Of a stretch of DNA of 64,000 nucleotides, positions 1 through 64,000 are shown one piece after another. The stretch is from Leeuwenhoekiella parthenopeia (GTDB taxonomy: Bacteria > Bacteroidota > Bacteroidia > Flavobacteriales > Flavobacteriaceae). The first letter of the stretch is position 1; each line of letters opens with the position of its first letter. The notes under the pieces are model-generated. The model saw only the letters and a program-made list of their open reading frames with translations, searched no databases and was not told where the DNA came from. The translations under genes were made by a program, and so were the position numbers. The stretch covers positions 1 through 64,000 of the forward strand of contig NZ_JAJGMW010000017.1 in assembly GCF_020782115.1 (NCBI RefSeq). Direction: 5' to 3'.

Positions 1-63
1 CTCTTTGAGAGCTTCTAAAACCACTTTGGTCTTGAACTTGGGTGTGAATTTTCTTCGTGTCAT
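1..63 (-). CDS. IS3-family transposase OrfA, N-terminus (partial)
   Basis: The first 21 codons of a minus-strand gene that continues off the left edge. The translation begins MTRRKFTPKFKTKVVLEALK, the typical basic start of the helix-turn-helix DNA-binding OrfA subunit of IS3-family transposases, which works with a frameshifted OrfAB fusion to move the element. The ATG lies at 63-61, about 64 bases inside the presumed element end. It is called from this short N-terminal similarity only, so the subgroup cannot be given. Confidence 0.65.
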   Translation of the reverse strand, partial: MTRRKFTPKFKTKVVLEALKE

Positions 64-127
64 AAAACAGTAAATTTAAAGTTATTTTGGAACTTAAATT
101 ACTGTCCTAATTTTTGGGGGATGCTCA
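1..127 (-). mobile_element. IS3-family insertion sequence, upstream end only
   Basis: On the minus strand the sequence holds the start of an IS3-type orfA, preceded by about 35 bases of leader and a terminal segment at about 99-127 that begins TGAGCATCCCCC followed by AAAAATTAGGACA. Terminal repeats beginning TGA with a CCCCC-AAAAA-TTAG pattern are familiar in IS3-family elements; this comparison is from memory. The rest of the element, including orfB, the other inverted repeat and the target duplication, lies outside the window. The element has inserted into the ATPase gene to its right, whose last seven codons are IS sequence. Confidence 0.6.
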
Positions 128-626
128 GTATATAGTTAAAAATGATTCGTTTGGCTATATATTCAGCTATTATTTTTGATTTTGAGTTTAAGGTTTTAGT
201 TCCTTTTCCACGCTTTATTACCTTTATTGATGGTTCATGATCTTTCCCGATTTTAATTTCGATTGGTAATGTGCCGTTTAAATTACTCTTTATTTCTGTT
301 TTAAATTCCGCAATCTCTTCACTTGATAATTCAAATTCAAGTCTAAAAATAGATTGTGTGTTTTTTGTTCTTGATTGCAGTGAAATAGGAAAATCTCTTT
401 CCCAATTAAAATATAGGTCGTCATTTCTTCTTGAATAACCTCCGTATCTAATGGTTCTTTTAAGAGCATGATGACGTAAAACATACATTGCAATATTTAA
501 TGCTTTAAGAAGGTTTGACTTCCCTTCATTATTTTTACCTATAAGTACGGTTATTTCAGAAATTGGGATTTTATAAGCCGAAGTAATGCTCCTAAAATTT
601 GTTATTGAGAAATTTACTATATTCAT
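99..626 (-). pseudogene. AAA/OLD-like ATPase, truncated by an insertion sequence
   Basis: The reading frame gives 175 residues. The start, MNIVNFSITNFRSI, and the P-loop GKNNEGKSN at about residues 30-38 are those of the AAA/SMC-like ATPase domain found in OLD-family nucleases and related RecF-like proteins. Family members usually run to 400-700 residues, with Walker B, signature and sometimes TOPRIM parts; all of these are missing. The last residues IPQKLGQ are encoded by the insertion-sequence end, so native sequence stops near 128. The role of the intact gene is unknown. OLD-like ATPases often act in phage defence or DNA repair, but the fragment is too short to assign one. It is probably non-functional. 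Confidence 0.65.
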
Positions 627-820
627 TCCTTATTTTATGTTTTTACGCAGTTGCAGTTAACTTGTAACATTCTCACTAAATCTATACACATCCTTTCAAA
701 ATTTACAGGATATCAGCACCTTATAGTTCTGTTTTTAAAAGTAGCCATTTGTATTTAAAGGAGTTTACAGATTTTCGTAAAACCCCATAACTTTATCGGA
801 AGTTCAAAAAATTAGGCATA

Positions 821-850
821 AAAAAACCCCAATCTCTAAAGCCTGGGGTT
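821..850 (-). terminator. Rho-independent terminator after the XRE gene
   Basis: A perfect 7-bp inverted repeat (aacccca at 825-831 and tggggtt at 844-850) is followed, in the minus direction, by a run of T. It lies 28 bases past the stop of the XRE regulator gene and would end its transcript. Confidence 0.8.
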
Positions 851-877
851 CAATCTAATTATTATGAAAAACGCAGT

Positions 878-1288
878 CTAGTTCTTCTTAAGCAACTCCT
901 CCAAATAGCTCACTTTATCCTTTTCGGCCTGTACCAAACGTTCGTAGAGTTTTTTGTTCTCTTCGTAAGCTTCAACAAGTTTATCCAAAGGATTGAAAGT
1001 ACACGTATTTTGATGTCCAAAATTGCTGCTTGAAACGGTATCATTGAACGTATTGAAGTAATTTATCATTGCCTCATCAGAGAAATTCTCAATCCCTTCT
1101 TTGGTTACGCCCAATACTTTAGCCACTTCTTCCAGCTTACTGTCTTCGAGGCTTTCGCTTTGCTCCATATGCGATACACTTTGCTGGCTGATGCCAAGTT
1201 CGTGCGCCAGGGCTTCCTGTTTCATCCCGCGCAGTTCGCGAATGCGGGCGATCTTTCTACCGATGTGGTTGGGTTTGGTTGTGGTCAT
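878..1288 (-). CDS. XRE-family transcriptional regulator
   Basis: A 136-residue protein with a Cro/CI-type helix-turn-helix at about residues 8-65, seen as GRKIARIRELRGMKQEAL, LGISQQSVSHME and the EVAKVLGV closing helix. The C-terminal third (about 95-136) is charged and heptad-like (EAYEENKKLYERLVQAEKDK), so it probably forms a coiled coil for dimerisation. Proteins of this shape are common in Bacteroidota. It is divergent from the HEPN gene at 1529, with about 240 bases between them. A CAAAAATA at 1294-1301 could be a minus-strand TAnnTTTG element, but it sits almost on the start codon. The target is unknown; control of its own gene and the divergent pair is a reasonable guess. Confidence 0.8.
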   Translation of the reverse strand: MTTTKPNHIGRKIARIRELRGMKQEALAHELGISQQSVSHMEQSESLEDSKLEEVAKVLGVTKEGIENFSDEAMINYFNTFNDTVSSSNFGHQNTCTFNPLDKLVEAYEENKKLYERLVQAEKDKVSYLEELLKKN

Positions 1289-1528
1289 AGTCTCAAAAAT
1301 AAGGATTTCTTTTATAGCCTATCGGGCAGCGGTACGGGTAAAATACCAGCCTTAATGGGTAGGTTACCAGGTGTACGGGTGGATTACGCAGGGGGAGCGT
1401 GATACTTTTAACGTATAACAGAAACCTGTATTGCCGAAAGCTATTCAAAAGTAAGGCTTTTTCTCTTTAGTAGGTGCCCTACGCTTCTATTGAAAAGGGA
1501 TTTTAGGCAATTCGTTAAAAACAGGATT

Positions 1529-2431
1529 ATGAACACAGCACCCACTACAGATTTTGGCCTGCACGGCCTCATCCCCCTCCTCTGCTCCCTAAGCCGGGTA
1601 CATACGGTCTATTTGATGCGGCAGATTACCACAAGCCTCACCAATGCGTATACGGGTGGCTTAAGTACCCCGATAAAACCCGATACCCGGGAGGTACTCA
1701 CCCTGCTGGTGATCAGTCACGATCAGGTGGGCGACCCCAAGCATATACAGCACAGCATATTTAATAAGACGCAGGGCCGCTATGAGGTCTTTTCGATACA
1801 TTTTACGCTACGGGAGGCCAACAGCCGCATCAACTGGGGCAGCAATTTTTTAAACCGGGTACTCCGGGAATCCCAACTGCTTTACCGGGAAGACCAGCGG
1901 CTGGAGCTACCCGCAGGCTACCTGCAGCATCCGCAGGTGTATGCCCGTATCGCTACCCACTGGAACGCCCGTTTGCAACGCGCCCGGTACTTTGAAACAA
2001 AGGCGGTAGACTGTGAAGACCCTCAAAGTAATTACGGGAAATGCCTGTTGCTGCAACAGGCGGTACAGCAGGCATGTCTGGGCCTGATTTACGTGTTTTG
2101 GGAATACCAGCCTTCCTGCTTTGCCCTCCCCTATGTGTTGCACCTGTGCGAACAGTTTTGCGACCTGCCGCAAATGATCTATCCCAAACGCTCCTTCAGA
2201 TCCCACCGGGTTTATGCGCTGCTGTGCCACGCAACCTATAACCTGCATGAGAAAACGGGAACGGACGCTACCGACGCTGATGTCTGTAAAGTGGAACAGT
2301 TTACCTACCGGTTTATAAAAGCGGCCCGTCAATTGGCTGAGGAGAAACTCCGCGATTTGAACAAACTACACCATACACCTTCTCAAACAATCCCTTATGA
2401 AAAAGAAACAGATACGGGCACGGCTGAATGA
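1529..2431 (+). CDS. HEPN domain-containing protein
   Basis: About 300 residues counted from the ATG at 1529; the frame is open from 1490, but the upstream ATG adds residues that do not look conserved. The N-terminal half resembles the degenerate nucleotidyltransferase-like part of flavobacterial HEPN proteins (EVLTLLVISHD, then FLNRVLRESQLLYRED). The C-terminal half has the helical HEPN pattern LLLQQAVQQACLGLIYVF, LHLCEQFCDLP and an R-x6-H motif in RVYALLCH. HEPN proteins are often RNases in toxin-antitoxin or defence systems, but in this family the role is not established. It overlaps the next gene by 35 bases, which suggests translational coupling. The assignment rests on remembered family resemblance. 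Confidence 0.6.
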   Translation: MNTAPTTDFGLHGLIPLLCSLSRVHTVYLMRQITTSLTNAYTGGLSTPIKPDTREVLTLLVISHDQVGDPKHIQHSIFNKTQGRYEVFSIHFTLREANSRINWGSNFLNRVLRESQLLYREDQRLELPAGYLQHPQVYARIATHWNARLQRARYFETKAVDCEDPQSNYGKCLLLQQAVQQACLGLIYVFWEYQPSCFALPYVLHLCEQFCDLPQMIYPKRSFRSHRVYALLCHATYNLHEKTGTDATDADVCKVEQFTYRFIKAARQLAEEKLRDLNKLHHTPSQTIPYEKETDTGTAE

Positions 2432-2732
2432 ACTTAAAGCTCAAAAGCTGGTGCACCTGAAGCCCAAAACCGGAAGAACCGGGCGCTATTATGAAGGCAC
2501 CTACCGGGTAGGCAGTTATAGCGATCTGATGTTTTTAGTAACCAACCTGATTAAGGTTTCGGCCCTGGCCTTAGAAAAAAACGAGGGGGTATCTGAGCAG
2601 GAAATACCAGACGCGCAATACAACGTCCTCCAGGTGCTGCTGCATGCGTTACAACTTATTCCTGTTGAAGAACTGGAGCTTCTAGATGGGATTTCACAAT
2701 TGATTGAAGAGGTAAATGGGGGTGAATTGTGA
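2397..2732 (+). CDS. Small protein overlapping the HEPN gene, unknown function
   Basis: A 111-residue protein I do not recognise. It starts with a basic segment (MKKKQIRARLNELKAQKLVHLKPKTGR), a short GRYYEGTYRVGSYSD stretch, then mostly helical sequence rich in Leu and Glu. No signal peptide or membrane segment is visible. Its start lies inside the end of the HEPN gene in another frame, so the two are probably translated together and may work as a pair. A toxin/antitoxin relation is conceivable, but nothing in this sequence proves it. No gene follows for about 2.3 kb. Confidence 0.55.
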   Translation: MKKKQIRARLNELKAQKLVHLKPKTGRTGRYYEGTYRVGSYSDLMFLVTNLIKVSALALEKNEGVSEQEIPDAQYNVLQVLLHALQLIPVEELELLDGISQLIEEVNGGEL

Positions 2733-2776
2733 TGCTGCATCGAGGGTATGCGAGTTGCTCCTTAACTGGAAAGCAT

Positions 2777-3050
2777 AAAAAAACATCCCTCCAAACCTCC
2801 CTTCAAAGGGAGGCTTTAAGTTTAGTAAGAACAGACTCCCTTCCTTTGAAGGAAGGGCTGGGGATGGATGTTACCTGAAACGCTTTTCAGTTTATAATAT
2901 AAGCCTGTCGGGCAGCTTTGATTATCAAGAATGTCATTTGGAGCCTGCCACACTAAGCGCAGTCGAGAAGTGCGTGGCGGTCAAAACCTACGTTGAGAGC
3001 GATGTATCAAAAAATCCACTTAGCAGGAAACATCCTAAAAAGAAAACAGA
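2777..3050. repeat. Intergenic repeat copy 1
   Basis: The core at 2782-2872 has an outer stem (AACATCC / GGATGTT) enclosing two hairpins: CCTCCCTT with AAGGGAGG, and CCCTTCCTT with AAGGAAGGG, each with a two-base loop. It can fold as a three-armed structure in DNA or RNA. A tail of about 175 bases follows, and the whole 270-base unit is repeated directly after it as copy 2. Confidence 0.85.
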
Positions 3051-3318
3051 AAAACATCCCTCCAAACCTCCCTTCTAAGGGAGGCTTTAAGTTTAGCGAA
3101 AACACTCCCTTCCTTTGAAGGAAGGGCCGGAGATGGATGTTACCTGAAACTCACTTCGATTTATAATATAAGCCTCTCGGGCAGCTTTGATTATCAAGAA
3201 TGTCATTTGGAGCCTGCCACACTAAGCGCAGTCGAGAAGTGCGTGGCGGTCAAAACCTACGTTGAGAGCGATGTATCAAAAAATCCACTTAGCAGGAAAC
3301 ATCCTAAAAAGAAAACAG
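3051..3318. repeat. Intergenic repeat copy 2 (tandem with copy 1)
   Basis: Core at 3053-3141 with the same three stems. The first hairpin reads CCTCCCTT-CT-AAGGGAGG, so only the loop differs from copy 1. The tail, with CACACTAAGCGCAGTCGAGA, is nearly identical to the tail of copy 1, which makes a recent tandem duplication likely. Confidence 0.85.
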
Positions 3319-3500
3319 AAAAACATCCCTCCAAACCTCCCTTCAAAGGGAGGCTTTAGGTTTAGCGAAAACACTCCCTTCCTTTGAAGGAAGGGCCGGG
3401 GATGGATGTTACCTGAAGCGCTCTTCGATATAATATAAACCTGTCGGGCAGCCTTGATTATCAGGAATGTCATTTCGATCGTAGCATGCGGAAGTTGATC
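3319..3500. repeat. Intergenic repeat copy 3
   Basis: Core at 3322-3410 with all three stems kept. After the core the tail departs from copies 1 and 2 near 3473 and instead matches that of copy 4 (TGTCATTTCGATCGTA), leading into the second repeat type at 3541. Confidence 0.8.
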
Positions 3501-3540
3501 GTCAGGAGGATTAATAGAACACAAAAAAAGCTAATGAGTA

Positions 3541-3835
3541 CAAAGTAGCGGCCTATCAGGAGGTTCTCGTGAAATTTGACGTGAGCGCAACGTCGCAGGC
3601 GGTTCTGTTTGAGGCCGCCAGAGCGGCCGAGTTAAGCGCATGCAGTGAAGCGAACAATAAATTTAGAGAACCTCCTGTAAGCCTAGCGTTTTTTGTTTCT
3701 TTTTTGGGCGATGCAAAAAAGAAAGAGAATATGAAATGAAGTTGTTATTACTCTTCTTTGCCCACATGATTATTATTTCACGGCAACTCGTGAACCTCCT
3801 TTCGTCGGTTTGAGGAATTAGTTTATCAATGATTA
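3541..3835. repeat. Second repeat type, copy 1
   Basis: Contains an 11-bp inverted pair, AGGAGGTTCTC at 3558-3568 and GAGAACCTCCT at 3666-3676, enclosing an inner hairpin GGCCGC-CAGA-GCGGCC. It also has a 10-bp hairpin TTTCTTTTTT / AAAAAAGAAA at 3696-3724 around GGGCGATGC. Much of this recurs at 4617-4862. Confidence 0.75.
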
Positions 3836-3837
3836 TT

Positions 3838-4045
3838 CCTTACTTTTCTTTGCTTGTCCAAAGAAAAGTAACAAAAGAAAAGACACCTTTTGGATAGGTA
3901 TTTTTCGCCTTGAGGGCGAAAACCGCAGCAGTGCCCCTAAATTTTCTCCAAGGCTTCAAAAATTTTTAACGGGGCACAGCCGCTATACTGACCAAAAGGA
4001 AGCCTGCTATAGTATATTTCTGTAAAGAGGAATAATTCAATCAAG
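3838..4045. repeat. Hairpin-rich intergenic block
   Basis: Three inverted repeats in a row: a 12-bp stem at 3841-3870 (TACTTTTCTTTG and its complement around CTTGTC), an 8-bp stem TTTTCGCC / GGCGAAAA at 3902-3922, and GTGCCCC / GGGGCAC at 3931-3977. Similar blocks are common between flavobacterial genes; no function is known to me. It occurs once in this window. Confidence 0.55.
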
Positions 4046-4180
4046 GTTTAAATGCGAATTCTGAACCTAGGAAGAGCTATTCGTTTACCTTATGGGAAGT
4101 GAGTGCGAAAGATAGAATTAGAAACATGACGTGCACACGATACAATCGCGCGCGAAGGATGAGTTGTACTCTAATTAAAA

Positions 4181-4375
4181 AGCATAAAAACGTCCCTCCA
4201 AACCTCCCTTCTAAGGGAGGCTTTAGGTTTAGCGAAAACACTCCCTTCCTTTGAAGGAAGGGCTGGGGATGGATGTTACCTGAAGCGCTCTTCGATTTAC
4301 AGTCTAAGCCTGTTGAGCAGCCTTGCTTATTAGAAATGTCATTTCGATCGTATCACAAGGGAGTTGCTCGTCAGG
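4181..4375. repeat. Intergenic repeat copy 4
   Basis: Core at about 4189-4277. The outer stem has one change (AACGTCC against GGATGTT), while both inner hairpins are intact. Its tail matches copy 3, so copies 3 and 4 form one subfamily and copies 1 and 2 another. Confidence 0.8.
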
Positions 4376-4464
4376 ATAATTAATACAACTGTTAAAAAGC
4401 TAATTAGCAAAAGTTACGACCTACAACGATTTATCGTAAAATTTGAAATGGGGCAGAGCGTTAA

Positions 4465-4487
4465 AGAATAGTCCTGTGGACTATTCT
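4465..4487. other. 10-bp-stem hairpin
   Basis: AGAATAGTCC and GGACTATTCT form a perfect 10-bp stem with a TGT loop. It lies inside an extra segment of about 165 bases that copy 4 plus element 2 has and the other block lacks. No T-run follows on either strand, so it is not an obvious terminator. Confidence 0.6.
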
Positions 4488-4616
4488 AGCGAATGAGCCA
4501 GCTTGCCGCGTAGGCCTGAGTGAAAATTTTAGACTGTTTGAGCTGCACGTATAGATTTTCCTTGCTGATTTATTCAAGCGAGTTTCTAAAATTAGCGAGG
4601 CACGCGATACAATCGC

Positions 4617-4862
4617 GCGCGAACAGTGGCGGTTCTGTTTAAGGCCGGAGCACCGGCTGAGTTAAGCGCATGCAACGCTGCGAACAAAAGATTTAGAGAA
4701 CCTTTTGTAAGCCTTGATTTTTTTTGCGCGGCTGACTAGACGGGTTGTTTCTTTTTTGGGCGATGCAAAAAAGAAAGGGAATAGGAATTGAAGTTGTAAT
4801 TAGTCTTCTTTACTCGCGTGATTTCTATTTCACGGGAGCTCGTGAATCTCCCAAAGTCGATT
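4617..4862. repeat. Second repeat type, copy 2
   Basis: Matches 3588-3830 with many substitutions and a short insertion. The inner hairpin here is GCCGG-AGCA-CCGGC. Compared with copy 1, a C:G pair has become G:C, so pairing is kept although the bases changed. The 10-bp TTTCTTTTTT hairpin is unchanged at about 4748-4776. Confidence 0.75.
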
Positions 4863-4894
4863 TAGTTCGCTATCGCCTATTGGTTTTGGAGCTC

Positions 4895-4910
4895 ACGAAT
4901 CGCGATTCGT
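4895..4910. promoter_or_regulatory. 16-bp perfect palindrome upstream of the VCBS gene
   Basis: ACGAATCGCGATTCGT is perfectly symmetric and lies 130 bases before the start of the VCBS lipoprotein gene. It could be an operator or simply part of the repeat landscape. Nothing else with this sequence was seen in the window. Confidence 0.3.
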
Positions 4911-5039
4911 AGCAGTGTATGCAAAATTCAATAAAACCTACTCCTACATTTCTGAACCCTCTCAAAATCATAAGCTTTTTTGTCTTCAGGGGATATTATA
5001 GTATATTCGACTATTAGTATCTCTGGTTCCGCAAAAGCT

Positions 5040-8000
5040 ATGAATTGTAAGTCCCCTACCCTGTTGATTATTTTGCAGTTGCTCATTGCCAGCTCCTGTG
5101 AGCATACCACTTCCAAAAAGAGTGATGTAGCGTACGATACCTTATTCACCAAAATACCCGCAGAGCAGACCGGTATAGGCTTTACCAATTTTGTAAAGGA
5201 GACTGAAGATTTTCATCCCTTCAACTATCCTTATATCTATAACGGCGGCGGTGTTGCCATTGGCGACATCAACAACGACGGCCTGGATGATCTGTATTTC
5301 ACCGCAAATCAAACAGCAAACAAACTCTACCTTAATAAAGGAGACCTTAAGTTTGAAGACATCACAGACCGGGCCGGAGTCGCAGACGCGCAGGGTTGGA
5401 CCACCGGCGTTTCGATGATCGATATCAATAACGACGGCTGGCTCGATTTGTATGTATGCAAATCGGCTTCGCGAAATGAACCTGCATTGCGCAAAAACCT
5501 CCTGTTTGTTAATCAGCAAAACGGGACCTTTAAAGAAGAAGCAGCCCGATGGGGCATTGACGATGACGGCTTTTCGGTACAATCCTATTTTTTGGATTAC
5601 GATAACGATGGAGATCTCGATTTGTTCCTCATCAATCACCGGGACGACTTTTTCAATTCCATAGATCTTGATGCGCTTTTGGCCGATAAAGACTTTTTCC
5701 CACAGACTTCAGATCATTTGTACCGCAATGAGGGCTCCTTTTTTACCGATGTTACGCTTGACAGTGGCATTGTAAATAAAGAATACAGCCTCAGTGCATC
5801 AATAGGAGATTTCAATAACGACGGCTGGCAAGATATTTTTGTGGCAAACGATTTTATCACGCCCGATAAATTGTACCTCAACAACCGGGACGGCACGTTT
5901 AGCAATCACATCAACACGCGGGTTAAGCATACCTCGTATAGCAGTATGGGTTCTGACTATGCAGATATCAACAACGATTTGCTACCCGATTTACTCGTGC
6001 TTGATATGTCTGCCGAAGATCACCAGCGCGGCAAGCAGAATATGCCCAGTATGGACACAAACGGGTTCCTGAAGACCGCCCTATCCGGATATCACTACGC
6101 TTACATGTCTAATGTGCTTAACCTCAACAACGGCAATGGCTATTTTAGCGATATCGCGCAGTACGCCGGCGTTGCCAAGACCGACTGGAGCTGGGCGCCG
6201 CTCTTAGCCGATTTTGATCAGGACGGTCATAAAGATATTTTTATCACTAACGGAATCAAGCGCGAACTGGGCAATCAGGATTTTGGGAATCTCATTCACA
6301 ATTCGGGTAAATTCAATGTGGGCGAAGCGCCTATTGCAACCATTTTAGAGCAATTACCCAGCAATAAACTCAAGAATTACGCCTACAAAAACACCGGCCT
6401 GCTTGATTTTGAAAATGCCATCACCGCCTGGGGATTTGATGAGGCTCTAAATTCAAACGGCGCCGCCTATGGCGACCTCGATAATGACGGCGATCTGGAC
6501 CTTGTTCTCAACAATATGGATGACCGGGCCTCGGTGTATCGCAACAATTCAACTGCTAATTTCCTTTCGGTAGAACTTAAAGGCCCCGGTAAAAACAATC
6601 TGGCCTTGGGCGCAACTGTGAGTATTTATACAGACAGCACCCAGCAACAGCAGCAATTGTATCTTTCAAGAGGCTTTCAGTCTTCGGTATCGCCCAGGCT
6701 TATTTTTGGTCTTGGTTCCGAAGAATACATCACCAGAATTGAAGTCGCATGGGGTGATGGTAAAATCTATACAGCAGAAAATCTGGACGCTAATCAGTTT
6801 TTACAAATCGATTACAAAGACTCTAATCCTGCTGCTAAATCACTACAACAGCCAATCCCTGAAAACTGGAAATCTATAAATCCCAAAAGTTTTGCCCTTG
6901 AGTATGCGCATCGCGAAAATTACTACAATGACTTTGACCGGCAGGTGCTTTTGCCTCAAAAACAATCGCAAAAAGGCCCGTCCTTTGCTGCAGCTGACCT
7001 CAATAATGATGGTCTGGAAGACTGGTTTATAGGAGGTGCTAAAGATCAACCCGGCATCATTTATCTGCGGGAACAATCGGGCACGTTTAAGGCACTGGCA
7101 CAGCCGGCATTAGAAGCTGACCAAAAATACGAAGATCAAGGCGCGGTATTTTTTGATGCTGATGCTGATGGCGATCTCGACCTCTATGTGGCCAGCGGAG
7201 CCTATGAGTTGGACGAAAACGCGGCGCTGCTTCAGGACCGACTGTACCTCAATGACGGAAGTGGCAATTTCTCTAAATCCAGGGCATTGCCACAAATGTT
7301 GACTAATACTAAAGCAGTCGTGGCTTACGATTACGACGCGGACGGAGATCAGGATTTAATTGTGGGCGGTCACGTGGTTCCCGGAAAATATCCCCTGAGC
7401 GCACGCTCTTATGTTTTGCAAAATACAAACGGAAGCTTTACAGACGTGACCCGCGAGATAGCACCTCAATTTGAGAATTTAGGCATCCTAAACGATTTGC
7501 TCATCAGCGATTTTGACGGCGATGGCCGGGGCGAATTGATCGCAGTTGGCGAGTGGATGCCCATTCAGTTTTTTGATCTTAAGGATTCAAAATTTTCAAG
7601 AAAAGAAATTGACGACCTAACCAATACTTCCGGCTGGTGGAATACCATTGCCGAAATGGATTTTGACGGCGACGGTGATCTCGATTATTTTGTAGGCAAT
7701 TTGGGCGGAAATAATAAATTTCAACCTACACCAGAGAAACCACTGTTCATTTTTGGCAGCAACTTTGACAACGACAAAACCTACGATATGGTGCTCAGTA
7801 AAACCTATCAGGGTAATCTGGTTCCCGTGCGCGGCAAAGAATGTTCGACAGCTCAAAATTCATTTGTAAGCGAAAAAATTAAAAGCTTTAAAGAATTTGC
7901 GAGTTCGTCTATGGAAGATATCTATGGAAGCGATCAGCTTTCCAATTCGTACAGGCAGGAAGTCACAGAGTTTCGGTCTGTGTATTTAGAAAATACCGGA

Positions 8001-8327
8001 AACGGAAACTTTAATCTGAAATACTTACCGGCAACCGCCCAACTGGGACCTACTATGTCGTTTGCCTTTGCTGATGTAAATAAAGATGGGTACACCGATA
8101 TTATTGGTGCGGGAGGCATTTATGAAACCGAAGTAGAGACCGTGCGCTACGATGCCAATGTGGGCTATATTTTGCTGAATGATACCAAAGGAAATTTCAA
8201 GCCCTACAAAGACCGAAATTTTTACACAGGTGCAAATACACGCCACCTTCATCCGTTTACCACAAAGACCGAAAATTATCTGCTCGTAATCAATAACGAC
8301 CGGCCTCTTTCGGTTTTTCAATATTAA
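5040..8327 (+). CDS. VCBS/FG-GAP repeat lipoprotein with UnbV (ASPIC) domain
   Basis: About 1095 residues from the ATG at 5040, chosen because MNCKSPTLLIILQLLIASSC is a lipoprotein signal with the lipid-bearing Cys at 20; a longer frame to 4980 lacks such sense. The protein carries at least twelve Asp-rich calcium-binding loops of FG-GAP/VCBS beta-propeller blades (for example DINNDGLDD, DYDNDGDLD, DADADGDLD, DFDGDGDLD). An ASPIC/UnbV domain with the motifs GATVSIYTDS, RGFQSSVSPRLIFGLG and VAWGDGK lies in the middle, at about residues 515-590. This CRTAC1-like family is exported in Bacteroidota and often accompanies polysaccharide loci, probably in surface binding, but the ligand is unproven. 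It stands alone here, between the repeats and the LacI gene. Confidence 0.8.
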   Translation: MNCKSPTLLIILQLLIASSCEHTTSKKSDVAYDTLFTKIPAEQTGIGFTNFVKETEDFHPFNYPYIYNGGGVAIGDINNDGLDDLYFTANQTANKLYLNKGDLKFEDITDRAGVADAQGWTTGVSMIDINNDGWLDLYVCKSASRNEPALRKNLLFVNQQNGTFKEEAARWGIDDDGFSVQSYFLDYDNDGDLDLFLINHRDDFFNSIDLDALLADKDFFPQTSDHLYRNEGSFFTDVTLDSGIVNKEYSLSASIGDFNNDGWQDIFVANDFITPDKLYLNNRDGTFSNHINTRVKHTSYSSMGSDYADINNDLLPDLLVLDMSAEDHQRGKQNMPSMDTNGFLKTALSGYHYAYMSNVLNLNNGNGYFSDIAQYAGVAKTDWSWAPLLADFDQDGHKDIFITNGIKRELGNQDFGNLIHNSGKFNVGEAPIATILEQLPSNKLKNYAYKNTGLLDFENAITAWGFDEALNSNGAAYGDLDNDGDLDLVLNNMDDRASVYRNNSTANFLSVELKGPGKNNLALGATVSIYTDSTQQQQQLYLSRGFQSSVSPRLIFGLGSEEYITRIEVAWGDGKIYTAENLDANQFLQIDYKDSNPAAKSLQQPIPENWKSINPKSFALEYAHRENYYNDFDRQVLLPQKQSQKGPSFAAADLNNDGLEDWFIGGAKDQPGIIYLREQSGTFKALAQPALEADQKYEDQGAVFFDADADGDLDLYVASGAYELDENAALLQDRLYLNDGSGNFSKSRALPQMLTNTKAVVAYDYDADGDQDLIVGGHVVPGKYPLSARSYVLQNTNGSFTDVTREIAPQFENLGILNDLLISDFDGDGRGELIAVGEWMPIQFFDLKDSKFSRKEIDDLTNTSGWWNTIAEMDFDGDGDLDYFVGNLGGNNKFQPTPEKPLFIFGSNFDNDKTYDMVLSKTYQGNLVPVRGKECSTAQNSFVSEKIKSFKEFASSSMEDIYGSDQLSNSYRQEVTEFRSVYLENTGNGNFNLKYLPATAQLGPTMSFAFADVNKDGYTDIIGAGGIYETEVETVRYDANVGYILLNDTKGNFKPYKDRNFYTGANTRHLHPFTTKTENYLLVINNDRPLSVFQY

Positions 8328-8466
8328 AACTGTCCGGTTTATTTAAGACTCAGGTTTTCAGTAAATCAAAAAAATAGCGATTAAAAAACTTCAACCAGCC
8401 GCAAAATCATGAAAATCGAGTACTGTACATAACTTATGCTTTTTCAGCAATGACTTTCTAAAAAGC

Positions 8467-8474
8467 TATATTTG
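8467..8474 (+). promoter_or_regulatory. Candidate Bacteroidota -7 promoter element for the lacI-type gene
   Basis: TATATTTG fits the TAnnTTTG consensus and lies 21 bases before the ATG of the LacI-family gene. No clear TTTG-type -33 element is visible at the usual distance. Confidence 0.45.
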
Positions 8475-8495
8475 TTTTGCTAACCACCCTAAAAA

Positions 8496-9536
8496 ATGAA
8501 AAAAAAGAAATCTTTTACGATTTACGACCTGGCGCGTAAACTCAATTACTCTCCAAGTACGATTTCACGAGCGCTGAAAAACCATCACAGCATCAGCGAG
8601 AAAACCATAGAAATAGTTAAAAAAGCTGCCGAGGAAGAAGGCTACCGCCCCAATATCCTGGCGGCGAGTCTGCGTAACAATCAAAGCAAAACCATAGGGG
8701 TTTTGGTCACCCGCATCAACCGGCCTTTCAGTTCGTCACTCATCAGCGGGATTGAAAATGCCGCAAGTAAAGAAGGTTACAACATTCTCATCAGCCAGTC
8801 TAATGACCTGTATAAAAACGAGGTGGCCAGTGTAAAAGCGCTGTTTGACTCCAGAGTTTGTGGTATTATCGCCACTCTGGGAATGGAAACCGAAAACGTC
8901 AAGCATTTTGACCAGTTTGCAAAGATTGGTGTTCCTGTGGTTTTTGTAGATCGCGTGCCGGCAGATTTTGAAAGCTATACCGTGGTTATTGATAATTATA
9001 CCGCCGCGTTTAATGCCACAAATCACCTTATAGAGCAAGGTTGCACGCGCATTGCCCATTTTGCAGGTGCTCAGCATCTCAATGTTTACAGAGGCCGAAA
9101 GAAAGGCTATGTAGATGCTTTGATAAAAAATGGCCTTGCTGTTGACGACTCGTTAATCATTACCATGAAGTCTTTAAGCGCCGAAGAAGGGGAAGCCGCG
9201 ACCGAACAACTGATGCAAACCGCCAACCCACCCGATGGTATTTTTTGCTCTAACGATACCACGGCTGTTAGCGCGATCTTAACGCTTAAAAAGCTGGGCG
9301 TGAAAATTCCGGAAGAAGTGGCCGTAATCGGCTTTAACGACGATCCCATTGCTTCTATTGTAGAACCAGCGCTCTCTACCGTCTCGCATCCTGCGCAGGA
9401 AATGGGCGAACTCTGTACCCGACGCATTTTGCAACATGTGCTTAAAAAAGAAGGAACACCAAAAATTGAGGAACGCAGCGTGCTCGATACCCATCTCATT
9501 ATCAGAGCTTCGAGCAACCGCAAAAACAATCCATAA
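8496..9536 (+). CDS. LacI-family transcriptional regulator
   Basis: 346 residues of the normal LacI/GalR layout. The DNA-binding helix-turn-helix and hinge occupy about residues 5-60 (FTIYDLARKLNYSPSTISRALKNH, then YRPNILAASLRNNQSKTIGVL). A periplasmic-binding-protein-like sensor domain follows at about 62-340 (SLISGIENAASKEGYN, DGIFCSNDTTAVSAI, VIGFNDDPIASIVEPALSTV). It is the first gene before the GH67-SDR-mannonate dehydratase-GH115 operon. Two CAATCGATTG palindromes in the gap to GH67, and a third before the GH10 operon, are the kind of CG-centred site this family binds. I infer that it represses glucuronoxylan use until a glucuronate-derived signal appears; the true effector is unknown. 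Confidence 0.9.
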   Translation: MKKKKSFTIYDLARKLNYSPSTISRALKNHHSISEKTIEIVKKAAEEEGYRPNILAASLRNNQSKTIGVLVTRINRPFSSSLISGIENAASKEGYNILISQSNDLYKNEVASVKALFDSRVCGIIATLGMETENVKHFDQFAKIGVPVVFVDRVPADFESYTVVIDNYTAAFNATNHLIEQGCTRIAHFAGAQHLNVYRGRKKGYVDALIKNGLAVDDSLIITMKSLSAEEGEAATEQLMQTANPPDGIFCSNDTTAVSAILTLKKLGVKIPEEVAVIGFNDDPIASIVEPALSTVSHPAQEMGELCTRRILQHVLKKEGTPKIEERSVLDTHLIIRASSNRKNNP

Positions 9537-9572
9537 AAACAGAATCGCACTTGAAATACTTACACGATAACG

Positions 9573-9582
9573 CAATCGATTG
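9573..9582. promoter_or_regulatory. LacI-type operator, copy 1
   Basis: Palindrome CAATCGATTG between the LacI gene and GH67. An identical copy lies 47 bases downstream, and the same ten bases recur before the GH10 gene at 26400. Confidence 0.65.
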
Positions 9583-9619
9583 TTTAATTTTCAGTAAATT
9601 TCCATTTTAAACCACTTTT

Positions 9620-9629
9620 CAATCGATTG
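9620..9629. promoter_or_regulatory. LacI-type operator, copy 2
   Basis: Second CAATCGATTG, 21 bases before the GH67 ATG and 47 bases (about 4.5 helical turns) from copy 1. Paired sites would suit binding by two dimers or a looped tetramer. Confidence 0.65.
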
Positions 9630-9650
9630 AGAAAAAATGTCGATCCCGCT

Positions 9651-11801
9651 ATGAAACAAAAAATTGCGCTTCTTGTATTGCTCCTTGTTCAGGGCCTTTC
9701 CGCTCAGGATGGTTATAAATTATGGCTTCAGTACTCCAAAATAGAACAGCCTCAACGTGCAGAGCAGTACACCGCTTACAATAAAAACCTAAAACTCGAC
9801 ACCGGCAGTGCTACTGCAAAAGTCATACACGAAGAGCTCAACACCGCTTTTGAAGGTATGCTGAATCTTAGCCCTGAATTAAATGGGGACGCACCGGGAC
9901 TGCTTATTCTTAAAACATCGGCTCTTCCCGAAAAGCTTCAGAACCAATTCAAAGCACTCGAAGACCTGCCGGAAGATGCGTATGCAATACGCGCTACGCG
10001 CCTGGATAAACGCGATGTGATCGTCATTAGTGCTGCTTCTGAAAAAGGTTTGCTTTACGGGACGTTTGCCTACCTGCGGGAAATGCAGCAGCACAAAGAC
10101 CTGTCGCAGCTGGACATCACCGATGCTCCAAAAATCAAAAAACGATTGCTCAATCATTGGGATAATCTGGACCGCACCATAGAGCGCGGTTACGCCGGCT
10201 TCTCGATCTGGGACTGGCATCTGTTGCCTAACCTCATTAAAGAAGAATATATAGATTATGCCCGTGCCAACGCGTCAATCGGCATTAACGGTACGGTATT
10301 AAACAACGTAAACGCCAGCGCTTACATCCTTCAGGAAGATTACCTGCAGAAAGTAAAAGCGCTTGCAGACGCCTTCAGACCTTATGGAATACAGGTGTAC
10401 CTTACCGCTCGCTTTTCGGCACCAATAGAAATTGGCGGACTCCAAACTGCAGACCCGCTTAATGCCGAAGTTCAAAACTGGTGGAATGAAAAAGCAAAGG
10501 AAATTTATACGCTGATTCCTGATTTTGGCGGGTTTCTGGTAAAAGCCAATTCGGAAGGACAACCGGGACCTAACAATTACGGCAGGTCTCACGTAGACGG
10601 CGCCAATATGCTGGCTGAGGCCGTGGCACCCTATAACGGAATTGTAATGTGGCGTGCTTTTGTGTATTCCGATGAAAAGCCGGAAGACCGGGCAAAGCAG
10701 GCCTATAGCGAGTTTGTTCCCTTCGACGGAAAATTTAAAGATAATGTACTGGTTCAGGTAAAAAATGGGGCTATCGATTTTCAGCCGCGTGAGCCTTTCC
10801 ATCCTTTATTTGGCGCCATGCCCGAAACTCCATTGATGATGGAATTTCAAATCACTCAGGAATATCTGGGCGGAATGTCTCATCTGGCATTTTTACCCAA
10901 ACTTTTCGAAGAAACCCTGCAGGCAGATACCTACGCTAAAGGAGCCGGAAGCACGGTAGCTAAAGTGGTTGATGGCAGCCTTACAAACACCCAATTAACC
11001 GGGATGGCGGGTGTCTCAAACATCGGTAACGCGCGTAACTGGACCGGGCATCCTTTTGCACAGGCAAACTGGTACGGCTTTGGCCGCCTGGCCTGGAATC
11101 CTGAACTCAGCGCCAAAACCATCGCCGAAGAATGGCTGGCACAGACCTTTACGCCTAATCCCGAATTTGTAAAGCCAATGACCTCCCTCCTGCTCGATTC
11201 GCGCGAAGCGGTCGTAAACTATATGACCCCGCTGGGACTGCATCACATTATGGCCGAAGGGCATCATCAGGGTCCGGGACCCTGGGTTAAAGATTTGGGC
11301 AGGGAAGACTGGACTTCGGTGTACTATCACAAGGCAGACAGCCTTGGGATTGGTTTTGACCGCACCTCCACCGGTAGCGATGCGCTTGCTCAATACGCTC
11401 CTGAAATTGAAAAAGCCTACGAAAATATAGAAACAACACCACAGCAATACCTGCTTTGGTTTCACCATGTGCCCTGGGATTATAAACTCGATAACGGTGA
11501 AACGCTTTGGTACAACCTGGCACGAAAATACCAGGATGGCGTGGAAGAAGTTGAAGCCATGATCAACACCTGGCAGGAAATGAAGCCTTATGTAGGCGAA
11601 CAGGTTTATGAAAAAACCCGTATGCTGTTGAGCATTCAGCTTGAGGAAGCCCAGTGGTGGCGCGACTCGTGCCTGCTGTATTTTCAGCAGTTTTCAAACA
11701 AAGAAATGCCGGAATTTATTCCGGAAGCCAAACACACTCTTGATTATTACCAATCCATCCGGGACCCGTATGCGCCCGGTATAAAACCTTCATGGGATTA
11801 A
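9651..11801 (+). CDS. GH67 alpha-glucuronidase
   Basis: About 716 residues from the ATG at 9651. The frame also has a TTG at 9627, but that lies inside an operator, and MKQKIALLVLLLVQGLSAQ after 9651 is a clean signal peptide. GH67 enzymes remove (4-O-methyl-)glucuronic acid from the non-reducing end of short xylo-oligosaccharides. Visible signs are the N-terminal domain ending in RDVIVISAASEKGLLYGTF, the TIM-barrel start RLLNHWDNLDRTIERGYAG and the catalytic-acid segment VKANSEGQPGPNNYGR, with Glu302. The length matches the family. It acts in the periplasm and opens an operon with the SDR and mannonate dehydratase genes, which would process the released uronate further. Confidence 0.95.
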   Translation: MKQKIALLVLLLVQGLSAQDGYKLWLQYSKIEQPQRAEQYTAYNKNLKLDTGSATAKVIHEELNTAFEGMLNLSPELNGDAPGLLILKTSALPEKLQNQFKALEDLPEDAYAIRATRLDKRDVIVISAASEKGLLYGTFAYLREMQQHKDLSQLDITDAPKIKKRLLNHWDNLDRTIERGYAGFSIWDWHLLPNLIKEEYIDYARANASIGINGTVLNNVNASAYILQEDYLQKVKALADAFRPYGIQVYLTARFSAPIEIGGLQTADPLNAEVQNWWNEKAKEIYTLIPDFGGFLVKANSEGQPGPNNYGRSHVDGANMLAEAVAPYNGIVMWRAFVYSDEKPEDRAKQAYSEFVPFDGKFKDNVLVQVKNGAIDFQPREPFHPLFGAMPETPLMMEFQITQEYLGGMSHLAFLPKLFEETLQADTYAKGAGSTVAKVVDGSLTNTQLTGMAGVSNIGNARNWTGHPFAQANWYGFGRLAWNPELSAKTIAEEWLAQTFTPNPEFVKPMTSLLLDSREAVVNYMTPLGLHHIMAEGHHQGPGPWVKDLGREDWTSVYYHKADSLGIGFDRTSTGSDALAQYAPEIEKAYENIETTPQQYLLWFHHVPWDYKLDNGETLWYNLARKYQDGVEEVEAMINTWQEMKPYVGEQVYEKTRMLLSIQLEEAQWWRDSCLLYFQQFSNKEMPEFIPEAKHTLDYYQSIRDPYAPGIKPSWD

Positions 11802-11802
11802 T

Positions 11803-12543
11803 ATGAAACAACTTGTAGCATTAGTTACCGGCGGCAATGCCGGTTTAGGTTTCGCAACCGCAAAAAAACTCTGTGATGAAAACATCATCACCTACATCAT
11901 AGGCCGCAACGCCGAAAAAACGGAGCAGGCCCGGCAGGAACTGGGTCCCAACGCCCGGACGTATATTCTGGATCTGGCGGAACTCGATAAAATTCCGCAG
12001 GCCATCGCACATATTGCTGAAGAAGCAGGCAGCATTGACATTTTGGTGAACAATGCAGGCATCAATATGAAAAAAGACTTTCTTGAGGTTACCGATGACG
12101 AATTTCAACGCATCATTCACACCAATCTGACCAGTGTGTTTGTGGTAACCCGCGAAGTGACCAAAGTGATGAAAAGTCAAAACTCGGGCAGCATCATCAA
12201 CATCAGTTCGATGGCAGCCCAGTACGGGATTCCCAAGGTCGTTGCCTACACCGCCAGCAAATCGGCGATTGAGGGAATGACGCGGTCTATGGCGGTTGAC
12301 CTGGCGCCCTTTGGCATACGTGTGAATTGCGTGGCACCCGGTTTTATCAAAACCAATATGTCGAGCAAAGCGCTTGACAGCGACCCGGAACGCAAAAACA
12401 AGGTATTGGGCCGTACCCCGATGGGCAAGCTGGGAGAACCGGCAGACATAGGCGATACCGTTTATTACTATGCTTCCGATCTTTCTAAATTTACAACTGG
12501 CACCGTGCTTTGTGTAGACGGTGGAAACTCAATAGGATTTTAA
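11803..12543 (+). CDS. SDR oxidoreductase, probable D-mannonate/fructuronate oxidoreductase
   Basis: 246 residues, cytoplasmic. It has the classical SDR motifs: cofactor loop TGGNAGLG near the N-terminus, NNAG at about 83, the Ser of NISSMA, catalytic YTASK, and the closing FTTGTVLCVDGG. It starts one base after the GH67 stop and is followed with no gap by mannonate dehydratase. This suggests that it makes D-mannonate from D-fructuronate, the step done by UxuB. SDR-type enzymes doing this job are known (Bacillus subtilis YjmF), while the E. coli UxuB type is not present in the window. A KduD-like or gluconate-dehydrogenase activity is the main alternative, so the substrate is inferred from context. 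Confidence 0.8.
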   Translation: MKQLVALVTGGNAGLGFATAKKLCDENIITYIIGRNAEKTEQARQELGPNARTYILDLAELDKIPQAIAHIAEEAGSIDILVNNAGINMKKDFLEVTDDEFQRIIHTNLTSVFVVTREVTKVMKSQNSGSIINISSMAAQYGIPKVVAYTASKSAIEGMTRSMAVDLAPFGIRVNCVAPGFIKTNMSSKALDSDPERKNKVLGRTPMGKLGEPADIGDTVYYYASDLSKFTTGTVLCVDGGNSIGF

Positions 12544-13710
12544 ATGAATACAACCATTATCAAAACCATGCGCTGGTATGGAGAGCGCGATTTATTAAGC
12601 CTTGAAGACTTACGTCAGGCAGGTATTACCGGTATTGTAACCGCTTTGCATCACATTCCGGTTGGGGATATTTGGTCTCCCGAAGAAATCAAAAAAACCA
12701 AAGATAAGATCGAAGCCGCCGGAATGAGCTGGGATGTGGTCGAAAGTTTACCTGTGCACGAAAACATTAAAAAACGCACCGGCAACTATGAAGAGCTTAT
12801 TGAAAATTATAAAGTAAGCCTGAAGAATCTGGCCGATCAGGGCATTTACACAATCACCTATAACTTTATGCCCATTCTGGACTGGGTGCGCACCGATCAC
12901 CGCTTTAAAAATGCGGTAGGTGCCGAAATTTTAAAATACGATCCCGTAAAGTTTAAGGCTTTTGACCTGTTTATGCTGAAAAGACCCGGAGCCGAAAGCG
13001 ATTATACCGAAGCGCAGATCGCCGAAGCTAAAGAGAAATACGACTCGCTATCTGAAGAAGAGCGCGACGTGCTTAAAAAGAGTGTGATGCTGGGCTTACC
13101 CGGCAGCACCGTAGATTTCACTACCGAAGATCTCCTGAATCAACTCGCCGAATATAAGGATATTGATGAAAGCAAATTGCGCGAGCATTTGGTACTGTTC
13201 TTAAAAGCCGTAACGCCTACTGCAGATGCAGTGGGTGCCAAACTGGCCATTCACCCGGATGATCCGCCGTTTTCGGTATTGGGATTACCACGCATTGTGA
13301 GCACGGCAGAGGACCTTAACTACATCTTTTCGCAGATCGAATCAACCTCCTGCGGCCTTTGCTATTGCACCGGTTCGCTGGGGGCTAACCCGGCAAATGA
13401 TTTGCCTCAAATTTTTGACACCCATAAAGAGCGGGTGCATTTTCTACATCTGCGCAACGTACAGAAATTTGAAGACGGTTCGTTTTACGAATCAGACCAT
13501 CTGGACGGCGACGTACCTATGAAGCAGGTGATGCGCCAAATCATCGATTACAACACCGCCAATGGTAAACGAATCCCAATGCGTCCTGACCACGGGTATT
13601 TACACGCCCTGGAGAAGCACAAGCCCTATTATGTAGGCTATTCGTTTATAGGCAGATTGAAAGGTCTGGCTGAACTCTCCGGTCTGGAGCTGGGATTGCA
13701 GAAAAATTAA
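12544..13710 (+). CDS. uxuA: Mannonate dehydratase
   Basis: 388 residues, matching UxuA in length and motifs: MRWYGERDLLSLEDLRQAGI at the start, then WDVVESLPVHENIK, the metal-site segments LAIHPDDPPFSVLGLPRIVS and GLCYCTGSLG, HFLHLRNVQ, and the closing MRPDHGYLHALEKH. It removes water from D-mannonate to give 2-keto-3-deoxy-D-gluconate in the cytoplasm. It starts at the base after the SDR stop, so the two are translationally linked. Together they take D-fructuronate to KDG. The uronate isomerase needed before them (UxaC) and the KDG kinase and aldolase are not in this window. Confidence 0.96.
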   Translation: MNTTIIKTMRWYGERDLLSLEDLRQAGITGIVTALHHIPVGDIWSPEEIKKTKDKIEAAGMSWDVVESLPVHENIKKRTGNYEELIENYKVSLKNLADQGIYTITYNFMPILDWVRTDHRFKNAVGAEILKYDPVKFKAFDLFMLKRPGAESDYTEAQIAEAKEKYDSLSEEERDVLKKSVMLGLPGSTVDFTTEDLLNQLAEYKDIDESKLREHLVLFLKAVTPTADAVGAKLAIHPDDPPFSVLGLPRIVSTAEDLNYIFSQIESTSCGLCYCTGSLGANPANDLPQIFDTHKERVHFLHLRNVQKFEDGSFYESDHLDGDVPMKQVMRQIIDYNTANGKRIPMRPDHGYLHALEKHKPYYVGYSFIGRLKGLAELSGLELGLQKN

Positions 13711-13750
13711 ACTCTAAAATCGGGTGTAGAAAACCCAAAAAACTCAACTT

Positions 13751-16555
13751 ATGTTTTTAAAATCATTCAGGCTGAACCTCGAAAAACTCGTAGTCCTTGT
13801 TGCCCTGGTCTCTTTTCAAGGACTCCTTGCTCAGCAAAATCTGGTATCAACCACACCTGTTACCGAAGGCTTTACGCTAAGTGATTCTAAAACCACCGCA
13901 AACCTGATTGTCGATGCTGCAGATTATGAAGGCGTGCATATCGCCGCTAAAAACCTGCAGCTCGATCTGGAGCGGGTCACCGGCAAAAAACCGGAAGTTT
14001 TCAACAGGCTTTCGGGCAAACCGCAACTGATTATCGGTACGCTTGGAAAGAGCAGCTTTATTGACTCGCTGGCACAAACCGGTAAGCTGGATGTTTCCGC
14101 TATTAAAAACCAGTGGGAAGCCTTCAGCATTCAGCAGGTAGACGGTGATCTAATTATCGCAGGTAGCGATAAACGCGGTACGATTTACGGTATTTACACC
14201 CTTTCGGAAGCCATAGGCGTATCGCCCTGGTACTGGTGGGCAGACGTACCTGTTAAGAAATCGGAGCAGCTTTATGTAAATGCTGCAAACTACACCAACC
14301 CCGGACCTAAAGTGCACTACCGCGGTATTTTCATCAATGATGAAGCCCCTGCCCTATCGGGCTGGGTGGGTGAAAATTACGGCAGTTTTAACCACGAGTT
14401 TTACGAGCACGTTTTTGAACTGATTTTAAGATTGAAAGGCAATTACCTCTGGCCGGCGATGTGGGGACGCGCCTTTTACGACGATGATCCTGAAAATGCC
14501 GTACAGGCCGAAAAATACGGCGTGGTCATAGGTACTTCACACCACGAACCCCTGATGCGCGCTCACGTAGAATGGGATCGTTACGGGAAAGGCGACTGGA
14601 ATTATGCCACCAATCCCGAAGTTTTACGGGACTTCTGGAAAGCGGGCATTGAGCGTATGGGCGATAACGAAAGTATTGTAACCGTAGGAATGCGTGGCGA
14701 TGGCGACGAACCCATGACCGAAGGAACAGCTATCGAACTGCTGGAAGGGATTGTAAAAGACCAACGCCAAATTATTGAAGACGTTACCGGAAAACCGGCA
14801 AGCGAGACGCCGCAAATCTGGGCGCTTTATAAAGAAGTGCAGGATTATTACGATCAGGGGATGCGTGTTCCTGATGATGTTACGCTGCTTTTGGCCGATG
14901 ATAACTGGGGAAATATCCGCAAACTGCCCAATCCCGAAGATGCCGGGCGCACCGGTGGTTACGGTATTTACTATCATTTTGATTACGTGGGCGGACCGCG
15001 CAACTACAAATGGCTCAACACCAATCAGATTTCCCGTGTTTACGAGCAGATGTCTCTGGCTTACGAATATAACGCCCGCAAAATCTGGATTGTAAACGTG
15101 GGCGACATTAAACCGATGGAATATCCCATCAGCTTCTTTCTGGACTATGCCTGGAATCCGGAAAGCTTCGACCTTGCTGATTTAAAAAAATATCCTGAGC
15201 AATGGGCTGCGGGACAATTTGGCGACACCTACGCTTCTGAAATTGCCGGGTTGATTCAGACCTACAGCACGCTGGCAAGCCGTCGCAAACCCGAGCTTTT
15301 GAGTCCGAAAACTTTCAGCCTAAATCATTTTAATGAAGCGGAGCGCATACTTCAGGAATATAATACGCTGGAGCAGGAGGCAAAAAAAATCAAAGAAAAA
15401 CTTGACGAGTCGTATCAATCGGCTTATTATCAATTGGTTTTGTTTCCCATTGAAGCGATGGCAAACCTAAACAGACTGTATATCGCGGCTGCAAAAAACC
15501 ACTTATATGCTGAGCAGGGCCGAAATACCGCAAACGCCTATGCGGAACAGGTAGCCGAATTTTTTGAAAAAGACAAAGAACTCACCCAGGCCTATCACAG
15601 TCTGAATGATTCAAAATGGAATCATTTTATGGATCAGACTCACATAGGTTATACGTACTGGCAGGAACCCAGGCAAAACGTCATTCCTGAAACCAAACAG
15701 ATTGAAATTCCGCAGGAAGGACATTTGGGGATCTCCATTGCAGGAACCGAAGCCTATTTCCCGAAAGATCAGGTTTTAAATGTGTTGCCCTTTGACCAGT
15801 CGCATCAGCATCAGCAACTCACCCTGTTCAATACCGGAAAGGAAGAGGTTGACTACAAAATCAAGAAATTACCAAAATGGCTGAAAGTTGATCAGAAAAA
15901 AGGAGCCGTAAAAACCGAACAGCAACTTACTTTGAGTTTAATTCCCGGTAAATTACCTGCTTCAGATCAGGATGGCGTCATCAGTATTCAGTCAGATCAC
16001 GGAATGGCGGACCTACAGGTAAGCTACAATCCCTATCCTGCCGGTGCTGAAGGTACTGTGTCCTACGCCGGCTTGATCAGCATACCGGCTACAGCATTTA
16101 CAGCAAACACAGGCTGGGAGCAAATTCCCGATCTGGGCAGACAGGACATCGCCCTGCGACCTGAGATTAAATTCTCAAAAGATATAACACCTGAAAACAC
16201 CGCTCTTACCTACGAGCTTTACGCAAACGAGGCAATTGATGGAACCATAACCTTTAACCTTTCTCCCACCCTCGATTTTAAAAATCAGGGCGGACTCAAA
16301 TTTCAGTATCAGATTGACGACGAGCCTGTACAGACGCTCAATATGCATAAAGACACCCCCGACAACTGGAACAGCAGCGTAGCCAATAACACCACCCGCG
16401 TTGTAGCTCCCGTACGTCTTCAAAAAGGTGCACATCAGCTTAAAATTTACGGGGTAGATCCTGCAATTGTACTGCAGCACATCATCATCCGGTCAGAAAC
16501 GAATAATCAGTCTTTCTACCTGGCTCCTGTAACGATTGCGGGATTAAAAGACTAA
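13751..16555 (+). CDS. GH115 xylan alpha-1,2-glucuronidase
   Basis: 934 residues with signal peptide MFLKSFRLNLEKLVVLVALV up to about residue 28. GH115 enzymes remove (4-O-methyl-)glucuronic acid from internal as well as terminal xylose residues of xylan, so they complement GH67. The core shows family segments VSPWYWWADVPV, YRGIFINDEAPALSGW, LRLKGNYLWPAMWGRAFYDDD, GTSHHEPLMRAH, GMRGDGDEPM and WIVNVGDIKPMEYPISFFLD. A beta-rich C-terminal region (about 640-930) fits the accessory domain of the family. It follows the mannonate dehydratase gene by 40 bases, as the last gene of the operon. Export to the periplasm or cell surface is predicted. Confidence 0.94.
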   Translation: MFLKSFRLNLEKLVVLVALVSFQGLLAQQNLVSTTPVTEGFTLSDSKTTANLIVDAADYEGVHIAAKNLQLDLERVTGKKPEVFNRLSGKPQLIIGTLGKSSFIDSLAQTGKLDVSAIKNQWEAFSIQQVDGDLIIAGSDKRGTIYGIYTLSEAIGVSPWYWWADVPVKKSEQLYVNAANYTNPGPKVHYRGIFINDEAPALSGWVGENYGSFNHEFYEHVFELILRLKGNYLWPAMWGRAFYDDDPENAVQAEKYGVVIGTSHHEPLMRAHVEWDRYGKGDWNYATNPEVLRDFWKAGIERMGDNESIVTVGMRGDGDEPMTEGTAIELLEGIVKDQRQIIEDVTGKPASETPQIWALYKEVQDYYDQGMRVPDDVTLLLADDNWGNIRKLPNPEDAGRTGGYGIYYHFDYVGGPRNYKWLNTNQISRVYEQMSLAYEYNARKIWIVNVGDIKPMEYPISFFLDYAWNPESFDLADLKKYPEQWAAGQFGDTYASEIAGLIQTYSTLASRRKPELLSPKTFSLNHFNEAERILQEYNTLEQEAKKIKEKLDESYQSAYYQLVLFPIEAMANLNRLYIAAAKNHLYAEQGRNTANAYAEQVAEFFEKDKELTQAYHSLNDSKWNHFMDQTHIGYTYWQEPRQNVIPETKQIEIPQEGHLGISIAGTEAYFPKDQVLNVLPFDQSHQHQQLTLFNTGKEEVDYKIKKLPKWLKVDQKKGAVKTEQQLTLSLIPGKLPASDQDGVISIQSDHGMADLQVSYNPYPAGAEGTVSYAGLISIPATAFTANTGWEQIPDLGRQDIALRPEIKFSKDITPENTALTYELYANEAIDGTITFNLSPTLDFKNQGGLKFQYQIDDEPVQTLNMHKDTPDNWNSSVANNTTRVVAPVRLQKGAHQLKIYGVDPAIVLQHIIIRSETNNQSFYLAPVTIAGLKD

Positions 16556-16709
16556 CTTGTGGAAACGCATTTTAAAGCCCTGAAAAATTCAGTATATCGC
16601 AAGCAATTCGATATCTTGTAACCTGAAAATCTGTATATTAATCAAGTTCTGACAGCCAAAATGAATCATCAGCCCGGAAAGCGCGTCAACCCATTATAAA
16701 CTGTTTCTC

Positions 16710-19700
16710 TTGAATCAAAAAATACGAATTTATCTACTCTTTCAACTCGTTTTTGTCCTGGGCAGTTATGCCCAAAACGGAAGGATTTTTTCTTCAGATT
16801 CAGAATTGTCAAGTAGTTTAATCAATGCTATTTATCAGGATCATAAAGGCTACATCTGGATTGCTACCGAAGACGGGCTTAACAAATACGACGGTGCTAA
16901 ATTTGTAACCTATAAAAAGAATGCAAACGATTCTACTTCCCTCCTGAATAATTACGTAAAAAGCATTTTTGAAGACCGAAATAACAATCTGTATTTCGGC
17001 CTTTTTAACGGGCTACAGATTTATGACCATGCTACAGACGCGTTTAAGCAAATTCCGCTTTCTATTGGTTTAGAATATGCTTACGATGCGCACGTCACGT
17101 CGCTGACCCAGCGCAAGAACGGTGAAATTCTCATAGGTACCTCGGGCCGAGGGGTATTCCGGCTACAGAAACAGGGTGATGATTATCTGGCCGAAAATCT
17201 TCCGGGATTTTTACCCACTGCTTTTGTTGATCATATTTATCAGGACAGCCGGCACAGGCTTTGGTTTATTACCCCGGAAACAGGAGTTTTTCTCGTAGAT
17301 CAAAATAATACCGTAACCCCTCTGTTACAAAATGGTAAGGTGCGCGCCACAGTGTCTACCGTGGCAGAAGGTAAAAACGGTAGCATTTACGTAGGCACTT
17401 ACACCGAAGGCCTGTTTAAATACAACGAAAAAAAGAAGGTTTTTGAATCGATTCCCAATACTCAAAACCTGGTCATTCACAGTCTGCACCTCAACTCAGA
17501 AGATGAAATGCTGGTTGGAACAGACGGGGACGGACTTTATAAATTTGATCCTTCCACACAAAAGCTGGAACCCTATCCTATCATCATATCCAGTTTTGAC
17601 TCATCGAGATCAAAAGTTCACGATATCGTTGAGGATAACGAAGGAAACACCTGGCTGAGTCTTTATCAAAAAGGCGTAGTTCTGCTTCCTAAAAAGGAAA
17701 ACAATTTTAATTACATCGGTTACGAGTCGAGCAAACTGGACATTATAGGTTCTAATTGCGTGATGTCTGTTTTTAAAGATTCAAGAGGTATTTTATGGGT
17801 GGGGACCGATGGAGACGGCCTTTATAGTATTTCACCCCAAAATGAAGTACTAAAACATTATAAAGACCAAAACTACCTCGGCAGCAAACTCAACACGGTA
17901 GTCTCTATTTATGAAGACAGCCAAAATACCATTTGGATTGGCACCTATTTAAATGGCCTGGCGAAAATCAAAAAAAACTCTGAAACCATTGATTTTGTTA
18001 CCGATCTGATGGATGAATACGGAAATCCCGTAAAGAGTATTTACAGTATCGTGGAAGATTCCAGGCAAAATCTGTGGCTGGGCTCTATGGGTTCGGGTCT
18101 TTTTAAACTCAGTCTCAACACCAATGCCATCACAGCGTGCAATGTACAAATAGCAGATGCGCCATTAGGACCTAAATTTTTCAACAACAGATGGATAAAT
18201 GATTTATTACTTAGTGAAAGTCAGGATATCCTGTATGTAGCTTCGTATGACGGTATCAGCAGGTTTCATCTCAAAACAGAGCAATTCCTGTCTTTTGAAA
18301 CCGGTATTCGCCGATTTGACGGTGAGATCGTGTACACCATTCTCAAAGACGCCGAAGCTTATCTTTGGATTGGTACCGCAAACGGTTTGAAGAAAATAGA
18401 CGGGGAATTGAATGGACTGGCCCACTACACCATAGAAGACGGCCTGCCAAACAACACCATTTGCGCTATAGAACAGGACAGCAACGGGATGCTGTGGGTA
18501 AGTACCAATCAGGGAATTTCAGAATTTAATCCGGCTAAGGAAACCTTTCTCAATTACTACTTCAACGATGGTTTACAGGGCAATGAGTTCAGCAAAAATG
18601 CTTCTTATCTGTATGAAGAAAATCAGTTGATCTTTGGCGGAATTAACGGGGTCACCTATTTCAACCCACAAACCATTTTAGAAACAGACAAGAAACCGGA
18701 TATCTACATTATAGATGTCTATCTGCAAAATACGCCCATTCGCAAAGGGATGAAATCGGGCTCCTATGAAATTTTAGATAAAGCCATTATCGAGGCAGAC
18801 ACCATCAATCTTGCCTATCGGGATAATTCATTCAGTCTGGAATTTTCTTCGATGGAGTACCGGAATCCCAAACGCATCTCCTATGCCTATGCGATAAATA
18901 ACGGTCCCTGGATTAATCTTACGCAGGGGGTTAATACCGTGGCTTTTGACAATCTGGAAGCCGGCACCTATAATTTTAAACTGCGGGCTAAAGACTACGA
19001 CCAGTTTTCGGAAATCAAGAATTTTACGGCCATCATACACCCGCTCTGGTATCTATCGCCTGCCGCCAAACTGGGGTATTTTATTGTGTTTGTAATCATC
19101 ATTGCCTTTGTAATCTACCAGTTAAAACAACGTCAGGAAAGCAGAAACCGACTGAGGGAATATCAAAAATCAAGACAAATCAACGAGGCCAAACTGCAAT
19201 TTCTCACTAACATCTCGCACGATATTCGCACGCCGCTTACGATGATCATCAATCCGCTTAAAAAGTTGCTGCACACTGATGAAGATCCCATACGCCGCAA
19301 ATCATACAAGACGATGATGCGCAATACAGATCGCATTTACCATCTGGCAAACCAGCTTCTTGATGTGCGCAAAATTGACAGCGGTCAACTCGAACTTCGT
19401 TTTGAGAAGGTCGAAATGGTTTCTTATATAGCAGAAATCTGTGCCATTTTTGAGGATCAAATTGAAGCCAAAGCGATTGAGTTTGAATTTAAACACGAAA
19501 TGGATGCGCTTTTTGCCTGGGTAGATCCCAATTATTTTGATAAGATCATTCAAAACCTGGTTGCAAACTCCCTGAAGTTTGTCAAAAAAGGCGGAAAAAT
19601 TCAGGTAGTGCTCGAAACCAAACCCAACGAAGAGCAGGCAAATCACCCGGGCTTCTTTGAAGTTTGTGTTATTGATGATGGTATCGGCATTAAGAAAGGT

Positions 19701-20768
19701 ATGGAAAATTTAGTCTTTGACCGGTTCTACCAGGTTAAGGGAACTCCGCATCATCTGGAAGGAACAGGTATAGGGCTTAACCTTACCCGCTCTATCGCCG
19801 AATTGCATCATGGTACCATTTATGCCGAAAATAACGAAGATGGCAAAGGCTGTAAGTTTGTAACCCGCATTCCTCTTGGAGATGCACATTTGCTTCCGCA
19901 TCAGTTGTATGAAAGTGAATTGAAGCATTCCGGGAATGAGCCTGCACCACAGGAAATCACCAGGTCTGAAGCACTTCCGGAGAAAGAAGTCACGCAAAGC
20001 GGCACTAAAATCCTGGTTGTTGACGATGACCTCGAAATACGCAAATACATCAAAAGAGAGCTGGGCGACCGCTTTAAAGTAGCATTGGCTGCTAACGGAA
20101 AAGAAGCGCTGGCCTATGTATTGAAAGAAGCTCCCGATCTCGTGATCAGCGATATTATGATGCCCGAAATGGACGGTTTAGAACTGTGCAGACGCATCAA
20201 GAAAAACATCAACATCAACCACATTCCGGTGATACTGCTTACGGCTAAATCAACACAGGAGCGCAATCTGGAAAGTTTGAATCTGGGGGCTGATGCCTAT
20301 ATCCCCAAGCCTTTTGACGTGGCCATTTTACAAAAAACAGCGCTGAATCTCATTCAAAACCGCAAGCTGCTTAAGAATAACTACGACGGCAGTCAATTGC
20401 AGGAAGATAAGGTTAAACAGGTAGAGCTGGAAAGTTCTGATGAAATCCTGTTGAAAAAGGTAATGGGTTATATCAACGATAATTTAGATAACCCCAACCT
20501 GAATGTGGAAATGATCGCCAATGCTGTGGGTATTAGCCGCGTGCACCTGTATCGCAAACTAAAAGAATTGACCAATCAATCGGCTAGCGATCTGATGAAA
20601 AACATTCGTTTAAAACAAGCGGCAGATCTTTTGGCTGCAAAATCTATAAGTGTGGCTGAAGTAGCTTATGCGGTAGGTTTCTCCAATTTATCAACCTTCT
20701 CCACCAGCTTTAAAAACCTCTACGGAATTCCCCCTAAAAAGTACCAGGAGACCCATCTTAAAGAATAA
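16710..20768 (+). CDS. Hybrid two-component system sensor/regulator (HTCS)
   Basis: 1352 residues. The start is TTG at 16710, chosen because the signal peptide MNQKIRIYLLFQLVFVLGSY directly follows and no ATG fits. Order of parts: periplasmic two-bladed propeller sensor of Reg_prop repeats (about 25-710, for example HKGYIWIATEDGLNKYDG), Y_Y_Y domain (about 715-775), one membrane helix (about 784-806), histidine kinase with His837 in NISHDIRTP and an ATP-binding domain (GIGIKKG, GTGIGLNL), receiver domain with Asp1148 in ISDIMMPEMDG, and an AraC-type DNA-binding domain at the end. Such proteins sense an oligosaccharide in the periplasm and activate a Sus-type locus. Its position between the two arms of the xylan locus points to xylan fragments. 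It converges with the CE15 gene 12 bases away. Confidence 0.95.
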   Translation: MNQKIRIYLLFQLVFVLGSYAQNGRIFSSDSELSSSLINAIYQDHKGYIWIATEDGLNKYDGAKFVTYKKNANDSTSLLNNYVKSIFEDRNNNLYFGLFNGLQIYDHATDAFKQIPLSIGLEYAYDAHVTSLTQRKNGEILIGTSGRGVFRLQKQGDDYLAENLPGFLPTAFVDHIYQDSRHRLWFITPETGVFLVDQNNTVTPLLQNGKVRATVSTVAEGKNGSIYVGTYTEGLFKYNEKKKVFESIPNTQNLVIHSLHLNSEDEMLVGTDGDGLYKFDPSTQKLEPYPIIISSFDSSRSKVHDIVEDNEGNTWLSLYQKGVVLLPKKENNFNYIGYESSKLDIIGSNCVMSVFKDSRGILWVGTDGDGLYSISPQNEVLKHYKDQNYLGSKLNTVVSIYEDSQNTIWIGTYLNGLAKIKKNSETIDFVTDLMDEYGNPVKSIYSIVEDSRQNLWLGSMGSGLFKLSLNTNAITACNVQIADAPLGPKFFNNRWINDLLLSESQDILYVASYDGISRFHLKTEQFLSFETGIRRFDGEIVYTILKDAEAYLWIGTANGLKKIDGELNGLAHYTIEDGLPNNTICAIEQDSNGMLWVSTNQGISEFNPAKETFLNYYFNDGLQGNEFSKNASYLYEENQLIFGGINGVTYFNPQTILETDKKPDIYIIDVYLQNTPIRKGMKSGSYEILDKAIIEADTINLAYRDNSFSLEFSSMEYRNPKRISYAYAINNGPWINLTQGVNTVAFDNLEAGTYNFKLRAKDYDQFSEIKNFTAIIHPLWYLSPAAKLGYFIVFVIIIAFVIYQLKQRQESRNRLREYQKSRQINEAKLQFLTNISHDIRTPLTMIINPLKKLLHTDEDPIRRKSYKTMMRNTDRIYHLANQLLDVRKIDSGQLELRFEKVEMVSYIAEICAIFEDQIEAKAIEFEFKHEMDALFAWVDPNYFDKIIQNLVANSLKFVKKGGKIQVVLETKPNEEQANHPGFFEVCVIDDGIGIKKGMENLVFDRFYQVKGTPHHLEGTGIGLNLTRSIAELHHGTIYAENNEDGKGCKFVTRIPLGDAHLLPHQLYESELKHSGNEPAPQEITRSEALPEKEVTQSGTKILVVDDDLEIRKYIKRELGDRFKVALAANGKEALAYVLKEAPDLVISDIMMPEMDGLELCRRIKKNININHIPVILLTAKSTQERNLESLNLGADAYIPKPFDVAILQKTALNLIQNRKLLKNNYDGSQLQEDKVKQVELESSDEILLKKVMGYINDNLDNPNLNVEMIANAVGISRVHLYRKLKELTNQSASDLMKNIRLKQAADLLAAKSISVAEVAYAVGFSNLSTFSTSFKNLYGIPPKKYQETHLKE

Positions 20769-20780
20769 GACTGAAAAAGG

Positions 20781-22142
20781 TTAATCCCAATACCGGTGTG
20801 TCCACGCAATCCAGGTACTCCAGTTAGGCCCCGTAGAATGGCCACCGCCATGCTGTCTAAAAGCCAGTTCGCCGGAGGTAAGTGCAGTTCCCATAACCGG
20901 AAAATCGGTAGTTCCCGGCCCCTTTAGGCCGTACAACTCATAAACCGGTGCAGCTTCAACCGCTGCTTCAAACATGCCTTTGGCATCTACCCACTGTCCT
21001 TCTATTTTAGGAGAGCCCGCGCTTATAAAGACAGGTCTGGGTGCACAGAGCGCGATGAGCTGATGTGCATCTACCGGGAAATCAGTTAGCGTTTTGATAC
21101 TGGCATACTTGAGAAAATTCCCGGCAAACCAGTGGTATTCGGCAGGAGAAGCGAGGTTTTCGAGCATCTCACCAAAATTTCGGCGTAATAAAGACGCACC
21201 ACCGGCTCCTGACGAACCAATAAAACCCAGTGAAATACGTCTGTCAAAGGCCATCGCTACCAAAGCGGCTTTCCCGTATCGCGATGTACCTTCAACTGCA
21301 AGCCGTTTGGTATCCAGATCTGTTCGGGTTTCGAAATAATCAATTAATTTGCTCGCACCCCAGCCCCACGCACGCAAAGCACCCCATTGCTCAGGACTTC
21401 TGGATTTACCCTGATTGACCAGACCAATGATTCCGGTGTTTAAGCCGGCACCGTGATCTGCCTGAATGGAAGAAACGTCTAAAATGGCATAACCCCAGCC
21501 CTGATATGCCAGTTGCTGTTTAAAGCCCGGCTCATAAGGAGAGCTAAAATAACTGCGGGGTTCTTCTGTCTTGCCAAAAGGAGCGTTTAAAAATCCAAAC
21601 TGAATTACAACAGGAATCGCTGAATCTCCCATTGTTTTAGGGATACCCAAAAGTGCTTCGATACTCAGGCTAAGCTTAGGATAGCTGCTGTTATCTACAG
21701 TTCCCAACAGATGTTGTTCCAGTATCGGAATACCGCCAATCACAGTATCTTTTTCCGATTTGACGATCCAGGAAACTGCCGGAATAGCATCAGGTAAGGC
21801 ACCGTACATTTCGCTTTCAAAAGCCGCTATTAACTCGGGCCGTTTTAGATTTTCCCAGTCTGCTACCGAATTGATTGTTTTGCCTGATTGAGTGGTCAAT
21901 AAAGAGGGTAATCTATACGCACCCACTTGATTTTCATCAAAATTAGCAGCGTTGGGATCATTCGGGTTACCGGAAGGACCGGGCCGGTTTTCCTGATCAA
22001 TCCCCAAAGTCTTTTTCATTTGAAGAAAATCGGCATAACTAGAGCGGTTTATACTGTCTCTTAATGCTGAAGTGTTTTGGCTGTAAAACGAAAGAGGTAC
22101 GAAAACGGTGAAAATGAGACCACGCTGAATACGTCTGAACAT
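20781..22142 (-). CDS. CE15 glucuronoyl methylesterase
   Basis: 453 residues with an N-terminal hydrophobic signal (RGLIFTVFVPLSFYSQ). CE15 enzymes cut the ester between 4-O-methyl-glucuronic acid on xylan and lignin alcohols. The alpha/beta-hydrolase nucleophile is Ser287 in EGTSRYGKAAL, close to the usual GCSRxGKGA motif. The segments IGSSGAGGASLLRRNFGE and APRPVFISAG, and the His-rich HGGGHSTGPNW at 431-441 with the catalytic His, are all in the expected order. The N-terminal GNPNDPNAANFDE and ADWENLKRPEL match the secreted bacterial form. It is the last gene of the GH10-GH43-GH43-CE15 unit, 69 bases after the GH43 gene. Confidence 0.9.
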   Translation of the reverse strand: MFRRIQRGLIFTVFVPLSFYSQNTSALRDSINRSSYADFLQMKKTLGIDQENRPGPSGNPNDPNAANFDENQVGAYRLPSLLTTQSGKTINSVADWENLKRPELIAAFESEMYGALPDAIPAVSWIVKSEKDTVIGGIPILEQHLLGTVDNSSYPKLSLSIEALLGIPKTMGDSAIPVVIQFGFLNAPFGKTEEPRSYFSSPYEPGFKQQLAYQGWGYAILDVSSIQADHGAGLNTGIIGLVNQGKSRSPEQWGALRAWGWGASKLIDYFETRTDLDTKRLAVEGTSRYGKAALVAMAFDRRISLGFIGSSGAGGASLLRRNFGEMLENLASPAEYHWFAGNFLKYASIKTLTDFPVDAHQLIALCAPRPVFISAGSPKIEGQWVDAKGMFEAAVEAAPVYELYGLKGPGTTDFPVMGTALTSGELAFRQHGGGHSTGPNWSTWIAWTHRYWD

Positions 22143-22211
22143 AGATTTGGTTTAAATGATAACAATATAAAACCCACGCCAGACGCACCCGCTAAGCTCC
22201 TAAAAGTACTC

Positions 22212-23537
22212 TTACTTAAACTGAAGCCAGTCTATTGCGGCTGCGCCGGAAATCACTTTGATTTCAAGGTCGTGTATCCCAACCTCCGGATTAGCAAGTT
22301 TAAAATCAAGGCTTCTCCAGCCTGTACTATCGGGAATATTCAGTTTTGTAATGGGCTGATTAGTATCTGCGAAGGAAAGTTCGAGTACTGCTCCTCCTTC
22401 CGCCTTTACGTGAAGAACAATCTCAGAGCGTCCGCTCTCAAAATCAACCTGATTGTAGCGAATGAAGTCGCCTGCACTTAAAACTGCGTGCCAACCTTTA
22501 AAAGGCGTTTCGGGATCGTTAAACTGAATTGTTGCCGAGTCGCTCTTACTGCTGTAACGGTCTAGTTGTATCGTTTCGGTGGCCTTATTTATGCCAATAC
22601 CACGCAAGGTAGGCTGTACTTTTCTGATCGTACCATCCCGATTAAACGAAAGACTATCTGCGCGAATAGAGCGGTTTTTATCAAAATCGGGAGACAGGTC
22701 GTTGTGATGGTAAAACAAATACCATTGATCTTTGAAGTTTACTATTGACTGATGATTTGTCCAGCATCCCGTAGGGCTTTCATCCATAATGACACCGGTT
22801 ACGGTAAAGGGACCTTCCGGCGTGGGACCCATAGCGTATTCTAAACGTTCGGTTTTATTCTCCACGTGTGGATAGGTAAGATAGTAGAGTCCGTTTCGCT
22901 CAAAAACAAAAGGCCCTTCCTTAAGTCCTTCCTGCGGGAGATTGGCAATTACCTGAGGTTCTGAGGCCAGTTCGGTCATATTAGGCTTTAATTTAGCCAC
23001 AAAAATGTTTCCTCCTGACCAATATAAGTAGGCTTGCCCGTCTGCATCTATAAAGACATTTGGGTCTATACCGTCTACTCCGGCAATGGGATTTTCCTGA
23101 GGAACAAAAGGCCCCTCAGGCGAATCGCTGATCGCTACTCCTATTTTGAAACCTTTCGCATCTTTCGGTTTGGTAGGAAAGTAAAAATAATATTTGCCGT
23201 CGCGCTCCACGCAATCCGGAGCCCACATGCTGTAGCCCGAAGGATCTGCCCAGGCCACTTCGGTCTGACTTAAAATCGCTCCGTGATCTTTCCACGTTGT
23301 GAGATTATCTGAAGAAAATACGTGGTAATCTTCCATACAAAACCAGCCTACGCGTCCTTTATTTTCGGTACATAAAATGTCGTGCGAGGGATACACGTAA
23401 AGCTTGCCGTCAAAAACCCGGGCCGTTGGATCTGCTGTATACTGATCTAAAATCAACGGATTTTGTGCCCGTATTGAAAAGGAATTCAAACAGATCGCCA
23501 AAAGTGTAAAAAAAGTGATTTTTGAAGGGATACGCAT
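22212..23537 (-). CDS. GH43 arabinofuranosidase/xylosidase with CBM6-like domain
   Basis: 441 residues with signal peptide MRIPSKITFFTLLAICLNSF up to about residue 25. The five-bladed propeller of GH43 is seen from Asp36 in TADPTARVFDGKLYVY (catalytic base) through GYSMWAPDCVERDGKYYFYF to KEGPFVFERNGLYYLTY, which carries the acid Glu. The last 120 residues (ATETIQLDRYSS to IDWLQFK) resemble a CBM6 carbohydrate-binding module. Likely work is the removal of arabinose or xylose from (arabino)xylan fragments; I cannot fix the subfamily or which sugar is released. It is separated by 14 bases from the preceding GH43 gene of the unit, so it is co-transcribed with it. Confidence 0.85.
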   Translation of the reverse strand: MRIPSKITFFTLLAICLNSFSIRAQNPLILDQYTADPTARVFDGKLYVYPSHDILCTENKGRVGWFCMEDYHVFSSDNLTTWKDHGAILSQTEVAWADPSGYSMWAPDCVERDGKYYFYFPTKPKDAKGFKIGVAISDSPEGPFVPQENPIAGVDGIDPNVFIDADGQAYLYWSGGNIFVAKLKPNMTELASEPQVIANLPQEGLKEGPFVFERNGLYYLTYPHVENKTERLEYAMGPTPEGPFTVTGVIMDESPTGCWTNHQSIVNFKDQWYLFYHHNDLSPDFDKNRSIRADSLSFNRDGTIRKVQPTLRGIGINKATETIQLDRYSSKSDSATIQFNDPETPFKGWHAVLSAGDFIRYNQVDFESGRSEIVLHVKAEGGAVLELSFADTNQPITKLNIPDSTGWRSLDFKLANPEVGIHDLEIKVISGAAAIDWLQFK

Positions 23538-23551
23538 CAGTGAACGTTCTT

Positions 23552-25126
23552 TTATTGGGAATGCTTAATGGTATCTTCAATCTCAAAATAATCAAAGTCT
23601 ACCCAGCCTCCGGGTGTTTCAGCAGCATAGTTAAACAGGCCGAAGCGGTAGCCCATAAAATGAGGCAAGGTGTATTGCATTTGTAAAACGCTGCCCAGCT
23701 CGTTCCAGGTTTGTCCGTCAAGGCTGTAATAGAAATAGGCTTTATCGGTGCGGTCTCTAAAATCGCATTCGATCTTAAGGAATACTTCATTTTGATTGAA
23801 GGGTAAGGTTGCTATAACACCGCCGTCTTCCGCATTTTTACTCATGTAAATTTCTTTTCCGTCGGCCTTAGACCGCACTCCGATAATCCCGTATTTTTTT
23901 TGAAGAACCGATAGGCCTGCGTGGTCACCGGCTTTCATTTGAGAAACATCAAGTTTTACGGTACCGCTGGAAACCGGTCCTAACGTTCGCTGCGTGAGTG
24001 TATTTTTAGCCTGAATAAAAGCGGTATCGATTCTTCCGGTTTTAAGTCTTAAAAAACCGGGACGCTCTTCAACAGACCACAGGTCGTTATTCGGGTTGTG
24101 ATTCCATTGCCAAACCAAAGGCAAAGCCGGGTCCCCCTTTTCCCGGCTGAAATCGTCTGAATGCACAATACCGGGAATAATACTCTCGTTTTTGGGTAAA
24201 TTAAGGGTCTCCGGCACTTTACCATCTACACCTAGTACCGGCCAGCCGTCTTTCCATTCTGCAGGAACGAGATAAGGAATTCTACCCACTGCCCCACTGT
24301 CCTGAAACAGATAGGCATACCAGTCGCCATCTGGAGTATCGATGAGTCCGCCCTGAGCCACACCCTTGTCTTGGAGGGCAACACGGCCTTCATAAGGTCC
24401 CGTGATCTGGTCTGCACGATGTACGACTACGGTGCGCATTCCGCCGCGTGGCCAGGTGATATTGAATAAATAAAATTTACCGTCGTGCTTAAACACCTGA
24501 GAACCTTCAGCAGGCAGGATGTAATTAGAACCTATAGGATCTGTTGCATTCTTGATAAGCACGTGTTTGGTTTCTTCTTTTACGCCAGACAGGTCTTCTT
24601 TTAGCTCTACCATACTGAGCTCACCCGCACCCCAGATCATGTAAATCTTTCCGTCTTCAAAAAAAAGCGTGTGATCATGATACGCCGGTTTAAACTCGTG
24701 TACTTCCCAGGGACCGTTTTCAATATCCTTTGTGGTATAAATATGAGTCATCCCTGATGTTGCGGCAAAAGTTGAGAGGTAATACATCCCCTCGTGATAG
24801 CGCAGGGAGCTAGCCCAGGAACCCCGCCCGTAGGTTTGCTCTCCGTTATCAAGATTCATTGCATCGTTATCTACCAAGGTATCGTAGGCATAATTAACCA
24901 GCTTCCAATTTGTGAGATCTGTAGATTTCATAATAGGAACACCCGGACTCATGTGCATCGTAGTGCTGCTCATATAATAGGTATCGCCCCGGCGAATGAT
25001 TGACATATCAGGGACGTCTGCGTGTATCAGCGGGTTTTGTGCTACTTCCTGAGCGCTGACCGTAAAAAATGAGCAATAAAGGAAAGCCCCGCACAGAAAG
25101 GCAGATTTGAAAAAGCTGTTTAACAT
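23552..25126 (-). CDS. GH43 beta-xylosidase/arabinofuranosidase (GH43_12-like) with DUF1349 domain
   Basis: 524 residues with a signal peptide up to about residue 25. The N-terminal propeller has NPLIHADVPDMSIIRRGDTY, with the catalytic-base Asp40, then GRGSWASSLRYHEGMYYLST and PAEGSQVFKHDGKFYLFN with the acid Glu. From about residue 320 (HSDDFSREKGDPALPLVWQW onward) a beta-sandwich of the GH43 C2/DUF1349 type shapes the active site. This two-domain arrangement is usual for GH43 subfamily 12 and related xylosidases and arabinofuranosidases in Bacteroidota xylan loci. Its stop lies 14 bases from the following GH43 start, and its own start is 6 bases after the GH10 stop, so the three are one transcript. 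Confidence 0.88.
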   Translation of the reverse strand: MLNSFFKSAFLCGAFLYCSFFTVSAQEVAQNPLIHADVPDMSIIRRGDTYYMSSTTMHMSPGVPIMKSTDLTNWKLVNYAYDTLVDNDAMNLDNGEQTYGRGSWASSLRYHEGMYYLSTFAATSGMTHIYTTKDIENGPWEVHEFKPAYHDHTLFFEDGKIYMIWGAGELSMVELKEDLSGVKEETKHVLIKNATDPIGSNYILPAEGSQVFKHDGKFYLFNITWPRGGMRTVVVHRADQITGPYEGRVALQDKGVAQGGLIDTPDGDWYAYLFQDSGAVGRIPYLVPAEWKDGWPVLGVDGKVPETLNLPKNESIIPGIVHSDDFSREKGDPALPLVWQWNHNPNNDLWSVEERPGFLRLKTGRIDTAFIQAKNTLTQRTLGPVSSGTVKLDVSQMKAGDHAGLSVLQKKYGIIGVRSKADGKEIYMSKNAEDGGVIATLPFNQNEVFLKIECDFRDRTDKAYFYYSLDGQTWNELGSVLQMQYTLPHFMGYRFGLFNYAAETPGGWVDFDYFEIEDTIKHSQ

Positions 25127-25132
25127 GGATGA

Positions 25133-26278
25133 TTACTTTTGAGCCAGCAGCATAATAGAGTCTACTACCCCTTTTGGTTTATTTTGTCTGTCGAAAAGTA
25201 AAGGATAATCGGTACGCCCGCCAACAGGCCAGTTGTTTCTCCAGGAATTGCCGTCGTTAACTCCCCAAAATGTAACCTTGTCCAATTTGTCTTCGTGCTT
25301 TAGAAAAAGTTTGAAGAAGTCAAGGCAACGGGCATTAAAAGCGATACTTACGCTATCGGGCAATTTATCCGGATAGGGATTCATACGATCTTCATAATCA
25401 AAATTTGCAGATACCTCTGCGCCCTGATTTTTCCAGGGAGAAGGCAGTACGGTGATATCAAATTCGGTTACAGCAACCTTAAGTCCAAGATCTGAGAAAG
25501 CTTCAATGGTTTTTTCAAACTCTTCAAGTTCGGGATAGTCCATACCCACGTGACCTTGCATTCCAACGCCATGAATAGGCACACCCTGTTCCTGTAATTT
25601 TTTGATCATTCTCACGATTCCATCTCTTTTTTCGGGAACTGAGGTAGAATAATCATTGTAGTAAAGTTCTGCTTCAGGATCTGCTTCGTGTGCAGTCTCA
25701 AAAGCCAGCTTAATAAAGTCTTCTCCCAGCAATTTATAAAATTTGCTTTCACGAAGGCTGCCATCGTCTAAAACCGCTTCATTAACCACATCCCAGGTTT
25801 TTATGCGTCCCTTGTAGCGGGTAACCACAGTTGTAATGTGCTCTTTCATGCGTTTAATAAGTTCGTCTTTATCGATCTCATTTCCTGCATCGTCTTTAAA
25901 GAACCATTTAGGTGTTTGTGAATGCCAGATTAGTGTATGCCCGTGTATGACCATACCATTTTCCTCCCCAAAGGCTACAAATTTATCTGCAGTGTCCCAT
26001 TGGTATTTTCCCTTTTCGGGTACAAGCCGCTCACTTTTCATGCAGTTTTCTGCAACGATTGAGTTAAAATTAGCCTTTACAACCTCGATTTCTTCGGGAT
26101 TGTAGCCATTGATCTGGCGTTCGTTAAGGGCAGTGCCCAACAAAAACTTACCGGCCAGGGCGTCTTTTAAGACTAAAGGTTTTTCAGCTTCGAGCATGGC
26201 TGTATCAGCTTCAGATGCCTTTTGCTTGCAGCTTAAAATGAGCGTGGCGATTAAAAAAAGGTAGATTAGGTTTTTCAT
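25133..26278 (-). CDS. GH10 endo-1,4-beta-xylanase, lipoprotein
   Basis: 381 residues. A lipoprotein signal ends at Cys17 (LILSCKQK), so it is anchored to a membrane. The single GH10 barrel is complete: VAENCMKSERLVPEKG, HGHTLIWHSQTPKW, the acid/base Glu167 in TWDVVNEAVLDDG, YYNDYS, GVGMQGHVG, the nucleophile Glu272 in VAVTEFDIT and the closing FWGVNDGNSWRN. It cuts the xylan backbone, probably long chains at the surface or imported oligosaccharides in the periplasm. It is the first gene of the GH10-GH43-GH43-CE15 unit and has its own promoter with a LacI-type palindrome upstream. Confidence 0.96.
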   Translation of the reverse strand: MKNLIYLFLIATLILSCKQKASEADTAMLEAEKPLVLKDALAGKFLLGTALNERQINGYNPEEIEVVKANFNSIVAENCMKSERLVPEKGKYQWDTADKFVAFGEENGMVIHGHTLIWHSQTPKWFFKDDAGNEIDKDELIKRMKEHITTVVTRYKGRIKTWDVVNEAVLDDGSLRESKFYKLLGEDFIKLAFETAHEADPEAELYYNDYSTSVPEKRDGIVRMIKKLQEQGVPIHGVGMQGHVGMDYPELEEFEKTIEAFSDLGLKVAVTEFDITVLPSPWKNQGAEVSANFDYEDRMNPYPDKLPDSVSIAFNARCLDFFKLFLKHEDKLDKVTFWGVNDGNSWRNNWPVGGRTDYPLLFDRQNKPKGVVDSIMLLAQK

Positions 26279-26373
26279 TAAATTAAATTAAATTTTATAC
26301 ATAAAAGGTTCAGGGATATTCCTACTTCTAAAAGATTACCTGTTTTAGATTGTTTTTAAACTATTGGAGTTCT

Positions 26374-26381
26374 CAAAATTA
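26374..26381 (-). promoter_or_regulatory. Candidate promoter of the GH10-GH43-GH43-CE15 unit
   Basis: On the minus strand TAATTTTG fits the TAnnTTTG -7 element. A TTG lies 18 bases upstream of it, inside the palindrome at 26399-26410, at about the right distance for a -33 element. The transcript leader would be roughly 90 bases. Confidence 0.55.
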
Positions 26382-26398
26382 GAACATTGCTAATTTAA

Positions 26399-26410
26399 GC
26401 AATCGATTGC
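26399..26410. promoter_or_regulatory. LacI-type operator overlapping the GH10 promoter
   Basis: Perfect 12-bp palindrome GCAATCGATTGC, whose inner ten bases equal the two palindromes before GH67. It covers the presumed -33 region, a position where a bound repressor would block RNA polymerase. Confidence 0.7.
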
Positions 26411-26545
26411 GTCGATTTACTATTACCCCAAAACATTTTTTTCTTTTTTTGATTTGGATCGTGGGAGCTTACAGACATGCTATTAAAAAGGGAATGTATA
26501 GTTACTAAAATGGCTATTGGTTTAAAGCCGCACATTAAAAAAAAC

Positions 26546-26576
26546 AAAACCCAATGCATGTTATACATTGGGTTTT
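26546..26576 (-). terminator. Rho-independent terminator of the SusC/D-GH10 operon
   Basis: A perfect 11-bp stem (AAAACCCAATG and CATTGGGTTTT) with a 9-base loop, followed in the minus direction by a T-rich run. It lies 17 bases after the stop of the CBM-interrupted GH10 gene. Confidence 0.85.
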
Positions 26577-26592
26577 GCCTTCAAAAAACTAA

Positions 26593-28281
26593 CTAATTCA
26601 CAACGTTTCCTCCAAGTCCTTCAACCACACCTCTGTAGGCCGGTTTACGGGTAAAGCCCTGTGTCCAGAGTCCAATGGGTTCGCCTGCTCTCCACGAAGA
26701 ATTTGCGGGACTGTCTGTAGGACTCCAGATTGTAATACCGTATTGCTGAGCCTGAGGTACTAAAGTAAAGTATTGCTCTAATACAAAGCGGTACATCTCC
26801 TCCTGAGCCAGATACAATTCTTCTGTAGCCTCTGTGGTTTGAACACCAACGCCAATATCCAATTCAGATATCTTTATCATTTTACCGGTTGCAGCCAGGA
26901 GTTTAAACATTTCGGTAATCTTGCCTTTATCTGAGTCCAGGCTTATGTGCATTTGTGTTCCTATTCCGTCAACACGGGCACCTTTTTCTTCAATGTATTT
27001 TACGTACTCTATAATTCCTTTACATTTATCAAGATTATACTCCAGATTATAGTCATTTATAAATAAAATGTCATCAGGGTTACCATACATTTCGGCCATC
27101 TTAAAAGCCACAACGCCATAATCTTTTCCGAGATAATCCTGCCAGTAAAACTCGTCAGCAGCCTTTGTTTTGCCAATTCCTGTTTTCAATTCGTAGGGAT
27201 TACCATCATCCATAGGTTCATTAACGACATCCCAGGCGTGTGTGTTGGATTTGGATACCTCCATAATACCTGATATCCATTTATCAAGGTGATAGGTAAG
27301 CGTATCTCGTTTTTCTTCGGGTGTACGCTCTATAAAAGTGCTGCCTGTTGCTTCATCATTAAACCAGCTAACTTTAAGGTTATCGAAATAATAAGTTGTG
27401 GCTGTGTTTCCTAAATTAAATGCGATTGTATTGCAATTTGAAGTATTATCTGCAATTGTCACCTCAACCGAAATATGTTTCCATTGGGGTTGTGCAGCTA
27501 CGGCACCAAAGAAATTCCAGTGCTTATAACCTCCGGGACTGGTTTGAGCCTGAGTCCCCATATTGGCATTTGCGTCTGCTCGCACATCCACTTCCAATCT
27601 GTATTTATCTCCCACAGCTGTTCTTCGAGAAAAGGTCACAAAGAGTTGCGATCTCCAATCGTCTGTCTGTACCGCCGGGTTTGTAACTTTCAGCGCTCGC
27701 CCGGTATTATTAAAACCTGCACCATCTGCAGTAAACCCAAGTATAGCATTAGCTCCGTTACTTTGGTAACCTGAAGCATCATCTGTCTCAAACGACTTAT
27801 CAAGAATAACCTCCCAATCTGGTAATGACTGTGAAGGAATTTCAACAGGAGCGATTGTACTGTTTAAAAAAGTAGCATTCTGATTGGCATGCCAAGCGAG
27901 CGTATGACCGTAAATAGAGACTTCATTTCTGGCAGTATTTTCAACAAATTGTGAAACAGCATCAAGGCTGAGGGAACCATCGTTGAGCACAACAGCACCA
28001 TGCTTCATAGCGTAACCGGCTGTAAGCTCCTGAAAATTTGTATTAGCCAGCAAATACATGGGCCCAAGATTATTATAGGTACCTATACCTATACCAGCTC
28101 CTAATTTAAAGTTAGGATTAGCAACATAGGTTTTGAGATTTTGCAAACCGTTAATTGCTTCCTGATTCTGAATGCTAAGAGGTTTTTCCACATCGAATTC
28201 AGGCATTTCCATGTCTGCGCAGCTTGCCATGCAAAGTGCCAAAACAGCCGCGGGAATGATTCTAAAATGTATATTTTTCAT
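26593..28281 (-). CDS. GH10 endo-xylanase with a carbohydrate-binding module inserted in the catalytic domain
   Basis: 562 residues. The lipoprotein signal ends at Cys21 (CMASCADME). The first part of the GH10 barrel runs to about residue 145 (GHTLAWHANQNATFLN). It is then broken by a beta-sandwich of about 150 residues (about 156-306, SFETDDASGYQSNGANA to YYFDNLKVSWF) that looks like a CBM4/9-type module. The barrel resumes with acid/base Glu355 in HAWDVVNEPMDDG and nucleophile Glu473 in IKISELDIG. This layout is known for surface xylanases of gut Bacteroidota such as the Bacteroides ovatus xylan locus. Anchored on the outer membrane, it probably makes the first cuts in xylan. It is the last gene of its operon, ending at a strong terminator. 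Confidence 0.93.
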   Translation of the reverse strand: MKNIHFRIIPAAVLALCMASCADMEMPEFDVEKPLSIQNQEAINGLQNLKTYVANPNFKLGAGIGIGTYNNLGPMYLLANTNFQELTAGYAMKHGAVVLNDGSLSLDAVSQFVENTARNEVSIYGHTLAWHANQNATFLNSTIAPVEIPSQSLPDWEVILDKSFETDDASGYQSNGANAILGFTADGAGFNNTGRALKVTNPAVQTDDWRSQLFVTFSRRTAVGDKYRLEVDVRADANANMGTQAQTSPGGYKHWNFFGAVAAQPQWKHISVEVTIADNTSNCNTIAFNLGNTATTYYFDNLKVSWFNDEATGSTFIERTPEEKRDTLTYHLDKWISGIMEVSKSNTHAWDVVNEPMDDGNPYELKTGIGKTKAADEFYWQDYLGKDYGVVAFKMAEMYGNPDDILFINDYNLEYNLDKCKGIIEYVKYIEEKGARVDGIGTQMHISLDSDKGKITEMFKLLAATGKMIKISELDIGVGVQTTEATEELYLAQEEMYRFVLEQYFTLVPQAQQYGITIWSPTDSPANSSWRAGEPIGLWTQGFTRKPAYRGVVEGLGGNVVN

Positions 28282-28310
28282 ATTTCAAATTTTTTAAAGT
28301 CAAAAAAGTC

Positions 28311-29351
28311 CTACTCTAAAATGGGTGTAAAGGTTTCTATAGTTACACCACGGTTTCGTACTACCAGTGTGTCTGTAGAAGTCACGCGTACATCGTCCAG
28401 ATCAAGCTCGTAATTCAGGTATAGAGCGTCACGGTCCTGACTGCCCCAGCTGTTTTTCTCGCCATCCTTTACAAAGGAGCCACTCCCTGTAGCGGTGTAT
28501 TCATTCGGTTCTGAGGAGCTTACTGTAGCATTACCTTCATCATCAATATTTACAAGCAGTACAATATTTCGATCAACACCAGCCCCATCCTGTAATGACA
28601 ATGGGAAGCGTACCTGTCTTCTACTAGTGGAAGTTAACTTAACCACCTCATCATCCTTAACATACTGCTCCTGACGGGTAATGGTCTCATTCAAAGACGT
28701 ATTACCATTTTTACCAACAATAACATCTTCACCTCTACGCAGGTAAAATGCTTCATAAGGATTTATATATTTTACCGCATAAAAAATAAAATCCTTAGGC
28801 TGTGTCGCCCAGTCTGTTGCTACACCCCGGCGTGGATTAGCCACCTGTGGCTCTCCTGATAAAATAGTGTCTACCACAGTAGCATTAGTCATACGTAAGG
28901 GGATCACGTAGTTTCGCCCTAAAGATTTAGGGTCTGCGAAGAAAGCCTCTGTTAACTGCACCTCAACACCTCCGGCAATTTCACCATTTGGGATTACGAT
29001 ACGGTTATCAGCTAACGTGTAATGAGTTGATGGAAGCGCCAGAACAGGCTCACCTGATCCTTCAAATACAAAACCATCTACCATTGCATTATCTACCTGA
29101 AAATCTACAGTCACATTTGACTCATTCTCGTAAAGCCCTCCAAGCGTGGCCATGATCATACACTTACCTTCATTATCTAAAGTGGTATCAAATATGTCTT
29201 CACCTAACGTAATGGTTCTCACCGGATATTGATAGGCAAAATACACAACCTGATAGTCGTAGTCAGGAAAGTCCCATTCTCCATTTTCACAAGAACTGAA
29301 AAGGGTGATAAGAAGTAAAAGAGTTATAAAAATGTTTTTTTTCATTGTCAT
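28311..29351 (-). CDS. Surface glycan-binding lipoprotein, DUF1735-type
   Basis: 346 residues; a second ATG six bases inside (29345) is equally possible. Lipoprotein signal with Cys21 (LITLFSSCENGEW). The start WDFPDYDYQVVYFAYQYPVRTITLG and the segment GLYENESNVTVDFQVDN belong to the DUF1735-like beta-sandwich found at the N-terminus of SusE-position proteins. In known xylan loci the gene directly after SusD and before the GH10 codes for a surface glycan-binding protein, and this one holds exactly that place. It would hold xylan at the cell surface for the SusC/SusD pair. No catalytic motif is seen; the binding ligand is inferred from context. Confidence 0.75.
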   Translation of the reverse strand: MTMKKNIFITLLLLITLFSSCENGEWDFPDYDYQVVYFAYQYPVRTITLGEDIFDTTLDNEGKCMIMATLGGLYENESNVTVDFQVDNAMVDGFVFEGSGEPVLALPSTHYTLADNRIVIPNGEIAGGVEVQLTEAFFADPKSLGRNYVIPLRMTNATVVDTILSGEPQVANPRRGVATDWATQPKDFIFYAVKYINPYEAFYLRRGEDVIVGKNGNTSLNETITRQEQYVKDDEVVKLTSTSRRQVRFPLSLQDGAGVDRNIVLLVNIDDEGNATVSSSEPNEYTATGSGSFVKDGEKNSWGSQDRDALYLNYELDLDDVRVTSTDTLVVRNRGVTIETFTPILE

Positions 29352-29373
29352 CTAATTATTTTTTAAGTGAGTT

Positions 29374-31116
29374 TTACCAACCCCGATTTTGTTCCAGTTC
29401 ATCAAACTTTAAAGTTTCCAGATAAGGTACAGGACCATATTGCATATAATCCTGGTACTGCCGTTCTTCTACATCAATCCTATTGAAAATGCCGTTAACA
29501 ATAGAAACACCATCAGCAGTTTCTGTGAGGTCCAGACCCCAGCGACGTAAATCCCAAAAACGGAAACCTTCAAAGCAAAGCTCGAGACGGCGCTCATTGC
29601 GTATTAACGTGCGCATGGCGTTCTTATCCCCGCGAATAGATTCTAGATAAGCATCGGGCTGAGTAATACCGGCACGTCTGCGTATTGCGGCAATTACATC
29701 ATAAGCAGAGAATGCATAAGAACCTGTACCGGTAGGTCCCCAGGCCTCATTTGCAGCCTCGGCATAGATCAGATAAAGTTCGGTATACCGAATGCGGGGT
29801 TTGTAATGCAACTGTTGTGTGGTGGTTGCCGTACTTAAGTTTACATCCTGTCTTAATAATTTTCTCATATAATATCCCGTACGCGTAGAAGTCGCCTCTT
29901 CATTTAAAGCATCATCAGTACCACCGTCTGCAGCTGTTATAATAGTCGATGCGTTTACACCTGCAGTTGCACGGTTTACCAGAACATATGCACGCAATCT
30001 TGGATCGCGGTTAGTATAGGGATTGGCAGGATCATAATTACTTGCAGGATTTGAGATGGGATATCCATTAACCGTAGGAAAGGCATCTACAAGATTTTGA
30101 GTTGGATTAAGTCTTCCACGTCCATTTAATGTAGGCGGAAAATGATCTGCTTCCAGGTTATTACTATTGCTAACATCCCCTCTCCACAAAATTTCACGAG
30201 GATTTGATCCTCCTCCTAAAGCTGCTATTTCTGCGATATTTGTATACCAGGTATGACCATTTGATGCAATGCCGCCTATTCCCCCATTAAGTGTAAGTAC
30301 GTCACCGGCATAATTTGCGGCCATTTCCCAGCTAATATCGCTTATATCACTATAAGCCGGGCTCGCTGCCATTAGAGCTGCCTGTGCTTTTAAAGCTTTG
30401 ACAATTCTGCCGCTTACCCGTTGTCTCCCACGCTCACCAAAAACCCGGTTGAAGTCATTTGTGTTTGTGATACCACTAGGCAGTAAGCTGGGGTCGTTTA
30501 TATCTTCATAATCTAAAGCCAACATTTCATCTGCCTGATTGAGATCATTCATCAATTGCGTCATACAGGCGTTAAATGTTGCTCGGGGAAGATTAAACTC
30601 AGATTCAGGATTTTCCGGCTCGAGAATAATGGGCACTCCCAATAGCTCACCGTTAGCAAATCCGGCGTGAGCCTGTAGCAGGTAATACATATGCAGGCCT
30701 CTAAGTCCGTATGCCTCTCCTTTTAATCTTCGGTTGTATAAGGCATTAATATTTGGATCTGTTGCCCACTCTACATTATCTGCTTCCGAAAGGAAAATAT
30801 TTAAATATTGTATCGCTGATCGGGAACGCTGCCACTGAGTAAACGGATCAAAGTTTGAAGCCCATTGCCCTGTAGCTGCTCTACGAAAGTTATTGTCGAT
30901 ATCGTTAGAAACCGCATCATCTGTGGCTACATCATCAAAAGACCAGTTTAAAGTAGGTATTCTCAAATACGCATTAAGCAACAATCCTTCGGCATACGTC
31001 GGGTCATTATACGCATCATCTAAATCCCGGTTATTCTCAATTGCAGGTTCAAATAAATCATCGCAGCCTGTAAGTGTTAAAATAGCGAGTAGAAAAAGTA
31101 AGATCTTAGTATTCAT
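29374..31116 (-). CDS. SusD-family outer-membrane lipoprotein (xylan locus, second pair)
   Basis: About 580 residues from ATG 31116, chosen because MNTKILLFLLAILTLTGC gives a lipobox with Cys18; an upstream ATG adds five residues. The fold is seen in YAEGLLLNAYLRI, LKGEAYGLRGLHMYYLLQAH, the RaqSusD-type AAAN region (YLIYAEAANEAWG) and the closing RRLELCFEGFRFWDLRRWGL. SusD proteins lie on SusC as a lid and present glycan for import. It is partnered with the SusC gene 25 bases upstream and is followed by the DUF1735-type glycan-binding protein. Ligand: probably xylo-oligosaccharides, by context. Confidence 0.92.
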   Translation of the reverse strand: MNTKILLFLLAILTLTGCDDLFEPAIENNRDLDDAYNDPTYAEGLLLNAYLRIPTLNWSFDDVATDDAVSNDIDNNFRRAATGQWASNFDPFTQWQRSRSAIQYLNIFLSEADNVEWATDPNINALYNRRLKGEAYGLRGLHMYYLLQAHAGFANGELLGVPIILEPENPESEFNLPRATFNACMTQLMNDLNQADEMLALDYEDINDPSLLPSGITNTNDFNRVFGERGRQRVSGRIVKALKAQAALMAASPAYSDISDISWEMAANYAGDVLTLNGGIGGIASNGHTWYTNIAEIAALGGGSNPREILWRGDVSNSNNLEADHFPPTLNGRGRLNPTQNLVDAFPTVNGYPISNPASNYDPANPYTNRDPRLRAYVLVNRATAGVNASTIITAADGGTDDALNEEATSTRTGYYMRKLLRQDVNLSTATTTQQLHYKPRIRYTELYLIYAEAANEAWGPTGTGSYAFSAYDVIAAIRRRAGITQPDAYLESIRGDKNAMRTLIRNERRLELCFEGFRFWDLRRWGLDLTETADGVSIVNGIFNRIDVEERQYQDYMQYGPVPYLETLKFDELEQNRGW

Positions 31117-31141
31117 ATTTTTTTGATACATATAGAATTAA

Positions 31142-34100
31142 TTAAAACAGCGCTTTAAGGCCAAGGTTGTAAAATCGCGTTTGTGGAGCATTACCTATGT
31201 TGAGCTCCATCAACTCACGCTCTGATGAGAACGTAAAGAGGTTTGCTCCGCTTACATAAATGTTTAGGTTTTTTAGAAACGAATCGCTACCCAGGATTCC
31301 GGCTGGGATGTCATAACTTACCTGAACTTTAGCAAGATCTATGCGATCTGTACTATACATCCAGAAGTCTGAATTTCTAAAGTTGCGCTCCCCATTTTGT
31401 GTAGTAAGTCTGGGATAGGTTGCTGTTGCAGCAGTCTCCGGTGTCCAGCGATCTCTAACCACAGTTGAGTATTTATCTTCACCGTCTATCCAGAAGTACG
31501 AACCATTTTTCATTGCGTGTGCACCCGTTTGACCGGTCGCCAAAGCAAAGAAGGTTAAGTTTTTCCATTTGGCACTCAGATGAATTCCTGCTGAAAGCGG
31601 TGCGCCACTCCAGCCCCATTTACCCAGATAAACCTCGTCTTCATTATTAATGATTCCATCACCGTTTTGATCTATATAACGTATATCACCAGCAGTTGTA
31701 CCTCTACCTCCCAAGGCATCCTGATTGGGAGCACTTGCAACTTCGTCGTCTGAACTAAAGAAGCCATCACTGCGTAGACCAAACATCGCATCGATAGGTT
31801 TCCCCTCCCGGTTTTGATACTCATTTTCAAATAATTCTGCTCGCTGCGATGCCTTTGTATCGTAGTAGATACCTGCTAAACCTACAGTCCAGTCGATGCT
31901 ACCAATAGTTTTAGAATAGGTAATATCAAAATCAAAACCAATACGATCATCGTTATTGTAGTTTATATAAGGAACAAACGAACTTGCTGGAAAACCGGTT
32001 TGAAAGTAATTGGGATACAACACTCCGGGCTGAATGATGTTTCCTTTCATTCGGTTTGCGAAAAATGCGGTTTGAAAGCTGATCGAATTATTAAACAGTG
32101 AACCTTTAAGTTCTACATTGATTTCTTTTCTTCTGGCAAAAGTAAGTTCGGGATTTCCTGCCTGAAGCGAATTGGTTGAACGCGTAAGCGCTCCATCCCT
32201 CCAGCTGAACCAGGCTCCTTCCGTTTGAGAATAAATAGTCTCGTGAGCATAATATTGATTAGCCCCAAATCCCAAATCGGTGCTTAATACCCCTGCAGAA
32301 ACCGAAAGCTCTAAGTCATTTACGATTGAAGAATTTTCGAGGAACGGCTCGCGTCCTATTTTCCACGCGACTGTAGCTGTGGGTGAATACCCTGTGCGCT
32401 GGCCCTTAGCAAATCGGGCAGAATGTACAACTGCCTCATTAAAGAGTACGTAATATCTGTTTTTGTAATTGTAAGCCAGCTGTAAACCTAAATTAGCACT
32501 GCTAATGCGGTGATACTGTCCGGAGAGGGTCTGTTGCCATCCTCCTGCCACCAACATTGCTGAAAGATTGTGATTTTCGGCCAATTCAGTTTCATAATTC
32601 AGTTGACTGGAAAATGAGATAGTCTGTTGATAGAAACTATTGCTTATGTTTTGAATACCGGTTCTGGCATCTTCACCATATCGAATTAAGCTTCCGATCT
32701 CATCCTGTCCGTTTACATTTATCCAATTTGCTCCATAAACCGAATACTGGTTGTTGTAAGACTGATTGTATGAAGTTGAATAATCTACACCAAAGGTAGT
32801 GTTAAGAGTCAATCCCTTTAAAGCCCGGTTTAAATCTGCATCTATAGAGGTATTGAATTGAAATTCCCTGCTGGTAAAAGTATTGTAACCCCCTGCATAA
32901 ATAGAGGCAAAAGCGTTGGTCTGATCAATTTGAGAACCTCCAAGCAAAAATCTGCCGTCGATAATATTTGAGCTGTTTTGAGCCAGGATTCTGGCGGTTT
33001 CGTTACCCTCAGATATAAAACTTAAAGGAATTAACGGTGAAAAACGATTAGGTCTTACCGTTGCTGCATTTCCCCAATAATTTGCATTAACGCCTCTACC
33101 ACTATAGTAAATGGCATTAGCCCCTAATGATGCAGAGATCCAGTCATTTAATTTTAAATCGACATTACCCCTTACATTAAACCGCTCTGTCTTATTGTTT
33201 ACGGCCTCACCAAAATCAATTTGGTTTCCGGTTCTAAAAAAGCCGATATCGGTATAATAACGTGCTGATTCATTTCCGCCTGAAATTTCAACGGTAGCAT
33301 CGTAACGTTCATAAACGGGCTTTAAATACTCATCGCTGTAAAAGTTGACACTGGGGTATCTAAATGGATTACTACCTGATGCGTGATTAAATATTTCCTC
33401 GTCTGAATACAATGCTGAGATCCCATCATTGGCTCTGGCCTCGTTATAATAAGTCATATATTCTGCAGAACCCAGATACTGCGGGTATCGCTTCGGAACA
33501 AATAAACCTGCATCTACACGCGCACTGATCTGTTGCTTACCAATTTCTCCGCGTTTGGTGGTAATAAGAATTACACCCTGAGCGGCACGGCTACCGTATA
33601 AGGCAGCTGCCGTTACCCCTTTCAGAAAAGTAACCTGTTCAATTTCAACAGGTAAAGCACTTCCCGCACTTCGCGGCACTCCATCTACCAAAACGAGATA
33701 GTTTCCCATTCCCCAGATGTTACCGCCATTAAAGCCTCCTATGAAGGCATTTAAACCATCCAAACTATACGTTGTGTAATTTTTGTCCAGAATTTCCGGA
33801 AGATTAATGTGTGAAGTACCCCCTGCAACAATCTCACCTTCTTCGACCTTCTGAAATGCAATCTGCACTTCACTGTTTGATCCTTTAACCAGAACAATGT
33901 CTTCCTGATATTCATCTGCAGTTATGGAAATAGATTTAAAACCTTCTGCAGTTATTTGGAGAAATGATCCCGGGTTTACGGAAATTGTAAATTGCCCGGT
34001 TTCATCAGTTATTGCAAAAACATCTTCTTGCTTATTTTGAACTATAGCGCCTTGAACCGGCTCACCGGATGCATCCAAAATACGGGCTTCAACGACTATT

Positions 34101-34183
34101 TGCTCTTCGCTTTGAGCGGTTAGGTTAAGCGAAGTCAAAGCAATTAAAGCAAACAAGACAATTTTTGTTCGTAAGTATTTCAT
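31142..34183 (-). CDS. SusC-family TonB-dependent transporter (xylan locus, second pair)
   Basis: 1013 residues with signal peptide to about residue 23 (ALIALTSLNLTAQ). A carboxypeptidase-like regulatory domain follows (VEARILDASGEPVQGAIVQN, about 28-110), then the plug with VLVDGVPRSAGSALPVEIEQ and YGSRAAQGVILITTKRGE, and the long beta-barrel ending YNLGLKALF. It imports xylan oligosaccharides across the outer membrane with TonB energy. Its N-terminal plug region departs from the usual form (no VVVGYG box; instead an IVAGGTSHINLPE stretch), which sets it apart from the first pair. It is in one operon with the first SusC/SusD pair, 47 bases after it. Confidence 0.92.
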   Translation of the reverse strand: MKYLRTKIVLFALIALTSLNLTAQSEEQIVVEARILDASGEPVQGAIVQNKQEDVFAITDETGQFTISVNPGSFLQITAEGFKSISITADEYQEDIVLVKGSNSEVQIAFQKVEEGEIVAGGTSHINLPEILDKNYTTYSLDGLNAFIGGFNGGNIWGMGNYLVLVDGVPRSAGSALPVEIEQVTFLKGVTAAALYGSRAAQGVILITTKRGEIGKQQISARVDAGLFVPKRYPQYLGSAEYMTYYNEARANDGISALYSDEEIFNHASGSNPFRYPSVNFYSDEYLKPVYERYDATVEISGGNESARYYTDIGFFRTGNQIDFGEAVNNKTERFNVRGNVDLKLNDWISASLGANAIYYSGRGVNANYWGNAATVRPNRFSPLIPLSFISEGNETARILAQNSSNIIDGRFLLGGSQIDQTNAFASIYAGGYNTFTSREFQFNTSIDADLNRALKGLTLNTTFGVDYSTSYNQSYNNQYSVYGANWINVNGQDEIGSLIRYGEDARTGIQNISNSFYQQTISFSSQLNYETELAENHNLSAMLVAGGWQQTLSGQYHRISSANLGLQLAYNYKNRYYVLFNEAVVHSARFAKGQRTGYSPTATVAWKIGREPFLENSSIVNDLELSVSAGVLSTDLGFGANQYYAHETIYSQTEGAWFSWRDGALTRSTNSLQAGNPELTFARRKEINVELKGSLFNNSISFQTAFFANRMKGNIIQPGVLYPNYFQTGFPASSFVPYINYNNDDRIGFDFDITYSKTIGSIDWTVGLAGIYYDTKASQRAELFENEYQNREGKPIDAMFGLRSDGFFSSDDEVASAPNQDALGGRGTTAGDIRYIDQNGDGIINNEDEVYLGKWGWSGAPLSAGIHLSAKWKNLTFFALATGQTGAHAMKNGSYFWIDGEDKYSTVVRDRWTPETAATATYPRLTTQNGERNFRNSDFWMYSTDRIDLAKVQVSYDIPAGILGSDSFLKNLNIYVSGANLFTFSSERELMELNIGNAPQTRFYNLGLKALF

Positions 34184-34230
34184 TTAGTATTTCGTTTGGA
34201 TTATTTTAATTAAAGTGCGGTCTTATGAAA

Positions 34231-36123
34231 TTACCATCCCGGGTTCTGACTAAACTCCAGATAAATATTTACATCCGAATTTTTCAGAGGAAGCCAGTAA
34301 TGCTTTGTAGAATAATCACGCTCCAGAATTACTTCTTCTCTAATATTTAGTACACGGTTTGCGGTTGGATCTTCAGCGTCGAAGTTACCGGCACGGTCAA
34401 ACTCCAGGGCTGTTTTAAGCGTATAGGGTTTTTCGATAAGTAGCAACCATCTTCTTAAATCATTAAAACGGTGACCTTCAAAAGAAAGTTCTACAGCACG
34501 CTCTCTGCGCACCTCACTCATAAAGCCGTCTATGCCGGCCGGTACAGCACCTACACCCAATCTTACAGGGTCAACACCCGCGCGATTACGCACAACATTT
34601 ACCGCCTCGATAGCTGTTTTTGAAAAATTTCCTGATTTCCCGTTGGGGCTTCCATAAGCCTGAGCAGCAGCTTCAGCATACATCAGGTATACATCAGACA
34701 AGCGCATCCAGGGTAAATGCAGGTTTAGGTTTGCTCCATAATTAAAACCATCATCATATCTATTGGCCGTAATCGGTATAAACTTGTAGTTCAAAAACCC
34801 GGAGCGACTACCGGTACTTACATCCCGATAACTACCTTTAGAATATAAGTTGGCAAATCGATGCTGCTCTACGTCTGCGGGCATAGCACCCTGCACAACC
34901 TTAACGCCGTCAAAAATGATGTCGTGGTAAAAACGGGGGTCACGATCTTTCCATGGGTATTCGGGATCATAACCGGATACGTCATCTGGTTTAGTTATGT
35001 CTGCAATAGGCAAACCGTTGGCCATACCGTAAAAGTTGACATAGTTTGCAGTAGGCATAAAGTTGCTGCCGTCCTGTATAATTGCCGGCTGATATTGCTT
35101 ACTGGTACCCCAGTTAGAACCATTTGCACCGAAATAAGGTCCTCTGAAAATAGCTTCTGTACCTCCCGGAATTCTCCATCCCTGACCGGTAGTGTAGAAA
35201 TTATCGCTATATCGCTCAAATGGAATAAGGTCGTACTGAGTACTTCCACTTTCAACAAGAGATAGCAATTCACCAAAAGCATCTGCGGCTTTCTTAGCAT
35301 AATCTGAGTTGTATTGGCGAGAGCCTGTAGATTCTAAATTCATCAACGGACTTGCAGCCCATAGGTAATTTTTACCCAAATAACCCAGCGCCATGATCTT
35401 ATTGATTCTCAGGTCATTTTTACCACTGGTTGCAGCACCCGGCTGAGTACCGTCCCAGTTTACCGGTAACAGATTTGCAGCCTCTCTCAGGTCTGCGGCA
35501 ACACGGTCTGCACACTCCTGATAACTTAAGCGAGGTAAACGTAAGGGTTCGTCACTAGGCAGTACATAGTCTATATACGGTAAGCCTCCAAAATACTGGA
35601 TCATTTGAAAATGGAACCATCCTCTAAAAAATAAGAGTTGTCCTTTAATATAATCACGCTCCTGAGGTGTTGCATCAACAAGCAAATCAAGATTTTCCAA
35701 TCCTAAATTCGCCTTACGCAGACCGTACCAGCCGTTTCTCCATAAATCCTTTTGGAAACGGTCGTTATTTCTTGAGGCATCTGCCTGGTTTAACCAGGAT
35801 GCACCCCAACCGTCATACTCACTCTGCCATCCCCAAAAATTACCATCATCAAACTTGTGGATGACGTGAAAGTTCATGTCTGCCGAAGTGATCTCATCGT
35901 CACCCCAGTTCCAGGAATTGGTCCAGTACGCGTTAGAAAAATCGGGGATACAGTGATATAACTCTTCTGTAAATCCCTGAAAATTTCTGAAGTTCTTAAA
36001 TGCTTCTTCTTCTGAAATGATTGATTCAGGTTCCTTATCAAGGTATTCCTCGCACGAGGTTACCATCAAAACAGAAACAATCACCAGGCAATAGTTAATT
36101 AAATTTTTAGTAAACGTTTTCAT
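34231..36123 (-). CDS. SusD-family outer-membrane lipoprotein (xylan locus, first pair)
   Basis: About 630 residues from the ATG at 36123. The frame is open further upstream, but only this start gives a lipoprotein signal (MKTFTKNLINYCLVIVSVLM then VTSC, Cys24). SusD features: EEAFKNFRNFQGFTEELYHC, LLFFRGWFHFQMIQYFGGLPYIDYVL, YLMYAEAAAQAYG and the C-terminal RRERAVELSFEGHRFNDLRRW. It works with the SusC protein encoded just before it, to which the two starts and stops are only 11 bases apart. It has long inserted loops compared with shorter SusD proteins, which is common in xylan-binding members. Confidence 0.92.
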   Translation of the reverse strand: MKTFTKNLINYCLVIVSVLMVTSCEEYLDKEPESIISEEEAFKNFRNFQGFTEELYHCIPDFSNAYWTNSWNWGDDEITSADMNFHVIHKFDDGNFWGWQSEYDGWGASWLNQADASRNNDRFQKDLWRNGWYGLRKANLGLENLDLLVDATPQERDYIKGQLLFFRGWFHFQMIQYFGGLPYIDYVLPSDEPLRLPRLSYQECADRVAADLREAANLLPVNWDGTQPGAATSGKNDLRINKIMALGYLGKNYLWAASPLMNLESTGSRQYNSDYAKKAADAFGELLSLVESGSTQYDLIPFERYSDNFYTTGQGWRIPGGTEAIFRGPYFGANGSNWGTSKQYQPAIIQDGSNFMPTANYVNFYGMANGLPIADITKPDDVSGYDPEYPWKDRDPRFYHDIIFDGVKVVQGAMPADVEQHRFANLYSKGSYRDVSTGSRSGFLNYKFIPITANRYDDGFNYGANLNLHLPWMRLSDVYLMYAEAAAQAYGSPNGKSGNFSKTAIEAVNVVRNRAGVDPVRLGVGAVPAGIDGFMSEVRRERAVELSFEGHRFNDLRRWLLLIEKPYTLKTALEFDRAGNFDAEDPTANRVLNIREEVILERDYSTKHYWLPLKNSDVNIYLEFSQNPGW

Positions 36124-36134
36124 AATAACAATTT

Positions 36135-39100
36135 TTAAAAGGTGATATTCAATCCGAAATTGAATCGCTTTACAGTTGGGTATGCTCCCTGGGAAGCCCA
36201 TCCCGTACCTGCAAAGTTTGATTCTCTATCGTCAGGCATTTTTGTCCAGATATACAGGTTATTTCCATTCAAAAAGAGGCGCAGGCTATCAAAGCCAAAT
36301 GTCTTAAGGAGTTTAGAATCTGCAGTAAAGGTGTATGCTACTTCAGCATTCTTTAGCCGCACATAAGAACCATCGTAGAAGAAACGCGATCCGTTACTCG
36401 CTCCGTTAGGCGTAGATACCCATCTGGGCACCGGTGCATCGGCATTTGTATTGTCTTTGCTCCAGTAGGAACCTTCATCATAAACAATGTTGTTTTGGTT
36501 ACCCAAACTGTTAAAAACTACCTGTCTGGTAACATTATTGGCTCCAAAAAACTGTACAAAAGCACTAAAGCCTTTCCAATCAAAACCAACCGTAGCGTTG
36601 TAGGTGTTTTGCGGGGCTCCGGCAAAACCATATGGAGTCTGATCAAAATCATCAATAACTCCGTCTCCATTAAAGTCTATAATTTGATAACCTCCGGGAA
36701 GCTTTTGGCTATCGTTTGTGTTATGTGGGGTGGTTCCGTATAACTCATCCCAATTGTTGTAAAAACCGTTATCAATAAAGGTACGGGCCTGGTTGATGGC
36801 ATAACCTTCACGCTTTTGATATGCTGGTGCCAACTCTGCATCATCACGATCTATAGTGACATTTTCGGCATGAGTCATGTTTAAATCTGCCCAAACCCTT
36901 AAATCTGGTGTAAAATTGTGATTAAGATTAAGTACCAATTCGTAACCCTCATTTTTTACCCGCCCAAGGTTAGCTACCGGTGCTTCGGTACCAAAATAAT
37001 CTGGTATCGCTCTGTCTCTAATAAGCACATCAACACGATCATCACTAAAATAATCTATACTTCCGCTTATGGCATTATTAAAAAAGCCATAATCCAAACC
37101 AATATTTGTTTTCTTAACAGATTCCCAGCTTACTTCAGGATTACCTACAGAATCTTCATAATACCAAACGTACGGGCTTTCTTCCGCCTGTTCTCCGGTA
37201 ACCCCAAGACGGGATCTGCCACCATATCCCCAGGCCGTGAGGTATAAAAATCGGGCACCGATGTTATCATCCCCTATTTGACCATAAGATGCTCTAAGCT
37301 TGAGGTTATTTATAAAGTCAGCCTTTTCCATAAAGCTTTCATTCATAATATTCCATCCGATACCTCCTGAAGAAAAGAATGCAAAGCGCTTGTCTGCAGC
37401 AAACTGCTCAGAACCGTTATAGGCTCCGTTGTATTCAATTAAATACCTGTTATCATAACCGTATGTTGTTCTAAATACCCAGTCTTCACGATAAAAAGGT
37501 AAAATACTACCGGTAGCATATTCATTTCTATTGAAAAGACCCATCGCGGTTACATCGTGCTTGTCTTCTATTGTAGTGGTATAATTAAGCTGTGTTTGAT
37601 AGAATAATCTTCGGTAGGAAGCTCCGTTATTTACGCCACCACCCTGAGCTGTCCAGCGTACGCCCTGTGCGTAATCAAAACCGGTATTTGCATCATACGT
37701 TCTTCTAAAGGTTTCAATTCCGGTTGTGGGATCAATCCATTTTTCCTGAGGATCGTTAAACAAGTCATTAACTCCACGGTTGGCTTCAACAAAGGTGTTA
37801 TCAAGAGCGATTGTCCCATTAAAAGTTAATCCTTTTGCTATAACGTCTAATTTTTGTTCCAGAGTAAAATTGGTTTGTAACTGAGTGGTCGTAAGATATT
37901 GTACCCCGCTAATTGCCAAATTTCTAATTGCATTTCCTTCACCTCCACCGGATGGCGCATCGTAACCCCAGGTTCCGTCAGAATATTGCGGCAAATAAAT
38001 GTCTGGTGGAGTAGAATAGGCAGCAATCCAATAAACATATTGGTTTCCATTAAAATTCCACGGTGTTTTACGCACCCCGTAAGAACCTGACAGACCTACT
38101 TTAAGAACCGTAGTTGGTGTAAGCTGGAAATCCAGATTTGTTCGTACGTTAAAACGGTTAAAATTAAATCCGGGCTGGTATCCCCTGCTGTTGTTATATT
38201 CTTTAATTAAATCGCCTTCATACTGAAAATCTGCCCCGGCGAAATATTTTACAAATTCTGAACCCCCACTAATGTTAAGGTTAGCATTATAAGAGGGTGC
38301 AAAATCACGAAACAAAGCATCATCCCAGTCTACATTAGGATAGCGCTCACTCTCTGCAAGATTTGCCGGAAAACGATATTTATCAATAATTTCCTGATCC
38401 ATATATGCTCCCCAGGATTCCGGACGAATAGAAAGTTCATTCTCAATAGCCTGGTTACGCACTAAAAAGGTATCGTAGGAATCCTTTTTTCCGGGAAGTT
38501 TAGATGCAGCCTTTACGGTAGTATTTAATCGTGCGCGCAACACAGCTCTACCCGATTTCCCTCGTTTGGTTGTAATAAGAATTACACCGTTTGCTCCCCT
38601 AACCCCATAAACTGCGGTAGCCGAAGCATCTTTCAGTACAGATATAGACTCAACTGAACTTATTGCTACGGTATTCATAGGCCGCTCTATACCGTCTACT
38701 AATATTAAAGGCTCTCCACCATTGAATGTACTCAAACCCCGTATAAATATCTGTGGATCTTCAGCTCCAGGCAAACCGGTACTTGATGTAGTAATAACAC
38801 CGGGCACGTTACCTGCTAATGCAGAACCAATATTTGGCACGTTACCGGCACGCTCCAGGTCTTCACCGCTAGCCTGTACTATTGCAGCAACGACGCTTTC
38901 TTTCTTTTGCTGACCGTAACCTACAACTACAACTTCCTCAAGTGCGTTTTCATCGGTTGCCATTTGCAAATCAATAGTAGTATTGGAACCCACCCGACGC
39001 TCTGCAGTTTTAAAACCTACGAAGCTGAAAACCAGAACACTTTCTGATGAAGGCGCGTTAATAGTATACTTACCATCAAAATCAGTAACGGCACCCATGC

Positions 39101-39320
39101 CGGACTGCCCTTTTACAATAACATTTACACCGGGTAATGGTAAACCATCATCGGCAGAAACAACAGTACCCGAAACGGCTACCTGTTGTTCACTTATATT
39201 CGTCTCGTAAGGTGAGTAGGCATTAGACCTTTCTTCTGCCGCTGCAGCAAATAATGGGAACAAAATCCCTAAAATCAAAGTCTTTGAAACGTGAGCAGTT
39301 TTAATCAACGGTATTTTCAT
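36135..39320 (-). CDS. SusC-family TonB-dependent transporter (xylan locus, first pair)
   Basis: 1061 residues. The signal peptide is long (MKIPLIKTAHVSKTLILGIL up to about residue 30). A carboxypeptidase-like regulatory domain follows (VSGTVVSADDGLPLPGVNV, DFDGKYTI), then the box LEEVVVVGYGQQKKESVV, a plug with FIRGLSTFNGGEPLILVDG and YGVRGANGVILITTKRGK, and the barrel to the last residues FNFGLNITF. It is the first gene of the minus-strand operon SusC-SusD-SusC-SusD-glycan-binding-GH10 and imports xylan fragments. The 600 bases upstream carry a promoter candidate, a 21-bp-spaced direct repeat that may bind the HTCS, and an AATCGATT-core palindrome. Confidence 0.94.
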   Translation of the reverse strand: MKIPLIKTAHVSKTLILGILFPLFAAAAEERSNAYSPYETNISEQQVAVSGTVVSADDGLPLPGVNVIVKGQSGMGAVTDFDGKYTINAPSSESVLVFSFVGFKTAERRVGSNTTIDLQMATDENALEEVVVVGYGQQKKESVVAAIVQASGEDLERAGNVPNIGSALAGNVPGVITTSSTGLPGAEDPQIFIRGLSTFNGGEPLILVDGIERPMNTVAISSVESISVLKDASATAVYGVRGANGVILITTKRGKSGRAVLRARLNTTVKAASKLPGKKDSYDTFLVRNQAIENELSIRPESWGAYMDQEIIDKYRFPANLAESERYPNVDWDDALFRDFAPSYNANLNISGGSEFVKYFAGADFQYEGDLIKEYNNSRGYQPGFNFNRFNVRTNLDFQLTPTTVLKVGLSGSYGVRKTPWNFNGNQYVYWIAAYSTPPDIYLPQYSDGTWGYDAPSGGGEGNAIRNLAISGVQYLTTTQLQTNFTLEQKLDVIAKGLTFNGTIALDNTFVEANRGVNDLFNDPQEKWIDPTTGIETFRRTYDANTGFDYAQGVRWTAQGGGVNNGASYRRLFYQTQLNYTTTIEDKHDVTAMGLFNRNEYATGSILPFYREDWVFRTTYGYDNRYLIEYNGAYNGSEQFAADKRFAFFSSGGIGWNIMNESFMEKADFINNLKLRASYGQIGDDNIGARFLYLTAWGYGGRSRLGVTGEQAEESPYVWYYEDSVGNPEVSWESVKKTNIGLDYGFFNNAISGSIDYFSDDRVDVLIRDRAIPDYFGTEAPVANLGRVKNEGYELVLNLNHNFTPDLRVWADLNMTHAENVTIDRDDAELAPAYQKREGYAINQARTFIDNGFYNNWDELYGTTPHNTNDSQKLPGGYQIIDFNGDGVIDDFDQTPYGFAGAPQNTYNATVGFDWKGFSAFVQFFGANNVTRQVVFNSLGNQNNIVYDEGSYWSKDNTNADAPVPRWVSTPNGASNGSRFFYDGSYVRLKNAEVAYTFTADSKLLKTFGFDSLRLFLNGNNLYIWTKMPDDRESNFAGTGWASQGAYPTVKRFNFGLNITF

Positions 39321-39352
39321 ATTATAGTTTAGCTTTCCTGTTTTTGATTTAA

Positions 39353-39364
39353 GAAATCGATTTC
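39353..39364. promoter_or_regulatory. AATCGATT-core palindrome upstream of the first SusC gene
   Basis: GAAATCGATTTC is a perfect 12-bp palindrome sharing the AATCGATT centre with the three LacI-type sites. It lies 33 bases before the SusC start, within the presumed leader. It may be a weaker or variant site of the same regulator; this is a guess from the shared core. Confidence 0.4.
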
Positions 39365-39583
39365 GTAAATAGGCTCTTATGATTTATTTAAATGTTTATT
39401 CAGATCATAACATCCCTTTTCGCTACACCTCAAAACAAATGGATTTAATCTGTTTTGAAAGCTGAGCCTTCTTTCAAGATCTCCTCAACTCTGTTAAGGT
39501 TATTCTAAAAAAAGACGCTCTATTATAGAATGTCTAAAATCGTATGTTGATAATTGTCATATTCTCAACACAACAACACGTAA

Positions 39584-39591
39584 CAAATGTA
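39584..39591 (-). promoter_or_regulatory. Candidate -7 element of the xylan SusC operon
   Basis: On the minus strand TACATTTG fits TAnnTTTG. No good -33 element lies at the usual distance, which would suit a promoter that needs an activator. The leader would be about 255 bases. Confidence 0.4.
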
Positions 39592-39622
39592 TCTGCTAAT
39601 GCTGAAGCGCTATTACAAGGGT

Positions 39623-39654
39623 GTTACATATACTTTGGCGTAGGTTACATGTAC
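39623..39654 (-). promoter_or_regulatory. Direct repeat, candidate HTCS/AraC-type activator site
   Basis: GTTACATATAC at 39623-39633 and GTTACATGTAC at 39644-39654 differ at one base in eleven and are exactly 21 bases apart, two helical turns. They lie about 32-70 bases upstream of the promoter candidate in the minus direction, where AraC-type activators bind. The local AraC-type regulator is the HTCS at 16710. Confidence 0.5.
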
Positions 39655-39861
39655 ACGTAAAAGCCTGTTTTTTGTTACCTAATAAAAAAAATCACTCCTA
39701 AAAAGGGAAGAAAATGAGCTCAGGGAGTTCTTAAATTTTTAAGAAAATAAACCCATAGCTGGTATAAACAAGTGTGAAATTTTTAACGAAAAGGTTTCGG
39801 GACCCGGAAGCGAGATGTTCATTATCCACCTTTTTGAAAATTGAATCCTGTATCTTAAAAT

Positions 39862-39896
39862 AAAAAATCCCCGAAGACCAATTCGCTTCGGGGATT
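39862..39896 (-). terminator. Rho-independent terminator after the mutarotase gene
   Basis: A perfect 11-bp stem (AATCCCCGAAG and CTTCGGGGATT) followed in the minus direction by a T-rich run. It ends the fucose minus-strand operon 31 bases after the last stop codon. Confidence 0.85.
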
Positions 39897-39927
39897 ATCC
39901 TTTTGAAAAACCGGAAATTAGATCGGC

Positions 39928-40269
39928 CTAATTGGCCAATTTGAAAATTTGCTTCATTGCAATCCACTTTTCACCCGGATTGGCAAATGGAAGCGCTTGC
40001 TGATAGTTCCACATCAGGTTTTCCCATTCCTGAACTTTAGGATTGCTTAAATCCATCTGCTTTTTACGTTCGGGATTGTATTCTGGCGTGGTTTCCATAA
40101 TCATAAAGAGACGGTTGCCGCAGCGGTAAATTTCCATATCGCTTATTCCGGCATCTTTGATGCTCTTAAGTATTTCGGGCCAAACCGCCTTATGATAGGC
40201 ATCATATTCGGCAATGAGCTGTTGATCATCTTTGAGATCACAGGCAAAACAATATCGGGTTGTTTTCAT
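39928..40269 (-). CDS. L-rhamnose mutarotase-family protein (RhaM-like)
   Basis: 113 residues, the usual length of the family. Conserved features are the start YCFACDLKDD, the segment YDAYHKAVWPEILKSIKDAG with the active-site His, IYRCGNRLFMIMETTPEY, and WENLMWNYQQALP. These dimeric ferredoxin-like enzymes speed the interchange of alpha and beta anomers of L-rhamnose and related sugars. Here the gene overlaps the fucose permease gene by 4 bases and ends the fucose operon, so its real substrate is more likely L-fucose, whose ring form matters to the dehydrogenase. The typical fucose mutarotase FucU is not seen in the window. Confidence 0.88.
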   Translation of the reverse strand: MKTTRYCFACDLKDDQQLIAEYDAYHKAVWPEILKSIKDAGISDMEIYRCGNRLFMIMETTPEYNPERKKQMDLSNPKVQEWENLMWNYQQALPFANPGEKWIAMKQIFKLAN

Positions 40270-41600
40270 CCTTGAAGTTTCATATTGTATTTCTTATATA
40301 CGTCTCTTCCGTAGATCCCAATAATCACGAAGCAAATAAAAGGCAGAATAAAAGAAAAATTGACTTCAGGCACTCCTAAAATGCTGATATCGGTATAACC
40401 TGCTCCTCCTAGATCAAGAATCAAACCCTGAAGGGTTGGCATCAGGGCGCCGCCTACGATAGCCATAACGAGAAATGCTGCGCCAAACTTCGCGTCTTCC
40501 CCCTGCCCCTCTAAAGCAATTCCGTAAATAGTAGGAAACATAATGGACATAAAAAATGAAATACTTACCAAAGCGATTAAGCCTGTCATTCCCGGTACCA
40601 TAATCGTAATCAGAGTAGCGAGCGCTGCTCCTATGGCAAAAGACAGCAGCAATTTACCCGAGTCTATATATTTTAGTAATGCGGTACCCACCCATCTGCC
40701 GATGAGAAAAACCACCAGAGCAGCGATCCCGTAGTTTACAGCTTCGGTATTTTCAATACCAAAAGATTCTGCATACTGATACAAATAGGTCCAGCACATG
40801 ATTTGTGCACCCACATAAAAAGCCTGTGCAATTACTCCGCCGGTGAATTTGCGGGACTTGAAAAGCCGTTTTATAGATGGTCCTATTTTCACTTTACTTT
40901 CCTGATGCGCGTTTTGTGGCATATTCACCAGACTGATTACGACCAGAAAACCAATAACCACAATCCCGAGTAACACATACGGATCGCGTATCACCGCCAA
41001 ATCTGCGGTACGCACAACAGCCTTGGCCTCTTCTCCAAGTGTCGAATAGACCGTGGTTCCATCAGGTAATAAGTCATCTGATTGCAACGAGGCCAAAATG
41101 AATTTTTGAGCCACAATCAGACCAAGCAGAGCCCCCATCGGGTTAAAGGCCTGAGCCAGATTGAGACGCTGAGTTGCTGTTTTTTCGGCTCCCATAGAAA
41201 GGATATACGGATTTGCCGTAGTCTCTAAAAACGCCAGACCAAAAGTCAGAATATATAGCGCCGCGAGAAAAAAGCCGAACTCTTCATAAGCTGCGGCGGG
41301 ATAAAACAGCAATGCTCCCAATGCATAAAGGCCAAGACCCAGCAACACTCCTTTTTTATAGGAATAGCGGTTTACAAAAATCGCCGCCGGTAAGGCCATC
41401 GTAAAGTAGCCGCCGTAAAAGGCCAACTGAACCAGCGAAGCCTGAAAGTTGTCGAGCTCCAACACTTTTTTAAATGCCGAAACCATAGGGTTTGTGATAT
41501 CGTTTGCGAAACCCCACAAGGCAAAAAGCGAGGTGATGAGAATAAACGGTAGTAAAACCGATTTGGCCACTACCGTCACTTTTGATTGATTGGTACTCAT
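40266..41600 (-). CDS. fucP: L-fucose permease, MFS family
   Basis: 444 residues with about twelve membrane helices. FucP-type motifs are visible: LFALWGFANDITNPMVSAFK in the first helix region, LVQLAFYGGYFTMALPAA, KKGVLLGLGLYALGALLFYPAA, ETTANPYILSMG and QAFNPMGALLG. The family carries L-fucose (some members glucose or galactose) into the cytoplasm with a proton. The setting between L-fucose dehydrogenase and mutarotase genes supports L-fucose. A loop of about 30 residues between helices 6 and 7 (SLQSDDLLPDGTTVYS region) is slightly longer than in E. coli FucP. It starts 3 bases after the SDR stop. Confidence 0.9.
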   Translation of the reverse strand: MSTNQSKVTVVAKSVLLPFILITSLFALWGFANDITNPMVSAFKKVLELDNFQASLVQLAFYGGYFTMALPAAIFVNRYSYKKGVLLGLGLYALGALLFYPAAAYEEFGFFLAALYILTFGLAFLETTANPYILSMGAEKTATQRLNLAQAFNPMGALLGLIVAQKFILASLQSDDLLPDGTTVYSTLGEEAKAVVRTADLAVIRDPYVLLGIVVIGFLVVISLVNMPQNAHQESKVKIGPSIKRLFKSRKFTGGVIAQAFYVGAQIMCWTYLYQYAESFGIENTEAVNYGIAALVVFLIGRWVGTALLKYIDSGKLLLSFAIGAALATLITIMVPGMTGLIALVSISFFMSIMFPTIYGIALEGQGEDAKFGAAFLVMAIVGGALMPTLQGLILDLGGAGYTDISILGVPEVNFSFILPFICFVIIGIYGRDVYKKYNMKLQG

Positions 41601-41603
41601 AAA

Positions 41604-42401
41604 TTAGTTTTTAGCCGGAAGCAAAGCGCGATCCAGATGTACATAACCACCGTCGACAAATAGAAACTGCCCGGTGGTATGTGATGATTTTTCAGAGATG
41701 GTGAATAAAGCCGTGTCTGCTATTTCCTGAGTGGTAGTCATTCGGTTTTCTAACGGAATGGTGTTTCGAATAGCCTCTAGTTTTTCGGCACCGTTGTCAA
41801 GTGTTTCAATCCAGTTTTCATAAGCCGGTGTGTAGCTTTCGGCAATGATAAGTGCATTGCTGCGTATGCCGTATTTAATGAGATCTACCGCCCATTCGCG
41901 GGTTAATCCCAGTACGCCTCCTTTAGCGGCAGCATAAGCTGAAGTCCCACCCTGCCCGGTAATTGCCACTTTAGAGCCTACGTTCAAAATGTTTCCTTTA
42001 CTTGCTTTCAGCAAGGGCAGCGCATATTTTACGGTGGCATAAAAACTAACGAGGTTTAGCTTCAGCGAATACATAAAATCTTCCAGCGAACCTTCGAGCG
42101 AAACGCCGTCATTTACGCCCACATTATTGATAATAGCATCTATTCGCCCATATTTAGCCGAAAGTTGCTCTATGGAGTTTTTTATTTGTTCAGCGTCGGA
42201 AAGATCGGTTTGATAGAATGTACTATCCAATCCCTGTTCCCGCAACCGGGCTTCATACTCAAACCCGCGGGCATTTCGGTCTAACAAAACAGGGATTGCT
42301 CCTTCTGCAGCTAGTGCAAAAATGATGGTGTGACCAATGCTTCCGGGCATTCCGGCAGAACCGGTTACCACAATAATTTTATCTTTTAAGTTTAAGTTCA
42401 T
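41604..42401 (-). CDS. SDR oxidoreductase, probable L-fucose dehydrogenase
   Basis: 265 residues, cytoplasmic. SDR features are VVTGSAGMPGSIGHTI at the cofactor site (an unusual Gly/Pro-rich variant of TGxxxGIG), NNVGVND at about 91, NVGSKVAITGQGGTSAYAAAKGG with the catalytic Ser-Tyr-Lys, and the end TTGQFLFVDGGYVHLDRAL. Members with this cofactor loop and C-terminal VHLDRAL tail include L-fucose dehydrogenases, which oxidise L-fucose to L-fucono-1,5-lactone. The lactonase gene adjoins at 3 bases and the permease at 3 bases, so the pathway step fits. L-rhamnose or L-galactose as substrate cannot be ruled out. Confidence 0.8.
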   Translation of the reverse strand: MNLNLKDKIIVVTGSAGMPGSIGHTIIFALAAEGAIPVLLDRNARGFEYEARLREQGLDSTFYQTDLSDAEQIKNSIEQLSAKYGRIDAIINNVGVNDGVSLEGSLEDFMYSLKLNLVSFYATVKYALPLLKASKGNILNVGSKVAITGQGGTSAYAAAKGGVLGLTREWAVDLIKYGIRSNALIIAESYTPAYENWIETLDNGAEKLEAIRNTIPLENRMTTTQEIADTALFTISEKSSHTTGQFLFVDGGYVHLDRALLPAKN

Positions 42402-42404
42402 CGA

Positions 42405-43232
42405 TTAAATTGTATAAATGCGCTGGGCATTTTTATAGAAAAAAAGTTCGCGTTCGTCTTTAGAAAGTTGACCTGAAAAGGCTTTGGCTACATTAAGAAC
42501 CTGAGCATAACTTCCGGCAACCAGGCATACCGGCCAGTCTGAACCGTAAACGATTCGATTGGGACCAAAAGCCTCGAAAACCACGTTCATATAGGGCATT
42601 AAATCTATAGGTTTCCAGGTTTTATAATCGGCTTCGGTAATCAAACCCGATATTTTACAGCTTACGTTCTCGTAACTGCCAATGGCTTTCATCAGCAAAG
42701 CCCATGAATCAATATAGCCCTGTTTGATGTAGGGCTTTGCGATGTGGTCGATCACAAATTGCTGCTCGGGAAAAAGCTTTACAAATTCGAGCACTGCCGG
42801 AAGCTGATGCGAAAAAACAAGAATTTCATACACCGCTCCGGTATTTTTCAGCTTTGAGATTCCATTTAAAAAAGCTTTTCGCAGTAAAAACGAGTTGTCA
42901 GCCTCGGCCTGCACAACATGGCGATAGCCTTTCATCAGAGGCATTTCGGCATAATACTCCAGATCCTGCTGCACCGAATCGCTTTGAAAATCAACCCAGC
43001 CGATTACACCTTTGATGAAATCATAGTCAGAAGCAAGATTCAGTAAAAATGTGTTTTCTTCAAGGGTTTGATCTGCCTGTACTGCGATACAGCCGGTGAT
43101 ATTGTGTTCCTCATAAACCGGTTTTAAATCCTGAGGCCTAAAATCACGGCGTATCACAGCCATCTCGTCATCAATCCAGCTGTGCTTGACCGGGTTGTAT
43201 TGCCAAAAGTGTTGATGGGTGTCTATAATCAT
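42405..43232 (-). CDS. Amidohydrolase-family L-fucono-1,5-lactonase
   Basis: 275 residues of the COG3618 amidohydrolase group. The start IIDTHQHFWQYNPVKHSWID carries the HxH metal motif. Further motifs are CIAVQADQTLEENTFLL, IKGVIGWVDFQS, GYRHVVQAE, FVIDHIAKPYIKQG with the metal His, CKISGLITEADY, and RIVYGSDWPVCLVAG with the catalytic Asp. This group opens sugar lactones such as L-fucono- and L-rhamnono-lactone. With L-fucose dehydrogenase before it and L-fuconate dehydratase in the divergent arm, it makes L-fuconate. It lies 9 bases after the Zn-dehydrogenase stop. Confidence 0.87.
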   Translation of the reverse strand: MIIDTHQHFWQYNPVKHSWIDDEMAVIRRDFRPQDLKPVYEEHNITGCIAVQADQTLEENTFLLNLASDYDFIKGVIGWVDFQSDSVQQDLEYYAEMPLMKGYRHVVQAEADNSFLLRKAFLNGISKLKNTGAVYEILVFSHQLPAVLEFVKLFPEQQFVIDHIAKPYIKQGYIDSWALLMKAIGSYENVSCKISGLITEADYKTWKPIDLMPYMNVVFEAFGPNRIVYGSDWPVCLVAGSYAQVLNVAKAFSGQLSKDERELFFYKNAQRIYTI

Positions 43233-43241
43233 AATGCCAGA

Positions 43242-44258
43242 TTAGTCATTGATTTCAACCAAAGCTTTAATCACGTTATTTTCAGGGGCCAACAAAGCCT
43301 CAAAGCCCGATGGCAAATCTTTAAAAGCGATACGGTGTGTGATGTATTTTTTCGGGTTGATGGTACCGCTCCTGATACTTTCAATGACATACTGAAAATC
43401 TTCGCGGGTAGCATTGCGGCTGCTCATCAGGGTAGATTCCCGCTTGTGAAACTCGGGATGGCTAAAGCTTAGTTCGCCTTTTTGTAAGCCTACCAAAACG
43501 TAGCGGCCACCGTGGGCCAGATATTGAAATGCGCTGTTCATCACATTGCGATTACCGGTAGCATCAATTATTACGGTAGGCATATCGCCGTTTGTGATTT
43601 CTGCCAAACGCTCCGTAACATCAGTATTCATCGGGTTTAAAGTCTGCCAGACACCCAATTCGTCTTTACAAAAATCAAGACGGTGCTCGTTCACATCGAG
43701 GGCAATGACTTGTGCTCCTGCCTGCTGTGCAAACTGAATCAAGCCAATACCAATAGGGCCTGCTCCCATGACCAAAACCGTCTCTCCCTCACGCACTCCT
43801 GCCCTTCGCACCCCGTGAGCTGCGATGGCCAGAGGTTCAACAAGCGCGAGCTCATCAAAATCAAGACCTTCGCCGTGCAACAGATACCCATCAGGCACAA
43901 CTACATATTCAGCCATACCGCCGTCAATGTGTACCCCAAAAACCTTAATCGAGGTACAACAATTGCTCAGCCCGTTGCGGCAGGCGACACAACTTCCGCA
44001 GTTGAAATATGGGATAAAACTCACCGCATCGCCTGTATTAAAACCGGCGGCATTACCTTGTACATATTCGGCTGCAAGCTCGTGACCCAAAACTCTCGGG
44101 TAATTGAAGTACGGCTGGGTTCCGCCAAAAGCGTGAATATCGGTACCACAAATACCTATTTTACGGATGAGCAGCAGCGACTCTCCCGCTTTAGGCTGCG
44201 GAATATCCTGTTCTTTTAATAAAAAGGTTCCGGGTTCTTCACAAACTATATAATTCAT
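43242..44258 (-). CDS. Zinc-dependent alcohol dehydrogenase (MDR), sugar/polyol type
   Basis: 338 residues. Catalytic zinc site: Cys in KIGICGTDIHAFGG, His-Glu in LGHELAAEY, and ELALVEPLAIAAHG. Structural zinc: the four Cys in NCGSCVACRNGLSNCC. The NAD-binding site is VMGAGPIGIGLIQFAQ. The family includes L-galactonate 5-dehydrogenase (LgoD/YjjN) and sorbitol dehydrogenase-like enzymes. In the fucose operon its role is uncertain: the other five pathway steps already have candidates, so it may be a second sugar or sugar-acid dehydrogenase, perhaps for L-galactose/L-galactonate or L-fuconate. It lies between the fucosidase (15 bases) and lactonase genes. Confidence 0.83.
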   Translation of the reverse strand: MNYIVCEEPGTFLLKEQDIPQPKAGESLLLIRKIGICGTDIHAFGGTQPYFNYPRVLGHELAAEYVQGNAAGFNTGDAVSFIPYFNCGSCVACRNGLSNCCTSIKVFGVHIDGGMAEYVVVPDGYLLHGEGLDFDELALVEPLAIAAHGVRRAGVREGETVLVMGAGPIGIGLIQFAQQAGAQVIALDVNEHRLDFCKDELGVWQTLNPMNTDVTERLAEITNGDMPTVIIDATGNRNVMNSAFQYLAHGGRYVLVGLQKGELSFSHPEFHKRESTLMSSRNATREDFQYVIESIRSGTINPKKYITHRIAFKDLPSGFEALLAPENNVIKALVEIND

Positions 44259-44273
44259 GATATGTTCTATCTG

Positions 44274-45914
44274 TTAGTTGATTTCTAAAGCATTTGCATA
44301 GGAAACAGCCGGTTTTTCCTGCGGAAAATACACTTCAAGTCCCTCAGCGGTTTGCTTAAATTTTAATTTTTTACCGGTACTCACGAGCTTCACCTTTTTG
44401 ATGGATTTGCTTCGGTAAGGAGAATGGGAACGCAACGCTTTAATAAGCACTTTGCCGTTTTCTGGCCAGCTCATAACCGTCGCATAGAGCGTATCCCCTT
44501 TGGTTACAAACCTAAAATCGGAAGACGAATAAGGCTTGCCTTTACCCTCGTTAAAGCCCTGATGTGAAAGCTCAGCCGTAGTGGCCTGCTGCGGTCCTTC
44601 TCCAAAAATCTTCCAGGGACGCGTGCCGTAAATACTCTCGCCGTTAAGACGCATCCACACTCCTATTTCTTCAACGATAGCCCGCTCCAGCTCATCAATG
44701 CTTCCATCGCCCTTAACCGGAATATTCAGCATCAGGTTTCCATTTTTGCTTACTACATCAATAAGACTGTGTATGACCTGTTTGGCCGATTTATAGCGCT
44801 TATCGCGATAAATCCCCTGGTCGTAATGCCAGCTGCCAATACAGGTATCGGTCTGCCAGGGTAAGGGTTCAATCTCATTACTCTGACCTTTTTCAATATC
44901 CCAAACCAGGGCCTTACGCTGCTCTTCATCCAAAATTTTACCGGTAACCACAGCCTGCGGGTTGCCATTTTTGTCAAGACTCTTGTTGTACAAATACGCT
45001 GCAATCTCAAGCCCTACAGTACTTACCGGCCACAGGGGCAGTGCGGTGTCATCAAAGTAGAGCAGGTCAGGATTAAATTTATCTATCAGATCTATCGTAC
45101 GCTTGTAGAATTTCTCGCAATATTCTTTTGAGGGCGGAGTAACGCCATTGCCCCAGTTCCATTGGCTGTGAATCTTCCCATTGTCAAGGCTGTCTTCACT
45201 CAAAGGATGGTTTTGAGCATACAATTCCTGTGGATTCAGACCTTCCCACCAGGTACCTTTGCCGTCTTCGACAGTGAGGTTTCCGTCATAGGGAACACCG
45301 GCTAAGGGTCCGTTTTGGTCTGCGCGTTGTGAGGGCTCATACCAGCTCCACGCGTGAGCCGCATGAACGCTTAACGCAAAAGGCAAGCCTGCCTTGCGTG
45401 CTGCTTGCTCCCAGCCGGCAATAATATCTTTTTTTGGACCCATTTTTACTGAATTCCAGTTTGGCTGATGGGTACTATCCCATAAATCGAGGTTATCATG
45501 ATGATTGGCCATCGCCATAAAATATTTGGCGCCTGCATTTTTATAGAGATCTACGAGTTCCTGCGGATTCCACTTGTCTGCTTTCCAAACGTTGATCACG
45601 TCTTTAAAACCAAATTTTGACGGATGCCCATACGTTTTGACGTGGTAATCGTATTGCCAGGAAGCTTCCTGATACATCCCACGGGCATACCAGTCTCCAG
45701 ATTCGGGCTCGCACTGAGGCCCCCAATGAGCCCACATGCCGAATTTCGCATCGCGAAACCACTCAGGAACCTGATATTTCGAAAGCGAATCCCAGTTGGG
45801 TTCAAAGACCTTCTGCGGATTATTAAACAAATAATTTGCACGGGCAGTCCAGGGTTTTAAGTAGAATCCTGCTGCCGCTGCTGCGCTTATTTTTATAACA
45901 TCTCTGCGTTTCAT
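44274..45914 (-). CDS. GH29 alpha-L-fucosidase, Tat-type signal
   Basis: 546 residues. The start MKRRDVIKISAAAAAGFYLK resembles a twin-arginine export signal. GH29 features are WFRDAKFGMWAHWGPQCEPE, MANHHDNLDLWDSTHQPNWN, and NPDLLYFDDTALPLWP with the likely nucleophile Asp288. The segment LMLNIPVKGDGSIDE and a C-terminal beta domain (about 430-546) follow. It releases L-fucose from glycans, probably in the periplasm. It is the first gene of the minus-strand fucose operon, so fucosidase, permease and catabolism are co-expressed. A TATCTTTG at 46028-46035 on the minus strand is a possible -7 element. Confidence 0.92.
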   Translation of the reverse strand: MKRRDVIKISAAAAAGFYLKPWTARANYLFNNPQKVFEPNWDSLSKYQVPEWFRDAKFGMWAHWGPQCEPESGDWYARGMYQEASWQYDYHVKTYGHPSKFGFKDVINVWKADKWNPQELVDLYKNAGAKYFMAMANHHDNLDLWDSTHQPNWNSVKMGPKKDIIAGWEQAARKAGLPFALSVHAAHAWSWYEPSQRADQNGPLAGVPYDGNLTVEDGKGTWWEGLNPQELYAQNHPLSEDSLDNGKIHSQWNWGNGVTPPSKEYCEKFYKRTIDLIDKFNPDLLYFDDTALPLWPVSTVGLEIAAYLYNKSLDKNGNPQAVVTGKILDEEQRKALVWDIEKGQSNEIEPLPWQTDTCIGSWHYDQGIYRDKRYKSAKQVIHSLIDVVSKNGNLMLNIPVKGDGSIDELERAIVEEIGVWMRLNGESIYGTRPWKIFGEGPQQATTAELSHQGFNEGKGKPYSSSDFRFVTKGDTLYATVMSWPENGKVLIKALRSHSPYRSKSIKKVKLVSTGKKLKFKQTAEGLEVYFPQEKPAVSYANALEIN

Positions 45915-46027
45915 GGTCTTCTAAAAGTTATATATTTCCGTCTTTACCTAATAGTGTTCCTGTAAATATTTCCCTCAAACCATACAATTACAACGATTTC
46001 GATTGAAATTTCATAAGGATAAACGTC

Positions 46028-46035
46028 CAAAGATA
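46028..46035 (-). promoter_or_regulatory. Candidate -7 element of the fucose minus-strand operon
   Basis: TATCTTTG on the minus strand, 113 bases before the GH29 start, in the 181-base gap shared with the divergent AraC gene. The nearest TTG upstream is farther away than usual, so an activator may be needed. Confidence 0.35.
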
Positions 46036-46095
46036 TTTTAGTCTTCCCTTTTACAGTTATACAAAAACGACTTATTTTTATCTGTTTAAGAACCG

Positions 46096-46998
46096 GTGCT
46101 ATCACCTAAATCAGCAATTTTGAATTCAAAACGCTTCACGCAGACTTTCTCTTTACTTAACGTAGATGCTGTAGAATTGTCAAGCCGCTGGAACTACAAA
46201 AACGTGATAAGCCCCTATTACCGCATTTACTACATCGAGGCCGGCAGCGGTTCGCTTTCAAGCCTGTCAAAAAAAGTAACTCTAAGACCCGGTTACCTCT
46301 ACCTGATTCCCAGTTTTACGCTTTGTGATTTTAAATGCGATGGTTATATGCAGCAGTATTTTGTGCAGTTTTTTGAGGAATCGCCAGATACCGGAGCCCT
46401 TTTTAAAGACAACCGGCAGATTATAGAACTTAAAGCTTCGGAAACCGATGTGATGCTGTTTAAAAAATTGCTTAAACTGAATCCGGGTCGTGGGATAAAC
46501 CGGTCTGACAATCCGGAAATTTATGAAAAAGAAGCTTTTTACAAGGAATACCAAAACTTAAACCGAAACATGAAAACTTCGGTACAGTTTGAAACCCAGG
46601 GAATCATTCTGATTTTGCTTTCCCGGTTTATTGAATCGATACGCTATTCGGCAATTCAAAACCCTAAAATACCTTCGGTGGTTCTTGATGCTATGAATTA
46701 CATTCAGCTTAACTTAAATAAGAGCATTACCGTAACCGAACTCGCCGAAAAAGCCAATCAAAACCGGGACTATTTTTCACGGGAATTTTTAGAACATACG
46801 GGTAAACGGCCTCTGGCCTACATTCACGAAAAACGCATCGAGCGCGCGCAATACCTTATTGTGACCACAAACAAGACCTTGCTGGATATCGCCGTCGAAA
46901 CCGGGTTTAATAACCTGCCCCATTTCACCAAAGTCTTTAAAAAGCACCTCAACAGCACGCCGGGCGCTTACCGCAAACAGAACCTGCAAATCACCTAA
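46096..46998 (+). CDS. AraC-family transcriptional regulator (fucose locus, first)
   Basis: 300 residues if the GTG at 46096 is the start; TTG at 46120 is also possible, and no ATG is available near the N-terminus. A cupin-like sensor comes first (SPYYRIYYIEAGSGSLSS, LRPGYLYLIPSFTLCDFKC). The C-terminal AraC domain, about 195-295, has ITVTELAEKANQNRDYFSRE for the first helix-turn-helix and LLDIAVETGFNNLPHFTKVF for the second. It is divergent from the fucosidase operon and 9 bases before a second AraC gene. It probably responds to L-fucose or a pathway intermediate and controls one or both arms. Confidence 0.88.
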   Translation: MLSPKSAILNSKRFTQTFSLLNVDAVELSSRWNYKNVISPYYRIYYIEAGSGSLSSLSKKVTLRPGYLYLIPSFTLCDFKCDGYMQQYFVQFFEESPDTGALFKDNRQIIELKASETDVMLFKKLLKLNPGRGINRSDNPEIYEKEAFYKEYQNLNRNMKTSVQFETQGIILILLSRFIESIRYSAIQNPKIPSVVLDAMNYIQLNLNKSITVTELAEKANQNRDYFSREFLEHTGKRPLAYIHEKRIERAQYLIVTTNKTLLDIAVETGFNNLPHFTKVFKKHLNSTPGAYRKQNLQIT

Positions 46999-47007
46999 CC
47001 CGCCGCC

Positions 47008-47874
47008 ATGAAACTCATCAAACTCGACAGGCAAAGCCACGATGATTGCTCCTTTACCATCAATCACACCCACGACCGGCATTTTCTGAAAATCTGGCAT
47101 TATCATCCCGAGCTCGAACTGGTGCTCCTATTAGAAAGTACAGGAACCCGCTTTATTGGGGATTCGATTGCCAAATTCACTCCCGCCCAACTCGTGCTGC
47201 TGGGTCCTAATCTGCCACATATGTGGCTTAACGATCCGGTTTATTTTGAAGAAAATAAGAAGCTTCAGGCCAGTGCCCTTGCCATACATTTTAAACAGGA
47301 TTTTCTGGGAGCAGATTTTTTCAGCAGACCCGAAATGCGCATTCCTGCCCGGTTGTTGCAGGCAGCACAACGCGGACTCGTATTTGAAAACATTCCGCAA
47401 GAGATCCTGAGCCAGCTTAAAAATCTCGAAAATCTCGAAGCTTTTGAACGCAGCCTGAGCCTGCTTCAGCTATTAAAAGAACTTGCTATGCTAGACTATA
47501 GACCGCTCACCAGCGCGGGCTATTTGAGCGAAGCCTATAACACCGGCACGGGGAATTTTGACAAGGTGTATGAATACCTCTACAAAAATTTCAGGGAAAG
47601 CATAAGCCTTGAAGATGTGGCAGCACTTATCCCGATGAATCCTTCGGCCTTTAGCAGGTTATTTAGCAAGTTTCACAAAAAAAGCCTGATGCGCTACCTC
47701 AACGAGATTCGCATTGGCTATGCCTGCAAACTCCTGATGGAACCGCACGAACGCGTAAGCGAAATTGGTTTTGCTTCGGGCTACAACAGTCTTTCTAATT
47801 TTAACCGGCAGTTTAAAAAAGTAACCGGAAAAACTCCAAAAGAGTACGCAGAAATTCACTCAAAACTTTCCTGA
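47008..47874 (+). CDS. AraC-family transcriptional regulator (fucose locus, second)
   Basis: 288 residues, ATG start. N-terminal cupin (FLKIWHYHPELELVLLLEST, LVLLGPNLPHMW), linker helices, then the AraC domain (about 190-285): ISLEDVAALIPMNPSAFSRL and VSEIGFASGYNSLSNFNRQF. This is the form often found next to fucose and rhamnose dehydratase genes in Bacteroidota. Two tandem AraC genes in one locus are unusual and may mean separate control of the two arms, or two inducers. The L-fuconate dehydratase gene follows after 102 bases with its own promoter candidate. Confidence 0.88.
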   Translation: MKLIKLDRQSHDDCSFTINHTHDRHFLKIWHYHPELELVLLLESTGTRFIGDSIAKFTPAQLVLLGPNLPHMWLNDPVYFEENKKLQASALAIHFKQDFLGADFFSRPEMRIPARLLQAAQRGLVFENIPQEILSQLKNLENLEAFERSLSLLQLLKELAMLDYRPLTSAGYLSEAYNTGTGNFDKVYEYLYKNFRESISLEDVAALIPMNPSAFSRLFSKFHKKSLMRYLNEIRIGYACKLLMEPHERVSEIGFASGYNSLSNFNRQFKKVTGKTPKEYAEIHSKLS

Positions 47875-47943
47875 TTTGGTTGTAATGCAAAAATAGTATC
47901 ATTCTTAGCCAAAAAACGGTCGGTAAATCAAGAATGCCCGGGT

Positions 47944-47951
47944 TAAATTTG
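47944..47951 (+). promoter_or_regulatory. Candidate -7 element of the fuconate dehydratase operon
   Basis: TAAATTTG fits TAnnTTTG and lies 25 bases before the ATG. No TTTG at the -33 distance is visible, which fits an activator-dependent promoter. Confidence 0.4.
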
Positions 47952-47976
47952 AAGCCTTCACTTTAATTTTAATACT

Positions 47977-49296
47977 ATGAAAACAGAGGTAATCATTACC
48001 GGCTATGAGGTTGTAGACGTTCGGTTTCCTACCAGTCAGTTTCTCGACGGTTCAGACGCGATGAACCCCGACCCCGATTATTCTGCCGCCTACGTCATTT
48101 TAAAAACTTCGCAGCAAGAACTCGAAGGGCACGGCCTTACCTTTACCATAGGGCGCGGTAACGAGCTGTGTGTGGCGGCTATCGACTCGATAATGCCTCT
48201 TATTCTCAACAAATCCCTGGCTTCTTTTACGGCTAATATGGGTGCGTTCTGGAAAATGATTACCGGTGACAGTCAGTTGCGCTGGTTAGGGCCCGAAAAA
48301 GGAGTGATTCACCTCGCAACCGGAGCTGTGGTCAATGCCGTTTGGGATTTATACGCCAAGGCGGAAGAAAAGCCTCTGTGGAAATTGCTTGCCGATATGA
48401 GTGCCGAAAAACTCGTGTCGTGTGTTGATTTCACCTACATCACAGATGCCATTACTCCGGCCGAAGCGATAGCGATGCTCAAAAAGCTGGAAGGCACAAA
48501 GCAGCAACGTATCGATAATTTGCTTCAAAAGGGTTACCCGGCCTACACCACCTCTGCAGGGTGGTTGGGCTATAGCGATGAGAAAATGCGCAAATTGTGC
48601 CGCGAGGCCAAAGCCGAAGGTTTTAAGCATATGAAAATCAAGGTAGGTAAAGACCTTAAAGACGATATGCGCCGGGCTCAGATCATTCGGGAAGAAATAG
48701 GTGATGACCTGAAGCTGATGATGGACGCCAACCAAAAATGGGATGTGACCGAAGCCATCGCAAATATGGCCGAACTTAAAAAATTTAATCCCTGGTGGAT
48801 TGAGGAGCCTACAAGCCCAGACGATGTTTTGGGCCACGCAACCATTGCCAAAGCCGTTGCTCCCATTAAAGTTGCCACCGGAGAACACTGTCAAAACCGT
48901 GTGATCTTTAAACAACTGATGCAGGCAGGCGCTATTGAGATTTGCCAGATAGACAGCTGCAGGCTTGCCGGTGTAAATGAGGTGCTTGCGGTATTGCTGA
49001 TGGCGGCCAAGTTTGAGATTCCGGTATGCCCGCACGCCGGTGGTGTAGGCCTGTGCGAGTATGTACAGCACTTATCGATGATTGATTATATTGCGATAAG
49101 CGGTTCGCTAGAAAATCGCATTATTGAATATGTAGATCACCTGCACGAACATTTCTTTGATCCCGTAGTGATAAAAAACGGAGCGTATATGCCGCCGCAG
49201 TTACCGGGTTACAGCATCACGATGAAACCCGATTCGTTAAAAGATTACGAGTTTCCAAAAGGTAAAATCTGGCAGGAAATCGCTCAAAAAAACTAA
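47977..49296 (+). CDS. L-fuconate dehydratase, enolase superfamily
   Basis: 439 residues, the normal length. N-terminal capping domain with VVDVRFPTSQFLDGSDAMNP, typical of fuconate dehydratases. Barrel motifs: Lys220 and Lys222 in HMKIKVGKD, metal ligands Asp250 (MMDANQKWDV), Glu276 (WWIEEPTSPDD) and Glu303 (TGEHCQNR), and His353 in CPHAGGVGLCEYVQH. It removes water from L-fuconate to give 2-keto-3-deoxy-L-fuconate in the cytoplasm. It heads the three-gene plus-strand operon with an SDR and an FAH-family hydrolase, the two next steps of the same route. Confidence 0.94.
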   Translation: MKTEVIITGYEVVDVRFPTSQFLDGSDAMNPDPDYSAAYVILKTSQQELEGHGLTFTIGRGNELCVAAIDSIMPLILNKSLASFTANMGAFWKMITGDSQLRWLGPEKGVIHLATGAVVNAVWDLYAKAEEKPLWKLLADMSAEKLVSCVDFTYITDAITPAEAIAMLKKLEGTKQQRIDNLLQKGYPAYTTSAGWLGYSDEKMRKLCREAKAEGFKHMKIKVGKDLKDDMRRAQIIREEIGDDLKLMMDANQKWDVTEAIANMAELKKFNPWWIEEPTSPDDVLGHATIAKAVAPIKVATGEHCQNRVIFKQLMQAGAIEICQIDSCRLAGVNEVLAVLLMAAKFEIPVCPHAGGVGLCEYVQHLSMIDYIAISGSLENRIIEYVDHLHEHFFDPVVIKNGAYMPPQLPGYSITMKPDSLKDYEFPKGKIWQEIAQKN

Positions 49297-49300
49297 GATT

Positions 49301-50077
49301 ATGCAACCATTTCAACTAACACATAAAACAGCTTTAGTCACCGGTGGCGCCAGCGGTATTGGCCGCGCTATCGCGGAAACATTTGCCAAAAACGGCGCCC
49401 GGGTAGTTATTCTGGACTTTAACGAAACCCAGGCTAAAGAAGTTGTTGAAGCTTTTAAGGCCGAAGGTTTAGAGCTTCAGTATAGAATATGCGACGTTTC
49501 AAAAGCCGAAGAAGTACAGCAAATTATTGATGATATCGCTAGCCAAAATAAAATTGACATTTTGGTAAACAACGCCGGCGTAGCCCACGTGGGAAATATC
49601 GAAAACACCACCGAAGCCGACCTCGATCGTATTTATTCGATCAATATAAAAGGAGTGTACAATTGTGCCAAAGCGGTAATCAAACATATGAAAGGCAACA
49701 ACGGAGTCATCATCAATATGGCGTCTATTGCCTCCTCGGTGGGGATCTCAGACCGATTTGCCTACTCCATGTCTAAAGGAGCGGTGCTTACGATGACCTA
49801 TTCGATTGCCAAAGATTATGTAGATCAGGGCATTCGCTGCAACAGCATCTCCCCTGCCCGCGTACACACCCCTTTTGTAGACGGGTTTATTGCCAAAAAT
49901 TACCCCGACAATCAGGAGGAAATGTTTGAAAAACTCTCCAAAACCCAACCTTTGGGCCGTATGGGTAAACCTGTAGAAATCGCGCATTTAGCGCTGTACC
50001 TCGCCTCTGATGAAGCCTCCTTTATCACCGGGACTGACTTCCCGATTGATGGCGGATTTATAAAACTTAATGGATAA
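49301..50077 (+). CDS. SDR oxidoreductase, probable 2-keto-3-deoxy-L-fuconate dehydrogenase
   Basis: 258 residues, 4 bases after the dehydratase stop. SDR motifs: TGGASGIGRAIAETFAKNGA, NNAGVAHVGN, NMASIASSVG with the Ser, YSMSKGAVL with Tyr and Lys, and the end FITGTDFPIDGG. In the non-phosphorylative L-fucose route described in Xanthomonas, an SDR of this kind oxidises 2-keto-3-deoxy-L-fuconate to the 2,4-diketo acid with NAD. The operon order dehydratase-SDR-hydrolase here matches that sequence of reactions, which is the basis of the assignment. Confidence 0.87.
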   Translation: MQPFQLTHKTALVTGGASGIGRAIAETFAKNGARVVILDFNETQAKEVVEAFKAEGLELQYRICDVSKAEEVQQIIDDIASQNKIDILVNNAGVAHVGNIENTTEADLDRIYSINIKGVYNCAKAVIKHMKGNNGVIINMASIASSVGISDRFAYSMSKGAVLTMTYSIAKDYVDQGIRCNSISPARVHTPFVDGFIAKNYPDNQEEMFEKLSKTQPLGRMGKPVEIAHLALYLASDEASFITGTDFPIDGGFIKLNG

Positions 50078-50095
50078 CTTTTTAACTAGAAGATT

Positions 50096-50947
50096 ATGAA
50101 ACTAATACGTTTCGGCGCAGCCGGAAAAGAAAAACCCGGAGTACAACTCGACTCCGGTAAACGCATAGATGTATCGGCTTTTGGAGAAGATTACACCGAA
50201 GCCTTTTTTGAAACTGACGGTCTTAACCGCTTACAATCGTGGTTGAGCAAAGAACAGGATAATTGTCCGGAAGTTTCCGCAGAAACCCGACTTGGCGCTC
50301 CTTTGGTTAGACCCTCCAAAATTGTATGTATAGGTCTTAACTACGTTTCGCACGCCAAAGAAACCGGAATGGAAGTACCCAAAGAACCCATTTTGTTCTT
50401 TAAAGCCACTTCGGCCATCGTGGGCCCTAACGACGATGTGATCATCCCTAAAGGCAGTGAGAAAACCGACTGGGAAGTGGAGCTTGCAGTGGTTATAGGC
50501 AAAAAAGCCTCTTATGTGAGTGAAGCCGAAGCTTTAGATTATGTAGCCGGTTACACCCTGCACAACGATTACAGCGAGCGGGCTTTTCAGATTGAGCGTG
50601 CCGGGCAATGGGTTAAAGGGAAGAGCTGCGACACCTTTGCGCCTCTAGGTCCGTTTATCGCTACTAAAGATGAAATCAAAGATCCCAACAAGCTCAATTT
50701 ATGGCTAAAGCTGAATGGGGAGCAATTGCAGAACAGCAACACCTCAGATTTTGTATTTAATGTGCAGCAGGTGGTGAGTTACATCAGCCAGTTTATGACC
50801 CTGCTTCCGGGAGATATTATTTCTACCGGTACTCCTTTTGGTGTGGGAATGGGCTTTAAACCGCCACGCTATTTAAAACCCGGCGATGTGGTAGAATTGG
50901 GTATTGAAGGTCTGGGAACCTCCAGACAAACAGCCCGCGCCTATTAG
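50096..50947 (+). CDS. FAH-family hydrolase, probable 2,4-diketo-3-deoxy-L-fuconate hydrolase
   Basis: 283 residues with the fumarylacetoacetate hydrolase fold at about 70-280. Visible motifs are KIVCIGLNYVSHAKETGMEV, TDWEVELAVVIGKKA with the metal Glu residues, HNDYSERAFQ with the metal Asp, and PGDIISTGTPFGVGMG. The predicted reaction splits the diketo acid into pyruvate and L-lactate, the last step of the route. It is the final gene of the plus-strand fucose operon, followed by a strong terminator at 50978. A related activity on L-rhamnose-derived acid is possible but less likely here. Confidence 0.88.
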   Translation: MKLIRFGAAGKEKPGVQLDSGKRIDVSAFGEDYTEAFFETDGLNRLQSWLSKEQDNCPEVSAETRLGAPLVRPSKIVCIGLNYVSHAKETGMEVPKEPILFFKATSAIVGPNDDVIIPKGSEKTDWEVELAVVIGKKASYVSEAEALDYVAGYTLHNDYSERAFQIERAGQWVKGKSCDTFAPLGPFIATKDEIKDPNKLNLWLKLNGEQLQNSNTSDFVFNVQQVVSYISQFMTLLPGDIISTGTPFGVGMGFKPPRYLKPGDVVELGIEGLGTSRQTARAY

Positions 50948-50977
50948 CGATAAACGGTTAAGCATCTTTAATTTATG

Positions 50978-51020
50978 AAGGTCTAAAAAGTATTCAGTTG
51001 TATACTTTTTAGACCTTTTT
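50978..51020 (+). terminator. Rho-independent terminator of the fucose plus-strand operon
   Basis: A perfect 16-bp stem (AAGGTCTAAAAAGTAT and ATACTTTTTAGACCTT) with an 8-base loop and trailing T. Because both arms hold A/T runs, it may work in both directions. It sits 31 bases after the FAH gene. Confidence 0.88.
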
Positions 51021-51139
51021 CTGTATCTGGGCCGCATATTTTCATCCCAAACAGTTTGAAGAACTCAACCCAAAAACTGCAAATCCCAGACAAATGTTAA
51101 AATTTTAAGCCTTTAGCTGAAAGTATCAGAATATTTTCT

Positions 51140-51147
51140 TAATCTTG
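51140..51147 (+). promoter_or_regulatory. Candidate -7 element of the third SusC/SusD operon
   Basis: TAATCTTG differs from TAnnTTTG at one base. It lies directly beside the 15-bp palindrome, so the palindrome would cover the start of transcription. Confidence 0.35.
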
Positions 51148-51162
51148 TTATGTACTACATAA
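51148..51162. promoter_or_regulatory. 15-bp palindrome, candidate FadR/GntR-type operator
   Basis: TTATGTACTACATAA is perfectly symmetric about its central C, and lies 48 bases before the SusC start. A near copy, TTATGTCCTACATAT, lies between the FadR-type regulator gene and the GH28-like gene at 56836. Such A/T-flanked short palindromes are normal targets of FadR-subfamily regulators. Confidence 0.6.
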
Positions 51163-51209
51163 TTACATAAATACATAATGATTTGAATATCAAAACTAAA
51201 ACAACATTT

Positions 51210-54200
51210 ATGAGAACATTTTTACCACTCAGGATGCTTAAACAGATCACACTCGTGATGCTGGCATTGCTGGGAACAACCACAATTATGGCTTCTCCGG
51301 CTTTGGGAGAAATTTTTGACCACTATGATCAGAAAACGATTTCGGGAGTTGTTTACGACACCGAATCGGGAGAGACTCTTCCCGGTGTAAGTGTGAGTAT
51401 TAAGGGCACCAACACCGGTACCATTACAGATTTAGACGGTTCGTTTCAACTACAGGTTGAGCCCGGCGCCGTTTTGGTTTTTAGTTATGTAGGTTATATG
51501 AAGCAGGAAGTACCTGTAGGCGATCAAACTTCGCTCACCGTAAATATGCAAACCGATGTTCAGTCACTTGAAGAGGTGGCAATCATTGGTTATGGTAAGG
51601 TAAAACGATCTAATCTTACCGGGTCTGTATCTACCGTAAGCAGTGAAGTACTTGAACAAACTAACAAGGTAGACGCGGTTTCTTCTATTCAGGGGCAGGT
51701 TGCCGGTGTTACTGTGCAACGCACAGACAACAAGCCCGGTGCAGGGGGTTTCAACATTCGTGTACGGGGTGCTAATACCATTAATACCGCCGGAGACAAC
51801 GGAGGTTATAGCCCGGGACAAAACCCGTTATTTGTAGTCGACGGAATTTTTGTTGATGATATTTCATTCCTGAACCCTGCAGATATTGAACGTATGGATG
51901 TACTTAAAGATGCGGCTTCTGCTGCGATCTACGGTTCACGTGGTACAAACGGGGTTGTAATTATTCAGACTAAAAAAGGTAAAGAAGGCAAGCTCACCGT
52001 ACGTTACAACAACTACATCGGTTTTAAAGAAATATACAATCTGCCTCCAATTTTTAACGGCAAAACCTATATTCCATTCCTAAGAGATGTTATAGTAGGT
52101 AATCAATTTGCGTCTAATAAAGACGGAAACTTCAGCCAGTATTCTGCAGATACTGTTGACATCAATGAATATTTGAGTGACGAAGAACGCGAAAACATCG
52201 CAAACGGCGTAAGTACAGACTGGGTAGACCTCATCACCCGTAACGGTTTCCAACAAAATCATACACTTGATGTGAGTGGAGGGAACGATAAAACCGTTTA
52301 TGCTGCCGGTTTAGGGTATACTGAAGATCAGGGAACCATTTACGGGGAAGACTTTAAGCGTTATACCCTAAAAGGAAATATTCAAAGTGATATTACAGAC
52401 TGGCTGACCTTTGGGTATGACAATTACATCACTTTGGCTACGACCAATGAAGGTAGTTTGGAAGCCTTTAGAAGTGCGTACCGTCTAAAACCAATAGGTA
52501 GAGCTTACGACGACAATGGTGATTTACTTTTTTTACCAACCCAAAAGGAAACTCAGGTAAGCAACCCTATTTTCGATACACAAAATTGGAAACTGGAGAA
52601 CAAATACATCAATTTTATCGGTAATATTTCGCTTAGCGTAAAACCGGTAGAGGGTCTGAGTATCACTACAAAATTTGCTCCTAACGTAAAATACACCCGT
52701 TTAGGGGAATACCGTGGTTTATTAACCAAAAGTACCATCGGCAACCAAAGCAATACGCGTGCTGAAGTAAATAACTATCTCGATTACTCCTATACCTGGG
52801 ATAACATTGTTGACTACAGCCTTGATATTGATAAAGACAACAGTCTTGCCGCTACTTTGGTTTATTCACGGTTTTTACAGGACAATGAATCGTATAGAAT
52901 TCAGGTACGAAATTTTACATCAGACAACTTCTTATTCTATAATCTGGGAGCCGGTTCTAACGTAAACTCCTACGGTAGTGGGTTTAGCAGACAAACTTTG
53001 GAATCTTACACCGCTCGGGTTAATTACAACTTGATGGATCGCTACATTCTTACCCTTACCGGTAGATATGACGGGGCATCTGTATTATCTGACGACAACA
53101 AATGGGCCTTTTTCCCTTCCGCTTCATTCGCTTACCGTGTGATACGTGAAGATTTTATGCGTAACCAAAACGTATTCTCAGATCTGAAGTTGCGCTTAAG
53201 TTATGGTCAGACCGGTAATAACGGTATTGGTGGAGGATTAAATCCTTTAGGTACCCTTTCGTTACTTGAGTCAAGCTATACTAATATTGGAGATGCCAGT
53301 GTACCTACTTTGTATGTGAACGGCCTGGCAAACCAGGATCTAAGCTGGGAGCGTACTTCTGAGGTTAACTTTGGTCTTGATTTCGGCTTCCTAAACAACA
53401 GAATTACCGGTAGTGTTGACCTCTACAACAGAGATATTAAAGATATCATCTTCTACAGACCTTTACCTACAGTAACCGGTTTTGGAGGAACTTTTGATAA
53501 CATCGGTGAATCCCGTAACCGCGGTATTGAAGTAGGTCTAAATGCCAAAATTATTGACAATGAAAACTTTACCTGGAGTACAAACATCAACTTTGCCAGC
53601 AATCGCAATGAGATTGTAAATCTTTACGGTAATAGTGATGAAATCATTTTTGGAGCACAGGGCGGTACCTTTATTCATCGTGTGGGTGAGGCTACAGGAT
53701 CACTTTACGGCTTCAAGTTTGACGGAATCTGGCAACTGGATGAAGCTGCAGAAGCTGCAACCTACGGTCAAAAGCCGGGTCAGGTACGTGTTGTTGACGT
53801 AAATGGTGACGGTCAAATCACAGAGCAGGGAGACCGCGTAATTCTTGGAAACCCACTTCCTAAATGGACCGGTGGTATTACCAGTACGATGAACTATAAG
53901 AATTTTGACTTCTCCTTCTTTGTGTATACGAGTCAGGGTGTGACGATATCCAGTAATTTTCACAATTCCCGCGCTTTCTCCTATGATGGAGAACCCGCCC
54001 GTTTATGGAATGGTTACGACACTGACTATTGGACACCAACCAACCCCACTAACAACTGGTTTCAGCCCGGTAATGGTGGCCCGTATCAGCAAGCCATTAA
54101 AAATATGGATGTGTCTTTCGTAAAAGTTGGTTTTATGACTTTGGGATACGCCCTTCCTCAGGAGACTATTCGAAAATTCGGAATTCAAAAACTACGTTTA

Positions 54201-54332
54201 TACACTACGGTTCAAAACCCATTCACTTTTTCAGATTATGATGGCTGGGATCCTGAAAACGCCGGTAGAAACGACTATGGTGCCTCTTTTATGGCTCGCA
54301 CCTATATGGCCGGTATAAACTTTACATTCTAA
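51210..54332 (+). CDS. SusC-family TonB-dependent transporter (third pair)
   Basis: About 1040 residues from the ATG at 51210; the frame also has a TTG at 51183, but the start MRTFLPLRMLKQITLVMLAL fits a signal peptide ending near residue 32. The regulatory domain (ISGVVYDTESGETLPGVSVS, DLDGSFQL) is followed by the box SLEEVAIIGYGKVKRSNLTG, a plug with RVRGANTINT and YGSRGTNGVVIIQTKKGK, and the barrel ending AGINFTF. It imports a glycan of unknown kind, likely that attacked by the GH89 and GH28-like enzymes downstream. A candidate operator for the FadR-type regulator lies before it. Confidence 0.93.
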   Translation: MRTFLPLRMLKQITLVMLALLGTTTIMASPALGEIFDHYDQKTISGVVYDTESGETLPGVSVSIKGTNTGTITDLDGSFQLQVEPGAVLVFSYVGYMKQEVPVGDQTSLTVNMQTDVQSLEEVAIIGYGKVKRSNLTGSVSTVSSEVLEQTNKVDAVSSIQGQVAGVTVQRTDNKPGAGGFNIRVRGANTINTAGDNGGYSPGQNPLFVVDGIFVDDISFLNPADIERMDVLKDAASAAIYGSRGTNGVVIIQTKKGKEGKLTVRYNNYIGFKEIYNLPPIFNGKTYIPFLRDVIVGNQFASNKDGNFSQYSADTVDINEYLSDEERENIANGVSTDWVDLITRNGFQQNHTLDVSGGNDKTVYAAGLGYTEDQGTIYGEDFKRYTLKGNIQSDITDWLTFGYDNYITLATTNEGSLEAFRSAYRLKPIGRAYDDNGDLLFLPTQKETQVSNPIFDTQNWKLENKYINFIGNISLSVKPVEGLSITTKFAPNVKYTRLGEYRGLLTKSTIGNQSNTRAEVNNYLDYSYTWDNIVDYSLDIDKDNSLAATLVYSRFLQDNESYRIQVRNFTSDNFLFYNLGAGSNVNSYGSGFSRQTLESYTARVNYNLMDRYILTLTGRYDGASVLSDDNKWAFFPSASFAYRVIREDFMRNQNVFSDLKLRLSYGQTGNNGIGGGLNPLGTLSLLESSYTNIGDASVPTLYVNGLANQDLSWERTSEVNFGLDFGFLNNRITGSVDLYNRDIKDIIFYRPLPTVTGFGGTFDNIGESRNRGIEVGLNAKIIDNENFTWSTNINFASNRNEIVNLYGNSDEIIFGAQGGTFIHRVGEATGSLYGFKFDGIWQLDEAAEAATYGQKPGQVRVVDVNGDGQITEQGDRVILGNPLPKWTGGITSTMNYKNFDFSFFVYTSQGVTISSNFHNSRAFSYDGEPARLWNGYDTDYWTPTNPTNNWFQPGNGGPYQQAIKNMDVSFVKVGFMTLGYALPQETIRKFGIQKLRLYTTVQNPFTFSDYDGWDPENAGRNDYGASFMARTYMAGINFTF

Positions 54333-54346
54333 AAAATATTAGTATT

Positions 54347-55963
54347 ATGAAAAAATCAATTTATACTTCAGCCCTCGCTTTACTGCTTACCGGTACGCTG
54401 CTTACCGGTTGCGATGATTTCCTGGAGGAAACAAACAGACAGGCAATCAGTATTCCATCTTCACGAGAGAATACAGAAAGCTTCATCCAACTCGTGAACT
54501 ATATCTACGAAATAACCCGAGAAAACACCACCCACTATCAGCCTAATATGCTTTATGTGCTGGAAGATTTGGGTACCGATATCGTGACCCGCGCCTCTCC
54601 TCTTACAGGGACAGATGCGATTAACGACTATGTGGATATGAACGCTTCCAATTATGTGATGCAGGTCTACTGGGCTAATCAATATGAGCAGATCGCAGCG
54701 GCAAATACCTTGCTTGCAAACGCTGATTTGATTGATGGTGTTGAAGAAAGTCTGAAAAACAGAGGGGTCGGCGAAGCCAAATTTTTCAGAGCCTGGTCCT
54801 ATTTCAATCTGGTTGAAAACTATGGCGATGTACCCGTTGTCACCGAACCTATCACTACAGCCCAATCTGATTTTACCCGTGCCGAAGAAGAGGAAGTTTA
54901 TGAGCTGATCGTTAGCGACCTTAACGATGCCATCAGTGCGGTTGATGAAAATCCGGAAGAATTTGGCCGTGTATCTAAAGATGCCGCACGCCACTTACTT
55001 TCTAAAGTTCTCCTGACCCGTGGTTACAAGTCTTTTGCGGCATCAGACGATTACACCCGTGCAATTGCCCTGGCCGAAACGGTGATCAACAATCACCCGC
55101 TTGAGCCTACATTTGCCGATGTGGTTGATATTGAAAACCAACGCAATGACGAAGTGGTCTTCTCTTTCCTGTTTGGTACCGAAACCTCTAGCCTGGGCTG
55201 GGGTAATACCAAACACTTATTGTACAAGTTTGAATACTTCAACTATCCCGGTTTAGCTCGTGGTAGCTTATATCAAAATGGTATCGGTAGAATGCCAACT
55301 CCGTTTTTCTTCAATATGTTTGATGAGGAAGATACCCGTGATGAAGAAACCCTGAGATATGTTATTTACGCAGACGTAGCTGAAGACGGCCTCGAAGTAG
55401 GCGATACGGCAATTTATTTCCCAAAAACGGCGTGGACTCAGGAACGTATAGACAGCAAGCCTTACGCGGTAATCAATCCAGATCAGTATCTGGTTAATGA
55501 TGGAGTTACGAATGTTCACTGGCCAATGTTTAAGAAATTTGACGACCCGGGCGCTCCATTTACGTATGCCAACGAGCGTGCCTTTGGTGATCGCGATATG
55601 GTTATTATGCGTGGAGCTGAAGCCTATCTGATTGCTGCTGAAGCTGCATTGCAAAACAATAATCCGGGTGCTGCTGCCACTTATCTTAATGCCGTACGTT
55701 CACGTGCCGGTATCACAACCCCGCTTACTGCAGGAGATGTAGATCTGGCTCTTATTTTAGATGAACGTGCCCGTGAATTGATTGGCGAAGTAAACCGCTG
55801 GATGGACCTAAAACGTACCGGTACTTTGATATCAAGAGTTTTAGAATACAACCCGCACGCAGCGCTTAACAATGCAATAGCCGAAAAACACCGTCTGAGA
55901 CCCATACCCCAGTCTGAGATTGATGCTTCCGGAAAAACAATAAGCCAAAACCCGGGTTACTAA
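54347..55963 (+). CDS. SusD-family outer-membrane lipoprotein (third pair)
   Basis: 538 residues. Lipoprotein signal ending at Cys22 (LLTGTLLTGCDDFLEE). SusD core: GEAKFFRAWSYFNLVENYGDVPVV, DAARHLLSKVLLTRGYKS, the YLIAAEAALQNNNPGAAATY segment, and RARELIGEVNRWMDLKRTG with the end RLRPIPQSEID. It caps the SusC partner 15 bases upstream and binds the imported glycan. A perfect terminator follows, so the pair forms a two-gene transcript, separate from the enzymes beyond the regulator. Confidence 0.93.
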   Translation: MKKSIYTSALALLLTGTLLTGCDDFLEETNRQAISIPSSRENTESFIQLVNYIYEITRENTTHYQPNMLYVLEDLGTDIVTRASPLTGTDAINDYVDMNASNYVMQVYWANQYEQIAAANTLLANADLIDGVEESLKNRGVGEAKFFRAWSYFNLVENYGDVPVVTEPITTAQSDFTRAEEEEVYELIVSDLNDAISAVDENPEEFGRVSKDAARHLLSKVLLTRGYKSFAASDDYTRAIALAETVINNHPLEPTFADVVDIENQRNDEVVFSFLFGTETSSLGWGNTKHLLYKFEYFNYPGLARGSLYQNGIGRMPTPFFFNMFDEEDTRDEETLRYVIYADVAEDGLEVGDTAIYFPKTAWTQERIDSKPYAVINPDQYLVNDGVTNVHWPMFKKFDDPGAPFTYANERAFGDRDMVIMRGAEAYLIAAEAALQNNNPGAAATYLNAVRSRAGITTPLTAGDVDLALILDERARELIGEVNRWMDLKRTGTLISRVLEYNPHAALNNAIAEKHRLRPIPQSEIDASGKTISQNPGY

Positions 55964-55970
55964 AACTAGA

Positions 55971-56017
55971 AAATCCGTCAATCCCGGGCTTAGCCTTAAG
56001 ATTGACGGATTTTTTTA
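55971..56017 (+). terminator. Rho-independent terminator of the third SusC/SusD pair
   Basis: A perfect 12-bp stem (AAATCCGTCAAT and ATTGACGGATTT) followed by a run of T. The convergent FadR-type regulator gene ends 21 bases beyond. Confidence 0.88.
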
Positions 56018-56037
56018 TTCAATTATTAATTGAGCGT

Positions 56038-56736
56038 TTAGCTCAGTTTGCTAAAGTGCGGAGTAAGGTGATTGCGCATGTTTTCTCGGAATTCATAAGC
56101 AGTGCCGCTACGCAGCGTTTCAACCAGATCATTATGCGAGATACTACCCCGCTTGGGTTCTGCGGCAGACTTAGATTCCTGCTGCATCATATAATGAAAA
56201 ACGGGTAAAAGCATAGATTGAAAACGGTTTAAAGTCCCGTTTCCGGACATTTTATAGAGATAGGAATGAAATTCAATCTCGTAAGCCAGACGGGTTTGAA
56301 GATCGGTTTTACAAAGCGGGTCATTAGCCTCCCGGTCTACAATCTCCTGTAAATTATCAACATCAGAATCTTTTTTTCTAATGAACAGCAACTCACTCAT
56401 ACCTACTTCAAGCACCAGACGCAGCTCAAAAATGTGTTGCATAGCTTCTTCACCAAGCAGGTCCGGGTCCATAATGCGCTCTATTCCGCTTAAAATATCG
56501 GGTTCTGCTATAAACATCCCCTTGCGTTTTTTAGACTCAACAACGCCCAGCATACGCAAACGGCTAAGAGACTCACGCACGATGTTACGGCTAACGCCCA
56601 GATTTTCGGCTAGCTCAATTTCTCCGGGTAGTGAATCGCCAGATTTGAAACGATTCTCTTTTAAAAATTCAAGAATACGTTGTTCTACCTGCTCGACCAG
56701 AGATACAGATTTAATCGGTTTAATTTTAGTAGACAT
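56038..56736 (-). CDS. FadR-subfamily GntR transcriptional regulator
   Basis: 232 residues. N-terminal winged helix (about 10-80): QVEQRILEFLKENRFKSGDS, LPGEIELAENLGVSRNIVRE, SLSRLRMLGVVESKKRKGMF. C-terminal all-helical FCD domain (about 95-225) with the His-bearing segments EIEFHSYLYKMSGN, SHNDLVETLRSG and NHLTPHF that would bind a metal and a small acid. FCD-type regulators commonly respond to sugar acids such as uronates. It lies between the SusC/SusD pair and the GH28-like gene, reads away from the latter, and near-identical palindromes stand before both. This suggests that it controls both transcripts and perhaps its own gene. Confidence 0.9.
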   Translation of the reverse strand: MSTKIKPIKSVSLVEQVEQRILEFLKENRFKSGDSLPGEIELAENLGVSRNIVRESLSRLRMLGVVESKKRKGMFIAEPDILSGIERIMDPDLLGEEAMQHIFELRLVLEVGMSELLFIRKKDSDVDNLQEIVDREANDPLCKTDLQTRLAYEIEFHSYLYKMSGNGTLNRFQSMLLPVFHYMMQQESKSAAEPKRGSISHNDLVETLRSGTAYEFRENMRNHLTPHFSKLS

Positions 56737-56835
56737 AGATTTGATGGTTGGTGGTAAATTTCTGATAAAACAACTAAAACTTAAGACATTCTAAATGTAA
56801 TTTTAACACATATTTTAAATATATTGCTATTTAAA

Positions 56836-56850
56836 TTATGTCCTACATAT
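56836..56850. promoter_or_regulatory. Near-palindrome, second candidate FadR/GntR-type operator
   Basis: TTATGTCCTACATAT shares 13 of 15 bases with the perfect palindrome at 51148. It lies in the 121-base gap between the divergent regulator and GH28-like genes, ending 7 bases before the GH28-like ATG. Confidence 0.55.
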
Positions 56851-56857
56851 AAAATTA

Positions 56858-58270
56858 ATGAACATAACGAATATACACGATTTTGGAGCCGTAGGTGACG
56901 ATTTTACAAATAATTCGGTTTCCATTCAAAAAGCAATTGATCATTGCGCCGGCCTGGGGGGCGGAAAAGTCGTTATTCCTGCCGGTAAAGCTTTCCTGTC
57001 GGGACCTTTTGACCTCAAATCAAATATTGAATTGCATCTGGAACAGGGCGCTGTGCTTAAAGCATTCCCGGACGAAGGGGCTTATACTAAAAGTGCATTT
57101 AGACAAAATCTGGGCGAAGGTACCATCTGGATAGGTGGAGAAAACCTCAACCAGATTTCTATTACCGGTGGAGGAACAATAGATGGCAACGGAATCTTTT
57201 TTATGGGTGATGAGCTTCACGATTCCTACGAACTGAAGCCTTTTGAAACCATCGATCCCAGACCGCACATACTCACACTGGTATCCTGTAAAAATGTAAA
57301 AATGCACGGCATTACGGTAAGCAATGCTGCCTACTGGGCCCTGCATTTTATAGGTTGCTACGACGTTTCTATCGCAAATATTTCGATATATAACGATCTT
57401 AAAGTGCGCAACAGCGACGGCATTGATCTCGATCACTGCCAAAATGTGCGCATCAGCAATTGCCATATCGAGTCTGGTGACGACTGCATTTGCCTTAAAA
57501 GCCGAAGGGAATACGAAGAGTTAGGCCCTTGTAAAAATATCGTAATTTCAAACTGCACCCTGATCAGCACTTCGTGCGCCATAAAAATTGGCTCCGAAAA
57601 TATGGATGCCATCAGCCACGTTACCTTTAATAACTGCATTATTACAGGCAGTTGCAGGGGTATCGGCATTCAAAACCGCGATGAAGGCACCGTGTCAGAC
57701 ATCATCTTTTCGAATATTATGGTCGAATGTAAGCAGTTTTCTGACGTCTGGTGGGGAATGGCAGAGCCTATTTACATCACGGCCTATCCACGTGCCTCGC
57801 ACGATCACAAAGACGCGGGCTGGAGATTGAAACCCGGAGCTGCCGAAGCCGGTATTGGTAAGGTTTCTAACATCACCTTTGCAAACATCAGATGCAAGAG
57901 CGAAAACGGGATTTTTCTGGGAGCAGCATCGCCAGATCTTCTGGATAACATTCGCTTTAACGATATTGACCTCGAGATTTCAAAAACCACCAAATATCCG
58001 GGAGGGTATTACGATTGCAGACCCTGCAAGGATGCTGATTTCATCGGCGAGCAAACCGCCGGTTTTTATATGGTAAATGCCAGCAATGTTTACATCTCAA
58101 ACACCACGGTAAACTGGGGAACTCAAAGACCAGATTACTACGGTAACGCGCTTTATGCCGAAAATATAACCTCTTTGGTGCTCGATAATTTTAAAGGGGA
58201 GGCCGCATTTGATCATCTGGAAAGCATCGTTAAACAGGGACAAACACAACTCGAAAAAATTTCAAATTAA
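56858..58270 (+). CDS. GH28-like enzyme, predicted cytoplasmic, with altered active-site motifs
   Basis: 470 residues with the right-handed beta-helix pattern of GH28 (polygalacturonase) proteins: DFGAVGDDFTNNSVSIQKAI at the start, TGGGTIDGNG, and repeated short beta strands. The three catalytic Asp residues are present: Asp187 in NSDGID, and Asp208 and Asp209 in SGDDC. But the usual GHG is replaced by SCA (Cys240 for His) and the usual RIK by GIQ near 270-272, so substrate binding must differ from true polygalacturonases. No signal peptide is present, so it should act in the cytoplasm on an imported oligosaccharide. It is followed after 2 bases by a symporter gene. A rhamnogalacturonan-type or other alpha-uronide substrate is possible. 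Confidence 0.85.
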   Translation: MNITNIHDFGAVGDDFTNNSVSIQKAIDHCAGLGGGKVVIPAGKAFLSGPFDLKSNIELHLEQGAVLKAFPDEGAYTKSAFRQNLGEGTIWIGGENLNQISITGGGTIDGNGIFFMGDELHDSYELKPFETIDPRPHILTLVSCKNVKMHGITVSNAAYWALHFIGCYDVSIANISIYNDLKVRNSDGIDLDHCQNVRISNCHIESGDDCICLKSRREYEELGPCKNIVISNCTLISTSCAIKIGSENMDAISHVTFNNCIITGSCRGIGIQNRDEGTVSDIIFSNIMVECKQFSDVWWGMAEPIYITAYPRASHDHKDAGWRLKPGAAEAGIGKVSNITFANIRCKSENGIFLGAASPDLLDNIRFNDIDLEISKTTKYPGGYYDCRPCKDADFIGEQTAGFYMVNASNVYISNTTVNWGTQRPDYYGNALYAENITSLVLDNFKGEAAFDHLESIVKQGQTQLEKISN

Positions 58271-58272
58271 TC

Positions 58273-60432
58273 ATGGTTTTAGGCTTATCATATCTGGATA
58301 TTGCAGTACTGGCGCTTTACTTTGGTGTCATTGTTTATATCGGCATACGGTCTAGCCTGAAAATTAAAAAGGAAGAAGACTATTTTCTGGGAGGCAGAAA
58401 ATTTGGAAAACTCTTCTCAACCTTTGCCAGTTTTGGGCAGGCCACCTCAGCCGATGGCCCTGCGGGTGTCGCGACCACAACCTTTAAAAACGGCGCCAGC
58501 GGCATCTGGAGTTCGCTTTTAATGCTTTTTGCCACCCCCCTGTTTTGGATTACGGCACCCTGGTTGCGACGCCTGCGCATCACCACGATGGGCGATTTTT
58601 ATGAGGAGCGTTACGCTTCGCGAAAAATGGCCGCCACCTATGCTTTAGTGGGAACCATTGGGATGATGGGTTTGCTTTCGGTAGGTTATAAGGCGGTGAC
58701 CACCACGGCTCTGGCAATGACCGGAAAGCCGGAAACTGCACTAACTGCAACCGAAAAGCTCGAAAAAGAAAAAGCAGATCGCCTTTTTGAACTTTCCAAC
58801 GAAAACTTCACCTACCTCTCACAGGCCGAAAAACAGGAATTAACCGAACTGAGACAGGAAAATCCACGAGCGCTTTTCAGTTATTTTTCTGAAGATGTAC
58901 TCATCTGGACCATCTGTTTTATCGTACTGTTTTATACGGCATTGGGAGGACTCGAAGCCGCATTTTACACCGATTTGCTTCAGGGAATTTTTATCATTCT
59001 GCTTTCAATCATTCTCATACCCTTCGCTTGGCAGGCGATTAATCAGCAATTTGGCGGCAGCGGCATGATGCAGGCGCTCACCAACCTGCACGAGCAACTG
59101 CCCGAAAGCACTTTTGAAGTTTTTGGTTCGCCTGCAACTTTAGATTTTACCTGGTATTTTATTGTTATGGCGGCATTGGTTTCGGGGATGACGGTTGTAG
59201 CCCAGCCTAACCAGCTGGTAACAGCAGGAGCCGCAAAAAGTGAAGACGCGGCACGCACCGGCTTTGTGACCGGCACGTTTATGAAACGTATTGTGACCAT
59301 CCTCTGGGGAATGGTAGGGCTTTGCGCCATTTTGCTCTATGGGGGTAAAATCATGAACTCCGATTTTGTTTGGGGTCATGCCACCACCCAATTACTGGCA
59401 CCGCTGGGATTAGGTCTGGTAGGATTGATGCTGGCCAGTCTGATGGCGGCTTTGATGTCAACGGCAGACTGCCTGATGATTACCGTTTCCGGACTGGTAG
59501 TCAACAATTTTTACAAATACTTCATCCCCGATAAGTCTGCCAGACATTACATCTGGGCCGGGAGAATATCGGGCGCTATTTTTCTCATCGGGGCTGCGGT
59601 AATTACGACTCAGTTTGACACCATTCTGCAGATTTTAAAGTTTATCTGGGAGTTTTTTGTGGTGTTTGTAGCCGCATTCTGGCTGGGACTAAAATGGCGA
59701 CGTGCCAATCGAATTGCTGCCTGGTATTCGATCCTACTTACCTTTTTGCTTTTTTATTTTATCCCCATGCTTTTACCCATAGTATTTCCGGAGATGCGTA
59801 CCGATGAAAGCCTGACAAAGCTCACCGAATCACGCATCGTCACCCGAAATTACGAAGTAAAAGAAGTAGATCTTGAAAACCGAAAGTACGATATCGCGCA
59901 ATGGGAAAAACTTCCACAAAGCGAAAAAGATCAAATCAAAAAACCGGAAGCACTTGTGCTGGGCGGTACTAACGCCGTAGACTATGCGATGCCGCAACAG
60001 GCTATATTTTGGTCTAAAGGAGTTTCGGTAAATAAAGCTGATGAGCGCTACGGCCGCGGCTACATTTACCTGGAATTGTACCTGCTCGACCGTCTGGGCT
60101 GGGATCTTTCCAGGAATCCCTATGCCTTAAACGAAACCATAAGACTGGGCATACGCCTGCTGTTTCCGTTTTTGATACTCATCTTCATCGCTTTGGCAAC
60201 AAAACCTGATCCCGACGAACATTTAAAGTTCTTCTACCAGAAGATGCGCACCCGGGCGATTGATAACAGTACCTTAAAAAATCAACCGGTTACCGAAAAA
60301 CTCTTATTCCCCAACAGCAATTGGGAATTGTACACATGGAATAGAAAGGACAGCACGGGCTTCCTGCTCGCCTGCCTCATTGTTCTGCTAATTATTGGAC
60401 TACTCTACCTGATGGTCTCCCTCGGGTCTTAA
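58273..60432 (+). CDS. Sodium/solute symporter family (SSS) transporter
   Basis: 719 residues, with about 13-14 membrane helices. Family motifs: YFGVIVYIGIRSSLKIKKEEDYFLGGR with the first helix, FASFGQATSADGPAGVATTTF in the substrate/sodium region, FYTALGGLEAAFYTDLLQGIF, and MASLMAALMSTADCLM. Two soluble insertions are noteworthy: a charged, probably helical loop of about 50 residues (EKLEKEKADRLFELSNENF and on) between early helices, and about 120 residues near the C-terminal part (TKLTESRIVTRNYEVKEVDL onward). SSS carriers bring in sugars, inositol, sialic acids or sugar acids. Placement between GH28-like and inositol oxygenase genes suggests a uronic-acid or inositol-containing substrate. 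It is not identified further. Confidence 0.87.
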   Translation: MVLGLSYLDIAVLALYFGVIVYIGIRSSLKIKKEEDYFLGGRKFGKLFSTFASFGQATSADGPAGVATTTFKNGASGIWSSLLMLFATPLFWITAPWLRRLRITTMGDFYEERYASRKMAATYALVGTIGMMGLLSVGYKAVTTTALAMTGKPETALTATEKLEKEKADRLFELSNENFTYLSQAEKQELTELRQENPRALFSYFSEDVLIWTICFIVLFYTALGGLEAAFYTDLLQGIFIILLSIILIPFAWQAINQQFGGSGMMQALTNLHEQLPESTFEVFGSPATLDFTWYFIVMAALVSGMTVVAQPNQLVTAGAAKSEDAARTGFVTGTFMKRIVTILWGMVGLCAILLYGGKIMNSDFVWGHATTQLLAPLGLGLVGLMLASLMAALMSTADCLMITVSGLVVNNFYKYFIPDKSARHYIWAGRISGAIFLIGAAVITTQFDTILQILKFIWEFFVVFVAAFWLGLKWRRANRIAAWYSILLTFLLFYFIPMLLPIVFPEMRTDESLTKLTESRIVTRNYEVKEVDLENRKYDIAQWEKLPQSEKDQIKKPEALVLGGTNAVDYAMPQQAIFWSKGVSVNKADERYGRGYIYLELYLLDRLGWDLSRNPYALNETIRLGIRLLFPFLILIFIALATKPDPDEHLKFFYQKMRTRAIDNSTLKNQPVTEKLLFPNSNWELYTWNRKDSTGFLLACLIVLLIIGLLYLMVSLGS

Positions 60433-60501
60433 TTGATGAATAGGCTTAGAGGCCATTAAAATGAAGAACTAAAAAAAACTGTTTAACCTGAATTTATAGT
60501 T

Positions 60502-61365
60502 ATGAAAGATAGCAATCAAAACGCGCAACCGCTGGGTAGTCTTGACGAGTGGGAAGATGATGTGGTGCGCCGTTATCCTGAAGAGGCACATAAAGCCAAG
60601 GAAGAATTTCGCAATTACGAGGCTCCGGCTCGTGATACGGTAAAAGAGTTTTACCGCATCAATCACATCAACCAGACGTATGATTTTGTGCTCGAAAAGA
60701 AAAACGACTTCCTCAAATTTAACCGTCGTGAGATGTCGCTTTGGGATGCAGTCGAATTTTTAAATACGCTTGTTGATGACTCTGACCCGGACATTGACCT
60801 CGATCAAACCCAGCATTTACTGCAAACCTCTGAAGCCATACGCGCAGACGGGCATCCGGACTGGTTTGTGCTTACCGGTTTCTTACACGATCTGGGTAAA
60901 GTATTGTGCCTTTTTGGCGAACCGCAGTGGGCTGTTGTGGGCGATACCTTTCCCGTAGGTTGTGCCTATTCAGACAAAATCGTGTATCCGGAATTTTTTA
61001 AGCAAAACCCCGATTATACTAATGAGCGCCTCAATACCAAATATGGGGTTTACAAACCCAATTGCGGCTTAGATAACGTGCACATGTCCTGGGGTCACGA
61101 TGAGTACCTCTACCACATTATGAAAGACTATTTGCCCGAGCCGGCTTTATATATGATACGCTATCATTCGTTTTACTCGCAGCACCGCGAGGGCGCTTAC
61201 GATCACCTGATGAGCAAACACGATCACGAGATGTTTAAGTGGGTTGATAAATTCAATCCGTATGATTTGTATTCCAAGGCTCCTACCCCGCCAAACGTAA
61301 AAGAACTGCGTCCCTATTATGAGGATTTGGCTGCCAAATTCCTGCCGGACACCCTGAAGTTTTAG
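60502..61365 (+). CDS. myo-Inositol oxygenase (MIOX)
   Basis: 287 residues, about the size of the animal and plant enzymes. It oxidises myo-inositol to D-glucuronate with O2 at a two-iron centre. All six iron ligands seen in mouse MIOX have equivalents: His105 in [12 protein letters not shown], His129 and Asp130 in FLHDLGK, His199 in [10 protein letters not shown], His222 in RYHSFYSQH, and Asp255 in [11 protein letters not shown]. The segments [27 protein letters not shown] and [16 protein letters not shown] also match. It is cytoplasmic. The gene is co-directional with the symporter (69 bases before) and the GH89 gene (21 bases after). Its D-glucuronate product could join the glucuronate route found in the xylan locus. 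Confidence 0.96.
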
Positions 61366-61386
61366 ATTATTTTTATAATACCTGTT

Positions 61387-63645
61387 ATGATTCTTAAACC
61401 GAAATACCAATCTGTCTTAAAGCTTGCCTGTTGCCTTTTTATACTTGCAGGGCTTAACTCCTGTAAAAAAGAAAAAGAAGCAGAAATTCAGGCTCAGGAA
61501 GAAACGCCCTACACGAGTCTCTTAAAACGGGTGGTACCCGAGTATGCAGACCAATTTAGTATTGATTCGCTACCCGGTGCCGGCGATCAGGCTTTTGAAA
61601 TTGCAGCTCAGGAAGGTAAAATCAGTTTGAAGGGAAATAACGGCGTGGCTATTGCTTCGGCCCTGTATTATTATATCAAAGAGTATGCTCACGGGCAGAT
61701 TACCTGGAATGGCACCAACCTCAACTTCCCGGAAACCCTGCCCCTGCCTGAACAACCGGTACGCAAAGAATCGCCTTACGAGTACCGCTATTACCTCAAC
61801 TACTGCACCTTCAACTACTCGATGAGCTGGTGGAACTGGGAACGCTGGGAAAAGGAAATCGACTGGATGGCGCTTCACGGTATCAATATGCCTTTAGCCA
61901 TAACCGGTGAAGAATACATTTGGGACGAAGTTTACAAGTCGTACGGCTTTACCGATGAAGACCTCAACGACTTTTTCAGCGGTCCTTCGTATTTCTCCTG
62001 GTTTTGGATGGGAAATCTGGACGGCTGGGGCGGCCCGCTTCCGCAAAGCTGGAAAGAAAGCCATCGCGATCTGCAGAAAAAGATTTTGCAGCGCTCACGC
62101 GAACTGGGAATGAAGCCCGTGCTTCCGGCGTTTACCGGTCACGTTCCGGCTTCCTTCAAAAAATTCTTCCCCGATGCCAACCTTAAAAAGACCAACTGGG
62201 GCAATGATTTTGGCGACACCTACATCCTGGATGCAGGCGATCCGCTTTTCGCAGAAATAGGAAAACGCTTTTTAGAAAAACAGGAAGAAGTTTTTGGCAC
62301 AGACCACCTCTACACGGCAGATACGTTTAACGAAAATGAGCCGCCTTTAGACGATCCGCAGTATTTGGGTGAGTTGAGCGAAAAGATTTTTGAAGGCATG
62401 AAAGCCGCAGATCCCGAGGCAATCTGGGTGATGCAGGGCTGGTTGTTTTACAGTCACAAAGACTTTTGGAAAACCCCTCAAATCAAAGGTTTGCTCAGCA
62501 CCGTGCCCGATGATCGTATGATCATTCTCGATCTGGCTACCGAAATTGAACCGGTCTGGAAACAAACCGAAGCTTTCTACGGCAAACAATGGATCTGGAA
62601 TATGCTGCACAATTTTGGCGGAAACATCAGCATGTTTGGCCGCATCGAGACTGTGGCACAGGAACCCGCAAAAGCTTTAAACGACAGCACTTCGGGCAAT
62701 TTAAAAGGAATAGGTCTTACGATGGAAGCCATAGAACAAAACCCGGTGCTTTACGAACTGATGACCGATAATACCTGGCGCGACGCACCTATTGAGCTCA
62801 AGCCCTGGCTGAAGCAGTACACCCGCAACCGTTATGGTGCGGTAAACGACAGCATCATCAAAGCCTGGGATATTCTGGTAGAAACGGCTTACAACGGCAC
62901 AACGATACGCGATGGTGCCGAGTCTATCATCGCTGCGCGTCCTACTTTTGAGGGCTACCGCCGCTGGGCACGCACCAAGATGAATTATGATCAGCTTGAC
63001 CTGCTGCCCGCCTGGGATTTGTTTATTGGCGCAAGTGATACCTTTAAAAATGCTGATGGTTTTGAGTACGATCTGGTTGATCTTACCCGTCAGGTGCTTG
63101 CCAACTATGCGCTGCCCGTGCAGCAACAAATGGCGATAGCCTATCGCAACAACGATAAGGAAGCTTTTAAAAAGCACAGCGAAGAATTGTTGACGCTCAT
63201 CAGCGATTTAGATCAATTGCTCGCTACGCGAAAAGACTTCCTGCTGGGGCCCTGGATTGCTGATGCACGAAGCTGGGGCACCACACCTGAAGAAAAAGCC
63301 CTTTACGAGCGCAATGCGCGCGACCTCATCACGCTTTGGGGCGGTCCTGACAATCCCCTGCACGAGTATTCCTGCCGCCAATGGAGCGGGGTGCTTAATG
63401 ATTTTTACAAACCACGCTGGCAACAATTCATCACCGATGTTCAAGCCGAATGGGGCAATTTTGATCAGGAAGCTTTTGATGAAAAAATCAAACAATGGGA
63501 ATGGGAATGGGTCAACAAAGAAGAATCGTATCCCACTGAGGCCAGCGGTGACGCTTACCAAATAGCAAAAGCACTTCACACCAAATACCGAAGCAAAATC
63601 ACCCCGATCACGAAGATCATGCCGCCTATTGACTACAACTATTAA
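61387..63645 (+). CDS. GH89 alpha-N-acetylglucosaminidase, lipoprotein
   Basis: 752 residues. Lipoprotein signal with Cys26 (LFILAGLNSCKKEKE), so exported and anchored. N-terminal small domain (about 40-120), then the NAGLU barrel: YRYYLNYCTFNYSMSWWNWE, WMALHGINMPLAITGEEYIW, FWMGNLDGWGGPLP, and YTADTFNENEPPLDDP with the catalytic Glu residues near 316-318, then WVMQGWLF and WIWNMLHNFGGNISMFGR. A helical C-terminal domain follows to the end. GH89 enzymes remove terminal alpha-linked GlcNAc, as lysosomal NAGLU does from heparan sulphate. It lies 21 bases after MIOX and 9 bases before an HGSNAT-like gene. Confidence 0.95.
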   Translation: MILKPKYQSVLKLACCLFILAGLNSCKKEKEAEIQAQEETPYTSLLKRVVPEYADQFSIDSLPGAGDQAFEIAAQEGKISLKGNNGVAIASALYYYIKEYAHGQITWNGTNLNFPETLPLPEQPVRKESPYEYRYYLNYCTFNYSMSWWNWERWEKEIDWMALHGINMPLAITGEEYIWDEVYKSYGFTDEDLNDFFSGPSYFSWFWMGNLDGWGGPLPQSWKESHRDLQKKILQRSRELGMKPVLPAFTGHVPASFKKFFPDANLKKTNWGNDFGDTYILDAGDPLFAEIGKRFLEKQEEVFGTDHLYTADTFNENEPPLDDPQYLGELSEKIFEGMKAADPEAIWVMQGWLFYSHKDFWKTPQIKGLLSTVPDDRMIILDLATEIEPVWKQTEAFYGKQWIWNMLHNFGGNISMFGRIETVAQEPAKALNDSTSGNLKGIGLTMEAIEQNPVLYELMTDNTWRDAPIELKPWLKQYTRNRYGAVNDSIIKAWDILVETAYNGTTIRDGAESIIAARPTFEGYRRWARTKMNYDQLDLLPAWDLFIGASDTFKNADGFEYDLVDLTRQVLANYALPVQQQMAIAYRNNDKEAFKKHSEELLTLISDLDQLLATRKDFLLGPWIADARSWGTTPEEKALYERNARDLITLWGGPDNPLHEYSCRQWSGVLNDFYKPRWQQFITDVQAEWGNFDQEAFDEKIKQWEWEWVNKEESYPTEASGDAYQIAKALHTKYRSKITPITKIMPPIDYNY

Positions 63646-63654
63646 CCGCTGCTT

Positions 63655-64000
63655 ATGACCGTAAAAACTTCAGAACGCTTTTTATCGCTCGACGTATTCA
63701 GAGGGCTTACCATCGCCCTGATGATTTTGGTAAACACGCCGGGTACCGGTGCGGAGATGTACCCCTATCTGGTGCACGCGCAATGGTTTGGGTTTACACT
63801 GGCAGATTTAGTCTTCCCTTCATTTCTATTCGCCGTGGGTAATGCGATGAGCTTCTCGATGCGCCGCTTTCAGGAGGCTGTACCTGCAGATTTCTGGAAA
63901 AAAGTACTGAAGCGTACTGCAATTATCTTTCTGTTGGGATTCCTGATGTATTGGTTTCCCTTTTTTGAATTCAATGACGGGCAACTGCAGTTATCCCCAT
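63655..64000 (+). CDS. HGSNAT-like membrane acyltransferase (DUF5009 type), N-terminus (partial)
   Basis: The first 115 codons; the gene runs off the right edge. The start SERFLSLDVFRGLTIALMIL then VNTPGTG, the segment GFTLADLVFPSFLFAVGNAM, and a further helix LKRTAIIFLLGFLMYW are those of the bacterial homologues of heparan-alpha-glucosaminide N-acetyltransferase, a multi-spanning membrane enzyme. The human enzyme puts an acetyl group on terminal alpha-glucosamine so that NAGLU (GH89) can remove it. Here the GH89 gene ends 9 bases before. The same division of work is tempting, but the acetyl transfer by bacterial members is not proved to my knowledge. Confidence 0.82.
   Translation, partial: MTVKTSERFLSLDVFRGLTIALMILVNTPGTGAEMYPYLVHAQWFGFTLADLVFPSFLFAVGNAMSFSMRRFQEAVPADFWKKVLKRTAIIFLLGFLMYWFPFFEFNDGQLQLSP

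Follow-up and report, generated by a model that had tools for sequence, protein, structure and literature searches.

Polysaccharide utilization loci (PULs) of the Sus type in Bacteroidota share a SusC/SusD pair, lipoprotein glycosidases and a dedicated regulator in a mostly co-directional cassette. A different arrangement handles terminal alpha-glucosamine in human lysosomes, where HGSNAT and then NAGLU act on heparan sulfate, the first acetylating the alpha-GlcN and the second removing the alpha-GlcNAc. Bacillus-type catabolism breaks down inositol through iolG, E, A, D, C and B, and no GH28 enzyme known to us acts on glucuronides, the described ones cutting galacturonides or pectin. Plant glycosyl inositol phosphorylceramides (GIPCs) are attacked at the headgroup by a Botrytis phospholipase C, which releases inositol phosphate glycans (PMC11496612, excerpt). 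An excerpt of PMC7570276 calls GIPCs the major sphingolipids on earth and describes standards for their glycans as lacking. Among the literature matches listed, none described a bacterial pathway for the GIPC glycan, and no paper was found in which an inositol oxygenase is paired with PULs, most subscription papers and all preprints lying outside the search.

The window, by which we mean the whole stretch of 64,000 nucleotides analysed, ends in a cassette that has the general build of a Sus-type PUL, with SusC and SusD adjoining, carbohydrate-active enzymes (GH28, GH89, GH95) and a GntR regulator. On the + strand lie a SusC-type TonB-dependent transporter (51210..54332, counted from the ATG at 51210; the ORF list starts at TTG 51183) and a SusD-type surface glycan-binding lipoprotein (54347..55963), followed on the − strand by the GntR/FCD (FadR-type) regulator of the cassette (56038..56736). 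The + strand then continues with a signal-less GH28-like enzyme (56858..58270), an SSS-family symporter of the 719-729 aa type (58273..60432), a myo-inositol oxygenase (MIOX; 60502..61365), a lipoprotein GH89 alpha-N-acetylglucosaminidase (61387..63645) and nagX, an HGSNAT-like transmembrane N-acetyltransferase (63655..64000 in the window, ending at contig position 64785). This confirms the cassette as the earlier note had observed it: all genes named there were found, with nagX merely beginning in the window. No tRNA genes and no Rfam matches at gathering score were found in the window. The neighbours of the cassette are one glucuronoxylan cluster and one fucose cluster; the former includes a short-chain dehydrogenase (uxuB-like, by eye) with uxuA, the mannonate dehydratase gene (11803..13710, +), a pair that could be an outlet for the glucuronate formed. 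uxaC lies on a different contig (C58:90192).

The GH28-like protein matches PF00295 with 117 bits, and its model (pLDDT 87) is a beta-helix with NxDG and GDD motifs, as in the exo-polygalacturonases and galacturonidase of this family (3jur, 5olp); its best PDB match is the galacturonidase 5olp (TM 0.66/0.71), and among solved structures and named proteins its closest relatives are pectin enzymes. In most members of its clade the RIK-type motif, whose role in GH28 we take as established, reads GIQNRDEG, and the RIK lysine is missing at the aligned positions. Hydropathy and inspection by eye agree with the earlier description of the enzyme as lacking a signal. We predict that it works inside the cell as an alpha-glucuronosyl-(1,2)-myo-inositol hydrolase, which we believe would be a new activity for GH28. 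MIOX has a 369-bit profile match (PF05153) and, when aligned with 2huo, an inositol oxygenase of solved structure, keeps all six iron ligands at the positions we take them to occupy, as the earlier note had read them. GH89 carries three NAGLU domains (PF12971, PF05089 with 497 bits, PF12972), keeps both presumed catalytic glutamates in the alignment to 4xwh, and has a lipoprotein-type N-terminus (LNSC). NagX matches PF07786 (35 bits, cut-off 22), and its His41 aligns with what we take to be the acetyl-carrying luminal histidine of HGSNAT (8vkj). It scores 165 bits in the NCBIfam NagX equivalog test, where the cut-off is 480, and is a homologue, not the named NagX equivalog.

L004-L006 and L008-L010 repeat the gene order from SusC to NagX, and L014 and L054 additionally share its GntR-GH28-SSS-MIOX core; given this recurring order, the cassette is far beyond chance. 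The clade of the window GH28 occurs in 17 of 395 Bacteroidota genomes from nine genera, eight of the 17 belonging to one genus and two genomes with a GH28 37-40% identical (G143, G188; neither has MIOX or GH89) being excluded. The reading of the earlier note depended on MIOX keeping company with the GH28-like gene and GH89 elsewhere, and it does: MIOX lies at most 9 kb from the clade GH28 in 14/17 genomes and GH89 within 35 kb in 13/17. GH89 is present in 15/17, away from the locus in G033 and G363, and none was found in G158 and G120. Across the 395 genomes MIOX exceeds the family cut-off in 29 (34 of 63 genomes, with MIOX below it, were excluded) and GH89 occurs in 26, so counted giving Fisher p values for co-occurrence with the GH28 clade of 2e-15 (MIOX) and 2e-18 (GH89) by genome, and of 6e-5 and 2e-7 by genus (nine genera with GH28). 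The 29 MIOX genomes hold 107 GH28 matches, 26 of them within 10 kb of MIOX; these comprise 14 of the window clade and 12 of one other clade, the next nearest lying 44 kb off. Fifteen of the 29 lack a window-clade GH28.

Within a set of 22 cassette genomes, loci that join genes for inositol, an alpha-uronide and alpha-GlcN(Ac)/alpha-Man recur across genera. Among these cassette genomes, gathered by GH28 (which is thus universal by design), 19 have an inositol module, 21 GH92, 17 GH89 and 18 NagX; L054 and G158 share a layout and were taken as one, and the named loci L004-L010, L014 and L083 stand outside this set. A class-wide search returned 10 genomes, nine already known. The functions that the predicted route lacks, namely a mannosidase, a phosphatase, a phospholipase and amino-sugar and inositol catabolism, are supplied by related loci, the phospholipase by few: a clear calcineurin-like phosphatase is present in 14/22 genomes, a PI-specific phospholipase C (PF16670) in 2/22 loci with a fragment in L014, and NagB-PIG-L in 4/22 loci. 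GH2 and GH51 accompany all eight loci of genus g2. Two further proteins, of 608 aa and about 200 aa, recur in related loci; the copies scanned had no Pfam match, and a PDB search gave a weak match for the 608-aa protein.

The absence of phospholipase and phosphatase thus stands for the window's own locus and not for some of its relatives. Reading on past 64000, as had been proposed, gave the end of nagX, a GH95 (contig 64800-67337) and a GH43 on the − strand (contig 67428-68390), both outside the window; among the genes read on contig 51-68 kb there is no GH92, phosphatase or phospholipase, and PF16670 has no match in the whole genome. Two GH92 genes on contig C14 were considered as the missing part: they sit with an SSS (by eye), GH130 and GH20, and this cluster resembles an N-glycan locus more than a portion of the window cassette, but nagB-PIG-L with its operator comes directly after it, and a link to the cassette may exist.

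Where the GH28 enzyme resides goes together with the type of symporter. A signal-less GH28 adjoins a long SSS in 5/5 loci and a GH28 with a signal peptide a shorter SSS in 14/14, with signal peptides called from hydropathy and by eye and the GH28 start ambiguous in G120 and L014. In the GH28 tree, which was built by a quick method and has long branches to the outgroup, this coupling is one evolutionary event. It backs the division of labour suggested in the earlier note, with NagX and GH89 outside, the symporter between, and GH28 and MIOX inside, and the window symporter is predicted to import uronosyl-inositol.

MIOX itself can be replaced. In two MIOX-less genomes, G120 and G014, iolG, E, A, D, C and B lie beside GH92-GH28-SSS, so that the iol pathway is complete next to GH28 in two of the three clade genomes without MIOX; therefore the substrate of the cassette very likely contains inositol. 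The two iol loci may be a single evolutionary event. Searching 22 genomes of the G120 family and 21 of the G014 family for iol-type loci added one genome, G753, whose contig of 12.5 kb ends before the expected iol position. The GH28 of G753 and iolD, iolA and iolB of G014 were identified by tblastn, longer antisense frames having hidden the ORFs. No inositol gene was found in the 40 kb read of G238, which has no MIOX genome-wide, nor on the short contigs at hand of G781 and G753.

An operator-like palindrome occurs in two places in the window, against 0.04 matches expected: as TATGTACTACATA (51149..51161, +) some 50 bp before the start codon of susC and as TATGTCCTACATA (56837..56849, +) 8 bp before that of GH28. 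It recurs upstream of susC in L004, L005, L006, L008, L009 and L010, and upstream of GH28 in L004, L005, L008, L009, L010 and L014, the last at 6330-6342, just ahead of the signal-less GH28 start at 6349. Orthologues of the GntR/FCD protein, 61-99% identical, are encoded in L004-L006, L008-L010, L014 and L054, and we infer that this regulator binds the palindrome. The unrelated MIOX locus L078 has the motif once, and in a Portibacter operon behind the palindrome the product of the second gene carries a Por secretion tail and is not a SusD by Pfam. One further copy in the window's own genome, in 1,357,970 of 4,418,806 bases scanned (31%, the C14 stretch having been chosen for its GH92 genes and not at random), precedes nagB. 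This nagB directly follows the N-glycan-like cluster (GH92, GH130, GH20), which it may serve as well.

Taken together, the cassette is probably a utilization locus for plant-type GIPC headgroups, which supports the interpretation of the earlier note. Its target would be GlcN(Ac)-alpha-1,4-GlcA-alpha-1,2-myo-inositol with further sugars, following the headgroup chemistry in excerpts of PMC8099651, PMC4230332, PMC12201980 and PMC9113257. In the scheme we propose, in which the enzyme specificities, the flux direction and the inducer are all predictions, SusC/SusD would carry the oligosaccharide of the headgroup to the periplasm. GH95 would trim outer sugars, joined by GH2 in some sister species. 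NagX would N-acetylate the terminal glucosamine for removal as GlcNAc by the lipoprotein GH89, and the long SSS symporter would import the remaining GlcA-inositol. The cytoplasmic GH28-like enzyme would split this into glucuronate and inositol, MIOX would turn the inositol into a second glucuronate, and both would enter the UxaC/UxuB/UxuA route. The amino sugar would be handled by NagB-PIG-L, behind the same operator as susC and GH28, with the regulon controlled by the GntR/FCD protein through TATGTNNTACATA. Against this reading stand the missing GH92, phosphatase and phospholipase of the window's own locus, the rarity of PI-specific phospholipase C among the 22 loci, the 15 MIOX genomes that lack this GH28, the pectic relatives of the enzyme, and, as to the source of GIPC, the named hosts, which we take to be largely marine.

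The earlier note had left the choice between GIPC and GPI. Another inositol glycan, such as GPI anchors or fungal or protist GIPCs with GlcN or Man directly on inositol, would accommodate GH92, NagX/GH89, the phosphatase and the inositol genes: NagX with GH89 would free the inositol and GH92 the mannose, GH28 acting on an attached uronide. Such a substrate would also suit G099 and L011, which have MIOX, GH89 and NagX and no clade GH28 in the stretch read (in G099 none genome-wide at the search threshold). GPI to our knowledge contains no uronic acid, however, and because a uronidase-type enzyme is conserved, GIPC fits better and GPI leaves that enzyme without a place. Uronide is indicated as well by a GH115-like gene, from an alpha-glucuronidase family, in the MIOX loci of G158 (where the Pfam match is weak) and L033. 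Also against this substrate class, uxuA is present within or next to the loci of G343, G138 and G099. Fungal GIPCs lack an acidic sugar according to an excerpt of PMC4230332, which would leave GH28 without a role, and we regard this substrate class as unlikely.

Two readings that dispense with an inositol glycan were rejected. The pectic affinities of the GH28 and the glucuronoxylan and fucose clusters next door would suit a general uronate and pectin regulon, in which GH28 acts on a pectic galacturonide, MIOX and GH89 on co-occurring sugars of plant debris, and no single substrate exists. Yet just two GH28 clades, with 26/107 matches, lie near MIOX, no pectin lyase, GH78 or GH105 was found among the subset of neighbours scanned, and in G014 and G120 MIOX is replaced by iol genes, a pathway that does not feed the glucuronate pool; such a regulon is quite improbable. 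A heparan-like glycosaminoglycan as target, suggested by the adjacency of NagX and GH89 in a locus that also has a uronate-type enzyme, is more doubtful still and very improbable: the neighbours scanned include no sulfatase or heparinase-type lyase, and neither GH92 nor the inositol genes are known to take part in degrading heparan.

Beyond the window, we lean on balance towards a previously undescribed route for plant GIPC headgroups in Bacteroidota of several families, with the alpha-glucuronosyl-(1,2)-myo-inositol hydrolase of the GH28 clade as its hallmark and either MIOX or iol genes. In one form of the route the hydrolase would be periplasmic and paired with an inositol symporter; in the other it would be cytoplasmic and paired with a symporter dedicated to uronosyl-inositol. 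If true, this would provide a bacterial pathway for GIPC glycan breakdown, enzymes for releasing and sequencing these glycans, a likely new GH28 activity, one reason why some Bacteroidota retain MIOX, and a case of bacteria using the relay of HGSNAT and NAGLU that human lysosomes employ.

Compared with that relay, the window NagX and GH89 are homologues of the solved HGSNAT and NAGLU chains and would combine both chemistries, but they are tied to inositol genes in a cassette in which no sulfatase was seen, and NagX falls below the NCBIfam cut-off. Unlike the exo-polygalacturonases and galacturonidase, the GH28 clade has residues of its own and, in most members, the GIQNRDEG motif, and the window enzyme has no signal peptide. 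The Botrytis phospholipase C, a plant-pathogen enzyme, attacks plant GIPC at the headgroup, as the cassette is predicted to do, but releases the glycan rather than consuming it. The iol genes of G120 and G014, in contrast to those of Bacillus-type catabolism, are coupled to a glycosidase locus, and the window has MIOX in their stead. Set against Sus-type PULs, whose architecture it shares, the cassette would have a lipid headgroup rather than a polysaccharide as its predicted target and would cut the last bond in the cytoplasm, and it has MIOX, in whose place two relatives have the complete iol pathway.

Pfam searches confirmed that every gene named in the earlier note is present. The window is the first 64,000 nt of a contig of 100,917 bp. 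Past its end, the remaining part of nagX extends to contig position 64785 and is followed by GH95 (64800–67337), then on the opposite strand by GH43 and a NUDIX-type gene (the latter assigned by eye), and then by xylose-type genes, also recognized by eye. The window MIOX is 100% identical to those of Leeuwenhoekiella nanhaiensis and L. palythoae. With this MIOX as query against named genomes, the order SusC-SusD-GntR-GH28-SSS-MIOX-GH89-NagX was found to be kept in six loci (L004–L006 and L008–L010, from Leeuwenhoekiella, Zunongwangia, and Sinomicrobium) among the best 80 of at least 582 relatives. The core GntR-GH28-SSS-MIOX is kept in a Flammeovirgaceae MAG (L014) and in Portibacter lacus (L054), with identities of 59–64% (GntR, GH28, and SSS) and 80% (MIOX); many other MIOX loci among those 80 have other neighbors, often an SSS of ~540 aa. 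Sister Leeuwenhoekiella loci carry a GH2 β-galactosidase between nagX and GH95 (L005, 14304–17405; also L007, L008, and L009), which is absent from the window's locus, L004, and L006 and is 48–49% identical to the GH2 of loci from genus g2, perhaps Flavobacterium.

Co-occurrence was analyzed in an evenly drawn set of 395 Bacteroidota genomes, of which 17 contain a GH28 orthologue (at least 52% identity), 29 a MIOX above its cut-off, and 26 a GH89. MIOX lies 2.4–8.7 kb from GH28 in 14 of the 17, and GH89 is present in 15 and within 35 kb of GH28 in 13. Because eight of the 17 belong to the single genus g2, we prefer Fisher values at the genus level over those at the genome level (p = 6e-5 for MIOX and 2e-7 for GH89 with GH28; nine genera). 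Across the 29 MIOX genomes there are 107 GH28 matches, 26 of them within 10 kb of MIOX: 14 from this clade and 12 from one other (GH28#4), with the next nearest 44 kb away. The link between GH28 and MIOX is specific.

Three of the 17 genomes have no MIOX (G014, G120, and G238). G120 possesses iolG, iolE, iolA, iolD, iolC, and iolB on the same strand, adjoining GH92, GH28, and SSS; the scores exceed the NCBIfam cut-offs (in brackets) for iolG, 483 (355), iolD, 904 (715), iolC, 373 (300), iolB, 310 (205), and MMSDH, 546 (448.5), with iolE below at 216 (290). The same six genes are found in G014 at 67–86% identity, which is why both loci may reflect one event. The same GH28 is thus accompanied by either of two unrelated inositol-burning routes, which favors inositol being a product of the locus. 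Neither MIOX nor iol genes were found within the 40 kb read in G238.

Later searches yielded five additional genomes. G686, G833, and G791 carry MIOX, GH89, NagX, phosphatase, GH92, and a shorter SSS; G753 (12.5-kb contig) reads GH92-GH28-SSS-NagX-GH89 and G781 (14.7-kb contig) GH28-GH92-GH28-PI-PLC, plus SusD-SusC. Among all 22 genomes, an inositol module is present in 19 (MIOX 17, iol 2), GH89 in 17, NagX in 18, and GH92 in 21, the window's locus being the one without it. A calcineurin-like phosphatase is clear in 14 of the 22 and only weakly matched in G120 and G781; in L014, MIOX is flanked by a purple acid phosphatase. PI-PLC (PF16670) occurs within two of the loci (G202 and G781) and as a contig-edge fragment in L014; genome-wide it is found in 11 of the 22 cassette genomes versus 8 of 58 hand-chosen others, and was not found in the window's own genome. 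A typical g2 locus (G025) reads GH89-SusC-SusD-GH92-GH92-phosphatase-MIOX-GH2-NagX-SSS-GH28-GH28-GH51-GH95, with GH95 in three of the eight g2 loci. In G021 and G343 the second GH28 lies by the phosphatase, and NagB-PIG-L fusions adjoin GH89 in these two and in G202 and lie near it in G791. Two protein families of ~600 aa (L125, 533–2359) and ~200 aa (L110, 7735–8343) recur in related loci, have no Pfam match, and may be candidates for a step such as headgroup release. GH115-like proteins stand beside GH92 near MIOX in Portibacter (genome G158; L130, 5957–7984; 53 bits for the G158 copy) and in L033 (1279–3357; 49% identical to that copy), where the stretch read holds no GH28 of this clade; they are possibly another α-glucuronidase for the same GlcA-inositol bond.

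The predicted GH28 structure is a GH28 β-helix (pLDDT 87), nearest to the galacturonidase 5olp. The clade retains the N(S/G)DG motif as well as GDD and shows GSEN; most members carry GIQNRDEG at the position of RIK in GH28 enzymes. The RIK lysine binds a carboxylate in polygalacturonases, and its loss would fit inositol as an uncharged leaving group. GH28 without a signal peptide stands beside an SSS of 719–729 aa in 5/5 cases (G000, the window's genome, G158, G014, G120, and G753; the G120 start is ambiguous) and GH28 with one beside a shorter SSS in 14/14; neither SSS type was seen in three genomes. The signal-less enzymes form one clade in a quick tree (SH-aLRT 92, one change), a single switch, yet a telling one, as a hydrolase inside the cell goes with a different symporter type. 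The long SSS would import uronosyl-inositol and the shorter one inositol.

Within the window, the operator-like palindrome TATGTNNTACATA is found only at 51149, before susC, and at 56837, before GH28 (three matches over both strands versus 0.04 expected; 0/100 shuffles reached three). Both sites recur in L004, L005, L008, L009, and L010, the susC site only in L006, and the GH28 site in L014; in Portibacter (L130), a copy precedes an operon that comprises a TonB receptor, a Por-tail protein, the GH115-like gene, and GH92. Position and co-conservation suggest that the GntR protein binds it. In the 1,357,970 own-genome bases read, a single further match (0.56 expected in all) lies ~80 bp before nagB-PIG-L on contig C14, so this amino-sugar gene appears to be linked to the cassette, although it is also downstream of an N-glycan-like cluster. 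The fusion (L162, 6221–8237) is preceded by GH92, GH20, and GH130 and followed by an SSS gene.

Metabolic exits are offered by uxuA and a short-chain dehydrogenase (a candidate uxuB), both within the window, and by uxaC on contig C58, where it is accompanied by a PfkB-type kinase and a KDPG-type aldolase. Positions 9627–39320 form a glucuronoxylan utilization cluster (GH67, short-chain dehydrogenase, uxuA, GH115, a hybrid two-component regulator by eye, a CE15-type glucuronoyl esterase, two GH43, two GH10, and, by eye, two SusC/SusD-like pairs). A probable L-fucose catabolic cluster follows at 40266–50947 (MFS permease, GH29, dehydrogenases, amidohydrolase, enolase-superfamily dehydratase, and, by eye, two AraC-type regulators), whose hydrolase resembles 2,4-didehydro-3-deoxy-L-rhamnonate hydrolase at 353 bits, below the cut-off of 500.

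Synteny, co-occurrence, iol replacement, and the genes of related loci, all evidence from beyond the window, uphold and strengthen the earlier proposal that the locus may break down an inositol-containing glycan (GIPC or GPI-type headgroup). An inositol glycan is very probably the target, and a plant-type GIPC headgroup, with GH28 as GlcA-inositol hydrolase, is a likely form of it. In this genome, the step acting on the phosphate/ceramide linkage is missing. PMC4230332 cites Man-α-1,4-GlcA-α-1,2-inositol as a free product of rose cells, and according to PMC12201980 fucose occurs as well, along with GlcN and GlcNAc; the occurrence of both amino sugars there would account for the retention of a GlcN acetyltransferase. 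In the long loci, every headgroup sugar is then matched by a gene family.
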